Assembly: GCA_012515615.1 (NCBI GenBank)
Contig: JAAYYB010000246.1
Coordinates: forward strand, 1 to 46,005
Source of the DNA: Fibrobacter sp.
GTDB taxonomy: Bacteria; Fibrobacterota; Chitinivibrionia; Chitinivibrionales; Chitinispirillaceae
Reading direction: 5' to 3'
Length of the DNA: 46,005 nt
Shown here: in pieces, positions 1 through 46,005 of the stretch
Position numbering within the stretch: the stretch's first letter is position 1
Layout of the letters: the number at the start of each line of letters is the position of its first letter
Program-made: the position numbers and the translations under genes
Notes under the pieces: generated by a model
Seen by the model: the letters and a program-made list of their open reading frames with translations, nothing else
What the model was told of the DNA's origin: nothing
Database searches by the model: none

Positions 1-49
1 CTTGCGACTTGCGACTTGTGACTTGCGACTTGCGACTTGTGACTTGTGA
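1..49. repeat. Tandem heptamer repeat (7 x 7 bp)
   Basis: Seven consecutive 7-bp units of CTTGCGA or CTTGTGA run from the window edge to the stop codon of the minus-strand HDOD gene. Read in that gene's direction the unit is AAGTCGC or AAGTCAC, starting right after the stop codon. The array is cut by the window edge, so its full length is unknown. A second array with the same unit lies at 27303-27372. Confidence 0.9.
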
Positions 50-50
50 T

Positions 51-953
51 TTACGTTTCGTCATTATCGTGAATAAAAGAGACGAACGTTTCCGATCTGT
101 CATATTCAACGAGAAATTCCGTTTGCAGTGATCCGATATCAGGCTCATCAATTGGAATATTTTCATTTTGAAAAATCTCCCACAGCCTGGAGTCGGGAAT
201 TGATACTGTTGCCCTTCCTGAGTGTCCCATACCCGAAAGATGACATATATAATTAGCTATGCTTACAATAGCCACAAAAACAGGGTCCTGTTTTGAGTTC
301 CATGGTTCATGATGATTGAGGATTGTCCCGGAAATAATTTTCGGAAGGTTCCATTTCTCAGCCAGCCATGCTCCGATCTGGGAGTGGCTGGTTCCTATCA
401 CCTCAATTTCTGCCTCATCGAGAGTCTTGCCTCCAGCCGTCCGGCTCACGATCTGTGCGAATTCAGCATGAAAATACTGGTTAAGTATGACTTTGCCGAT
501 ATCATGTAGCAATCCAGCGACAAAGGCCTCTCCGGCCAGCCTTGACCGGTAATTACGTGCCAGCATTCTTGCTGCAACACCGCAAGCTATCGAGTGCTCC
601 CAGAATCTGGTAATATCAAAAAGAGGTGAGCTTTCAGCATTCTTAAACACATCAAAAACAGAGAGAGACAGCCCCATTTCCTTGACAGTATTGAATCCGA
701 GCACGACTATGGCCATATTTACCGTAGATATTTCACGCGGAAATCCGTAGTATGCCGAGTTGGCCAGTTTAAGGACTCTTGCCGTAAGAGCCTGGTCAGT
801 TGAGATAAGACGGGCAAGAGATCCGGCCGAGGTTTTTGGATTATCTACAAGTTCAATCATCTTTGAAACAACAGTGGGCAGTGTCGGTAAACCGATGATG
901 CTTTCTGTGATTCGTTTTATTCTAAGCGGATCAGGTGTGTTTGCTTTTAACAT
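51..953 (-). CDS. HDOD domain signal-transduction protein
   Basis: A 300-residue protein that is essentially a single HDOD domain (about residues 18-215) followed by a short C-terminal tail. The opening motif LPTLPTVVSKMIELVDNP and the region around LLHDIGKVILNQYF are typical of the family, and an HD pair is retained in HDIGK. HDOD proteins are usually non-enzymatic regulators or scaffolds in motility, chemotaxis and cyclic-di-GMP signalling. The start at 953 has only a weak ribosome site. The gene is the last of a collinear minus-strand flagellar unit, about 115 bases after the preceding small gene, so it is probably co-expressed with the flagellum and may link motility to second-messenger signalling; that role is inference. 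Confidence 0.85.
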   Translation of the reverse strand: MLKANTPDPLRIKRITESIIGLPTLPTVVSKMIELVDNPKTSAGSLARLISTDQALTARVLKLANSAYYGFPREISTVNMAIVVLGFNTVKEMGLSLSVFDVFKNAESSPLFDITRFWEHSIACGVAARMLARNYRSRLAGEAFVAGLLHDIGKVILNQYFHAEFAQIVSRTAGGKTLDEAEIEVIGTSHSQIGAWLAEKWNLPKIISGTILNHHEPWNSKQDPVFVAIVSIANYICHLSGMGHSGRATVSIPDSRLWEIFQNENIPIDEPDIGSLQTEFLVEYDRSETFVSFIHDNDET

Positions 954-1069
954 CTTTTACCCGGTTACAGTCCTTTTAAACAGCCGGCCATCTAAAGGGC
1001 CTGCGATAATTCTAAAACAACTCTGGTTTTTTGATCCTGGAAAATGGAATCGAAAAACTGGTACTCTGT

Positions 1070-1378
1070 TCAAGCCTCGATATCAACAATATACCCCTGA
1101 TCAGTGCGCCTTACAGGCCTGGGGTGATTGACTTTTTCAATTCGCTGTCTGTTCTTTTTTTTCTGGTTGTCCTTTTCCTGCCGTTTATCGTTGGGGTCGA
1201 TTGTTTTCCCTTCGGCAGAATCCGGCTGCACCGGCATCTTGATTCTCTTCTCGGCTTCGTTTTTGTTAATTTCAGCGTTCTGAGCCTGATAAGCAACAGG
1301 ACCACGGTGCACATCGCTTTGATGCCGGTCCACCTGTATAGAATTTAAATGGGAGACATTGACATTAAACTCGCTCAT
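1070..1378 (-). CDS. Small basic protein of the flagellar operon, unknown function
   Basis: A 102-residue, highly polar protein with a very basic middle (runs of K, R, E and Q around residues 62-82) and a short hydrophobic C-terminus ending in GYIVDIEA. No signal peptide or membrane segment is visible. I do not recognise the family. Its position 28 bases after fliA and on the same strand, and its low-complexity N-terminus rich in N, V and Q, resemble small uncharacterised proteins often found just after fliA. It is probably real because it fills the space between two genes of the operon in the same orientation. The function is unknown. Confidence 0.55.
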   Translation of the reverse strand: MSEFNVNVSHLNSIQVDRHQSDVHRGPVAYQAQNAEINKNEAEKRIKMPVQPDSAEGKTIDPNDKRQEKDNQKKKNRQRIEKVNHPRPVRRTDQGYIVDIEA

Positions 1379-1406
1379 CTCTGCACCGGTATTTTAATGT
1401 TTCATT

Positions 1407-2171
1407 TCAGGCGTTTATTTTCTGCAGCAGTTTTGACCGCAATTTAAGAATCGCCTTGGAATGTATCTGACTGACCCTTGATTCAGTGATATCAAGTACC
1501 ACCCCGATCTCTTTCAGTGTCAATTCTTCATAGTGATACAGAGCAACTACCAGTTTTTCCTTTTCCGGCAGATTGGCAATGGTATCCTTGAGGATATTCT
1601 TTACTTCTGTAAATCCAAGTTCCTTCAGCGGGTTATCACTCCCGGGGTCCTCTATAGTATCTATTATTCTAAGTTCCTTTGAATCCGAACCCCTGTCCGG
1701 CATTGCTTCCTCAAGAGAAATAATGGTAGTTGGAGTAACCTCGGAGAGAATTTCCTCGTACTCCTTCATGGAAATGCCCATCTCTTCACACACTTCATCA
1801 TCATAAGGAATTCTGCCCAGTTCGTTTTCAAGCTTTGCATAGACTCGCTGAATGTCTTTTGATTTCTGGCGCACCGAACGGGGCACCCAGTCCAAAGACC
1901 TGAGCTCATCCAGGATTGCTCCGCGAATCTTATGTCCAGCGTATGTTTCAAACTTAAAACCTCTTTCCAGCTCGAAGGTCTCAACAGCTTTAATTAAACC
2001 CATTATTCCCGTGCTTGTCAGGTCATCCCGATCAACAGACCCTGGCAGGTTGACTGCAATCCGGTTGACAATATACTTCACAAGATGAGCATATTCGGCA
2101 AGAAGCTTGTCTTTGGCAATTTTAGAGTCGGTCTCTTTGTATTCCCGCCACAGATTCTCAAGACTGGACAT
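1407..2171 (-). CDS. fliA: RNA polymerase sigma-28 factor FliA (FliA/WhiG family)
   Basis: Flagellar sigma factor that directs RNA polymerase to late flagellar promoters (flagellin, motor, chemotaxis genes). About 254 residues, the normal family length. Region 2 is visible as YAHLVKYIVNRIAVNLPGSV, followed by GIMGLIKAVETFELERGFKF and GAILDELRSLDWVPRSVRQK. Region 4 contains LTLKEIGVVLDITESRVSQI, the helix-turn-helix that reads the -35 box. A GTG at 2180 is possible, but a GGAG sits at good distance only from the ATG at 2171, so I chose that. The gene lies downstream of flhF-flhG, a common arrangement. No flgM-like anti-sigma gene is seen in this window. Confidence 0.96.
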   Translation of the reverse strand: MSSLENLWREYKETDSKIAKDKLLAEYAHLVKYIVNRIAVNLPGSVDRDDLTSTGIMGLIKAVETFELERGFKFETYAGHKIRGAILDELRSLDWVPRSVRQKSKDIQRVYAKLENELGRIPYDDEVCEEMGISMKEYEEILSEVTPTTIISLEEAMPDRGSDSKELRIIDTIEDPGSDNPLKELGFTEVKNILKDTIANLPEKEKLVVALYHYEELTLKEIGVVLDITESRVSQIHSKAILKLRSKLLQKINA

Positions 2172-2242
2172 TTTTTTCACTCCAATACTGCGTGTTTGTT
2201 ATCCGGCCCGATTGCCAGAGCGCTGATTTCACTGGTATTGCC

Positions 2243-2563
2243 CTATTTCTCTTCAGAAAACGGCATTTCCTCGCCCCCGGGAACCTGCTGTTCTCTTTTC
2301 ATATGCACCTGCTGAAGGAGTCCGCCTTCAAGCAGATTAGAGTCATCAACATCGATGTCAGTAAGAACACCCTTGAAAAAAATATCTCCTACAATAAATC
2401 CGGCAAACCAGAACAGTGCGCCGCTCAGTGACGCAATGATGAGGCTCTGAACGATATTGAGCGGATCAAAGGGATCACTGCTGCCGGCCATATTTATAAA
2501 GAGTACGGCAAAGAAGGTGGTGAAACAGAGTATCGCGGCTATTTTTTTAATCCAGAAAACCAT
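2243..2563 (-). CDS. Small inner-membrane protein in the flagellar operon
   Basis: A 106-residue protein with two hydrophobic segments, about residues 6-25 (IAAILCFTTFFAVLFINMAG) and 38-64 (SLIIASLSGALFWFAGFIVGDIFF), then an acidic soluble tail of about 40 residues. It lies between flhG and fliA with short gaps on both sides and has a GGCGGGA-type ribosome site before its ATG. I do not recognise the family. The context implies a membrane protein tied to flagellar export or placement, but no function can be read from the sequence. Confidence 0.65.
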   Translation of the reverse strand: MVFWIKKIAAILCFTTFFAVLFINMAGSSDPFDPLNIVQSLIIASLSGALFWFAGFIVGDIFFKGVLTDIDVDDSNLLEGGLLQQVHMKREQQVPGGEEMPFSEEK

Positions 2564-2585
2564 TCATTCCCGCCAGTCACTGGTT

Positions 2586-3467
2586 CTATCTTCCCAGAAA
2601 TCTGCTGAAGAAACTCTGTCTGCCGGTAAAGGTCAATCCACTCAGTTTACGTATGATAGCCTGTACTCTGGCAGCCATCTGCTCCTGCCCCTTTTCAAGA
2701 ATCAGTACCTGCTGCCTACGCACCGAACGGGAGAGGTCCCGGCTCACAGGCAAGGTTCCCACCATCTCAAGTGGCTTCTTTAAAAATTTTACCACTAATG
2801 CGTTTAGCCTGTCAAATGTTTCGGTGCCTTCCTTTTCAGATGTGGCCATATTAACAAGCACCGCAATCTTCCGTGTTCCCTTTTCGTAAAGGACCTTCAC
2901 CATTGCATAGGCATCGGCAAGCGATGTGGGTTCCGGTGTCATGACAAGAAGCACAGTATCGGCCCTGGATGCAAACTGGGTAACGGATGCCCCGATTCCA
3001 GCGCCTGTATCTATAAGCAGGTAATCGTAGTCCTTTTCAAGTTTTGAAAACTCTTTTTGCAGCAGTTCCAGTCTGCCGATATCAATATTTGCAAGCTTCT
3101 CAAGTCCAGAAGCCCCCGGTAGTATGTCGAATCCACCGGGCCCTCTGCAGATAACCTCTTCGAGCCGGCAGTCACCATCTATAAAATGGGATATGTTGTT
3201 TGCCGGAGCCATTCCAAGCAGTATATGAACATTTGCCAGACCCAGATCTGCATCCATCAGAAGCACTCTCTTGCGGGCTGTAGAGAGGGTTACAGCCAGA
3301 AACAAAGCAATGTTGGTCTTCCCTACCCCTCCCTTACCGCTTGTCACGGCTATACTTCTGCATTTTATCAATTCCGTCGGAACAGCATTTACCACCCTTT
3401 CTGAAGCAGTGTTCTCAACCTGCTTCTGCCGGGCCAGTTCTCTTAACCTTTGCGCCTGGTCGTTCAC
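2586..3467 (-). CDS. flhG: MinD-like ATPase FlhG (YlxH/FleN)
   Basis: A MinD/ParA-type ATPase that limits flagellar number and works with the GTPase FlhF at the membrane. The deviant Walker A motif SGKGGVGKTNIALFLAV is clear, followed by LLMDADLGLANVHILLG and DYDYLLIDTGAGIGASVTQF (Walker B region). The conserved N-terminal DQAQRLRELA segment resembles the DQAxxLR motif that contacts FlhF. The GTG at 3467 overlaps the flhF stop codon by four bases (GTGA), suggesting coupled translation; an ATG at 3485 would add six residues. Both starts are possible. Confidence 0.94.
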   Translation of the reverse strand: MNDQAQRLRELARQKQVENTASERVVNAVPTELIKCRSIAVTSGKGGVGKTNIALFLAVTLSTARKRVLLMDADLGLANVHILLGMAPANNISHFIDGDCRLEEVICRGPGGFDILPGASGLEKLANIDIGRLELLQKEFSKLEKDYDYLLIDTGAGIGASVTQFASRADTVLLVMTPEPTSLADAYAMVKVLYEKGTRKIAVLVNMATSEKEGTETFDRLNALVVKFLKKPLEMVGTLPVSRDLSRSVRRQQVLILEKGQEQMAARVQAIIRKLSGLTFTGRQSFFSRFLGR

Positions 3468-4726
3468 TTCCTGACGCCCTCCCATAGTCTTGTAACAAAA
3501 CCGGCAGGCTGGGCCAGTTCTATATCATCAGGGACACTCTGACCAAAGGTAAAGTATGAAACCGGAACTTTTACCTCACTTACGATGTTGAAAATACTGC
3601 CGACTTTGACAGTTTCATCGAGCTTCGTGAAAAGCAGCCGGTTTATGTTTACCGGACGGTAACGGTTCACTATATCAAGAAGATCACTGTCTTTGGTCAT
3701 TGCACTGAGCACAAGATGAACCTCGTCAGGATTAAGTGTATCAATGAGCTTTTTAAGATCCTCCATATGTTCAGCATTACGCTGGCTTCTTCCTGCAGTG
3801 TCTACGAAAACAAGGTCATCACCAGCGCATTCGTTCAGAGCAGAAGGAATCTCTTCGCTTGAGAACACCACCTGAAGACCTACTTTAACAATATCGGCAA
3901 AGGTGCGGATCTGTTCAATCGCTGCAATACGGTAGGTATCGGCTGTAATAATCGAAACTTTCTTTCCCTTATTAATGCAGCAGTGAGCAGCCAGTTTGGC
4001 CAGTGTCGTGGTTTTACCTGATCCTGTGGGTCCGACAAATGCAACTATGACCGGACCCTTCTTTTTGAGTCTGAGCGGTCCCGCAACCGGGAAGAACTCA
4101 TTGAGAGCCGCAGCGAATCTCTTTTCCATCTGAACATCAGAAAGAACCGGACCGCTGTCTTTGAGCTTTTTTATGAGGCCATCCGCGATTTCCGCCTTTA
4201 CTTCTGCATCGATCAGCCTGTTGCGGAGCACGGTCCAGCCTTCTGACGGCTCATCCTGCTTCACCACGGCAACAGCGGTTTTCTCAAGAACATCCTTCAT
4301 CAATGTCCTGAGCTCATTTATGTTTTCCTTGATTTCAGAAATCTGGGCAAGATCTTTATCATCAGAAAGAGGTGAGAGTGCCGGCTGAATCCTTGTTTCA
4401 CGGATTGGAACCTGAGAGATTCTCATCCCCTGCGGCCTCCATGGCTTGACTTCAGGTGCACCGGGCTTGTCCATATCAATAATACTGGATGAACGTGGGC
4501 GGGAATAAACCCCGGTATTACTCATCTGCAAAGGTTTAAAAGTTTCAGGCTTCGCGGAATCCTCATCAACCGCAGCTGTCACCTCTACTTCATCCTGAGC
4601 ACCGATAGAGAAGACTTTTCTGGGCAGTTTTCTTGACTTAAGGATAATAGCATCCTCACCCAGCTCCTCTTTAATCTGAAGAAGCGCTTCACGCATGCTT
4701 CTGGCGATATACTTTTTTATTCTCAT
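3464..4726 (-). CDS. flhF: SRP-type GTPase FlhF, flagellar placement
   Basis: FlhF is an SRP54/FtsY-family GTPase that sets where flagella are built. The order is the usual one: a basic N-terminal B domain (MRIKKYIARSMREALLQIKE), a variable linker to about residue 130, an N domain, and a G domain from about residue 225. Visible GTPase motifs are VGPTGSGKTTTLAKLA (G1), DTYRIAAIEQIRTFADI, FVDTAGRSQRN (G3) and TKLDETVKVGS (G4 and after). At 420 residues the length is normal. GGAGTGAT precedes the ATG. It is followed, with overlap, by flhG, its ATPase partner. Confidence 0.96.
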   Translation of the reverse strand: MRIKKYIARSMREALLQIKEELGEDAIILKSRKLPRKVFSIGAQDEVEVTAAVDEDSAKPETFKPLQMSNTGVYSRPRSSSIIDMDKPGAPEVKPWRPQGMRISQVPIRETRIQPALSPLSDDKDLAQISEIKENINELRTLMKDVLEKTAVAVVKQDEPSEGWTVLRNRLIDAEVKAEIADGLIKKLKDSGPVLSDVQMEKRFAAALNEFFPVAGPLRLKKKGPVIVAFVGPTGSGKTTTLAKLAAHCCINKGKKVSIITADTYRIAAIEQIRTFADIVKVGLQVVFSSEEIPSALNECAGDDLVFVDTAGRSQRNAEHMEDLKKLIDTLNPDEVHLVLSAMTKDSDLLDIVNRYRPVNINRLLFTKLDETVKVGSIFNIVSEVKVPVSYFTFGQSVPDDIELAQPAGFVTRLWEGVRK

Positions 4727-4759
4727 ATCACTCCAACAGCCGGATACTTCCCGGCACCC

Positions 4760-6847
4760 TTACAAAGAAATCATCCCCAGTGACCTGATTTCTATTCCCG
4801 GTACGATTTCATTATATGAAAGCACAATCAAATCGCCATAGTTGCTTTCAGTCAATCTTCTGAAAGCCCCCCGGATTGTAGGCGAACATATTACCACCGG
4901 GATTTCTCCGGATGTTTTGACTTTCTCAACAATTTCCCCGCAGGCATCAAGAATTCTCCCGACATCGCCTGGAGAAAGCGTAAAGCGGAAACCTGAATCT
5001 GTCTCCTGAAGAGCCCCTTCAAGCTTGGCCTCCAGGTTGGGATCGAGTGTTATAACAGGTATCAGGCTGTTTTCGTTTTTGTAAACCTCACAGATCTGCG
5101 GCGCAAGAGAATTGCGTACGTACTCTGTGAGAATCTCCGGATTTTTGTTTCTGGGTGCTACATTTGCCAGTGTCTCAAGAATAAGCAGAAGATCCCTGAT
5201 TGAAACTCTTTCCCTCAGAAGATTCTGCAGCACCTTATGCACATCACCGACCGACAGAAGAGTGGGAATAAGCTCCTCAACAACGGTAGCGTTGTTTTCC
5301 TTGATATTGTCAAGCAGGTTCCGGACGTCCTGACGAGTAAGAATCTCGTTTGCATGCCTCTTTATTACTTCTGTAAGATGAGTTGCCAGAACCGCCGGAA
5401 GCTCCACAACGGTGTAGCCTGAAAGTTCGGCATCTTCTTTCTGGCTTTCTGTAATCCAGATAGCAGGGAGGCCGAACGCCGGCTCAACGGTGGGTATGCC
5501 CCTGATTTTCTTGGCAGCAGTACCCGGATCCATGGCCAGGTACGCCCCGCTCATCAGTTCGCCTTTTCCCACTATAATTGTGCGGATCTTAAGTCTGTAC
5601 TCGTTTGGCTTAAGCTGAATATTATCACGTATCCTGATAGGAGGAATGACAATTCCCATTTCGGTGGCAAGCTGGCGGCGGATCATTGTGATCCGGTCAA
5701 GCAGATCTCCTCCCTGCTTGACATCAACCAGTGGTATAAGCCCATACCCTATCTCAAGTTCCATTGGATCAACATGCAGAAAATCCTCAACCCGCTCCTC
5801 TTTGGGTTTAGGCACCGAAGCAGGAGCATCTTTGGCTTTTGCCTCCTCCTTGACCCGCTGCGAACCAAGATATGTTGCAGTCAGAATAGATAAGCCAAGG
5901 AAAATAAACGGTACCTTTGGGAAACCGGGTATAAGAGCAAAGAAAAGCATCAGCCCGCCGGCAACTCCAAGTACTTTGGGACGTGAGAAAAGCTGAGTGG
6001 TGATCTCCTGACCAAGATCGTTCTGGGAGGCTGCCCTGCTGACAAGAATACCCGCTCCGGTTGAAATCATAAGCGCAGGAATCTGAGACACCAGCCCGTC
6101 ACCGATTGTAAGAGTTGTGTAGGTAGTCAGCGCAGTAGACCAATCCATGCCCATCTGTGCTATGCCGATTATAAATCCACCAATGACATTGATTATTGTG
6201 ATAATAATCCCGGCAACCGCGTCACCTCTTACAAATTTTGATGCTCCATCCATGGCCCCGTAGAAATCCGCTTCACGGGCGATTGTCGAGCGGCGCGCCC
6301 TGGCCTGTTCCTCATTAATCAACCCGGCATTGAGATCTGCATCTATCGCCATCTGTTTTCCCGGCATGGCATCTAACGTAAAACGGGCCGCGACTTCGGC
6401 TATTCTGCCGGCGCCCTTTGTAATCACTACAAACTGAATAATCACGATTATCAGGAAAATTATAGCTCCTACAACCATATTCCCGCCGGTCACAAAGGTG
6501 CCAAACACCTCCACCACCCTCCCGGCATCTGCCTGACTGAGAATAAGCCTGGTGGTGGCCACATTGAGGGATAGCCTGAAGAGAGTGATAGTAAGCAGTA
6601 ATGATGGAAACACAGAGAACTCAAGAGCCTCCCTAGTGTACATCGATACCAGAAGTATAATGAGCGCAAGGCACAAATTAAGCGAAAGCATGATGTCCAT
6701 CAGCGGCGTGGGAATCGGTATGATCATGACAACCAGAACACCGATTACGCCCAGAACGATAATCAGATCTCTCTGACGGGCCAGATTCCGTACAAAAGGA
6801 GTGTTAAACGCTCCGGTAACCGAAGATGATAATTTAGAGGAATTCAT
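4760..6847 (-). CDS. flhA: Flagellar export gate protein FlhA
   Basis: The largest core protein of the flagellar type III export apparatus, forming the cytoplasmic nonameric ring. At 695 residues it has the normal length. Residues 25 to about 330 carry around eight membrane segments, with the FHIPEP-family signature around EADFYGAMDGASKFVRGDAV. The soluble C-terminal domain from about residue 350 binds chaperone-substrate complexes, and RIRDNIQLKPNEYRLKI is typical. It lies 134 bases after flhB; that gap contains a possible separate promoter. GGAAAG lies 6 bases before the ATG. Confidence 0.98.
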   Translation of the reverse strand: MNSSKLSSSVTGAFNTPFVRNLARQRDLIIVLGVIGVLVVMIIPIPTPLMDIMLSLNLCLALIILLVSMYTREALEFSVFPSLLLTITLFRLSLNVATTRLILSQADAGRVVEVFGTFVTGGNMVVGAIIFLIIVIIQFVVITKGAGRIAEVAARFTLDAMPGKQMAIDADLNAGLINEEQARARRSTIAREADFYGAMDGASKFVRGDAVAGIIITIINVIGGFIIGIAQMGMDWSTALTTYTTLTIGDGLVSQIPALMISTGAGILVSRAASQNDLGQEITTQLFSRPKVLGVAGGLMLFFALIPGFPKVPFIFLGLSILTATYLGSQRVKEEAKAKDAPASVPKPKEERVEDFLHVDPMELEIGYGLIPLVDVKQGGDLLDRITMIRRQLATEMGIVIPPIRIRDNIQLKPNEYRLKIRTIIVGKGELMSGAYLAMDPGTAAKKIRGIPTVEPAFGLPAIWITESQKEDAELSGYTVVELPAVLATHLTEVIKRHANEILTRQDVRNLLDNIKENNATVVEELIPTLLSVGDVHKVLQNLLRERVSIRDLLLILETLANVAPRNKNPEILTEYVRNSLAPQICEVYKNENSLIPVITLDPNLEAKLEGALQETDSGFRFTLSPGDVGRILDACGEIVEKVKTSGEIPVVICSPTIRGAFRRLTESNYGDLIVLSYNEIVPGIEIRSLGMISL

Positions 6848-6906
6848 CTCTAATCTTTCCTGCGTCGTCCCTCTTTAAGTCATTACATCATAATACATTA
6901 AATGTA

Positions 6907-6935
6907 ATAGTATCTCTAAAAACCACCCGGGGCAA
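6907..6935 (-). promoter_or_regulatory. Possible sigma-70 promoter before flhA
   Basis: On the minus strand, TTGCCC is followed after exactly 17 bases by TACTAT, about 60 bases upstream of the flhA start. A perfect palindrome, TACATT-A-AATGTA (6894-6906), touches the -10 box on the transcribed side. The 134-base flhB-flhA gap is unusually long for this tightly packed operon, which supports a regulatory function. Inferred only from matches to consensus. Confidence 0.4.
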
Positions 6936-6981
6936 GACAATTCTGAATCTGTTGTCAATAATTTCCAGTTTTTCTTTCTGA

Positions 6982-8049
6982 TCACGCGGCAGTCTTGTTT
7001 TTAAGCCGGTAAACATAGGCAAGAATCTCTGCCACAGCGGTGAAAAATTCCACAGGAATAGGAAGCCCCAGTTCCACTTTATCGTACATCGCCCTTGCCA
7101 GTGGTTTATCTTCTATGATTGGTACATGATTTTCTTTGGCGATGGCCTTTATCCGCTCTGCGATTATCCGTTTTCCTTTTGCGATCACTACCGGAGTATT
7201 ATCCTTCGGTGGCTCATAGCGCATCGCAATCGCAATGTGAGTGGGGTTTGTGACAACGACCGTTGCTTTAGGCACATTTTCCATCATGCGCCGCCGGGCC
7301 ATTTCCCTCTGAAGAGAGCGTATTCTGGCTTTGACCTGCGGGTCTCCTTCCATCTGTTTTCTCTCTTCTTTAAGCTCCTGATGGCTCATTTTGAGCTGTT
7401 TTTCGTGATCAAAGCGCTGATAAGCATAGTCAAGTATCGCGATTATGATAAGTACGATAGCAATCCTCAGTATAACCTTGTATGCGACTGCGGCAGTAAA
7501 ACTCCAGATTGTAATAATGGAAGCATCGGTTAAAAGAAGCATCTTGTCAAATTCATTTTTGAGAGTTATATAGGCCACAATTCCTATAACAGAAAGTTTT
7601 GCGATGCTCTTTATCGTTTCTACCATCGATCGCATAGAGAAAAGGCGTCCAAAACCGGTAAGGGGATTGATTTTTTCCCATTTAGGGACAAGCGGTTTGA
7701 GCGTGAAGAGAAACCCGACCTGAACGATGTTGGCAAATACACCAATTATCATTATGGCACCGGCAACAGGCAGTGTCGTTTTTGCAAGCAGGACCAATCC
7801 CTCGTAAATCAAGCGGATAGCCCTTGCCTGGTCCATGCTGGTATCAGAGATTATTCTAAGAAATTCAACTGTGCTGGAGTTTAACTGCTGCATTATCGAA
7901 GGGCCCAGCATTTTGAGAAGTACAATTGCCGTCAAGAGCACCAGAACCGAATTGATTTCGGTGCTTTTGACTACATTGCCCTTCTCCCGTGCCTCCTGCC
8001 GTCGCTTCTCCGATGGGGCTTCAGTCTTTTCGTCGCTTCCTTCAGCCAT
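6982..8049 (-). CDS. flhB: Flagellar export switch protein FlhB
   Basis: FlhB changes export specificity from rod/hook to filament substrates. The 355-residue protein has an N-terminal charged stretch (EGSDEKTEAPSEKRRQEARE), four membrane segments, and a cytoplasmic domain with the self-cleaving NPTH motif at residues 268-271. The motif KGxR-like AKGKRIIAERIKAIAKENHV and IIEDKPLARAMYD follow as expected. It works with FliK (encoded at the start of the neighbouring hook operon). GGAGAAA lies directly before the ATG; the gap to fliR is 13 bases. Confidence 0.98.
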   Translation of the reverse strand: MAEGSDEKTEAPSEKRRQEAREKGNVVKSTEINSVLVLLTAIVLLKMLGPSIMQQLNSSTVEFLRIISDTSMDQARAIRLIYEGLVLLAKTTLPVAGAIMIIGVFANIVQVGFLFTLKPLVPKWEKINPLTGFGRLFSMRSMVETIKSIAKLSVIGIVAYITLKNEFDKMLLLTDASIITIWSFTAAVAYKVILRIAIVLIIIAILDYAYQRFDHEKQLKMSHQELKEERKQMEGDPQVKARIRSLQREMARRRMMENVPKATVVVTNPTHIAIAMRYEPPKDNTPVVIAKGKRIIAERIKAIAKENHVPIIEDKPLARAMYDKVELGLPIPVEFFTAVAEILAYVYRLKNKTAA

Positions 8050-8062
8050 TTTCTCCAGTCAC

Positions 8063-8851
8063 TCACGACATCAGATAAAGTAATTTCCAGATATCCTGGA
8101 TAAGAGCCTCAACCATCCTCTGAAAAAATGATGCAAGGAGCGGCAGAACAATAATCGCAGAACCCAGTCCCACCGCGATTTTCAGAGGCAAACCGACAAA
8201 GAAAATATTGATCTGCGGGACAGTGCGGGCCACAACACCCAGCGAAAGTTCTGTCAGAACCAGTGTCACATATATAGGAGCAGAAAATTTTATTGCAAGA
8301 ACAAAAACATTACCCACAAGGGCAGTAACATGGAACGCCAGCTGTCCTGAGGGAAAATGAACATTCATCAGGGGGACAAGTTCAAAACTTTTCTGTATTG
8401 CCAGAATGAGAAAGTAGTGACCATTAAACAACAGAAACAGGATCGTAAAGATTATTACCTGCAACTGCCCCAGCACCGTCACAGGTTCGTCTGTAAAGGG
8501 GTCCATCAATTCCACAAATCCAAACCCTATTTCAGTATCAATCAGTCTTCCCGCAAACTGCACCGCAGTAAAGAGAAGTGAAGAAACAAAGCCTATCCCC
8601 AGTCCGACTGCGGCTTCCTTTACAATCAGCATGATAAAGGTTCCCGTGGACAAGGGCTGAGAAGTCACCGGCCCGATACTCATCACGGAATTGAACAGAA
8701 TGAGAGCCAGAATGAGTGAAAGAGCCACCTTAAGCTGTACCGGAACCGCCTGCGACCCGAAGATCGGCAACAGTGCAATAGTGGTGCTTATCCTTACAAA
8801 TATCAGAAGGAAATACTCGACCTGGTCAAGTGAAAAAGGGATCATTTCCAC
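8063..8851 (-). CDS. fliR: Flagellar export protein FliR
   Basis: An integral membrane component of the export gate, forming the FliPQR pore. The 262 residues contain about six hydrophobic segments, with family-typical stretches RISTTIALLPIFGSQAVPVQ near the N-terminus and PQINIFFVGLPLKIAVGLG near the C-terminus. The first codon is a GTG that shares its G with the fliQ stop codon (TAGTG), so the two genes are translationally coupled; an in-frame ATG lies two codons further on. Confidence 0.96.
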   Translation of the reverse strand: MEMIPFSLDQVEYFLLIFVRISTTIALLPIFGSQAVPVQLKVALSLILALILFNSVMSIGPVTSQPLSTGTFIMLIVKEAAVGLGIGFVSSLLFTAVQFAGRLIDTEIGFGFVELMDPFTDEPVTVLGQLQVIIFTILFLLFNGHYFLILAIQKSFELVPLMNVHFPSGQLAFHVTALVGNVFVLAIKFSAPIYVTLVLTELSLGVVARTVPQINIFFVGLPLKIAVGLGSAIIVLPLLASFFQRMVEALIQDIWKLLYLMS

Positions 8852-9120
8852 TACTTGATCACACTCCCTATCAGGTCAAACAGCGAATAGGTGTATTCCA
8901 GAATCTTCAGCAGCATCCATGGCATCAGAGCCAGAAAAACCAGCACCATGACAAGAATTTTTGGAATAAAAGTCAGTGTCATTTCATGGATCTGGGTCAC
9001 AGCCTGGAAAACTCCGATAATAAGGCCTATAAGAAGCCCCGATACAAGCATCGGACCGGAGATAAGAAGCGTGATCCAGATTGCCTGACGTCCTATATCA
9101 ATAACTGTCGTTGCATCCAC
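8851..9120 (-). CDS. fliQ: Flagellar export protein FliQ
   Basis: An 89-residue protein with two membrane segments, the normal size for FliQ, part of the FliPQR export pore. Family features include the AIWITLLISGPMLVSGLLIG segment and the loop IGVFQAVTQIHEMTLTFIPK. The start codon is GTG with GGGG five bases upstream. It lies between fliP and fliR with a 13-base gap and a 1-base overlap. Confidence 0.96.
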   Translation of the reverse strand: MDATTVIDIGRQAIWITLLISGPMLVSGLLIGLIIGVFQAVTQIHEMTLTFIPKILVMVLVFLALMPWMLLKILEYTYSLFDLIGSVIK

Positions 9121-9133
9121 AATTACCCCGCCG

Positions 9134-9985
9134 TCAATTGAAAGAAGTTACAAGCTGCCGTACAATAAGATGCCATCCATCAATAAGAACAAACAGGATG
9201 ATTTTAAAGGGCATGGAGATCATTATCGGCGGCAGCATCATCATACCCATTGACAGAAGCACCGAGGCTACAATCATATCGATTACCAGAAATGGGATGT
9301 AGAGAATAAAACCGATTATAAAACCGGTTTTAAGCTCACTGGTTATAAAAGCCGGGATAATTACCTGATAAGGGAGATCATCAGCGTTTCTTGGAGGAGC
9401 CATTTTAGAAATCCTTACAAACAGTGCCACATCATTTTCACTTACCTGACGAAGCATGAAGTTGCGTACCGGTTTGCCGGCAACCTTCAGAGCATCGTTA
9501 AACTGCAGTTCCTGTTTAAGGTATGGCTGAATCGCATTGTCATTAATCTCGGTTAAAACAGGCATCATGACAAACAGAGTAAGAAAAAGTGACAGTCCAA
9601 CCATGATCTGGTCAGGAGGCATAGTTTGTGTGCCTATCGCTCTTCTTAGAAAAGACATCACAATAATTATTCTTACAAATGATGTCACCATGATCAGTAT
9701 TGAGGGAGCGAGGGCTAAAATGGTAACAAGGAAAAGTACCTGAAGAGCGACGGCAACATCTGCGGGCTTGTTTGAATCAACAACCGACAACGTAAGTTTG
9801 GGAAGAACCTGAGCGCTTAAGCCCACAATCGCGGGACCAAGCAGAATCAGCATCGCTGCAATCATCTCCGTTCGCACCGCATGCAAGTACTTTGTCAAGC
9901 TGCTCATGAAAGAATTAAAGTTTCTTCCCGAAATTACCGAAACAGATACAGGGGATGATCTCTTTATGAATGGCAATTTGATCAT
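9134..9985 (-). CDS. fliP: Flagellar export protein FliP
   Basis: Core component of the export-gate pore. At 283 residues it matches the family, with the conserved block VTSFVRIIIVMSFLRRAIGT, then QTMPPDQIMVGLSLFLTLFV and a C-terminal SMGMMMLPPIMISMPFKI. About 35 polar residues precede the first hydrophobic segment, longer than a simple signal peptide. The ATG overlaps the fliO stop by four bases (ATGA), and this coupling supports the chosen start. Confidence 0.97.
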   Translation of the reverse strand: MIKLPFIKRSSPVSVSVISGRNFNSFMSSLTKYLHAVRTEMIAAMLILLGPAIVGLSAQVLPKLTLSVVDSNKPADVAVALQVLFLVTILALAPSILIMVTSFVRIIIVMSFLRRAIGTQTMPPDQIMVGLSLFLTLFVMMPVLTEINDNAIQPYLKQELQFNDALKVAGKPVRNFMLRQVSENDVALFVRISKMAPPRNADDLPYQVIIPAFITSELKTGFIIGFILYIPFLVIDMIVASVLLSMGMMMLPPIMISMPFKIILFVLIDGWHLIVRQLVTSFN

Positions 9986-10539
9986 ACCGGCTTTTTCATC
10001 TTTCCAATAAAATTATTGAATGCATCCTTGAATTGAACTATTGAACTTCCACCCTTGCTGGATGCGATAAGGTCAATCGCTTTCTGGCCCTCTATCTTCT
10101 CCAGAAGCACTATTGAATTGGGAGTCTGTCCCAGAAGGTAAACCGAATCCATAACCCTGACCAGTATAGCATTGCGGTTTTGTCCAAATGGCAGAACTTC
10201 CAGTACATCCATGGCGCCCCCGCCGCCGATTTTTGATGATCCGGAAATCCCGAATTTGCGCATAAACCAGGCCAGACCCAGAATCAGCAGAATAGTAATG
10301 GCAAGATAGAAAACGATCCGAAATACAACCGCGGTGTAGTTTTCGCTCTGTTTCTTTACAGGCGAATACTGTCCCAACCCCGAATCTCCGATGCTGCTGG
10401 CAGCTTCCCTGACCTTCCCGATGTCAAAATCACCGGTTCCGGTCTTAGCCTCCTGGGCCATTGAGATCGTAAACAGACTTAACGAAAGAAAGAACATGAC
10501 GGCAAGGCGGATTTTTTTCTTAACAGCTTTTGACAACAC
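9982..10539 (-). CDS. fliO: Flagellar biosynthesis protein FliO
   Basis: FliO stabilises FliP during assembly of the export pore. The protein has a hydrophobic N-terminal segment resembling a signal sequence (KKKIRLAVMFFLSLSLFTIS), a second membrane segment (FRIVFYLAITILLILGLAWF), and a soluble domain with the family-typical SVYLLGQTPNSIVLLEKIEG. The frame is open back to an ATG at 10614, but no good ribosome site fits it. AAAGGGG lies about 10 bases before the GTG at 10539, directly ahead of the signal-like segment, so I prefer that start (185 residues). The start is uncertain; the family call is good. Confidence 0.82.
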   Translation of the reverse strand: MLSKAVKKKIRLAVMFFLSLSLFTISMAQEAKTGTGDFDIGKVREAASSIGDSGLGQYSPVKKQSENYTAVVFRIVFYLAITILLILGLAWFMRKFGISGSSKIGGGGAMDVLEVLPFGQNRNAILVRVMDSVYLLGQTPNSIVLLEKIEGQKAIDLIASSKGGSSIVQFKDAFNNFIGKMKKPV

Positions 10540-10674
10540 GAATTTTTCGGCCCCTTTCAGATTTTCTAACCGGCTCATCAAGCGGGGCCGCAATGAGCAC
10601 TCTAATAACCACATTCCGGTACTCAGGGCCCCGCACCCGCCAACCGGAACAGGTTTTAATTGTAATATGCAGAA

Positions 10675-11721
10675 TCAGCGAAGGCTTTTTATTCTCTCCT
10701 CAGGAGAAACAAGTGAAACAATGCGTATCCCGAAACTCTCATCTATCACAACGACTTCACCTTTGGCAACGACTTTGTTATTTACAAGCAGATCAACCGG
10801 TTCTCCTGCCATGCGGTCAAGTTCCACGACGGCTCCGGGTGCAAGTTCCAGTATCCTTTTTATCGTCAGAGAGGATCTCCCAAGCTCTATGCTCACGTCA
10901 AGATCAACATCAAGAAGCATTTCTATGTTCTCTTTTGGGGCTTTAATTGGAGCGCCGGTCAGTGTCACTTCACGGAAATCGCCCTGCTGTGACTCAAATG
11001 AGGTTACCCTTGAGAGCTCATCCAGTTCCGATGAGTTAAATCCAACCGGGGCCTGAGCAGTTTCCTCCTGAGAAGAGACTGTCACTGCTGCGGCAACAGC
11101 ATCCGCGAAAGAACTCGAAAAATAGAGTACCGCAGCAGAATTCACTTTTTCCCCAACCGAAACAGTAACCGGCACCATCAAGGAAGTGGCCAGCGGTTCG
11201 GGGAGAATACTTAAATCAAGATCGGAAGTACTGACACTCCCACCACTTATCTTTACCCCGACCTCATTGACTGATGCATTTTCGAAGGCATTTATCACCT
11301 GATTTATCATCTCGTTCATCGCTTCGCGATGATCATCATTGTATTGTGCTGTCCCGTCCCCCATAAGCATAAGATCGGAGATAACCGCTACATCACCTTT
11401 TCTCATGAGAAGATGGAACTGTCCCACAATACCAGATTTGACCATAATGGTCAGAAGCACCCCGTTTTGACCCACGATCTCTTCTAAAGAGGACAAATCA
11501 GCCTTACGACTTTCCTCTGCAATGAACATAGTATCTGTGTTCAGAACTGTTGAGACAATGGTACCGGCATGGCCGCAGAAAGAATTGATAAATGTTTTGA
11601 GCGCCGGTCCAATATCAGACTGAGGTGCAGATGCTGAATCCAGCCCGGATACGGAGCTGCTGTCGAGATTTTCCGATGACAATAAGGCATCGATCTGCTC
11701 TTGAGAAAGTATGTCACTCAT
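10675..11721 (-). CDS. fliN: Flagellar switch protein FliN/FliY (CheC-like domain plus SpoA domain)
   Basis: A 348-residue C-ring protein, far longer than a minimal FliN of about 100-140 residues. It carries an N-terminal peptide MSDILSQEQIDALLS, a CheC/FliY-like middle domain (with DDHREAMNEMINQVINAFEN, where CheC-type phosphatases carry the E..N active-site pattern), and a C-terminal SpoA/FliN domain from about residue 250 (MLLDVDLDVSIELGRSSLTI). This is the FliY layout known from Bacillus, spirochaetes and Thermotoga, in which the protein can dephosphorylate CheY-P. Catalytic activity is inferred. It overlaps fliM by eight bases. Confidence 0.93.
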   Translation of the reverse strand: MSDILSQEQIDALLSSENLDSSSVSGLDSASAPQSDIGPALKTFINSFCGHAGTIVSTVLNTDTMFIAEESRKADLSSLEEIVGQNGVLLTIMVKSGIVGQFHLLMRKGDVAVISDLMLMGDGTAQYNDDHREAMNEMINQVINAFENASVNEVGVKISGGSVSTSDLDLSILPEPLATSLMVPVTVSVGEKVNSAAVLYFSSSFADAVAAAVTVSSQEETAQAPVGFNSSELDELSRVTSFESQQGDFREVTLTGAPIKAPKENIEMLLDVDLDVSIELGRSSLTIKRILELAPGAVVELDRMAGEPVDLLVNNKVVAKGEVVVIDESFGIRIVSLVSPEERIKSLR

Positions 11722-12751
11722 CGCAGCCCCCGATCTCCTTTTCTAGAATATTTGTAATTCTTATGGCCTTTTTTCTTCCAATAAGCCCGGAACGGGCCGA
11801 CATCTTGGTTTTGCCTTCAATCTGCACTGCCAGATCACTATCGTAGGGCTTATCCAGACAGAGAATATCGCCTCGCTGAAGCTGCAGAAGGTCACGTATT
11901 GTCAATGATGTCTTCCCAATCACAGTAGATAGACTCAATGTAATATCACTGATTTCGTTCTCAAGCAGTTCTCTTGTCTCGTTTGTCGCCTCACTCTGTG
12001 AGGACATCCATGACTCACCGGAAAGGTTGTTAATAACGCTTTCAAGCAGTATGTATGGGAAACAGAGGCTCATGAGTCCCGAGGCATTCTGCATCCTTAC
12101 TTCAAGAGAAATCAGTATCACTGTTTCACCGGGAGGAGCGATCTGTACAAACTGAGGATTGGTTTCGTAAGTCTCGATTTTGGGACTGAAAACCCCTACA
12201 TGTTCCCAGACGTTTTTAAGATCCACAAGACTCCGTTCAACGATACGGTTCATGACATTCTGCTCAATGAGAGTCATTTCCCTGTTCTGTTCAGCGGGTC
12301 TGCCCTGGCCACCGAAAAGCCGGTCAATTATAAAAAACACCAGTGAGGGGTTAATTTCAAGTATTGCGTTGCCGCTGAGCGGCTCCATCTTGAACAGATA
12401 GATGCAGCTTGGGTTAGATATCGACATTATAAATTCAGAATATGTAAGCTGATCCACGCTCACCAGCTCAATTTCCACAAATGTTCTCAGAAAGTTGGTG
12501 AGAGTTGTTGAGAATTGACGAGCGTAACCCTCGTGGAGGTTCTGCAGGGTACGCATCTGGTCCTTTGAAACGCGGTCGGGCCTGCGGAAGTCATATAGAG
12601 CAAGCGAGTTTTCCAGATCAGCTGATTCGCTGCTGTTGAATAGATTTGCAGAAGCATCTCCACCGGGGCCCGATTCCGCAACATCACCTCCGCCGGTAGA
12701 AACCGCTGACAACAGGGCATCAACTTCTTCCTGTGATAATATATCGCTCAC
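11714..12751 (-). CDS. fliM: Flagellar motor switch protein FliM
   Basis: Central C-ring protein that binds CheY-P and switches rotation. At 345 residues it has the normal length. The N-terminal MSDILSQEEVDALLSAV is the CheY-binding segment. The middle domain shows FRRPDRVSKDQMRTLQNLHE and the C-terminal SpoA domain LGKTSLTIRDLLQL-type sequence (here GKTSLTIRDLLQLQRGDILC). The start codon is GTG with AGAGG upstream. It follows fliL by 12 bases. Confidence 0.97.
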   Translation of the reverse strand: MSDILSQEEVDALLSAVSTGGGDVAESGPGGDASANLFNSSESADLENSLALYDFRRPDRVSKDQMRTLQNLHEGYARQFSTTLTNFLRTFVEIELVSVDQLTYSEFIMSISNPSCIYLFKMEPLSGNAILEINPSLVFFIIDRLFGGQGRPAEQNREMTLIEQNVMNRIVERSLVDLKNVWEHVGVFSPKIETYETNPQFVQIAPPGETVILISLEVRMQNASGLMSLCFPYILLESVINNLSGESWMSSQSEATNETRELLENEISDITLSLSTVIGKTSLTIRDLLQLQRGDILCLDKPYDSDLAVQIEGKTKMSARSGLIGRKKAIRITNILEKEIGGCDE

Positions 12752-12763
12752 AGTAACCTCTTG

Positions 12764-13312
12764 TTATTGAATAATAAATGTTGTAAAAAGAACGTCTCTG
12801 ACCTCCCCTATCCTGGGCGGCAGTGACTTGTTTACCAGTCTAACAAGATCTTTCCTTATTTTCTCTTTTGCGTTCGGTTCTGTCACCTCGACCAGATTCA
12901 GCTTCGAAAGGTGATCGATCAGAAGGTCCTTGAATCTTGGTGTTCTCCTCAGAAGCTCCTCTGAGAGTGTCGGAAAGGCCTTGTCATCATACTCAAAAAT
13001 TACTGCGGCCTTAAGGAAACGTTCTCCATCTGTACCGGCGATATTTACAATTGCCTCTATCGGGTTATCGGCTGTAGTTGCCCCCATTGTGGTAGTCTGC
13101 TCGACAACCTTCTTGAGCGAATCAGCCTGTACAATCGCGATCTTTTCTTCCGGGGTCTTGGGACGGGTAACAGAAATTATAACAAATGCAATCACAATAT
13201 TTAGAACAATCATCCCGGCAAGAATACCGAAAAAAAGGATACGGTTTCCTTTTTCCTCGCCAGCCTTTTTCTCCGGAGCAGCTTCCAGTTCACTTCTTCT
13301 TCTCTCATCCAT
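12764..13312 (-). CDS. fliL: Flagellar basal-body-associated protein FliL
   Basis: A 182-residue single-pass inner-membrane protein: a charged cytoplasmic N-terminus, a membrane segment at about residues 26-48 (ILFFGILAGMIVLNIVIAFV), then a periplasmic stomatin-like domain. The C-terminal KSLPPRIGEVRDVLFTTFII is typical of FliL. It surrounds and supports the MotAB stator. GGAG lies 8 bases upstream of the ATG. The position between motB and fliM fits. Confidence 0.93.
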   Translation of the reverse strand: MDERRRSELEAAPEKKAGEEKGNRILFFGILAGMIVLNIVIAFVIISVTRPKTPEEKIAIVQADSLKKVVEQTTTMGATTADNPIEAIVNIAGTDGERFLKAAVIFEYDDKAFPTLSEELLRRTPRFKDLLIDHLSKLNLVEVTEPNAKEKIRKDLVRLVNKSLPPRIGEVRDVLFTTFIIQ

Positions 13313-13375
13313 TACTCTGACTCCATTCTGTGCATTTTCAAAAGAATTAGGGTACGGGCGCTCTGTTTCCTGCGC

Positions 13376-14092
13376 TCATTCTTCCTTCTGAACATAATCG
13401 ACATAGATCTCTATTCTGCGATTCATCCTTCGGTTCTCAATTGAAGTATTAGGTACCAGAGGACGATATTCGCCATGTCCGATTGCGCTGAGCCTTGAAG
13501 GTTCGATTCCGCCGGATCTGGCCATGAATTTTACTATGTTAAGAGCTCTTGCGGCGCTGAGTTCCCAGTTTGAAGGGTATTTATAATTATGGATCGGAAT
13601 ATCATCTGTGTGTCCTTCAACCCTGATCTGAGTGCCTGGAACCCGGTTTATTATCTGTGAAATAGAATTGAGTGCCGGTATCAGCTCCGGTTTGATTTCT
13701 GCTTCACCAACATCAAAACCTATAGGATCGCTTACCTTTATCGCGATCCCTTTTTCTGTCACTTTCACCTTTATGGCATCTTCCAGATTCTCTTCCTTGA
13801 TCGTTTTTTTTATTCTCATGCTGGCATCCATTGCAAGATGCTTGTTCTGGTCATTGCCTCCAAGCCTTGGAACCATCACCTCTTCGGTGATAAGTATCGA
13901 GGGATACGATTCCAGAACTCCGCCAAGGGCATTATGCAGTGAAGAAGCCGCGACATCAAACTTTGCGGGATCTGTAGTTGACATGGCGATAAGCATCACA
14001 AAAAAGCAGAGCATCAGCGTGCACATATCTCCCCAGGTCAGCATGTATGCCGGTGTGCCGCGCGGCGGGTCCGATTTTTTTTCCCTGGCCAT
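13376..14092 (-). CDS. motB: Flagellar motor stator protein MotB
   Basis: Stator subunit that anchors to peptidoglycan and carries the ion-binding aspartate. In the single N-terminal membrane segment (YMLTWGDMCTLMLCFFVMLI), Asp22 corresponds to that residue. A C-terminal OmpA-like peptidoglycan-binding domain is shown by IRVEGHTDDIPI, NWELSAARALNIVKF and LSAIGHGEYRPLVPN. At 238 residues it is within the family range. GGAGAGCGG precedes the ATG; motA is 12 bases upstream. Whether protons or sodium drive it cannot be decided here. Confidence 0.97.
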   Translation of the reverse strand: MAREKKSDPPRGTPAYMLTWGDMCTLMLCFFVMLIAMSTTDPAKFDVAASSLHNALGGVLESYPSILITEEVMVPRLGGNDQNKHLAMDASMRIKKTIKEENLEDAIKVKVTEKGIAIKVSDPIGFDVGEAEIKPELIPALNSISQIINRVPGTQIRVEGHTDDIPIHNYKYPSNWELSAARALNIVKFMARSGGIEPSRLSAIGHGEYRPLVPNTSIENRRMNRRIEIYVDYVQKEE

Positions 14093-14104
14093 CCGCTCTC
14101 CTTA

Positions 14105-14881
14105 TTACCTCTGATTTCTGTCTTTCATTGCCGCAGCCCTTAGCCCCGGCTGAAGAAATGCGGTAAGCTTCTGCTCTACGATACGGGGATTATCTCCCGA
14201 TTGTAAAGACATTATTCCCTCAAGCATCAGTTCTTTAATCAGTATCTCCCTGCGTGAATATGCTTTTAACTTCTCCACTATTGGAAGACATATACAGTTT
14301 GCCAGCATCGAGCCATAAAATGTGGTTATTAGAGCCACAGCCATGTTGGGCCCGATTGAATCCACATCACTCATGTTTCCAAGCATTAGAACTAGACCGA
14401 TCAGTGTTCCTATCATTCCAAATGACGGCCCCATTGCTGCAAGGAAATCAAAAACCTTTGTACCCTCTTCGTGACGGGACTCTGTAAAGGTAATCTCAGT
14501 ACTGAGAATATCTTTAATCAGGTCCGGCTCTGTTCCGTCAACCGCAAGCTGGATACCTTTTTTCAGAAATTCATCATTTATATCAGCAGCCCGGGCCTCC
14601 AGAGCCAGAATTCCCTCTCTGCGCGCCTGTTCCGCAAATTCTACAAGCTGCTTTATAATGTCAATATGTGTGATTTTCTTTACAAAGAAGGCATTTTTAA
14701 CAACACCCATTGTATTAAGGAGCATGCTGGCCGGATAAGCGGCAATGGTAGCGGCAACCGCTCCGCCTACTGTAATGTAGACAGATGGCATGTCTATAAA
14801 GGCCATCACATTTTCTAATTTAATGCCTAAAATGACAAGTAAAAGCGCTCCCGCCAACCCGAGAATGGTTGCAATATCCAT
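14105..14881 (-). CDS. motA: Flagellar motor stator protein MotA
   Basis: Pentameric stator channel subunit that couples ion flow to torque. The 258-residue protein has four membrane segments: two near the N-terminus (ATILGLAGALLLVILGI and YITVGGAVAATIAAYPASML), and two near residues 150-205 (GPSFGMIGTLIGLVLMLGNM and ALITTFYGSMLANCICLPIV). The cytoplasmic loop between them is acidic/basic, as needed for contact with FliG. AAGGAG lies 10 bases before the ATG. It precedes motB directly. Confidence 0.97.
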   Translation of the reverse strand: MDIATILGLAGALLLVILGIKLENVMAFIDMPSVYITVGGAVAATIAAYPASMLLNTMGVVKNAFFVKKITHIDIIKQLVEFAEQARREGILALEARAADINDEFLKKGIQLAVDGTEPDLIKDILSTEITFTESRHEEGTKVFDFLAAMGPSFGMIGTLIGLVLMLGNMSDVDSIGPNMAVALITTFYGSMLANCICLPIVEKLKAYSRREILIKELMLEGIMSLQSGDNPRIVEQKLTAFLQPGLRAAAMKDRNQR

Positions 14882-14905
14882 ATAGCCGAAACTCCTTTTT
14901 CACCT

Positions 14906-15139
14906 CTATGACTGATCCGGATTGTCTTCCGATCCGTCCTTCTTTACAATCCGGGGTCCCTGATTACATAACTGTTTATATTTTATAGTTTTGCGCACGA
15001 TTTCTTCAAGGCTGTTCTGCACCATCAGCTTTTTTCCATTTGTTAAGGTGAGAACCGTGTCGGGGGTAGACTCTATAGTCTCAATAAGGTCGACGTTCAG
15101 GATGAATTCCTGACCATTTATCCGCTGAAGAGCAATCAT
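14906..15139 (-). CDS. flbD: FlbD/SwrD family flagellar protein
   Basis: A 77-residue protein matching the FlbD family: it begins MIALQRINGQEFILNVDLIE, followed by TIESTPDTVLTLTNGKKLMV, then a short charged tail. In Bacillus the homologue SwrD increases stator power, and genes of this family commonly precede motA, as here. It is the first gene of the operon. GGAGG lies 5 bases from the ATG, and a near-consensus promoter lies just upstream. Confidence 0.93.
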   Translation of the reverse strand: MIALQRINGQEFILNVDLIETIESTPDTVLTLTNGKKLMVQNSLEEIVRKTIKYKQLCNQGPRIVKKDGSEDNPDQS

Positions 15140-15159
15140 TGTTACCTCCGTAAGCTACT

Positions 15160-15188
15160 ATCATAGCATAGCATACAACTAATTGCAA
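15160..15188 (-). promoter_or_regulatory. Sigma-70-type promoter for flbD-motAB-fli-flh-fliA operon
   Basis: On the minus strand, TTGCAA (15183-15188) and TATGAT (15160-15165) are separated by exactly 17 bases. The predicted start of transcription, near 15153, leaves a leader of about 14 bases containing the GGAGG of flbD. The match is close to the housekeeping consensus and no sigma-54 element is present. Confidence 0.7.
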
Positions 15189-15199
15189 TAAAATGTAAG

Positions 15200-15235
15200 A
15201 AAAACGGCATACAGTTTTTCTGTGATACCGTTTTT
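15200..15235 (-). terminator. Hairpin terminator after flgE
   Basis: An inverted repeat with an A-tract at one end and a T-tract at the other: AAAAACGG...ACAG, a five-base loop, then CTGT...CCGTTTTT, with one mismatch and one bulge. It lies 10 bases after the flgE stop codon and immediately before the flbD promoter, so it separates the hook operon from the motor/export operon. The symmetric A/T tracts would permit function in either direction. Confidence 0.7.
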
Positions 15236-15245
15236 CCCATTTTTA

Positions 15246-17366
15246 TTACCTCACAAGCTGCACGAGTTCCTGGAGCATGGAGTCACTTGTGGTGATCACC
15301 CTTGCGTTTGCCTGGAATCCCCGCTGGGTTGAAATCATGGTCGTAAATTCAGACGCCAGATCAACATTTGACATCTCTAAAGCACCAGGTTTTACCCTGG
15401 TTGTGGAACCGATTCCCGGACGAAGCATAACTGCCTGACCGGAGTTATTGGAAACAGCATACACACTGTCACCCATTTTCAGCAGCCCCGCGGGGTTGTT
15501 GAATTCGGCGACATAGATTCTGGCGATAGATTTGGAGATACCGTTTGTGTAAATACCAGAGATCTCTCCGGTTTCATCGATGGAAATCTCCTGCAGCTTA
15601 CCCATCGTATAACCGTCCTGTTCTCTGGCCGCCGTTGTGGTCTCGGATCTGAACTGGGTTATTCCGCGAAATGAACCGGGAGTACCCACATTGAGGTTGA
15701 TTGAGACAATGTTTGACCCGTTCATCGGCTCAAAACGGAAATTGGAAGACTGATCATCGTAAGTAAATGATGAAGGAGATCCGTCCTGCCCGAAAGTAAT
15801 CCTTCCGCGGTTACCGCCCAGGATCTGCTCTCCGCCTTCCATGTTTACTTCCCATAGCCATTCACCCGGAGTACCGGTGTGAGTGAAAGTGGTAGTCATT
15901 GTATGAGCGTCGCCGGACTCATCATACACTACAATAGATGTGCTGTGTGAGCCTGTATCTCTGGCGGCCTGAATCTCTGTAAAGCCCAGGTTAGCATTGA
16001 AGCGTGTCGGGGCCGGAGACTGATTATTGCTGTTTGCAGCCTGGATCGAGAGCGCTGTTATACCGAAAGCACGTTCCGGCTGTCCTCTAAGGACAATGGA
16101 TCCGTCCGGAATCCGGTCATCATCGGTATTGGCGCTGTTGATGCTCACCGAGGGGTTATCGTAGATCGTACCATCGGTTTGCGGAAAACGGAACGCCTCC
16201 TGAATCCTGACCACCAGGTCGCCCAGAGTAGAAACCGAGGTTTCGTCGAGAGGATCTGTGGCCTCATAGGTAGCATTTACCGGTGGGATATTCGTCCCGC
16301 CGACTGCCCCGTTTATCCTTATGACATCATCGGCCTCAAGCCCCAGGGCCTGACCGTTCGCATCATAGAGTTCGCTTATCAGACTGTCGGCAGTAGCTGG
16401 TGCCCGTAATCCGGTGATACTTACCGGAGTGGCATTTAAAATTGAGGGCGGGAAAACCAGTGCGTTTGCCACATAGGAGTTTGACCCGGCTCTTGAACTG
16501 CGTACCTGCAGACCGTTTACCGAAGCCACTGCTGATATGCTGAGATCAACCGTCAAGCCATCATCGGAAGGGTTGACAGTAATGAAATTGTCGCCTGTTC
16601 TGTCGCGCAGATAAGTCTGAATCATACCGGCCAGGTCGGTCACGGTCATACCTTCAGTAACCTGGAAGAGTCCTTCTTCCTCACCTGCGATTGACACTAC
16701 GATATTGTCGCCAACCACTATTCCCAGATCATTTCCGTTTGAATCGTAGAGTGCTGTGAGAGTGGAATCCTGGGTTGCCTGAACCAGAAATCTGTTTGAG
16801 TGGGTAATTGTCCCCAGACCCTCTGAGTCAGAATCGAGGTTACAGCCGTATCTGACTTCTGTGGTTGTGTTGGCAGGAGACTTCTCCCCGAAGGGAATTC
16901 TTAAATCTCCGATGCTTGTTCCGGCAGGGTAACTTCCATCAGGAGCAGCCATCATTCCCTGAAGTCTGTATCCATTTGTGGGAAGAACAAGCCTTCCAAG
17001 AGCATCGAACTGAAGGGCGCCATTGCGGCTGTAGAAATTTCCTTCGCCATTTGAATAGGCAAAGTAGGCGTTTCCTTCCAGAGCCAGGTCTGTTATCTGA
17101 CCGGTAGTCTGGAGGTTACCCTGGGTAAGAATCACATCTGTAGAGCCGACCGACATCCCCAGGCCGACCTGCAGAGGGTTTGTACCACCGGCATTTCCGT
17201 CGGGTCTTGTGGCACCCGCTATAAGCTGGGCCATCGATTCCTCAAATGTGACCCTTCCGGCCTTGAAGCCGACAGTATTGACATTGGCGATATTGGCACC
17301 TGTGACATCCATTGCAAGCTGGTGATTTTTCAAACCACTGATGCCAGCGTAAAGAGATCTAACCAT
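15246..17366 (-). CDS. flgE: Flagellar hook protein FlgE
   Basis: Main subunit of the hook, the universal joint of the flagellum. The N-terminus (MVRSLYAGISGLKNHQLAMD, then NIANVNTVGFKA) and the C-terminus (NVDLASEFTTMISTQRGFQA and the coiled-coil end) carry the conserved rod/hook motifs. At 706 residues it is much longer than the roughly 400 of enteric FlgE; the extra sequence lies in the surface-exposed middle domains (about residues 180-560). GGGAGGC precedes the ATG. It is the last gene of the sigma-54-dependent hook operon. Confidence 0.95.
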   Translation of the reverse strand: MVRSLYAGISGLKNHQLAMDVTGANIANVNTVGFKAGRVTFEESMAQLIAGATRPDGNAGGTNPLQVGLGMSVGSTDVILTQGNLQTTGQITDLALEGNAYFAYSNGEGNFYSRNGALQFDALGRLVLPTNGYRLQGMMAAPDGSYPAGTSIGDLRIPFGEKSPANTTTEVRYGCNLDSDSEGLGTITHSNRFLVQATQDSTLTALYDSNGNDLGIVVGDNIVVSIAGEEEGLFQVTEGMTVTDLAGMIQTYLRDRTGDNFITVNPSDDGLTVDLSISAVASVNGLQVRSSRAGSNSYVANALVFPPSILNATPVSITGLRAPATADSLISELYDANGQALGLEADDVIRINGAVGGTNIPPVNATYEATDPLDETSVSTLGDLVVRIQEAFRFPQTDGTIYDNPSVSINSANTDDDRIPDGSIVLRGQPERAFGITALSIQAANSNNQSPAPTRFNANLGFTEIQAARDTGSHSTSIVVYDESGDAHTMTTTFTHTGTPGEWLWEVNMEGGEQILGGNRGRITFGQDGSPSSFTYDDQSSNFRFEPMNGSNIVSINLNVGTPGSFRGITQFRSETTTAAREQDGYTMGKLQEISIDETGEISGIYTNGISKSIARIYVAEFNNPAGLLKMGDSVYAVSNNSGQAVMLRPGIGSTTRVKPGALEMSNVDLASEFTTMISTQRGFQANARVITTSDSMLQELVQLVR

Positions 17367-17479
17367 AAACTGCCTCCCGGGTCAGCGAGGCACTGCGGAA
17401 TTCCGGGCCGCTTCAGTCAATCAGCAAGCCCTTTTGCATCCGTCCGGAGCTAAAAGCGCACCGGTTCGGTCCTGCACAT

Positions 17480-17896
17480 TCAGTCCGCAATAACCGCGCT
17501 ATCGATGTTTGTAAAAACGTTCTCCCTGATACTCTCCCCATCCATGGCAGTTACTACCGTTCTGTTCGGAACATTAACTATGAACGCCAGATTCTTCATG
17601 AGAATAAGAGAATCCCGTGCGCCCTTTTTTGCGGCTCCCGACACCGCTTTTTCAAGTTTGTCCATGATCTCAGGAGTCAGATTTATGTTACGGCTTTTTA
17701 TGCGGGTTTCCGCATGTGCCGAGAGTCTGATTCCATCAACTTTAGACTTGAACACCTCTGAAAAGCCGGCTGTATTTGCCCGCGCTTTTTCGGTGCCTTG
17801 AGTCTGGACCGGAGTACCTCTTGAAACCGCACCACTCCTGTGCGCAGCGATCAGATGCTGCATATCGATGGGCTTTCCTGCCGCCTGCGTGTTCAT
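17480..17896 (-). CDS. Flagellar operon protein, TIGR02530 type
   Basis: A 138-residue protein of the small family found between flgD and flgE in many non-enteric flagellar operons. The conserved core begins at about residue 55 (GIRLSAHAETRIKSRNINLT), followed by EKAVSGAAKKGARDSLILMK and IVNVPNRTVVTAMDG. The N-terminal 40 residues are polar and variable. Its exact role is not established; the fixed position suggests hook or hook-cap assembly. The ATG overlaps the flgD stop by four bases, so the two are coupled. Confidence 0.88.
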   Translation of the reverse strand: MNTQAAGKPIDMQHLIAAHRSGAVSRGTPVQTQGTEKARANTAGFSEVFKSKVDGIRLSAHAETRIKSRNINLTPEIMDKLEKAVSGAAKKGARDSLILMKNLAFIVNVPNRTVVTAMDGESIRENVFTNIDSAVIAD

Positions 17897-19137
17897 GCTG
17901 CACTCCCTTCCTTGTCACCGACATCGGCTATATCAACTATGTCTGAGAGATCAACTAAATATCCGTCAACTCTCAGCCTGGAGCTTCCCCCCAGATTTGA
18001 TATGCCGTCAACCGTTCCCTCGAAAAAAGCATAGGTCATCGGATTTTTCTCTTCACCGTCGATTCTTATGCGGTATTCTCCAGCCTCTGCATAGGTCCCG
18101 GCCTGCGTTTCCCCGCTCCAGGACATCTCAGCGACTCCGTAGCTGTTCGTGTATACATTACCTGTAAACACAACGTTGCCCGAAGCGTCAAGAAGGTCAA
18201 CTTTTACCCGGCTGTTTGGCGCTGCGTTGACCGCAAATGTTGCCACTTCACCGTCCTGCTGCCGGTAGGAAACTGAACTCTGACGGATACGCACCTCTTT
18301 TCCAAGAAGCGATACTGCCGTTGACGGAGAGAGAGAATCGAGTGACGATCCGCTGCTTCCTGCAATCGAAACATCCATGATATTTGAAATTGAAAGCTCT
18401 TTCCCTGAAACCTTTACCATCGCTCCTTCACTGGTAAACCTCACGCCGGAAACTAAATCCTCATCGTAGGCAAACAGAGCAGGATTATTTTCCTCTCCGG
18501 CTATTCTGATTGTGTACTTTCCGGCTGCGGCATGTTCGCCGTTATCCGTGGTTCCATCCCACTGGACATTGACGGAGTTCATGGAATCCTTTCCTTCTGC
18601 CTTGAGTGTCCTCACCACCGTACCCTCACTGTCAAGCAGTTCCACCATCGCCTGCTCAGCGTTGCCCAGATGAACCCGGATCTGCTCCGTTTCACCGGTT
18701 ATAGCTGAGTAGTCAACAGATGTCTGGCGGAGACGAACACTCTTCCCTATGAGTGAGACTGCCCCGGTATTTGTTATCGACTGCGCGCTGTACTTCTGCG
18801 CATCGACAGTTTCCTTGAACGAACTGTCAAGGTTACCAATCGCCTTTTCGATATTTGAGTTGCTTTCAAGCGACCGGAACTGGGCCAGCTGTGACACAAA
18901 CTCCGTGTTTTCCATAGGATTGAGCGGATCCTGGTATCTGAGCTGAGTAACCAGCAGAAGCAGGAAATCATCCTTGCCCATCTCTTTTCCCGCCTCAGAA
19001 AACAATCCGCCGGTTCTGTCACCGGTTACACTGCTTGTCGATGCATCAATTGAACCGTCCTTAACTGAGGCACTGGCTGTGTAAGGCTGCGATGAACCAG
19101 TCAGCTTAGATACATCCATGCTTAATCCCATATTCAC
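17893..19137 (-). CDS. flgD: Hook capping/scaffold protein FlgD with duplicated C-terminal module
   Basis: FlgD caps the growing hook and guides FlgE assembly. The N-terminal FlgD signature is clear (GKDDFLLLLVTQLRYQDPLN, then NTEFVSQLAQFRSLE). At 414 residues it is far longer than the usual 220-260. The extra length is a second copy of the FlgD C-terminal Ig/Tudor-like module: residues about 128-262 begin AVSLIGKSVRLRQTSVDY and about 274-405 begin AVSLLGKEVRIRQSSVSY, each with a GKYTIRIAGEENNP/GEYRIRIDGEEKNP block and a closing SNIMDVSIA/SDIVDIAD strand. The start may be GTG at 19137 or ATG at 19131; a GGGGG run suits either. Confidence 0.94.
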   Translation of the reverse strand: MNMGLSMDVSKLTGSSQPYTASASVKDGSIDASTSSVTGDRTGGLFSEAGKEMGKDDFLLLLVTQLRYQDPLNPMENTEFVSQLAQFRSLESNSNIEKAIGNLDSSFKETVDAQKYSAQSITNTGAVSLIGKSVRLRQTSVDYSAITGETEQIRVHLGNAEQAMVELLDSEGTVVRTLKAEGKDSMNSVNVQWDGTTDNGEHAAAGKYTIRIAGEENNPALFAYDEDLVSGVRFTSEGAMVKVSGKELSISNIMDVSIAGSSGSSLDSLSPSTAVSLLGKEVRIRQSSVSYRQQDGEVATFAVNAAPNSRVKVDLLDASGNVVFTGNVYTNSYGVAEMSWSGETQAGTYAEAGEYRIRIDGEEKNPMTYAFFEGTVDGISNLGGSSRLRVDGYLVDLSDIVDIADVGDKEGSAA

Positions 19138-19195
19138 CCCCTTTCCTGATTATAAGGAACCCAGCTGACAGGAATCTGTCAACTGGAAATTCCCG

Positions 19196-20812
19196 TTATC
19201 CGAAAAACTCCACCGTATTGCTTCCAAACCTGCGGCCGGTCTCCTGGCCTGTTTGCGCTACGGTACCGGTCTCTAATGATGTCTGCAGATCTTCTCCCGA
19301 AAGAGAACCGGAAACATTGTGCTGTTTTGCAAAGCTACTGTCTCCAGCCTCACCGGGCTGCCTTCCCCATCCGCTTCCGACATTGACATCAAATGAACCG
19401 GCCTGGAGATTATGCTCGCTAAGAGAATCTTTCAGTGACTGAAGATTGCTTTCCACAATCTGCTTCACCTGCTGGCTCTCCACCTGGATTTTGGCGATTA
19501 CCACATCACCGTCCATGCGGATCCTCAGTTTTACTTCTCCCAGCGATTCCGGCCAGAGCTGAATTTTGACCTCAGAGGCACCCGCGCGAACTGCCGAATG
19601 CATTTTCTGAGAGATCTGATTCATCACCGATTCATCGATGCTCTTGTAATTACCGGTCATTTTTGTCTCAAACAAAGCACTGTTTTTTGCCCCGGAAAGT
19701 GTCTTTCCTATAGATTCAGCAATCGGCAGTATTTCAACTTCAGAATTGACTTTTGCGACATCCCTAGCCACAACCGGGCCAAGCGCGGCATTGAGATTGA
19801 GCTTCTCACCGCCTGATACCGCAGCCTCGCTGTTCTCAAGAGAGACCTTTTCCTTTACTTCAAGCTTCAACATCGCTCTGTAAGTGAGTGTATCGATATT
19901 TGTTACCGACACCGGCCTGTTTTCAGAAACAACCTGAATGGATGCATTAGATGACCGTTCAGAGTTCTGGTTCACAAGCTCCATTACCTTCTTTGCCAGC
20001 GCAGCAAGACCATCTCCGGGCTCTTCAATTAAATTCCCGAAAACCTTCTTTATCTGGTCTTCAGGCATCATAAGCTCGGAAAGACTGCTGGCCTGAGGAA
20101 TCCCGCCGCTAAACGGAAGATTCATCTGTGAAGCGACCTGAGTCTGCACCTGCTCAGAAACGCCAAGCATATTGAGACCGATCTCGATCCTGAAGAGCTC
20201 AGTGCGCAGTACCTGCACCATCTCTGTTGCTTTCTGAGGATCAATTCCACCATTACCCGTGAGTATCGGCTCATTCCCTGCCGCGGAAGCCTCAAGCACA
20301 CCGGCAATTCCTTTCAGTGCCTCGATTATTTCCGCAAACTGCCCGACAGTCTCTTCAGATACATTCTCCAGATTCAGTTCTTCCAGCTCCGGAGCAACCT
20401 TCAATTGCAGAACCTCGGAAATAGTCTGTAAAGATTCTTTGATTATTTCCGTAGCCTGATTAAGGTCCTCCTCATTTCTGGCTTCAGCAGGTATTGTGTC
20501 GGAGATCTCACCAACACGATCTGTCGTCTGATTCTCAATGCAATTGGCCTGTCTGGTCACGGCTGGATCATCCTGATTCCTGGTCTCGCGAACCACCCTG
20601 GATTCGACAGTTGAATCTGTCCCTCTGTTTGCATTGACATTTTCGCGGGCAACTTGTCTGTAAGTATCCTTGAAACTTGCAGCTTTTGGCTCCCTGGAAA
20701 AACCGAACCCCGTCTCAGAAGTCCTCCTTCCGGTATCCTGTAAACGGTCCATCCGGCTTTTAGGCATTTCATTGCCGCTGGAAAGGTTAAACAACATCGC
20801 GTCTGTTCTCAT
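19196..20812 (-). CDS. fliK: Flagellar hook-length control protein FliK
   Basis: Molecular ruler that measures the hook and triggers the FlhB specificity switch. The N-terminal two thirds are polar, low in aromatic residues and poorly conserved. The C-terminal domain at about residues 410-485 is typical of the FliK family: EVKIQLWPESLGEVKLRIRM, then IAKIQVESQQVKQIVESNLQ and LKDSLSEHNLQAGSFDVNVG. I chose the ATG at 20812 because AAGGAGGT lies eight bases before it; a GTG at 20821 would overlap that site. The 538-residue length fits a longer hook ruler. Confidence 0.9.
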   Translation of the reverse strand: MRTDAMLFNLSSGNEMPKSRMDRLQDTGRRTSETGFGFSREPKAASFKDTYRQVARENVNANRGTDSTVESRVVRETRNQDDPAVTRQANCIENQTTDRVGEISDTIPAEARNEEDLNQATEIIKESLQTISEVLQLKVAPELEELNLENVSEETVGQFAEIIEALKGIAGVLEASAAGNEPILTGNGGIDPQKATEMVQVLRTELFRIEIGLNMLGVSEQVQTQVASQMNLPFSGGIPQASSLSELMMPEDQIKKVFGNLIEEPGDGLAALAKKVMELVNQNSERSSNASIQVVSENRPVSVTNIDTLTYRAMLKLEVKEKVSLENSEAAVSGGEKLNLNAALGPVVARDVAKVNSEVEILPIAESIGKTLSGAKNSALFETKMTGNYKSIDESVMNQISQKMHSAVRAGASEVKIQLWPESLGEVKLRIRMDGDVVIAKIQVESQQVKQIVESNLQSLKDSLSEHNLQAGSFDVNVGSGWGRQPGEAGDSSFAKQHNVSGSLSGEDLQTSLETGTVAQTGQETGRRFGSNTVEFFG

Positions 20813-20862
20813 CCGACTCACCTCCTTTCTGTGGAATAATAATGTATAGGGTTATTCATGAG

Positions 20863-21438
20863 TCAAAGACCCATCATTCTGGTTATTCTCGATGCTTTTT
20901 CGGTTGAAAGCGCAGAGATAATCTTTGCTTTCTGCCGATCATCATTCATAGCGTCTAAAAGCTTTACAGCAAGATCATCCTGAAGAGTCTCAAGGATCTG
21001 TGCCGCTTCTGCAGGACGCATGGCTGCGTATACTTTTGAAAGCTGTCTTACCTTCTTGTCATCCAGAGAATCACTGCGGGAGACCAGGTTCTCAAGCTTT
21101 GTCCGCTCACCCTGAAGAAGCTTGTACTGAGACTCCATTTCCCTCTGCATCATGTCAATACGCTGCTGCTGCTCGATGAGCCGGGCGCGGTCGTTCTCTA
21201 TCTGGGCCCGCTCTTTCTGAAGAGCCTGAAAAGTGCGGGAGTTGAGCTCTGCAAGGGAATCTTTACGTGCGGTCTGTTTCATAAATTCCACTTTTCTGTC
21301 CTCCTGAGGAGTCTCTTTCTTCTGCTCAAATTCGATATGTGCAACACCGGTAAGAAACATCAGCAGGATATAGAGCACAGGGAATGAAATGACCGTTACG
21401 ACTGCGATTGCTATTATGTCTTTAAGTTTTAGCTTCAT
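20863..21438 (-). CDS. MotE-like flagellar protein (MgtE_N domain)
   Basis: A protein of about 191 residues with an N-terminal membrane segment (IIAIAVVTVISFPVLYILLM), a long charged coiled coil (about residues 45-125 of the mature reading) and a C-terminal MgtE_N-type domain: LSKVYAAMRPAEAAQILETL, DDLAVKLLDAMND and ISALSTEKASRITRMM. This is the layout of MotE, the periplasmic MotB chaperone, which commonly follows fliJ and precedes fliK. The frame extends to an ATG at 21486, but that codon lies inside the sigma-54 -12 element, so the start must be further in; ATG 21438, with GGGG upstream, fits. Confidence 0.85.
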   Translation of the reverse strand: MKLKLKDIIAIAVVTVISFPVLYILLMFLTGVAHIEFEQKKETPQEDRKVEFMKQTARKDSLAELNSRTFQALQKERAQIENDRARLIEQQQRIDMMQREMESQYKLLQGERTKLENLVSRSDSLDDKKVRQLSKVYAAMRPAEAAQILETLQDDLAVKLLDAMNDDRQKAKIISALSTEKASRITRMMGL

Positions 21439-21481
21439 GAAGTAGCCCCGATTGAGAGAACACTTTTCGTGGGGATATATA

Positions 21482-21497
21482 TGCAAGCTCTATGCCA
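21482..21497 (-). promoter_or_regulatory. Sigma-54 (-24/-12) promoter of the hook operon
   Basis: On the minus strand TGGCATAGAGCTTGCA matches the RpoN consensus TGGCACG-N4-TTGCA with exact spacing of the invariant GG and GC. Transcription would begin near 21470, about 30 bases before the motE-like ATG at 21438. Sigma-54 dependence of hook genes is well known in many flagellated bacteria. The activator gene and its upstream binding sites are not identified here. Confidence 0.75.
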
Positions 21498-21902
21498 ACA
21501 GAATACCTCCCCGTGACTTATTCTTAAAGCCAGTTATTTCAATGACTTAAGATCCACCAAGCAGCCTGTTTTGATCAGAAAGGAATTTTTTTCCCCTGCC
21601 CAGGGGAATGATCTGCCTAAACCGTGGAAAAAAATGCCTGTTGATGGTACAGGATTCGATAGTTAATTAGTTCTGTTTAGATCACCATTGTAAGCCGACT
21701 GTGCCAGGTCGAGGCCCTATAATAGCCTGGTGAGGAGCGGAAGTAGTGCATTGAGCAAAGCCCAAAGGAGAAAATTCAGTTTGGCTGGACTCCGCACACC
21801 GGACTCCAGGTGAAAACTTCGACACTGAAGAAGCGCTTCTTGAGAGATCTAAGAAGTTAATTCGAAAATCAACAACTTCTGTCCACCTGACCCGGAGGAT
21901 AA
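21498..21902. other. Gene-free, structured-looking intergenic region
   Basis: A 405-base stretch between the divergent hook operon and the NTF2-like gene. It should hold any enhancer sites for the sigma-54 promoter. It contains a perfect CCCCTG-CC-CAGGGG palindrome (around 21594-21607) not followed by a T-run, so not a terminator. From about 21695 to 21900 it has several local complementary segments: CCAGG...CCTGG near 21706-21733, AAGAAGCGCTTCTT near 21829, and AGAAGTT...AACTTCT near 21850-21880. A 109-codon frame on the minus strand has no ribosome site and is rejected. No known RNA family is recognised. Confidence 0.4.
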
Positions 21903-22253
21903 ATGCGTGACACAAAAGAAGTCTTCGAAAGTCATCTCCTGTTTTACTTAGACTGGAACATGGAGGCCGACATTGAGCAAAACTATTCATCCGACTGCAT
22001 ACTTTTGACAAGCTACGGAATATTCTTTGGAAGAAACGGTTTGAGAGAAATGTACAGGTGCCTTGAAAACCAGATTCCAGAAGCTGATTTTCTCTTTACA
22101 AACCGCTCTTTGTACGGGGAACTGGCTTTCCTGGAATGGCAGGCAGAATCCGACGATTCGTTTGTAGATGACGGCGCAAACACATACGTGATCCGGGATG
22201 GGAAAATTGTGGAACAGACAATTCACTACACTGTCAAGCAGCGTGAAAAATAG
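21903..22253 (+). CDS. NTF2/SnoaL-like domain protein
   Basis: A 116-residue single-domain protein with the pattern of NTF2-like (SnoaL/DUF4440-type) folds: an N-terminal helix (FESHLLFYLDWNMEADIEQN), a strand SDCILLTSYGIFFGRNGLRE, then FLEWQAESDD and a final strand TYVIRDGKIVEQTIHYTVKQ. Such proteins range from small isomerases to ligand-binding proteins and no substrate can be named. GGAGGATAA directly before the ATG is a strong ribosome site. It is followed 63 bases later by a PRC-barrel gene. Confidence 0.75.
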   Translation: MRDTKEVFESHLLFYLDWNMEADIEQNYSSDCILLTSYGIFFGRNGLREMYRCLENQIPEADFLFTNRSLYGELAFLEWQAESDDSFVDDGANTYVIRDGKIVEQTIHYTVKQREK

Positions 22254-22288
22254 GTCTCTTCTGCAGAGACATCCCCCGGATTCCGGTT

Positions 22289-22304
22289 CGGCCTGTATTT
22301 TGCA
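22289..22304 (+). promoter_or_regulatory. Weak sigma-54-like element before the PRC-barrel gene
   Basis: CGGCCTGTATTTTGCA has the GG and GC pair at sigma-54 spacing, but the -24 half is poor (CGGCCT instead of TGGCAC). Transcription would begin about two bases before the ATG at 22317, making an almost leaderless message; the gene also lacks a visible ribosome site. Only suggestive. Confidence 0.2.
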
Positions 22305-22316
22305 CTAAACTTAAGT

Positions 22317-23171
22317 ATGATCTGGAACAGCAACCAACTGATGGATTGTACTTATCTGGCTTTTGACGGGTACGCAGGGCCATGCCGTGATCTCTATTTT
22401 GATGATCAGGAGTGGGTGGTACGTTATTTTGTGCTGGAAACAAATAACACCGGTACAACCCGGACTCTTATCTCCCCCTTTGCGGTGGGTAAAACCGATC
22501 TCAAACAAAGAGAGATCCACATAGCACTCTCTTCCTCAAAAATCAAAAACAGCCCTGAAATTGGCATCGATCTGCCCATCTCAAGGCAACACGAAATCGC
22601 CCTGAGACGCTATTATGAGTGGCCCGAATACCAGGGGCAGGACAGCGAAACCGATACGCTTATGGTCAAGGGTATAGATGAACCGTTTCCGCCGACAGAG
22701 GATCTAAGCAGTCCTATTCCCGGACAAATCGATTCTCCCGATTCCGATGAAATTCTCAGCGACACTACAGAAGAGATTCTCCCTGAAGAGCCGGTAGATG
22801 ATAACCTCACAGAAGCGGATTTCGGGCTTCCGGAAGAGGATGTTCAGTACAGCACAACTCTGCGCAGTGCACTGGAAATTAAAGGCTACCGCATCCAGAC
22901 CACTGACGGTGACCATTCATCTATTGCTGAGCTGCTCATAGATGATTCCGACTGGAGTATTAAATACCTGGTCATCAACCTCCAGAACAGTCATTCTGAT
23001 GAGTTCGTCCTTCTCACCTTGCATTTTGTAAAGGCATTCGACTGGGGCTCTTCCAGACTGTTCTGTACCCTCTCCCAGCAGCAGCTCCAGAATGCCCCAA
23101 GATTCACCCCGAATCAGAAAATCGACACCGAATACGAAAGAAGCATCCTCAGGTATTACGATTCTATCTGA
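22317..23171 (+). CDS. Double PRC-barrel domain protein
   Basis: A 284-residue soluble protein with two related PRC-barrel-like halves joined by an acidic linker (about residues 115-175, rich in D, E, P, S). Half one has YAGPCRDLYFDDQEWVVRYF, LISPFAVGKTD and EIALRRYYEWPEY; half two has HSSIAELLIDDSDWSIKYLV, LTLHFVKAFDW and YERSILRYYDS. The shared ending -RRYY/-RYYD supports an internal duplication. PRC-barrels act in RNA processing, photosynthetic complexes or stress proteins, so no role is assigned. No good ribosome site precedes the ATG. Confidence 0.75.
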   Translation: MIWNSNQLMDCTYLAFDGYAGPCRDLYFDDQEWVVRYFVLETNNTGTTRTLISPFAVGKTDLKQREIHIALSSSKIKNSPEIGIDLPISRQHEIALRRYYEWPEYQGQDSETDTLMVKGIDEPFPPTEDLSSPIPGQIDSPDSDEILSDTTEEILPEEPVDDNLTEADFGLPEEDVQYSTTLRSALEIKGYRIQTTDGDHSSIAELLIDDSDWSIKYLVINLQNSHSDEFVLLTLHFVKAFDWGSSRLFCTLSQQQLQNAPRFTPNQKIDTEYERSILRYYDSI

Positions 23172-23200
23172 TCCTTTGCAGCCCACTCTCTGTCAAGTTT

Positions 23201-24493
23201 TTACCCGTCTGCTTTTGCCAGAGCCTCATCCAGTGCCTCAATCAGGTCATCAGGATGCTCTATTCCGATAGAAAGTCTTATAAGGTCGGAAGTGAGCCCG
23301 CCTGAGAGCTGCTGTTCTTCGCTGAGCTGTGAATGAGATGTGCTGGCCGGATGAAGAATGAGGCTTTTGGCATCACCCACGTTTGCAAGATGAGAAAAGA
23401 GATTAATGGTATCGATCAGCTTTACGGCTGCATCATATCCTTTTTTAAGCCCGAAAACCACCATACCTCCAAACCCCCTTTTGAGGTATCTGGCTGCAGT
23501 CTCATGAGCCGGATCCCCTTCAAGGCCCGGGTACCGTACCCAGGAGACCGCTTTGTGACCCTTAAGGAAGGATGCAACCCTGAGGGCATTGGAGCAGTGT
23601 CTTTCCATCCGCAAATGAAGGGTTTCAAGCCCCTGAAGGAAGATCCAGGCGTTATCAGGAGAAAGGCAGGCGCCAAGGTTACGAAGCGGAATCGTTCTCA
23701 GCCGCAAAGCAAAAGCGATTGGAGCCAGTGACTCAGGAAGATCCAGGGCCCATCTGAGCCCGTGATAATTTGGGTCCGGTTCGCTAAAAAGTGGGTGGCG
23801 GCCTTTTTTCCAGTCAAACACACCAGCATCGGTGATAATGCCGCCGATAGCCGATCCATGGCCGCCCATCCATTTTGTCAGAGAGTTTACAACTATATCG
23901 GCACCGTGCCCGATGGTTTTCAAAAGGTATGGTGTTGTAAATGTGCCGTCGACAATAAGCGGCAGACCGTTTTCATGAGCGATTTGAGCCACTCCGGCAA
24001 TATCTGTAAAGTCAAGAACAGGGTTTCCTATCGTTTCCACAAAAAAAGCCCGGGTTTTGTCGTTCACTGCCTTGCGAAAATTCTGCGGATCCCGCTGGTC
24101 GACAAATCGGGTTTTTATTCCAAACTGCTGGAGAATCGCATCAAACATCGAATATGTGCCCCCATAGAGGTTTGATGCTGAAACGATTTCATCACCGGCT
24201 GATGCCAGGGTAATTATGGAGTAGAAAATAGCAGAAGTTCCTGAGGCCAGGGCTACCGAGGCCGCGCCGCCTTCAAGGCGGCTTACCCGCTGCTCAAGGA
24301 TATCGTTTGTGGGGTTCATGATACGGCTGTAGATATTGCCCGGCTCCTTTAGCGCAAAGAGGCTGGCCGCGTGCTCTGTGCTCTTGAAAAGGTACGATGA
24401 AGTACGGTAGACCGGAACGCCTCTTGACTGAGTGGGATCGACTGCCTGACCTTCATGAACCGTAAGTGTTTCAAAACGGTATTGACTGCTCAT
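23201..24493 (-). CDS. metY: O-acetylhomoserine sulfhydrylase (Cys/Met metabolism PLP enzyme)
   Basis: A PLP enzyme that condenses O-acetylhomoserine with sulfide (or methanethiol) to give homocysteine (or methionine). At 430 residues it is the length of MetY/Met17 rather than the shorter MetB/MetC enzymes. It begins YRFETLTVHEGQAVDPTQSR, contains NPTNDILEQRVSRLEGGAAS and ASGTSAIFYSI, and has the cofactor lysine at about residue 207 in NSLTKWMGGHG. The region KGRHPLFSEPDPNYHGL is typical of MetY. It follows cysK on the same strand with a 69-base gap that contains its own promoter-like boxes. GAAGGAAC precedes the ATG. Confidence 0.93.
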   Translation of the reverse strand: MSSQYRFETLTVHEGQAVDPTQSRGVPVYRTSSYLFKSTEHAASLFALKEPGNIYSRIMNPTNDILEQRVSRLEGGAASVALASGTSAIFYSIITLASAGDEIVSASNLYGGTYSMFDAILQQFGIKTRFVDQRDPQNFRKAVNDKTRAFFVETIGNPVLDFTDIAGVAQIAHENGLPLIVDGTFTTPYLLKTIGHGADIVVNSLTKWMGGHGSAIGGIITDAGVFDWKKGRHPLFSEPDPNYHGLRWALDLPESLAPIAFALRLRTIPLRNLGACLSPDNAWIFLQGLETLHLRMERHCSNALRVASFLKGHKAVSWVRYPGLEGDPAHETAARYLKRGFGGMVVFGLKKGYDAAVKLIDTINLFSHLANVGDAKSLILHPASTSHSQLSEEQQLSGGLTSDLIRLSIGIEHPDDLIEALDEALAKADG

Positions 24494-24532
24494 TACTGTT
24501 CCTTCTGTAAAGGTATATTCTGTTAAGGCCCA

Positions 24533-24561
24533 ATTATACTTTGTAATTATTACCGGGACAA
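24533..24561 (-). promoter_or_regulatory. Sigma-70-type promoter before metY
   Basis: On the minus strand TTGTCC (24556-24561) and a perfect TATAAT (24533-24538) are 17 bases apart in the cysK-metY gap. This suggests metY can be expressed separately from cysK. Confidence 0.55.
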
Positions 24562-24562
24562 A

Positions 24563-25504
24563 TCACGCCTGACCCGCCGATACATCTTCGTATAACCATG
24601 TGCTCAGGTACCTTTCTCCAGTGTCGGGAAGAATGACAACGATAAGCTTTCCCCGGTTCTCTTCTCTTTTTGACACCTGCAGTGCTGCGTAAAGAGCCGC
24701 TCCGGAGGAGATCCCTGTGAGGATACCCTCGGTCCGCGTAAGAGCACGTGCGGTCTCCCCCGCTTCGTTATCCTTTACCCTGATTACCTCATCGAGAAGC
24801 TCCCTCTTGAGCACATCGGGAATAAAACCGGCACCGATCCCCTGAATTTTATGCGGCCCGGGATGCCCTCCGGAGAGCACAGGAGATGTCTCCGGTTCAA
24901 CTGCGATTGTTTTAAAAGAGGGTTTTCGGCTCTTTAAGACTTCCGAAACCCCTGTAGCCGTTCCGCCGGTCCCGATTCCGCAAACCAGTATGTCAACTTT
25001 GCCATCGGTATCGCGCCATATTTCCTCTGCAGTTGTTCTGCGGTGCACTTCTGGATTAGCCGGGTTTTTAAACTGCTGCGGCATATATGAACCCTCTATC
25101 TGGCCTGACAGTTCCTCTGCTTTGGCAATTGCCCCTTTCATTCCCTTTGACCCATCAGTAAGAACGATCTCAGCGTCCAGAGCCTTGAGCAGCTTGCGTC
25201 TTTCAATGCTCATTGTTTCCGGCATGGTTAAAATCAGGCGATAGCCTCTGGATGCGGCGATGAATGCAAGGGCAATCCCGGTGTTTCCGCTTGTAGGTTC
25301 GATTATTACTGAGCCGCTTTTGAGCAATCCCAGCCTTTCGGCTTCATCAATCATGGCCTTGCCGATACGGTCCTTTACACTGGACATAGGGTTAAACATC
25401 TCAAGTTTTGCGGCGATCACCGCTTTTCCGTCCCGGTTAAGACTGTTTATGCGGACCAGAGGAGTGTTTCCGATAAGTGCGCCGATATTTTCTGCTATTT
25501 TCAT
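24563..25504 (-). CDS. cysK: Cysteine synthase A (O-acetylserine sulfhydrylase)
   Basis: A PLP enzyme making cysteine from O-acetylserine and sulfide. At 313 residues it has the normal length. The cofactor lysine is Lys44 in [15 protein letters not shown]; the substrate loop [12 protein letters not shown], the phosphate loop [16 protein letters not shown], and the C-terminal [16 protein letters not shown] are all present. The gene is followed by metY, so the pair handles sulfide assimilation into cysteine and homocysteine. Its promoter region contains a perfect palindrome. Confidence 0.96.
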
Positions 25505-25543
25505 TTAATTCTCCATTGAGTATGGAAAGGCATTTGTTTATTA

Positions 25544-25571
25544 CATTTATGAACATTTAGCTAAATGTCAA
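25544..25571 (-). promoter_or_regulatory. cysK promoter with overlapping 16-bp palindromic operator
   Basis: On the minus strand a consensus -35 box TTGACA (25566-25571) is followed 16 bases later by TAAATG as a modest -10 (25544-25549). The spacer is largely occupied by the perfect palindrome ACATTTAGCTAAATGT (25553-25568), which also overlaps the -35 box. This is the typical place for a repressor operator. The regulator is not known; a sulfur-responsive regulator is a guess. Confidence 0.5.
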
Positions 25572-25916
25572 ACATCTCACATTCTTTGCTCTCATTCTCT
25601 CTCCTTGCCAGCTCGTCCAGTGAAACATACAGTTTACTTTTATTTCGATTTCGATTTGAGAGCAGATTTCCTGAACTGAACAGAGATTGTCGATTTTGCC
25701 AAAACTCATTACGCTCTTTGCCAGGCCCGCTTGCAGTCAGCATAATTTACATTGTCGATCAATTTAGTTGTCTTTTAACAAAATAAGCAAATCTGACGAT
25801 CATGTCAACATTTTTTATTCAAGGCAGGAAACTTGCTGAATAGATTCTTAAACCGTTTCACCAACTGAGCGGAAGTATCGCCCTTTCGGGTCAGCTCATA
25901 AGTTTAAAATAGAGTT
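25572..25916. other. Intergenic region between cysK and hemL with no convincing gene
   Basis: About 345 bases without a supportable gene. A 60-codon minus-strand frame (25561-25743) lacks a ribosome site and its end overlaps the cysK promoter. The stretch contains a short ATTTCG tandem around 25638-25653 and is AT-rich from about 25740 to 25830. Nothing else stands out. Confidence 0.5.
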
Positions 25917-25984
25917 TATTGGGCGGAGTCGAAACGTACTACCGTGAGTTTTTTAAATGGCACACACTTCGACTCCGCTCAATA
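25917..25984. repeat. Inverted repeat with 17-bp arms upstream of hemL
   Basis: TATTGGGCGGAGTCGAA (25917-25933) and TTCGACTCCGCTCAATA (25968-25984) are complementary at 16 of 17 positions and enclose 34 bases. The arms resemble a dispersed palindromic repeat seen in many genomes rather than a terminator, as no T-run follows. It lies 33 bases before the hemL start. Confidence 0.7.
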
Positions 25985-26017
25985 GGCGCAAGATACTCCT
26001 AACAGGAAAGAAGTGAT

Positions 26018-27322
26018 ATGCAGAATACAAATAGACAGAAGAGTGAGACAGCGTTCAACAGAGCCAGAATATCCATTCCCGGCGGCGTTAATTCACCAGT
26101 GCGGGCTTTTAAGGGAGTTGGCGGGACACCCGCCTTTATAGCATCCGGGAAAGGGTGTCACATTACCGATATCGATGGCAACGAGTACATCGATTTTGTA
26201 GGATCCTGGGGGCCGCTTATTCTGGGCAATGCACATCCTGCAGTCACAGAGGCCATAAGCCGGACTCTTCAGAGCGGCCTTTCATTCGGAGCCCCTACAG
26301 AGGCGGAAACAGAACTGGCAGAACTTATCACCAGTCTGGTTCCATCTGTTGAGATGGTTCGATTTGTCAATTCCGGCACAGAGGCCACAATGAGTGCCAT
26401 AAGACTGGCAAGGGGCTTCACAGGGCGGAACCTGATAATAAAATTTGACGGATGTTATCATGGGCACGCTGACTGTTTCCTTATTGCAGCCGGTTCGGGA
26501 GCCGCGACTCTTGGTGTTCCCGATAGTCCCGGAGTTACACCCGGAACTGCAGGAGATACGCTTCTGGCCCGATTTAACGATTTGCAATCAGTTAAGAATC
26601 TCTTTACTTCTCATCAAGGTAAAATTGCAGCAGTCATAGTGGAACCTGTGGTTGGTAATATGGGAGTGATCCTCCCCCGCCCGGAATTTCTTCAAGGCTT
26701 GAGAGAGCTTACCGAATCGGATAAAAGCATCCTTATATTCGATGAGGTAATGACCGGCTTCAGGGTGGCATCCGGAGGTGCCCAGGAGCTTTACGGCATA
26801 AAGCCTGACCTGACAACTTTCGGCAAAATTATCGGCGGCGGGCTTCCGGTTGGAGCTTATGGCGGAAGCAGAAAGATAATGGAACTCATTTCCCCCAGCG
26901 GGCCCGTTTACCAGGCCGGGACACTTTCCGGAAACCCTCTTTCAGTCAGTGCAGGACTGGCCACACTCAAGCAGATCCACTCTAAATCGGATTTTTACGA
27001 AAAGCTCGAACAGAACGGAGCCTATCTGGCTGAAGGGCTCCTTGAGGGCTGCAGAGCAGCTTCAGTAAAGGCAACCCTGAACCGTGCCGGTTCCATGATG
27101 ACCCTGTTCTTTAACAGCGGGGAAGTCACAGATGCTGATTCGGCACGCAGATCCGACACAAAACTCTATGGTCGTTTTTTCCACGGAATGCTTGACAAGG
27201 GCATTTATCTCGCACCGTCCCAGTTTGAGGCATCTTTTCTCTCCCGGGCCCATTCAAAGGAAGATTTAGACAAGGTGATAAATGCGGCAACGGAGGTATT
27301 GGAAGTCGAAAGTCACAAGTAG
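26018..27322 (+). CDS. hemL: Glutamate-1-semialdehyde 2,1-aminomutase
   Basis: A PLP enzyme of the C5 tetrapyrrole pathway that converts glutamate-1-semialdehyde to 5-aminolevulinate. At 434 residues it is full length. It shows [20 protein letters not shown] at the start, [47 protein letters not shown], and the cofactor Lys270 in [28 protein letters not shown] lies before the ATG. The last five codons and the stop are formed by the heptamer repeat that follows, so the C-terminal VESHK is repeat-derived. No other heme genes are adjacent. Confidence 0.97.
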
Positions 27323-27372
27323 CAAGTCGAAAGTCACAAGTCAAGAGTTAAAAGTCAGGAATTAAGAGTTCA
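27303..27372. repeat. Tandem heptamer repeat (10 x 7 bp), decaying
   Basis: Ten units in strict 7-base register: AAGTCGA, AAGTCAC, AAGTAGC, AAGTCGA, AAGTCAC, AAGTCAA, then increasingly diverged units such as GAGTTAA and GAATTAA. The array begins inside the last codons of hemL and supplies its stop codon. The unit and its orientation relative to the upstream gene are the same as at 1-49. Confidence 0.9.
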
Positions 27373-27458
27373 AAAGGGACATCCCTAAGCTCTTTTCGGG
27401 AGGCCGCAATAGTTTTTAGCTGCCGGCAGTTTTGGCGATTTTATCTAACATGCCGCTC

Positions 27459-29222
27459 TTACCCCCAACCTTCCACAACCACCCTCTCCCACTCCCTCAC
27501 CGAATTTATCCTGTACACAGCGTTGCAGTTTCTCAATTCTTCCACAGAAATAACCGCTTCTTTTATTTCCCCCCTGCTTAGCAGCTCCTCTCTAAAGGTC
27601 CCCGGAAGCAGTCCGCAATCAATTGCAGGGGTAAACAGCTCGCCTTCTAACTCCACGACTACGTTCCCTATTGTAGTCTCCGTAACTTCTCCCCTCTCGT
27701 TCCACAACAGAATATCATCGAAGCCTGGACAGGCTTTCACAGCATCAGTAAACACAGACCTGTTCGTCGTTTTATGAAAGAGAAAGCGGTCCGAAGAATG
27801 CACAGGTAACGATGCAATCCCCACTAGTAAAGATTCTTTATCGGTTTTATTCAGCGGGGAAACGGTGTGGCTTATCCGGCCGTCCCTGCTTACTTCGATT
27901 CTAACGCGAATCGGGCTTATCTCAAACTGACCGGCTAATGAAAACAGGTATTGTTTTACCTTTTCGATATCGCCGCAAAAATCAAAATACCCCATCGAAT
28001 TTTCAAGCCGCCTCAGGTGCCTCTCCAGAAGGAAATATCCCTGTTCCGGTGACCAGCGCATAGTTTCAATCAGGCCGAATCTCTGGGATTTACGGGCTAT
28101 GACTTCTGCTTTGGTAAGGCACTCCTCATACTCTCTACGGGCATCAGAGTCCCATATAATACCGCTTCCAGTTCCGTATTCTGCCCTGTTGTTTTCTTTA
28201 TCGAACAGAAGAGTTCTGATAGCAACACTGAAAACGGCTTTTCTATTCGGAGAAATGTACCCTGTTGAACCGCAGTAAATTTTTCTGGGTGATTTCTCCA
28301 GTTCTTTTATGATCTCCATTGTCCTGACTTTGGGTGCCCCGGTCACAGATGCGCAGGGGAAAAGAGCAGAGAAAATCTCGCTTACCGGGGAATCGGTTGT
28401 TGCAGACACTTGCGAGGTCATCTGCAGAACGGACTGGTATTTTTCCACCCTGAAGAGATCTTTTACTTCTACAGAATTTACACGTGCTATTCTGCCCAGA
28501 TCGTTTCTGAGCATATCGACAATCATTATGTTTTCGGCACGGTCTTTTTCCGAGATATACAGGTTCCGGGCATTTTCCAGGTCTTCGGATATAAACCGGC
28601 CCCTTGGGGCAGTGCCTTTCATCGGACGGGTCACAATGTGCTCACCATCGAGACTGAAAAAAAGTTCAGGAGAAAAAGAGCTTATTACATGTTTTCCGGT
28701 GTCAATATATGAGGCAAAAGGCATGGGGTTATTCTCAGTGACAGCAAGGAACGTCTGCCATGGATCAGCCACTGCCCCGGAACGCATTCTGAAAGTGTAA
28801 TTTACCTGATAGGAATCTCCGGATTCGATAAAAGATTTTATTCTGTTTATCGCTGACTGATACACAGAAAAATCCATCGCTGGTTCCCAGTCCGAAACAT
28901 AGTGAAATTCCGGGTTCCCTGAAGGTAAAGGCCCAATGTCTGGCTCCTTGAAGATTCCAAACCAGAGCAGTGGAAAGCCTTTGCACTCATAAACAGTTAA
29001 AGCAGGATCAAACGCCGGAGCCGCCTCGTAGCTTAAGAACCCGGCAGCATAGAAACCTTCCGCAACTTTCTCTTCAATGACTTCAAGCAGGTGTTTTACA
29101 TCAGAGTGATTCTCTGTCTGCAGTACCTGTACCGGATGCTCAAAAAAAAGCCAATTGCCATTATTCTGGTTGATGACAACCCTGAAAGAGCTATCTTCTT
29201 TTTGAGGATTTAGTTTACTCAT
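27459..29222 (-). CDS. pabB: Aminodeoxychorismate synthase component I fused to aminodeoxychorismate lyase (PabB-PabC)
   Basis: A bifunctional enzyme for 4-aminobenzoate, a folate precursor. Residues up to about 370 form the chorismate-binding PabB domain (SGDSYQVNYTFRMR, ITRPMKGTAPRG-type sequence, IVDMLRNDLGRIA, CASVTGAPKVRTMEIIKELE, YCGSTGYISPNRKAVFSVAI, GSGIIWDSDARREYEECLTK). The rest is a PabC-like fold-type IV PLP lyase (FGLIETMRWSPEQGYFLLER, HKTTNRSVFTDAV, NERGEVTETTIGNVVVE). The frame is open to 29270, but the segment before MSKLNPQ looks like intergenic DNA; I place the start at 29222 (587 residues), without a strong ribosome site. The amidotransferase PabA is not in the window. Confidence 0.93.
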   Translation of the reverse strand: MSKLNPQKEDSSFRVVINQNNGNWLFFEHPVQVLQTENHSDVKHLLEVIEEKVAEGFYAAGFLSYEAAPAFDPALTVYECKGFPLLWFGIFKEPDIGPLPSGNPEFHYVSDWEPAMDFSVYQSAINRIKSFIESGDSYQVNYTFRMRSGAVADPWQTFLAVTENNPMPFASYIDTGKHVISSFSPELFFSLDGEHIVTRPMKGTAPRGRFISEDLENARNLYISEKDRAENIMIVDMLRNDLGRIARVNSVEVKDLFRVEKYQSVLQMTSQVSATTDSPVSEIFSALFPCASVTGAPKVRTMEIIKELEKSPRKIYCGSTGYISPNRKAVFSVAIRTLLFDKENNRAEYGTGSGIIWDSDARREYEECLTKAEVIARKSQRFGLIETMRWSPEQGYFLLERHLRRLENSMGYFDFCGDIEKVKQYLFSLAGQFEISPIRVRIEVSRDGRISHTVSPLNKTDKESLLVGIASLPVHSSDRFLFHKTTNRSVFTDAVKACPGFDDILLWNERGEVTETTIGNVVVELEGELFTPAIDCGLLPGTFREELLSRGEIKEAVISVEELRNCNAVYRINSVREWERVVVEGWG

Positions 29223-29401
29223 TGATATCAAAAAAATAATACACGCATACTTATAGTTACCTCTAAACATTCAGTTTTCAAGCGTGGCCGGGCGAGAATT
29301 CGCTGCGCCAGTCGCACGAAAGAGGCGAATCCGCTGTGATTCGTCGATTGAGTGTAACGGCAGCGGTAACAACGGTAACAGAAACACGTTATGGAGGAAG
29401 A

Positions 29402-29479
29402 ATGAGCAATGTAGTCCCGATTGAAGTGATCGCCGAGTGTATTTTCGAGATTCGCGGCCAATTGGATCAACAAATATAG
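29402..29479 (+). pseudogene. Remnant of an ORF6N-domain protein N-terminus
   Basis: A 25-codon frame, MSNVVPIEVIAECIFEIRGQ followed by five residues and a stop, preceded by a strong GGAGGAAGA ribosome site. The sequence resembles the start of ORF6N-domain proteins (pattern VVPIEVIExxIxxIRGQ), DNA-binding proteins common in phages and accessory islands, but the rest of the domain is missing. It is best read as a decayed gene fragment lying between pabBC and mnmA; the similarity is from memory of the family and short. Confidence 0.5.
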
Positions 29480-29534
29480 CCAGTTGTCGCAAATTTCGCT
29501 GTTGCCCGCAGAGGAACGTCTTTATTCATAGCAT

Positions 29535-30599
29535 TTATCTCACTGCCTTCTCGATAATCCCTCCCCCGACCACAAGCTCTCTCTTATAGAGCACAACCGA
29601 CTGCCCCGGAGTCACTGCATCCTGAGCTTTTTCAAACCTTACCTCCAGTTTTTTATCGGTACCGACCTTTGCTTTACACGGAATATCATGCTGGGAATAG
29701 CGGATCTTGGCAGTGATCTGCTCAGGTATTCCGTCCATGAAAAGGTTGACATCAGTAGCAATGAGCGCTTCGGCTCCAAGCTCATCTTTGTCACCCAGAA
29801 CGACCCGGTTATGCTCTTTATCGATGCAAAGAACATAAAGCGGCTTTCCGGAGGCGATCCCCAGACCTTTTCTCTGTCCGACAGTGTAGTCGCTGATCCC
29901 CCTGTGAGTGCCAAGAATCTCACCCCTGAGGTTGACAAAATCGCCGGGCTTTGAATTAAACGATTCGTATTTCCTCAGGAATGCCCTGTAATTGTTGTCG
30001 GGAACAAAACAGATCTCCTGGCTTTCCGGTTTTGATGCCACCGGGAGGCCTGCATCCTGAGCGATTTCCCTTACCTGCTGTTTATCAAGTTCTGAAAGTG
30101 GAAAGAGGATCTTGTCGAGTTTTGACGAAGGGATGCTGTAGAGAAAGTAAGTCTGATCTTTGGGATCATCAATGCGGCGGCATAGAACCGGTTTCCCCTC
30201 ATGCAAAGCGATTCCGGCATAGTGACCGGTGGCTATAAAATCGAAACCGCACGATTGGGCGTAGTCAAGGAGTGATCCGAACTTCAGGAGCCGGTTGCAG
30301 CGCACGCAGGGATTAGGTGTGCGTCCTTCTGTGTACTGATCGATAAAATCCTGTATGACATCTGAAAACAGCTTTGCCGAAAAATCAAGTACATGATGGG
30401 GAATTTGAAGGATATCGCAGATTTTTCGGGCATCCCCGACAGCATCTGTACCGCAGTGCTTTGGCACTCCCGATTTGTCGGCTATCTCCAGGCACATCGT
30501 TACACCTGCCACATCGTGCCCCTGACGGCACAGAAGATACGCTGCCACCGAGGAGTCGACCCCCCCGCTCATTGCTACCATGACTCGTTTTTTATTCAT
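29535..30599 (-). CDS. mnmA: tRNA-specific 2-thiouridylase MnmA
   Basis: Adds sulfur to U34 of tRNAs for Lys, Glu and Gln. At 354 residues it has the normal length. The PP-loop ATPase motif AMSGGVDSSVAAYLLC is at the N-terminus; the two catalytic cysteines are in TPNPCVRCNRLLKFG and SQEICFVPDNN; FDFIATGHYAGI and GQRKGLGIASGKPLYVL are also typical. No clear ribosome site precedes the ATG. A sulfur-relay enzyme near, but not in, the cysK-metY pair; co-regulation is not shown. Confidence 0.97.
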   Translation of the reverse strand: MNKKRVMVAMSGGVDSSVAAYLLCRQGHDVAGVTMCLEIADKSGVPKHCGTDAVGDARKICDILQIPHHVLDFSAKLFSDVIQDFIDQYTEGRTPNPCVRCNRLLKFGSLLDYAQSCGFDFIATGHYAGIALHEGKPVLCRRIDDPKDQTYFLYSIPSSKLDKILFPLSELDKQQVREIAQDAGLPVASKPESQEICFVPDNNYRAFLRKYESFNSKPGDFVNLRGEILGTHRGISDYTVGQRKGLGIASGKPLYVLCIDKEHNRVVLGDKDELGAEALIATDVNLFMDGIPEQITAKIRYSQHDIPCKAKVGTDKKLEVRFEKAQDAVTPGQSVVLYKRELVVGGGIIEKAVR

Positions 30600-30806
30600 T
30601 ATTTTTGGTCAAACAGATCTGGATTTAAAAGCCTGATAAATACCCGCCAGTTTATGAAAAAATAACATATTGTTTATTCCTGATCGTAATTACTGTTTGA
30701 TTATGAACATTTGACTACTGAATTTATTAACGAATTGCCATGAGATCGGCCAAATTTCAGGTTTTTGTGCAGCCGGTTCATTATATTCTAATCTCCGGGA
30801 GTAAGA

Positions 30807-31562
30807 TTGGTAGCGAAGCAGGATTCCGAGTACGATAAAGTGATAGATCTCAAGAATATAAAAGGACTGACCGTTTTTCTCAGCAGCCGCATGAGAAAAA
30901 GCTGGCATGTTAAGATAAGCAGGCTGAGCGGACATCGCACACTCACCATTCCATCCTATCTGGAAAATGCCCCCGATGAAATAAAGGCGGCCCTAATTGA
31001 CTGGGCACTTCTCCCTATTTCCAACAGAAGAAAAGAATCCTCGCTTGTCAGGAAATCAAAGGCGAACCTTGAGCACCGGATTCAAACCTATATAAAAGAA
31101 TTGAATATTCCACTGCGGAGTACAAGCGTAAAGCCGGAGGTGCTTGAAAAGAGGACCATGGGCTGCAAATTTGATCTGCGGTCTATCTTTGAGAGTATCA
31201 ATAATAAATACTTCGATGGTTCTCTTCGCGCGCTGCTTCGTTGGGGTTCCCGATCTTCTCTTACATCTTACCAGAGCTCCAGGGTTGCCGCTGACGGCAC
31301 CGGTTTTCATCTGATTACTATTGCCGGAGTTTACAATCATCCAGATGTCCCGCAGTTTGCGATTGAGGCAGTGATGTACCATGAGATGCTTCACATTGCG
31401 GTTCCTCCGTACCGTAAAAACGGAAGACATGTTATACACGGTCCTGAATTCAAGAGATGCGAACGGATGTTTGAGCACTATGAGCAGTGGCGGGACTGGG
31501 AGAAGAGATCGTTGAGAACTCTGGCCAGGAAGATGAGGAGGGTGCCTGAATTCTCTTCATAG
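30807..31562 (+). CDS. SprT-like zinc metalloprotease domain protein
   Basis: A 251-residue protein with a C-terminal SprT-like domain. It shows IFESINNKYFDGSLRALLRW, then the zinc motif HEMLH at residues 192-196 and the downstream GRHVIHGPEFKRCERMF, whose histidine is a likely third ligand. The N-terminal 110 residues are basic and not recognised. The start codon is TTG, supported by GGGAG five bases upstream. SprT-like proteins are often assigned to DNA-protein crosslink repair in eukaryotes, but bacterial members are poorly studied. No partner gene is evident. Confidence 0.82.
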   Translation: MVAKQDSEYDKVIDLKNIKGLTVFLSSRMRKSWHVKISRLSGHRTLTIPSYLENAPDEIKAALIDWALLPISNRRKESSLVRKSKANLEHRIQTYIKELNIPLRSTSVKPEVLEKRTMGCKFDLRSIFESINNKYFDGSLRALLRWGSRSSLTSYQSSRVAADGTGFHLITIAGVYNHPDVPQFAIEAVMYHEMLHIAVPPYRKNGRHVIHGPEFKRCERMFEHYEQWRDWEKRSLRTLARKMRRVPEFSS

Positions 31563-31719
31563 TACTGTAATATTCAGATTTACAAGTGACTGTACGAAAT
31601 TTGTACGGAAACATTGGGAATAAGCGAGAAATAAGGGGGAAAAGCGGGATAGGGAGAAGAAACAAAAAAGGCAGTCTTTCTCTGTCCTAATTTACTTAAA
31701 AATGCGGTTTTTGAGTAAT

Positions 31720-31803
31720 TGCCGAAGCCCGGAATCGAACCGGGATGGTGTTGCCACCGCTGGATTTTGAGTCCAGTGCGTCTACCAGTTTCGCCACTTC
31801 GGC
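31720..31803 (-). tRNA. tRNA-Leu (anticodon CAA)
   Basis: On the minus strand the sequence folds as a type II tRNA: acceptor GCCGAAG pairing with CTTCGGC, a D arm with GGCGAAACTGGTAGACGC typical of leucine tRNAs, anticodon stem CTGGA/TCCAG with loop CTCAAAA (anticodon CAA), an extra arm GCGGTGGCAACACC, and a T arm GGTTCGATTCC. The 3' CCA is not encoded; the discriminator is A. Confidence 0.95.
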
Positions 31804-31812
31804 GGACTGTTT

Positions 31813-31841
31813 AAACTAATATTTCCTTAGTTACATTGCAA
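31813..31841 (-). promoter_or_regulatory. Likely promoter of tRNA-Leu
   Basis: On the minus strand TTGCAA (31836-31841) is followed after 17 bases by TAGTTT (31813-31818), ending nine bases before the first tRNA base. Confidence 0.45.
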
Positions 31842-31924
31842 CCACCAATTGCATGCAGCTTGAGATCGCAATTATCACCATGCCATTTTCTGTGACCGGC
31901 TTCCAGGCTTACATCCATCAAACT

Positions 31925-32197
31925 TCATTGATAATCTCTATAATCTGTCCAGCTATCATCCTTCTCATCACCGTCATCGTTATCATTATCATCCTGCTCC
32001 GGGTACTCTTCTGCGCTGTTAATCTGCTCGATTGTTTCCTCAATAATACATCCGGCGTTTAACTCCAGAAATTCACAAATCTCATCGGAGTTTGCCCCTC
32101 TGTGCTCTTTCAGGTATTCGTAAACCGACAGTCCGGAAGAAACTATTATGTTATGTACCAGATTTTCATCATATAACCTGCAATGCTTGCTGCTCAT
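31925..32197 (-). CDS. Small acidic protein, unknown function
   Basis: A 90-residue protein beginning MSSKHCRLYDENLVHNIIVS. The middle (LSVYEYLKEHRGANSDEICE and following helix) has a pattern compatible with a small winged-helix or HTH unit, and the last 25 residues are mostly D, E, N and Q. The frame runs to 32245, but AAAGGAATCACC directly before the ATG at 32197 sets that start. I do not recognise the family. It lies between tsaC and tRNA-Leu on the same strand and ends 84 bases before the tRNA promoter. Confidence 0.6.
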   Translation of the reverse strand: MSSKHCRLYDENLVHNIIVSSGLSVYEYLKEHRGANSDEICEFLELNAGCIIEETIEQINSAEEYPEQDDNDNDDGDEKDDSWTDYRDYQ

Positions 32198-32303
32198 GGT
32201 GATTCCTTTAAGGTAGAAAGATACACGGCTGTCAGTCTCTGACATGTGTTGCGATTAAATTATATACACAGTTACTGAAGAGGTCAACCTGTTTAAAGGT
32301 GTT

Positions 32304-32921
32304 TCAGGATACAGTGCGGAAAATCTCTGCTGATGAGACTGCGCCTTCCCGTATAAGGGATATTTTATTGTCATTAGAGATTTTAACAACTGTAGAGGGT
32401 GCAGATGGCGGGAGGGGGCCGGCATCAATCATGAAGTCTACAGATGAACTGAATGTTTCATAGATTATATCAGGATCAGGTGAATACTTCTGGCCACTAA
32501 GATTGGCGCTGGTAGAGATAAGCGGGGCCACAAGACCGGAAAAAACCTCTCTAATAAAAGGGTGCCCGGAAACGCGTACTGCGGTCCCCTCGGGGTTCTG
32601 TGCGGATGGGAGCACTATGGTGAGGAGTCCGGGCCAGAATCTCTTCATCAAATCTTCTGCCGCATGGGGAAAATTCAGGCCGGAGGATGCAAAGAAGCTG
32701 CGTTTTGAAGCTATAAGTATGACAGGGTTCAAAGGCGGCCTGTTTTTAGCCTTGTAAACCCGGTCCTTGACTGACTGCAGATCTGCCCTTCCACCGATAC
32801 CATAGATAGTTTCCGTGGGATACACAAATACTGCTCCTGCCTGAATAGAGCGGATCACCCGCATCAGTTTTTCAGTGGATTCCAGGACTGTTTGGAGCGG
32901 AATTCTCTCAGGCTTCATCAT
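32304..32921 (-). CDS. tsaC: Threonylcarbamoyl-AMP synthase (TsaC/Sua5/YrdC family)
   Basis: Makes threonylcarbamoyl-AMP for t6A37 of ANN-decoding tRNAs. At 205 residues it is the short, single-domain form without the Sua5 C-terminal domain. Signatures are [51 protein letters not shown] and [17 protein letters not shown]. The start overlaps purE by 14 bases. The family also includes YciO-like proteins of uncertain activity, which cannot be excluded. Confidence 0.9.
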
Positions 32922-33360
32922 CCCCGAACTGTTTGCGGTACTCTTTCATTTTGGCAAGCAGTGAGGGATCTTTGCATCCCATAATCTGGACTGCAAGCAG
33001 TGCTGCGTTTTTAGAATTTCCAATACCAACACAGGCGACCGGAATCCCCGGAGGCATCTGGACGATTGAAAGAAGCGCATCTTCACCCCTGAGCGGTCCA
33101 CCTTCAGCCGGAACTCCAATTACCGGAAGAACTGTCATGCTGGCGATAACGCCCGGAAGGTGTGCGGCGAGACCTGCGATGGCGATTATTACATTGTAGT
33201 TGTCCTGCGCACTGAGACAGAATTTGCTGATTTTTTTTGGATTTCTGTGTGCCGATATAACGTGCGTCTCAAAATCCACTTCAAATTCCTTAAAAACTTC
33301 TCCCGCTTTTTCCGCAAGCGGCATATCCGATTTCGACCCCATCACAATTGCTGCTTTCAT
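32908..33360 (-). CDS. purE: N5-carboxyaminoimidazole ribonucleotide mutase PurE
   Basis: Class I PurE converting N5-CAIR to CAIR in purine synthesis. At 150 residues it has the normal length. Signatures are [58 protein letters not shown] and [28 protein letters not shown] lies directly before the ATG. It is downstream of purD (118-base gap) and overlaps tsaC. purK is not in the window. Confidence 0.97.
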
Positions 33361-33477
33361 CTGTCTCCCGTTTAAGCTATCTGTGCTGTGCTTCTTTACT
33401 TTTATTGCTCTGCTCTTGATTTATTATCTTTATGCGTCGCCGAATTCTCCACACAAGCTCTCCCCTTTATCCTAATC

Positions 33478-34797
33478 CTATCCCCCCACCTTGGCCTGCC
33501 CCTCCACCCTCTTCAACCCCTTAGCACCGATATCCCTCCTATACATCTTCCCCTCAAAATTTATCCCATCAACACTTAGATAAGCAGTCTCAATCGCTTC
33601 CTCAAGCGTGTCAGCCCAGGCACTCACCGCCAGTACCCGTCCGCCATTAGTAACAAGCTGTTCCTGGTTATTAAACATCGTTCCGCTGTGATAAACATCG
33701 ACATTGGTTTTTTCCCGCTCAGTTTCATCGATGCCGCTGATCACTTTCCCTTTTTCATACGAACCGGGGTATCCCTCAGAGGCCAGTATTACTGAAACAC
33801 AGTAGCCCTGGTTGACAGTCCATGGCTTATCGGTCATTCTCCCTGTTGCGCATGACTTAAACATCTCAAACCAGTCACAGTTTACTAAAGGTAAAACAGC
33901 CTGTGTTTCGGGATCACCGAATCTGCAGTTGAATTCTACCACTTTGGGTCCGTCGGGAGTTACCATGATGCCGTAATAGAGCAGTCCCTGATATTTACGG
34001 CCTTCCTGCTCCATAGCATTCAGTACCGGTTTGACGATCTCTTTTTCGATTCTTGAGAGAAGATCTTCATCGACGAGTGGAGCAGGTGCATAGGCTCCCA
34101 TCCCACCGGTATTTGGGCCGGTGTCACCGTCACCAACTGCTTTGTGGTCCTGGGAAACAGGTAAGATACGATATTTTTTTCCATCGGTGATTACGAACAC
34201 AGATGCTTCCTCGCCGGTCATCTTTTCTTCGAGTATAACCCTGGCACCAGCTTCACCGAACTTTTTTTCATCGAATATTTCAACGAGTGCATTTTCTGCT
34301 TCTTCTGCAGTTTCACAGACAATGGCGCCTTTTCCAGCAGCGAGTCCGCTCACTTTTACTACGATGGGAGCGCCTTTTTCCTTGAGGTACTTGAGAGCAG
34401 ATTTTTTATCGGTGAAGGTGCGGTATGCGGCAGTCGGGATATTGTATTTCTTCATCAGATCTTTAGAAAACGCCTTGCTTCCTTCGATCTCTGCGGCGGC
34501 TTTTGTAGGCCCGAAAACAGCCAGCTTCTCCTTCTTGAAGATATCTACAATGCCATCTACAAGCGGGGCCTCGGGGCCGACAATTGTGAGATCGATTTCA
34601 TTTTGTGACGCCCAGTCGGCAAGATCGCTCCAGCTCTTTATCTCCCTGTCAACCAGCATGCACCCATCCCTTTCCATCCCCGGATTTCCCGGATAGGCAT
34701 ACATGCAAAGCGGCCTGTCAGAGCGCAGCAGAGCCTTCAAAATCGCGTGTTCCCGTCCTCCGCTGCCGATAATAAGAACTGAATTCATGAAATCCAA
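33478..34797 (-). CDS. purD: Phosphoribosylamine-glycine ligase PurD
   Basis: ATP-grasp ligase making glycinamide ribonucleotide in purine synthesis. At 439 residues it is full length, with VLIIGSGGREHAILKALLRS, GPEAPLVDGIVD, VVKVSGLAAGKGAIVCETAE, GDGDTGPNTGGMGAYAPAPL and VEFNCRFGDPETQAVLPLV. The start is a TTG six bases after GGAGG; an in-frame ATG three codons later sits too far from that site, so TTG is preferred. It leads the purD-purE-tsaC group. Confidence 0.97.
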   Translation of the reverse strand: MDFMNSVLIIGSGGREHAILKALLRSDRPLCMYAYPGNPGMERDGCMLVDREIKSWSDLADWASQNEIDLTIVGPEAPLVDGIVDIFKKEKLAVFGPTKAAAEIEGSKAFSKDLMKKYNIPTAAYRTFTDKKSALKYLKEKGAPIVVKVSGLAAGKGAIVCETAEEAENALVEIFDEKKFGEAGARVILEEKMTGEEASVFVITDGKKYRILPVSQDHKAVGDGDTGPNTGGMGAYAPAPLVDEDLLSRIEKEIVKPVLNAMEQEGRKYQGLLYYGIMVTPDGPKVVEFNCRFGDPETQAVLPLVNCDWFEMFKSCATGRMTDKPWTVNQGYCVSVILASEGYPGSYEKGKVISGIDETEREKTNVDVYHSGTMFNNQEQLVTNGGRVLAVSAWADTLEEAIETAYLSVDGINFEGKMYRRDIGAKGLKRVEGQAKVGG

Positions 34798-35106
34798 TTA
34801 CTGCCTCCTCGATATGGATCATTTTGCCTTAAGTGCATAAACTAAAAAAATACCATTAGATTAGTGAGTAAAGCAATATTGGCGCTCACTCCAGAGCAGG
34901 TACCGGCACCGGTATCTTTCTTTCCCTCTTCTCTCACGTTAACTGTACGCCCCATCACTGAATAATTTGTAATTACAAATTCAGATTTGCCTTTACTGTT
35001 GACCTTAGTTCCTGTGGATTGTAATTCCAGTGTCATGGATCGGGGAATGGTAGCTTTACCAGCCGACCAGAAACTGAAGAACTTTTCAGGTGATACGGTC
35101 GAGATT
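34798..35106. other. Intergenic region between purD and the Rpn-family gene
   Basis: About 310 bases. A 64-codon minus-strand frame (34842-35036) has no ribosome site and no recognisable domain; its frame continues upstream without a start through the repeat copy. I therefore treat the stretch as non-coding or as decayed coding sequence. Confidence 0.4.
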
Positions 35107-35158
35107 ACACCCTGGATACTTCCATATTCGTGCCCCCATTTTTCTACTCAAGAATCCT
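35107..35158. repeat. 52-bp direct repeat, downstream copy
   Basis: Matches 35421-35472 at 51 of 52 bases. The second copy lies inside the Rpn-family gene; this one begins 17 bases after its stop codon. In the gene's frame this copy reads the same peptide (ILE...KNGGTNMEVSRV), but the single difference turns a tryptophan codon into TAG. Confidence 0.9.
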
Positions 35159-35175
35159 GCGCTAAACAAGATTGT

Positions 35176-36177
35176 CTACGGCCTTTGTTTTCCTTGTTCC
35201 CGCTCAATCTGATCAATTTTCTTCATAGAAAGTCCGGTTATCTCATAGATCAAACACTTTGACATCCCGCGTTTGAGCATGTTTGCTGCAACCTCGGTCT
35301 TTTCTTCTATTTTCCCTTCCTTTTTCCCTTCTTTTTTCCCCCTGGCCATACCTTCGGCAATGCCTTCATTTTTACCCCTGGCCATACCTTCGGCAATGCC
35401 CTCATTTTTAACAGTCTGAAACACCCTGGATACTTCCATATTCGTGCCCCCATTTTTCCACTCAAGAATCCTTTGCAATAACCTCTTCCTTATACTCTTT
35501 GGCGCAGCATTTTCTAAGTACAAAGAAAACGCGTTCAAATCGATAGCAATATCCCGTTCCTTGGCTAACTCCCTAAAAATTACGAGAATATCATTGAGTT
35601 TCGTTACTAATTCAGGACTGTGTATATATTTCAACGTTAAAAATGTAATCCTTAGAAGAGCGTTTCCCTTTATCCGGTCATCCGGAATACGGGAAATGTC
35701 AAAAAATTCATAATTCAAAGTCTGGGCGAATCTGGAAATCTCTCCATCAAACCTTCCTATGGGTGGAATCGCCCTGGATATGTCCCATTTCCTTTTACCA
35801 TGGTAGAGTATTACCGGCACGATGTAAAACAGATCATTTTTATACTCATCCGACTTTGCATGATTCTCCCTTATGACGTGGATATAATTGTCCATCTGCA
35901 TTCCAATATTCTTGTCCGGGAAACTTTTATGTTCAATAATCAGGTAAAACTGGCGACGCTGCGGAATAGTCTCAGTACAAAATATCAGATCGGAGAGGTA
36001 TTCCAGAAGATTGGTGTCGACACTGTCATTCTGGAATAACCTCAGGTTGAGTAAATCTATGCTCAGATTGATGCGATCCAGAAGATAGGTCTCAATAAAG
36101 CTTCTCGCCGAATCTATCCGGCTCAGGTTATTCTTTATAAATTTATCGTGAGGATCATTTATTGGATGATTGCTCAT
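35176..36177 (-). CDS. Rpn-family PD-(D/E)XK nuclease / putative transposase
   Basis: A 333-residue member of the Rpn (PDDEXK_2, transposase_31-like) family. It begins with DPHDKFIKNNLSRIDSARSF, has SDLIFCTETIPQRRQFYLII with the catalytic-core strand IIEHKSFPDKNIGMQMDNYI, then VPVILYHGKRKWD. The D/E..EHK arrangement of a PD-(D/E)XK nuclease is retained. The C-terminus carries two identical 12-residue repeats (EGIAEGMARGKN/K, residues about 255-280), a KEG-rich run, and a short helix LKRGMSKCLIYEITGLSMKK. Such proteins promote recombination in E. coli. It stands alone between purD and a sensor kinase. Confidence 0.85.
   Translation of the reverse strand: MSNHPINDPHDKFIKNNLSRIDSARSFIETYLLDRINLSIDLLNLRLFQNDSVDTNLLEYLSDLIFCTETIPQRRQFYLIIEHKSFPDKNIGMQMDNYIHVIRENHAKSDEYKNDLFYIVPVILYHGKRKWDISRAIPPIGRFDGEISRFAQTLNYEFFDISRIPDDRIKGNALLRITFLTLKYIHSPELVTKLNDILVIFRELAKERDIAIDLNAFSLYLENAAPKSIRKRLLQRILEWKNGGTNMEVSRVFQTVKNEGIAEGMARGKNEGIAEGMARGKKEGKKEGKIEEKTEVAANMLKRGMSKCLIYEITGLSMKKIDQIEREQGKQRP
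35339..35410. repeat. Two tandem 36-bp repeats inside the Rpn-family gene
   Basis: Units 35339-35374 and 35375-35410 are identical except for one base and encode two 12-residue copies of EGIAEGMARGK-type sequence. The repeat keeps the reading frame. Confidence 0.9.
35421..35472. repeat. 52-bp direct repeat, copy within the Rpn-family gene
   Basis: Encodes residues around ILEWKNGGTNMEVSRV of the Rpn-family protein. It recurs at 35107-35158 with one mismatch, so the two copies bracket the C-terminal coding segment and stop codon. Confidence 0.9.
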
Positions 36178-36275
36178 GGGGATAAAATAAAGGAATGTCG
36201 CGATGATGTGTTATGCCCTCCTGCAAAATTCGACTTGGTAGAACCACCATTCACCCCACACTGAAACAGGCTTTT

Positions 36276-36304
36276 TTGACAATCACATTTAAAGAGGATA
36301 TACG
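36276..36304 (+). promoter_or_regulatory. Sigma-70-type promoter before the histidine kinase
   Basis: TTGACA (36276-36281), 17 bases, then TATACG (36299-36304). The predicted start of transcription is near 36311, about 50 bases before the TTG start. A C-rich run (36333-36340) lies in the leader. Confidence 0.5.
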
Positions 36305-36357
36305 ACTACTACCTTCAAATACGAAAATTCTTTCCCCCCCGAATTTTAACTATACTA

Positions 36358-38604
36358 TTGTCGTGTCCCGAAATAATATTTATTAAGTGTTATCTCGGAA
36401 AAACAGGTGCGGGACATCAATTCAAAACTGACGCGGCTTTAGCACAATTTCCGGCAAAAAACAGATGCTTCTTCTTCAACCTTTTCCTGCTGATACTGGT
36501 ATCATTACCCATGCATAACATTCTAATACATTTTATTTCATCTCTGATAATCCTGATTGTAATAGCGATTTTCATTTCCCTTAACAGGAAGCTGGCAAAA
36601 GAGATAAAGCAAAGCAGGGAAACTGAAGAGGCACTACGGTGCAGCCGTGAAGAGTTGCGCCTCAAAACCGCAATTCTGGAAGCGTTGTTCAACTCTACAA
36701 GCGACGGAATGATAATCATTGACCAGAACGGTAACAGGAGCTATCAGAACCGCCGGGTTGCGGAAATGTGGAAAATACCTGAGGACGTGCAATCAAGTAA
36801 CGATACAAAAAAGCAGCTTCACTATGTCATGCAGAAAACAAAAGATCCGGAAAATTTCCTATCTCTCGTTCAGCACATGATCAAAAACAAGGATGAAACA
36901 TATGTTGATATAATAGAACTTACCGACGGCACGGTGGTTGAGAGATATACCGGCCCGGTTTTAAGCCAGGATGGTCAAAACTACGGAAGGATCTGGACTT
37001 TTCATGATATTACCAACTATAAAAGAGTAGAAAGACTCCTTGCAGAGGAAAAAGAGCAGCTCTCAATTACTCTGCGCAGTATAGGTGATGGGGTCATTAC
37101 CACAAATATCAATGGCGAGATCCTTACGATTAATAAAGCCGCGGTCGAACTTACGGGATGGGAAGCTGAGGAAGCGGCCGGGAAACCATTGCGGGAAATT
37201 TTCAACATTGTCAATGAAATTTCACGCAAACCCGGTGAGTGTCCCGTGTCAAAAGTCTTAGAGACCAAAGCGACTGTCGAACTGGCCGATTACACCGTCC
37301 TTATCTCTAAAAACGGGTCTGAACATTTGATCGCCGACAGCGCCGCTCCGATCAGGAACGGCAAAGATGAGATTACAGGGGTTGTGCTTGTATTCCGGGA
37401 CGTAACTGAAAAGCAGAAACTTGAAACATCAATGCAGAGAACCCAGAAGCTTGAGTCTTTAGGAGTGCTTGCAGGTGGTATAGCACACGATTTCAATAAT
37501 TTACTGAATGGAGTTTTTGGTTTTTTGGAACTGGCCAAAGTCGGAGCCTTGAAGGGAAATATCGCCCTTGTAAAAGAGTATCTGGATGATTCTCTTGATG
37601 TTTCTAAACGTACACTCGCCCTCACCCGGCAGCTTCTTACATTCGCCAAGGGAGGCGAGCCATCCTTGAAAACTGTTCAACTGGCACCGATCTTAAAGAA
37701 GTTTACGCAATTTGCACTCAGCGGGTCCAATATTGCCTGTCACTTTAAAATTGACGACAATCTCTGGCCCTGTGACTGTGATGAAAACCTTATTGGACAG
37801 ATAATCGACAACCTGGTGATCAATGCCAAGCAAGCAATGGCTGACGGTGGGACAATAACTGTATCCGCCTGCAATGTGGCCACAATTGAGAATCATGGGA
37901 ATTCCAACAACAAAGAAAACAAATTTATCAAGATCTCAATCAAAGATACTGGAATCGGCATACCAAGAGATCATCTGCAGAAGATTTTTGATCCTTTTTT
38001 TTCCTCCAGAGAAAAAGGACACGGTCTGGGACTGGCTACCGTACATTCAATAGTCAAGCGGCATAACGGATCTATAGATGTCCAATCAGAACCTGGTAAA
38101 GGCTCAATATTTCATGTTCTCATTCCAGCATCGGAAAAGCCCGTAATAACCGATAATGAACCACTTACAGCTAAAACTGAGGGCAGCGGCACCATTATTA
38201 TCATGGATGATGAGGATTTCATTCTGAAAGTGACCAGCCACATGCTTATTTCACTAGGCTATGAATATATTTTGACAAAAACCAGCCTTGAAGCGATAGA
38301 ATCATTTTCTGAGGCGGAAAAAAAAGGCAAAAAGATCGCCGCACTCATTCTTGACCTCACGGTTCCGGGTGGAAAGGGTGGTAAAGAGGCTCTTCCCCGT
38401 ATTCAGGAGATAAGAGCCGATATCCCTGTCATTGCGATGAGCGGGTATAGCGATGATCCTGTTATTGCCAATCCCCCCAAACACGGTTTTACAGACGCTA
38501 TTGCCAAACCTTTCACCATTTCACAATTGTCGGCTGTTTTGGGAAAGTGGATTCCCAAAAGTCAGATAAAAACCGCTTCAGAAAGAATTCCACACAACAA
38601 GTGA
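36358..38604 (+). CDS. PAS-PAS hybrid sensor histidine kinase
   Basis: A 748-residue membrane-bound hybrid kinase. Order: hydrophobic membrane region at about residues 37-75, a short coiled coil, two PAS domains (about 106-220 with FNSTSDGMIIIDQNGNRSYQ; about 235-350 with GDGVITTNINGEILTINKAA), the dimerisation/phosphoacceptor helix with His377 in AGGIAHDFNNLL, an ATPase domain with DNLVINAKQAM, DTGIGIP and GHGLGLATVHSI, and a C-terminal receiver with IIIMDDEDF and Asp666 in ALILDLTVPGG. The TTG start at 36358 has no good ribosome site; an ATG at 36511 would trim 51 residues, including part of the membrane region, so the start is uncertain. No partner regulator is adjacent, and the signal is unknown. 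Confidence 0.9.
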   Translation: MSCPEIIFIKCYLGKTGAGHQFKTDAALAQFPAKNRCFFFNLFLLILVSLPMHNILIHFISSLIILIVIAIFISLNRKLAKEIKQSRETEEALRCSREELRLKTAILEALFNSTSDGMIIIDQNGNRSYQNRRVAEMWKIPEDVQSSNDTKKQLHYVMQKTKDPENFLSLVQHMIKNKDETYVDIIELTDGTVVERYTGPVLSQDGQNYGRIWTFHDITNYKRVERLLAEEKEQLSITLRSIGDGVITTNINGEILTINKAAVELTGWEAEEAAGKPLREIFNIVNEISRKPGECPVSKVLETKATVELADYTVLISKNGSEHLIADSAAPIRNGKDEITGVVLVFRDVTEKQKLETSMQRTQKLESLGVLAGGIAHDFNNLLNGVFGFLELAKVGALKGNIALVKEYLDDSLDVSKRTLALTRQLLTFAKGGEPSLKTVQLAPILKKFTQFALSGSNIACHFKIDDNLWPCDCDENLIGQIIDNLVINAKQAMADGGTITVSACNVATIENHGNSNNKENKFIKISIKDTGIGIPRDHLQKIFDPFFSSREKGHGLGLATVHSIVKRHNGSIDVQSEPGKGSIFHVLIPASEKPVITDNEPLTAKTEGSGTIIIMDDEDFILKVTSHMLISLGYEYILTKTSLEAIESFSEAEKKGKKIAALILDLTVPGGKGGKEALPRIQEIRADIPVIAMSGYSDDPVIANPPKHGFTDAIAKPFTISQLSAVLGKWIPKSQIKTASERIPHNK

Positions 38605-38663
38605 ATGCTACATAAAACAATCTGAGTACCATAAGCAGATAACACTTAGCACAATCTGTGTGC

Positions 38664-38683
38664 CACGGTCGCCCCCGACCGTG
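38664..38683. repeat. Perfect hairpin (8-bp stem, 4-base loop)
   Basis: CACGGTCG-CCCC-CGACCGTG lies 60 bases after the histidine-kinase stop. No T-run follows, so a classical terminator is doubtful; it looks like a dispersed REP-type palindrome. Confidence 0.7.
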
Positions 38684-38733
38684 TCTTATCCTCTCCCTTC
38701 CCATTAACTCCCCAGCCAGATTATACACAAGCG

Positions 38734-38778
38734 ATAAGTGCATTTCTCCCTGATCCGGGTGCATAAGTTAGGCATTAT
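38734..38778. repeat. Interspersed repeat, partial copy 1
   Basis: A 45-base segment with ATAAGTGCA, then CCCTGATCCGGGTGCATAAG and TTAGG. It matches 40198-40240 closely, differing at a few positions. Only the right-hand end of the longer element is present. Confidence 0.8.
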
Positions 38779-38894
38779 ATCATATACACAAACGGCAGCA
38801 AAAGCCGAAAAGGTTTTTCCCCACTTAACTTGTTTTCCCCACTGTCTACATAATTCCATGATATTATATTTCCAGATACACACAAGGAAAGCAG

Positions 38895-39971
38895 ATGAAT
38901 ACAGAACAGAATAAAGTTCTTGAATCATTAGGCTTCGATAGTTTTTTCCATAACTCATTCTCCAGCCTCAATAACGGCGAATTCTCTCCAGCCAGAATAA
39001 CAGAGGTCAATAAGGGCAGCTTTAGAGTAAGTGATGGCACACATGAGATGCCGGCTGAACTTTCCGGCAAATTCATGTTTACAGCTGATGAGATATCGGA
39101 TTACCCGACAACAGGCGACTGGGTGGTAATTCAACCGCTTGATAATTTTTCCATAGCTGTAATCCATGATATTTTTCCCCGCAAAACACTTCTCAAACGC
39201 AAGGCCCCGGGGAAAAAGGTGGATTTTCAGCTAATAGCATCCAATATCGACTTCGGATTGGTTGTTCAATCCGCAGATGCTCTCAACCTGAACAGCTTGG
39301 AACGGTATCTGGTCATGCTTAATGAAAGCAGAATCGAGCCAATTATTGTGATGAGTAAAATTGACCTGCTCTCACCATCAGAACTGGTTGAAATGCAAAA
39401 AATGTTGATCAGATTGGGTTCCCGATATCTGCTTGTAAGCAACATTACCTCTAAGGGTATCGAATCGTTGTCAAACGAACTCCAACCCTGCAGGACCTAT
39501 TGCCTTTTAGGTTCATCCGGAGCCGGGAAAACTTCATTGCTTAACAAGCTGTTTGGTGAGGAGCTCTTAAGAGTTAATGAAGTAAGAGGAAAGGATGGGA
39601 AGGGCAGACATACGACAGTAAGACGGCAGCTGATACGTCTTCAATCAGGAAGCATTTTCATTGATACCCCGGGAATGAGAGAACTTGGAAATCTGGAGGT
39701 CGCATCAGGAATAGAGCAGACCTTTGACGAGATCGCGGCTCTTGGCACAATGTGCCTGTTTAAAGATTGCACACATATTCATGAGAAGGGATGTGCGGTA
39801 ATTGAAGCTCTTGAACAGGGAAATATCGATCCGGACAGATATAAGAATTACCTGAAGCTTAAAAAAGAATCAGATTATTATGAAATGTCTCATTTAGAAA
39901 AACGTAAAAAAGAAAAAACATTCGGAAAAATTATTAAGAATTATAAGAAGATGAAACGCGGAGATGATTAG
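38895..39971 (+). CDS. rsgA: Ribosome small-subunit-dependent GTPase RsgA
   Basis: A circularly permuted GTPase that helps mature the 30S subunit. At 358 residues it has the normal length: an N-terminal OB-fold (ITEVNKGSFRVSDGTHEMPA, TGDWVVIQPLDN), the G4 motif MSKIDLL placed before the P-loop GSSGAGKTSLLNKLFG, G3 in IDTPGMRELG, and a C-terminal zinc motif with cysteines and histidines in CLFKDCTHIHEKGCAV. AAGGAAAGCAG precedes the ATG. The lysine-rich C-terminus is usual for the family. Confidence 0.96.
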   Translation: MNTEQNKVLESLGFDSFFHNSFSSLNNGEFSPARITEVNKGSFRVSDGTHEMPAELSGKFMFTADEISDYPTTGDWVVIQPLDNFSIAVIHDIFPRKTLLKRKAPGKKVDFQLIASNIDFGLVVQSADALNLNSLERYLVMLNESRIEPIIVMSKIDLLSPSELVEMQKMLIRLGSRYLLVSNITSKGIESLSNELQPCRTYCLLGSSGAGKTSLLNKLFGEELLRVNEVRGKDGKGRHTTVRRQLIRLQSGSIFIDTPGMRELGNLEVASGIEQTFDEIAALGTMCLFKDCTHIHEKGCAVIEALEQGNIDPDRYKNYLKLKKESDYYEMSHLEKRKKEKTFGKIIKNYKKMKRGDD

Positions 39972-40011
39972 CCCTCTTACATTGCCTGGCTCTGCCTACT
40001 CTTCGACAGAT

Positions 40012-40044
40012 GGGAGTTAACCCGGTGTAAGTCACCGATCTCCC
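40012..40044. repeat. Nested hairpin after rsgA
   Basis: GGGAG (40012-40016) pairs with CTCCC (40040-40044) and encloses a CGGTG/CACCG hairpin (40023-40037). No T-run follows. It may be a structural or dispersed repeat element. Confidence 0.5.
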
Positions 40045-40064
40045 CTGCTTCGCAAATACTATTT

Positions 40065-40241
40065 TAATACCTGACTTATGCATTGTGGAAGAGATGAAGT
40101 AAATTTAGACCTTTTAGCAGAAAGGTTTGAGCAAATCGCAAGGTGCACCGCGCTGGTGGTTTGCATCAAGATTTGTGAAAGCCTTTATGCACAAGGTATA
40201 AGTGCAATTCGCCCTGATCCGGGTGCATAAGTTAGGTAATA
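40065..40241. repeat. MITE-like element with 18-bp terminal inverted repeats
   Basis: The ends TAATACCTGACTTATGCA (40065-40082) and TGCATAAGTTAGGTAATA (40224-40241) are complementary at 16 of 18 positions and enclose about 140 bases without a gene. The right end carries the CCCTGATCCGGG block shared with 38734-38778, and both ends recur in a compact form at 42253-42303. It occupies most of the 308-base gap between rsgA and queF. No target-site duplication was established. Confidence 0.65.
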
Positions 40242-40279
40242 CATACTGATTTTACAATGAAAACTACGAAAGGTAACCG

Positions 40280-40738
40280 ATGTTTTACGAGAACGTAATT
40301 TCCCTTGAAAATGCCCTTAAATCCGAAGGGTTTCCCCTGCTGGAGACATTCCCATGCCCTTACGATCCATTGGTAACCAAAAGTGGCGTAATCAGGATTA
40401 TCTTCCCGGAGTTTACTTGTGTATGTCCCAAAACCGGTTATCCGGATTTTGCCTCTATAGGTCTCTATTATCTCCCTGGTAAATTGTGTCTTGAGTTGAA
40501 ATCCTGGAAAATTTACCTCAACTCATTCCGCATGGTTGGAACTTTTCACGAGACTGTTACACACCACCTGTTTGAAAAGGTAAAGGACCTGCTGAATCCG
40601 GAATGGCTTCTATTGACCGGTGATTTTTTTCCCCGAGGCAATGTAGACACTACCGTTGTTTTTGAAACAGGGAAACGGCCCGCAGGAACAGATCTTCTGA
40701 TCTCCCCTCTTGAGCCACGGTGCAAAGGGTTCTGCTGA
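40280..40738 (+). CDS. queF: 7-cyano-7-deazaguanine reductase QueF (short type)
   Basis: Reduces preQ0 to preQ1 with NADPH in queuosine synthesis. At 152 residues it is the short, unimodular form. The catalytic cysteine is Cys49 in EFTCVCPKTGYPDFA with the nearby aspartate in PDFA, and the QueF motif is LELKSWKIYLNSFR. The sequence TFHETVTHHLFEKV and GDFFPRGNVDT also fits. The last 18 residues are less conserved. AAAGG precedes the ATG. No preQ1 riboswitch was recognised upstream and other que genes are absent. Confidence 0.95.
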   Translation: MFYENVISLENALKSEGFPLLETFPCPYDPLVTKSGVIRIIFPEFTCVCPKTGYPDFASIGLYYLPGKLCLELKSWKIYLNSFRMVGTFHETVTHHLFEKVKDLLNPEWLLLTGDFFPRGNVDTTVVFETGKRPAGTDLLISPLEPRCKGFC

Positions 40739-40751
40739 AAGATCCTTTGTC

Positions 40752-40770
40752 AAACTAGTAGTTTTTTCAA
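40752..40770. terminator. Short hairpin between convergent queF and gnd
   Basis: CAAACTAGTAGTTTTTTC contains the palindrome AAACTA-G-TAGTTT followed on the plus strand by more T. The stem is only six A/T-rich pairs, so it is a weak candidate for ending queF transcription. Confidence 0.3.
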
Positions 40771-42191
40771 CCTTGTGCCCATTCCGTATGGAAAAACTCT
40801 CCCCTGGGTTTATCAGTTCTCTCATAAGTGTGGGCTCCGAAAAAATCCCTCTGAGCCTGGATCAGATTGGCAGGAAGCCATCTGCTGCGGTATCCGTCGT
40901 AAAACGCCAGCGCAGAGCTGAAAGCCGGAACCGGAATACCGGCCTTTACCGCTGCAGAGACCACATTACGCCATGATTGGATGCATGTATCGACCAGCCC
41001 CTTGAAATGGCTGTCAACAACAAGACTGCTCAAGGATCGATTTCTGTCAAAAGCCTCTTTTATCTGATCCAGAAAAGCGCTTCGAATTATGCAGCCCCCA
41101 CGCCAGATCAGGGCGATTCTTCCGTAGTCAAGATCCCAGTTGAACTTTTCAGCCGCCGCACGCATGAGCATGAATCCCTGGGCATATGAGACGATCTTTG
41201 AAGCAAGAAGGGCTTTTCTGATTTCTGTAATGAGGACATTTCTGTCCCCTTCCAGTTTCTGTACCGGGCCATCGATGATTTCCGAGGCCCTCGTACGATC
41301 CTCTTTAAGTGCGGAAAGGCTGCGGGCGTACACCGCTTCGGTAATCAGAGTCAATGGTATCCCCAGCTCAAGCGAGCTCTCACTTGTCCATACCCCGGTG
41401 CCTTTCATCGCGGCTGAATCCAGTATTTTATCCACGAGGGATTCCCCGTTCTGATCTTTGCGGGCCAGAATATCGCCGGTAATCTCTACAAGGTAGCTAT
41501 CAAGTTCTGTTTTGTTCCATTCTTTAAAAATCCTGCTTATCTCGAAATTCGTGAGATTTAGTCCCGTTTTCATTAAATGGTAAGCTTCTGCTATAAGCTG
41601 CATGTCACCGTATTCGATTCCATTATGAATCATCTTTACATAGTGTCCCGCTCCATCAGAGCCGATCCACTCACAGCACGGAGTTCCATCAGGGGTTTTT
41701 GCAGCAATATCTTTGAAAAGCTTCTCTACAAGCGCCCATGCATCGAAAGATCCCCCTGGCATCATGGAAGGGCCTCGCCTTGCACCTTCCTCACCTCCTG
41801 AAACACCTGTTCCGATAAATAGTAAATCCCTTTCTTCCAGAGCCTGTGTTCGACGCATCGAATCAGAGTAGTGCGAATTCCCGGCATCAATTATCAAATC
41901 ACCAGGTTCAAGGTATGGAAGCAGTGCAGCGATAAATTGATCCACTGCCTGACCAGCCTTTACCATCAGTAATATTTTCCTTGGCCTTTTGAGACTCTTA
42001 ACCAGTTCCTCAACTCCATGAGCGCCAAGAATATTTACCCTGCTTTTTGCAGGCCCTGCCAGAAACTGGTCGATTTTTGACAGTGTCCGATTAAATACGA
42101 CAACAGTATAACCGTGATCGCTCATATTCAGAACAAGATTCTGTCCCATAACGGCCAAACCGACTACACCGATATCTGCACCTGGCTGCAT
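40767..42191 (-). CDS. gnd: 6-phosphogluconate dehydrogenase (decarboxylating)
   Basis: Oxidative pentose-phosphate enzyme that makes ribulose-5-phosphate and NADPH. The Rossmann start DIGVVGLAVMGQNLVLNMSD, VDGNSH-type DAGNSHYSDSMRR, the signature GVSGGEEGARRGPSMMPGG, KMIHNGIEYGDMQLIAEAYH and the C-terminal RDFFGAHTYERTD are all present. The frame extends to an ATG at 42209, but AGGAG lies 10 bases before the ATG at 42191, giving 474 residues, the usual length of the dimeric form. It converges on queF. Confidence 0.97.
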   Translation of the reverse strand: MQPGADIGVVGLAVMGQNLVLNMSDHGYTVVVFNRTLSKIDQFLAGPAKSRVNILGAHGVEELVKSLKRPRKILLMVKAGQAVDQFIAALLPYLEPGDLIIDAGNSHYSDSMRRTQALEERDLLFIGTGVSGGEEGARRGPSMMPGGSFDAWALVEKLFKDIAAKTPDGTPCCEWIGSDGAGHYVKMIHNGIEYGDMQLIAEAYHLMKTGLNLTNFEISRIFKEWNKTELDSYLVEITGDILARKDQNGESLVDKILDSAAMKGTGVWTSESSLELGIPLTLITEAVYARSLSALKEDRTRASEIIDGPVQKLEGDRNVLITEIRKALLASKIVSYAQGFMLMRAAAEKFNWDLDYGRIALIWRGGCIIRSAFLDQIKEAFDRNRSLSSLVVDSHFKGLVDTCIQSWRNVVSAAVKAGIPVPAFSSALAFYDGYRSRWLPANLIQAQRDFFGAHTYERTDKPRGEFFHTEWAQG

Positions 42192-42252
42192 TTTTTCTCG
42201 TCTCCTCATTTCAGGTTTGGAGGCACTGAAACTATTTTGTTCTATAGTATTC

Positions 42253-42303
42253 TAATACCTGACTTGTGCATCTAATCAGGGCCGATGTATAAGCCAGGTA
42301 ATA
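42253..42303. repeat. Interspersed repeat, compact copy 3
   Basis: A 51-base near-palindrome: TAATACCTGACTTGTGCATC (42253-42272) and GATGTATAAGCCAGGTAATA (42284-42303) match as inverted repeats except at a few positions, with 11 bases between. The ends are those of the element at 40065-40241, with nearly all of the interior missing. It lies in the divergent gap between gnd and the DUF4139 gene. Confidence 0.75.
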
Positions 42304-42393
42304 AATTAATAGGTTTCAACAATCATGTTGATTCAAATCCAAAAGGAATCCTTTTTGACAAAATCACAGATTAAAATAAAATCCGGAGGAAAG

Positions 42394-44058
42394 ATGAAAT
42401 ATTCAAATCTGGCCTGTCTTTTTTTCGCATCTATCATCTCGGCACAGGCCAGCGGGCAGGTTGTGCGCAACAAGATTTCATCTGTCACAGTTTTCCGGGA
42501 CAGAGCACAGGTAACACGTACTTTTTCCGGCGATCTGCCTCAGGGTATTAATGACCTTGTCTTTGATAACCTTCCAGAAAACATTGAAAGCCAGAGTGTA
42601 ACTGTAAATGGAACAGGGAACGGTATCCTGCGTGACATAAAGATACGCCGGAAAGAACTTGCCGGCAACTATGATTCAATTTCAAAATACCTCTCCGCCA
42701 GATCTGAGTTTTATAAGGATTCCATAATTGTTGTTGAAAATAGACTCAAAAGGTGCAACAGCGAACGTCAATTTGTTGAAAACATTGCTCTTAAGGTAAC
42801 AGAGCGGGGAGCTGCTCAGCAGGTACCGCCGCCAGAACTTGATAACACTAAATGGCTCAACATGGTTCAATTCTACAGTGGCCGTCTCGAGAATCTCGAT
42901 AAAGAGATACAAGCATCCTCAAAACAGAAACAGATTCTCGAAGATAGTTTGCACCTGATAGCACGGAGGATTTCCGACCTCGGAAGAGATGAGCGTTCCG
43001 ACAAAAACCAGGCTGTTGTATCATTCATGCTTGAGAAGCCCGGAAAAGTGAATCTTGAGCTCAGCTACATCATTTACGGGCCATTCTGGAAACCTGTTTA
43101 TGAAATGCGGGTGATAAGCGACAAAAAGCTCCTTAGAATGACCTACAAAGGCTCCCTGCGGCAGAGCACAGGCGAAGACTGGAAAGATGTTCGGATCAAG
43201 CTCTCAACCGCCACTCCTCACATCAGTGGCAGCCAGCCGGAACTCTCTCCGTGGCATATTAACATCTACCAACCCCGCCCTGAACCCAGGAGAAGTGAAC
43301 GTCTTATGGCCAAGTCAGCCGCTCCGGCAATGATGAACCAGATGATGTTTAATGATAGTGAGATTGAGATGCTCAAAAAAGAGACCGAAGAGGCACCTCT
43401 TGAGTTCGAAGATGCTCAGGTGGAGTCAGGCGCAACAGCCGTTGTGTTTGCTATCCCGGGTCTTAATACCATCAACAGCGACAATGAAGAACACACTGTT
43501 ACTATCGTAACTAATGAATTTCCTGCTCATTTCAGGTATTCCTCGGTTCCCAAACTCTCACAGTTTGCATACCTTAAAGCAAAAGTGAAAAATAACACAG
43601 AATACAGTTTCCTCCCGGGGCCGGCGAATGTCTTTCTTGACAACTCTTTTGTGGCTATAAGCAATATGGAACTGGTTACCCCTCAAGAGGAGTTCTGGAC
43701 ATTTCTGGGCGTAGATGAGGCTGTAAAGATAGAATACAAGCTCATAAACCGCCTTGGACGCAATGACGGCGTTATTTCAAAAAAAGAAAAATTCGTCTTT
43801 AATTACCAGATCAGCGTCAAAAACAACCGCAAGACCGAAGAAGAGATCGTCATCTGGGATCAGCTTCCAATTTCCGGCAGTGAAGAGATCAAAGTCGAGC
43901 TGATAGAACCGAAATGGAAGGAAAACTCTTCATCTCTTAAGAAAAATGAACATGAGTATCTGGAATGGTACTATAAACTCAAAGCCGGAGAATCTGTAAA
44001 GATTCCCTTTAAATTTTCGGTTGAATATCCTGAAGGAAGAACTGTAAATGGTTTGTAA
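42394..44058 (+). CDS. Secreted DUF4139 (mucoidy inhibitor MuiA-like) protein
   Basis: A 554-residue protein with an N-terminal signal peptide (MKYSNLACLFFASIISAQAS), a DUF4140-type N-terminal domain (ISSVTVFRDRAQVTRTFSGD, LVFDNLPENIESQSVTVNG), a coiled-coil middle (about residues 105-215), and a C-terminal DUF4139 domain (LELSYIIYGPFWKPVYEMRV, GSLRQSTGEDWKDVRIKLST, YEYKLKNN-like and QLPISGSEEIKVELIEP). GGAGGAAAG directly before the ATG sets the start; the frame would run further upstream to 42325. The family is widespread but poorly understood. It lies alone. Confidence 0.88.
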   Translation: MKYSNLACLFFASIISAQASGQVVRNKISSVTVFRDRAQVTRTFSGDLPQGINDLVFDNLPENIESQSVTVNGTGNGILRDIKIRRKELAGNYDSISKYLSARSEFYKDSIIVVENRLKRCNSERQFVENIALKVTERGAAQQVPPPELDNTKWLNMVQFYSGRLENLDKEIQASSKQKQILEDSLHLIARRISDLGRDERSDKNQAVVSFMLEKPGKVNLELSYIIYGPFWKPVYEMRVISDKKLLRMTYKGSLRQSTGEDWKDVRIKLSTATPHISGSQPELSPWHINIYQPRPEPRRSERLMAKSAAPAMMNQMMFNDSEIEMLKKETEEAPLEFEDAQVESGATAVVFAIPGLNTINSDNEEHTVTIVTNEFPAHFRYSSVPKLSQFAYLKAKVKNNTEYSFLPGPANVFLDNSFVAISNMELVTPQEEFWTFLGVDEAVKIEYKLINRLGRNDGVISKKEKFVFNYQISVKNNRKTEEEIVIWDQLPISGSEEIKVELIEPKWKENSSSLKKNEHEYLEWYYKLKAGESVKIPFKFSVEYPEGRTVNGL

Positions 44059-44105
44059 GAGCAGAAATTATGCAGAACTATGCAGAAAGAGAAGACGATT
44101 TTCTG

Positions 44106-44134
44106 TTGATTCAAATCTCTCTCTATCGTATTAT
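44106..44134 (+). promoter_or_regulatory. Sigma-70-type promoter before the PfkB-like gene
   Basis: TTGATT (44106-44111), 17 bases, TATTAT (44129-44134); the expected start of transcription is near 44141, about 50 bases before the ATG at 44191. Confidence 0.55.
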
Positions 44135-44190
44135 TTTAATCTGAATATGCACACAGAAGATACAGACTGCAATGCTGTGGAAAAAACCAA

Positions 44191-45129
44191 ATGAAACCAA
44201 TCCATATACGTGACTATGACCTTCTGGTAATCGGAGAATGCTATGTAGAGTTCAGGTGTGAAGGCGACCTGAGCCTGTGCAGCACATTTGACAAGGATAT
44301 TGGGGGCGCTGACCTGATCACTGCGGTTACAGCGGCCCGTCTGGGTTCAGGAGTATCTCTTTTGTCTGCAGTATCCCGTGACCCCTTTCACAGCATGATA
44401 AGAGAGCGGCTTCTGTCTCAGGGAATCAATATCGACCACGTTATCACAAGCCAGGGTTACAATGGAATTTATTTCACAAGTTCACGGTACCCCGATCAGA
44501 GGGAATACCTTGTCCACCGTCCCGGTACTGCCGCTGAATCTATTGTTCCGGCAATGATTTATGAAGATCTGATCGAAAACTGCAAAATCGTATACGCGTC
44601 AAGTGAGCTTCAGTCTGTTTCACGCGCGGCGCGCCATTCTGTTTTCAAAGCTTTCCATTTTGCCCACAGCAACGATATTATGGTTGCTTATGACCCTAAC
44701 CTGAGGCTCCAGCGATGGTCTCTTGATGATGCAAAAGAGAGTTTGTGGAGCGTTCTGCCGCTCATTGATGTGATCTTTCCCTCATCTCCTGATGAATCCA
44801 AGGCGCTCTTTGGATATGAACGTCCTCTCGATGTAATCGGCTTTCTGTGGGACAGGGGCGTGTCCATTGTTGTTGTAAAGACCGGATCTGACGGCTGCAT
44901 GATCGGGTATGATGGAAAAATCGAGGAGTTCAGGCCGCAGGAGCATTCCGATTCGGTAAAGGATCTCACACTTATAGGCAGCGCCTTTAACGGCGGTTTC
45001 CTCCACTGTATAGCAAGAGGATACGATCCTTTTACAGCTGCCCAGTTTGCCAATTCTGTCGCTCTTTTCAAAGGGCTTAAAGGCGGCGGAATCTGTTCAC
45101 TGCCTGCGGCAGGTGATTTAACTGCATGA
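44191..45129 (+). CDS. PfkB-fold (ribokinase-like) protein, probable pseudokinase
   Basis: A 312-residue protein with the ribokinase fold: YDLLVIGECYVEFRCEG, GGADLITAVTAARLGSGVSL and SQGINIDHVITSQGYNG in the N-terminal part, AYDPNLRLQRW, FPSSPDESKALFGYERP and VVVKTGSDGCMIGYDGKIEE further on. The second PfkB signature, normally DTTGAGDAFNGG, reads DLTLIGSAFNGG here: the anion-hole glycines are lost and Ser264 replaces the catalytic aspartate. The fold is kept, but phosphotransfer is doubtful. The start of the next gene overlaps its stop codon (ATGA), so it is made together with a CgeB-like glycosyltransferase. Confidence 0.85.
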   Translation: MKPIHIRDYDLLVIGECYVEFRCEGDLSLCSTFDKDIGGADLITAVTAARLGSGVSLLSAVSRDPFHSMIRERLLSQGINIDHVITSQGYNGIYFTSSRYPDQREYLVHRPGTAAESIVPAMIYEDLIENCKIVYASSELQSVSRAARHSVFKAFHFAHSNDIMVAYDPNLRLQRWSLDDAKESLWSVLPLIDVIFPSSPDESKALFGYERPLDVIGFLWDRGVSIVVVKTGSDGCMIGYDGKIEEFRPQEHSDSVKDLTLIGSAFNGGFLHCIARGYDPFTAAQFANSVALFKGLKGGGICSLPAAGDLTA

Positions 45130-46005
45130 CAACTCAGCGATGGTTCATTTCAATACCACCGGCGGGAGCTGCCCGTGCTGTTGCCCTCCATGCCGCAGAC
45201 GTAATTAAAAACAGACTGGGCCCGCAAAATATAAAGGCCTTCGACTGTCTTGCATACCAGAACGGGTTTGCAAATCTCCTGAAAGTAAATGATGAGGACA
45301 TTTCAGTCGACCTGCTGAACCAGTCGCTTGTTGTTTCATGCCTTGATTTTGAAACAACCGTTTTTCTCTCCGGCGCTCTGAGCCCTGTTACCCTTTTCAC
45401 CCTCAAACTGCTTAAAAAACAAAAAATTAAAACTATACACTGGTTTTATGAAAGCTACAAGAGAGCATCATACTGGCAAAATGTAGTTCCGGGTTACGAT
45501 CACTTTCTGGCTATCCAGAAAGGTCCCCTCCCCGGCTTCTGCAGCCGTAACGGTTCAAAATATCACTTTCTCCCTACCGCAAGCAGCAGTACCTGTGATG
45601 ATACTGAATTATCCCCTGAAAGGCCATTCGATGCAGCTTTTATAGGGATTCCAAGCAGGTACAGAATAGAAGTACTCGAATCCCTTGCAGCTTCGGGGCT
45701 GCGTCTTGCCATTGCGGGAAGCGGATGGAGAAATTATGATGGTCCCCTGCATACAATGATCCTCAATGACAGCTGGACAGATCAATCCTGGTCAGCACAG
45801 ATACTTAAGAACAGCAGAATCGGACTGAATCTGTCTGTTGACGATCCGGCAGGAGATGCAGATACGCACATCAGCCCCCGTGTTTACGATGTACTTGCAG
45901 CCGGATGTATTCTGCTTACAGAAAATGTCCCGCTTCTGTACGATTCTCTTCAGGGGTGCCACTTTCATACATTCAGCAGCCAGGATGAAATATGCGGAAT
46001 TGTAA
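45126..46005 (+). CDS. CgeB-like glycosyltransferase family protein (partial, runs off the window)
   Basis: An open frame from the ATG at 45126 to the window end (293 codons, no stop). The C-terminal part has the CgeB/GT-B-like pattern: AAFIGIPSRYRIEVLESLAA, LRLAIAGSGWRNYDG, LKNSRIGLNLSVDDPAGDAD and PRVYDVLAAGCILLTENVPL, the donor-binding block of this family. The N-terminal part shows strands such as SLVVSCLDFETTVFLSG and KTIHWFYESYKRASYW. CgeB-like enzymes decorate spore coats, lipids or flagellins. The acceptor is unknown. It overlaps the PfkB-like gene by four bases, so both are translationally coupled. Confidence 0.8.
   Translation, partial: MTTQRWFISIPPAGAARAVALHAADVIKNRLGPQNIKAFDCLAYQNGFANLLKVNDEDISVDLLNQSLVVSCLDFETTVFLSGALSPVTLFTLKLLKKQKIKTIHWFYESYKRASYWQNVVPGYDHFLAIQKGPLPGFCSRNGSKYHFLPTASSSTCDDTELSPERPFDAAFIGIPSRYRIEVLESLAASGLRLAIAGSGWRNYDGPLHTMILNDSWTDQSWSAQILKNSRIGLNLSVDDPAGDADTHISPRVYDVLAAGCILLTENVPLLYDSLQGCHFHTFSSQDEICGIV

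Follow-up and report, generated by a model that had tools for sequence, protein, structure and literature searches.

Chitinispirillia/Chitinivibrionia (Fibrobacterota) carry a conserved sigma-54 promoter with a predicted enhancer before the flagellar hook operon and group MS-ring and rotor genes with it

We analysed a stretch of 46,005 nucleotides from the genome of an uncultured Chitinispirillaceae bacterium, Fibrobacter sp. (contig C256; hereafter the window), in which the genes studied all lie on the minus strand (Table 1). In the direction of transcription, a -24/-12 element is followed by a motE-like gene, fliK, flgD, a TIGR02530 gene and flgE, which confirms the content of the hook operon as given in a preliminary description of this DNA; the motE-like gene weakly matches the spirochete collar protein FlbB, below the cut-off. 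Downstream of flgE follow a hairpin, a sigma-70-type promoter and the motor/export genes from flbD to fliA. Among these, FlhF scores over the TIGR03499 cut-off and is directly followed by a MinD-type, FlhG-like ATPase. FlhF and FlhG are a feature of polar flagellates. Chitinispirillum alkaliphilum, a cultured member of the class, is motile by a single flagellum (PMC4814513). At 414 aa, FlgD of the window is unusually long; a second Ig-like region follows its standard FlgD portion. Elsewhere in the window (22317-23171), a 284-aa protein is encoded that is probably a PRC-barrel protein; its match to photosynthetic reaction centre subunit H (puhA) is weak and falls far short of the cut-off.

The host genome is a 5.05-Mb draft in 430 contigs with an estimated contamination of 6.6%; a mix-up through contamination is unlikely, because the same arrangement is found in another genome of the same genus. 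For comparison we used 40 genomes of the Fibrobacterota class Chitinispirillia/Chitinivibrionia, which are related to one another, so that the counts given below are not independent. A flgE match was obtained in 38 of the 40, some of these matches being weak or to other rod proteins. The scoring matrices were hand-written from consensus knowledge, and their scores rank sites rather than represent probabilities.

Table 1. Flagellar genes and predicted control elements of the window
Feature	Position	Strand	Evidence or remark
Enhancer dyad 1, GGCATTTTTTTCC (minus-strand reading)	21626..21638		141 bases before the sigma-54 element; position conserved in the class
Enhancer dyad 2, GGCAGATCATTCC	21605..21617		21 bases from dyad 1
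Enhancer dyad 3, GGAAAAAAATTCC	21582..21594		23 bases from dyad 2
Sigma-54 -24/-12 element, TGGCATAGAGCTTGCA	21482..21497	-	pattern match; conserved in 25/25 class genomes
MotE/FlbB-like gene, first of the hook operon	20863..21439	-	start ATG 21439
fliK, hook-length control	19196..20821	-	Pfam Flg_hook 3.5e-19
flgD, hook cap, long form	17893..19137	-	profile matches
TIGR02530 flagellar protein	17480..17896	-	TIGR02530 112 bits, cut-off 83
flgE, hook protein	15246..17366	-	profile matches
Hairpin then T-run, predicted hook-operon terminator	15199..15238	-	-22.3 kcal/mol, z -6.8
Sigma-70-type promoter TTGCAA-17-TATGAT, extended -10	15160..15188	-	promoter scan
flbD, first gene of the motor/export operon	14906..15139	-	Pfam FlbD 3.7e-26
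motA, motB, fliL, fliM, fliN/fliY, fliO, fliP, fliR, flhB, flhA, flhF, flhG-like MinD, fliA	1407..14881	-	sigma-70-type unit

Scanning of the whole window revealed the hook element as the sole match to the -24/-12 pattern with at most one mismatch. The host genome contains 38 exact matches, so a single one proves little; sites with at most one mismatch number 342 as compared to 153 for the reversed pattern. The hook element gains its significance from conservation, as a high-scoring element occupies this position in all 25 class genomes with sequence upstream of fliK (the window included), whereas the background rate at this threshold is 0.018 per 400 bases. In two genomes that lack the MotE-like gene, the element is located directly before fliK. 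The perfect RpoN element that had been placed ahead of the hook genes is hence upheld, as is the proposed correction of the first hook gene: the TTG that opens the longest reading frame (21486) falls within the -12 box, whereas the ATG 43 bases past the element (21439) fits an N-terminus that is conserved in relatives.

At the other end of the operon, a hairpin recurs in the flgE-flbD gap of most class genomes. Its fold, its T-run and this recurrence speak for the terminator claimed previously, which a consensus scanner, however, did not list; we therefore treat it as predicted. The 17-spaced sigma-70-type promoter behind it is present as described, albeit weak when taken alone: 11 promoter-like sites were found in the region as compared to 7.4 expected, and the site is not significant region-wide, but it is the best one of the gap (p 0.01). 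Comparable sites occur in this gap in 20 of 33 class genomes at p<=0.05 and are unrecognisable in roughly one genome in three, among them every member of one family (f3). No sigma-54 element was found in the flgE-flbD gap of the class genomes, the best score being 5.9 of 19. Together, these observations support a sigma-70-type promoter that would serve the operon for the stator, FliM/FliN, the export gate, FlhFG and FliA.

The host genome encodes RpoN (PF04552 3.4e-59, contig C161), as a sigma-54 promoter requires, and a genome-wide scan for the same motif, which the preliminary description had suggested, was positive at further flagellar genes. Exact elements are located 45 bases before flgB, 29 bases before a flgJ-type gene that is followed by flgN and flgK, and 104 bases before a flagellin gene that is followed by fliW and csrA, while a weaker one precedes flgF. 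Across the class, elements are found before flgB in 28/30, flgJ in 30/30 and the flaB-type flagellin in 27/30 cases, and the flgF promoter of most genomes has a sigma-54 form with a weaker -12 box. A second flagellin of the host carries a perfect sigma-28 site upstream. Only perfect sigma-28 sites were used, because a two-mismatch pattern barely exceeded its control, and the class-wide flagellin search covered the few loci with a recognisable start. The product of the flgJ-type gene (L060, 1230-2015) joins a FlgJ-type rod-binding domain to an SLT lytic transglycosylase domain, and the gene stands first in its sigma-54 unit, ahead of flgN and flgK. Another perfect sigma-28 site (L287, C164:13399-13425) lies ~30 bases before a 55-codon frame (MGGVSNVASSIQAVNDMM...) that has no Pfam match and perhaps encodes a small motility protein. 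Outside the flagellar set, exact sigma-54 elements precede groES (L004), an ammonium-transporter-like gene (L012) and a polysaccharide-export-like gene (L072), all named as judged from their sequences.

A palindrome search revealed GGMA-N5-TKCC to be common to the regions upstream of the flagellar sigma-54 promoters. Exact dyads are present within 250 bases upstream of 78 of the 111 flagellar sigma-54 promoters, where dinucleotide shuffles predict about 1.8. Of the other sigma-54 sites of the host genome, 1 of 27 has such a dyad; the elements of groES and the ammonium-transporter-like gene have none. Since dyads with one mismatch also occur at 6 of these 27 control sites, we rely on exact and tandem dyads. 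Within a given promoter type their positions vary little, and the hook and flgB promoters have them in rows with a spacing of ~22 bases, or two helical turns. Tandem dyads exist at three places in the 5.05-Mb genome, two of them overlapping at hook and one at flgB, and at none in the reversed control. Over the 40 genomes there are 49 as compared to 5 in the control, and, as a comparison of coordinates shows, hook, flgB or flgJ lies immediately downstream of at least 31 of these. We predict that these rows constitute an enhancer, and the findings support the view that the hook operon of the class lies behind a conserved sigma-54 promoter with an upstream enhancer of its own.

A candidate for the protein acting at these dyads is found among the 12 sigma-54 activators of the host genome. 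Contig C179 encodes an activator with a receiver, an AAA and an HTH_8 domain. Its gene comes after that of a PAS-HisKA-HATPase kinase, and further upstream, in like orientation, lie fapA, a TPR gene and a flgN-like gene; all form one run, taken to be an operon (L395, 8489-9841 and L073, 3360-8492). Judged from its domain layout, the kinase should be soluble. It has a clear ortholog in every flagellated class genome; in two further genomes (G031, 96% complete; G003, 82%), in which flgE, flgB and flagellin were not found, only paralogs of 33-35% identity were detected. The regulator adjoins the kinase in 25 of 30 loci. In family f3 (L280-L284), the kinase is kept and the regulator is not adjacent, while hook elements and single dyads remain. 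NCBIfam models AtoC, NtrC, FlbD and FlgR all match the regulator below their cut-offs and are not specific, and the assignment of its role consequently rests on distribution and neighbourhood. Thus, the activator anticipated by the preliminary description has a plausible counterpart in an NtrC-type regulator whose partner kinase occurs only in flagellated members of the class. We infer that this regulator binds the dyads. The TPR gene of the same run weakly matches the spirochete collar protein FlcA; its product and that of the first hook gene are possible collar-like motor parts.

Membership of the dyad-bearing group does not follow the order proposed earlier, in which export and C-ring genes are made first and the hook genes after a sigma-54 checkpoint. 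In the flgB operon, flgB is followed by flgC, an 80-codon frame, fliE, fliF, fliG, fliH, fliI and fliJ, with no more than 63 bases between neighbours. A conserved sigma-54 element precedes this operon, as do the dyads that the hook operon has. The order flgB-flgC-fliE-fliF is kept wherever the class loci reach. A sigma-70 site before flgB reached p<=0.05 in 1 of 28 cases and none stands out; likewise, none was found before fliF. As worded, the earlier statement is hence not supported, since fliE, fliF, fliG and fliHIJ belong to the sigma-54 enhancer group. It would hold for FliM, FliN, the gate proteins and the stators, which are encoded in the sigma-70-type unit, but not for FliG, FliF and the export ATPase.

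We regard it as highly probable that the hook operon is a middle-class unit governed by the NtrC-type regulator, its kinase, the dyads and sigma-54, and that the motor/export unit is controlled separately. In this model, sigma-54 RNA polymerase would bind the -24/-12 element and wait there until the flagellum-specific regulator, activated by the soluble PAS kinase, binds the dyad row 97-141 bases upstream and opens the hook promoter. Through the same boxes, the regulator would drive flgB-flgC-fliE-fliF-fliG-fliH-fliI-fliJ, flgF-flgG and the genes that follow, flgJ-flgN-flgK, and the minor flagellin. Independently, the sigma-70-type promoter behind the flgE terminator would supply the stator, FliM/FliN, the export-gate proteins, FlhF/FlhG and sigma-28, which may then drive the other flagellin. 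Counting against the model are the 11 other activators of the genome, the separation of regulator and kinase in family f3, and the gap promoters that could not be recognised.

The position of fliF and fliG bears on the most serious alternative, namely that two sigma-54 sub-tiers exist as in Vibrio, with a FlrA/FleQ-like master acting early on flgB-fliJ and a FlrC-like regulator acting later on the hook genes. The flagellar kinases of C. jejuni, V. cholerae and P. aeruginosa need FliF, FliG and the export gate (PMC7064773). An earlier source of FliF and FliG would make sense for two-component systems with this requirement, and a genome with twelve activators could accommodate a second regulator. 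However, the flgB and hook promoters have the same tandem dyads, which are unique to these two in the genome, and the FleQ domain (PF06490) was found in none of the 10 activators scanned out of the 12. We thus consider sub-tiers unlikely. Less likely still is that element and boxes are genuine but provide a minor input, hook transcription coming mainly from an upstream sigma-70 promoter or from read-through: sigma-70-like sites do occur near the hook promoter in 6 of 25 genomes at p<=0.05, but neither the hook promoter of the window (p 0.73) nor that of its same-genus relative has such a site, and it is the sigma-54 element that is conserved across the class. A chance match within an ordinary single flagellar operon, for which one might cite the abundance of exact matches in the genome and the undivided block of related phyla (see below), can be dismissed, as this reading is already contradicted by five flagellar promoter types that are conserved across the class and have upstream boxes in common.

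Under the model of one shared regulator, a flagellar checkpoint of the kind suggested by relatives would probably work differently in this class, because FliF and FliG are made before the switch in Campylobacter, Vibrio and Pseudomonas. It is conceivable, though we put it forward tentatively and with somewhat less than even confidence, that MS ring, rotor, export ATPase, rod, hook and minor flagellin are switched on jointly by a single regulator through a single enhancer. The checkpoint would then not be a preassembled MS ring and rotor; rather, the input read by the kinase might be FliM/FliN/FlhF or the early export gate, or positive feedback by FliF/FliG might let the circuit prime itself. 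Priming could be provided by low basal or read-through expression that feeds the loop; otherwise, the kinase may respond to a different input, or fliF and fliG may be expressed early from a promoter that escaped detection. The class offers a natural test of what a flagellar kinase senses, because the presumed signal, FliF/FliG, would itself be a product of the switch.

The gene order of both operons is also found in other bacteria. In B. subtilis (fla/che) and Borrelia (flgB operon), the genes flgB...fliJ, a motE/ylxF-like gene, fliK, flgD, flgE, flbD, stator genes/fliL, fliM, fliN/Y, fliPQR, flhBA and flhFG form one sigma-A/sigma-70 operon. The same order is present here, but split by sigma-54 promoters and, after flgE, by the predicted terminator and a new promoter. 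Gemmatimonadota, Latescibacterota and Ignavibacteriae likewise have flgC-fliF-fliG-fliI-(fliK)-flgD-flgE-fliM-fliN-fliP-flhA as one contiguous stretch, and no convincing sigma-54 element was found before flgE within up to 7 kb in these three phyla. Locus L174 shows a partial match before flgE and locus L175 one with a mismatched -24 box, while a Nitrospinae contig does have an element upstream of flgE. It appears that the class has broken up this block and brought the first two of the resulting units under the predicted enhancer. Its genomes would thereby show how a sigma-54 promoter, together with a terminator and a new promoter, divided an operon that related phyla kept as one block.

The resulting arrangement resembles the FlgS/FlgR-RpoN system of Campylobacter jejuni and Helicobacter pylori, in which sigma-70 serves an early set, to which the export gate, FlhF/FlhG and FliA belong, sigma-54 serves proximal rod, hook, FliK, hook-associated proteins and the minor flagellin FlaB, and sigma-28 serves another flagellin (PMC3930126). 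The split of the two flagellins between sigma-54 and sigma-28 is the same as the flaB/flaA division of these organisms (PMC3930126). However, in FlgS/FlgR systems, FliF and FliG precede the switch and are needed for it, whereas here they belong to the sigma-54 group, and a FliF/FliG tier preceding the rod and hook genes was not found. FlgR, moreover, works without binding DNA, whereas here the upstream boxes are conserved and the regulator retains HTH_8. The kinase has a PAS domain as do FlrB and FleS, unlike that of the FlgS/FlgR system. Indeed, FlrBC of Vibrio and FleSR of Pseudomonas likewise pair a PAS-HisKA-HATPase kinase with an adjacent receiver-AAA-HTH_8 activator that serves rod and hook genes. 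These bacteria, however, have FlrA/FleQ in addition, a separate sigma-54 master activator that serves earlier genes. We recognised no such protein here, and flgB-fliFGHIJ has the boxes of the hook operon. The class thus appears to be a variant, not a standard member, of the FlgSR/FlrBC/FleSR-type sigma-54 hierarchy, that is, a lineage-specific version of the known base-first-then-hook program with MS-ring and rotor genes unexpectedly placed in the hook group. The sigma-54 flagellar programs known so far are those of Proteobacteria and Campylobacterota. In Fibrobacterota, the same sigma-54 idea would be written in a readable, predicted enhancer code, with the gene set cut at a different point.
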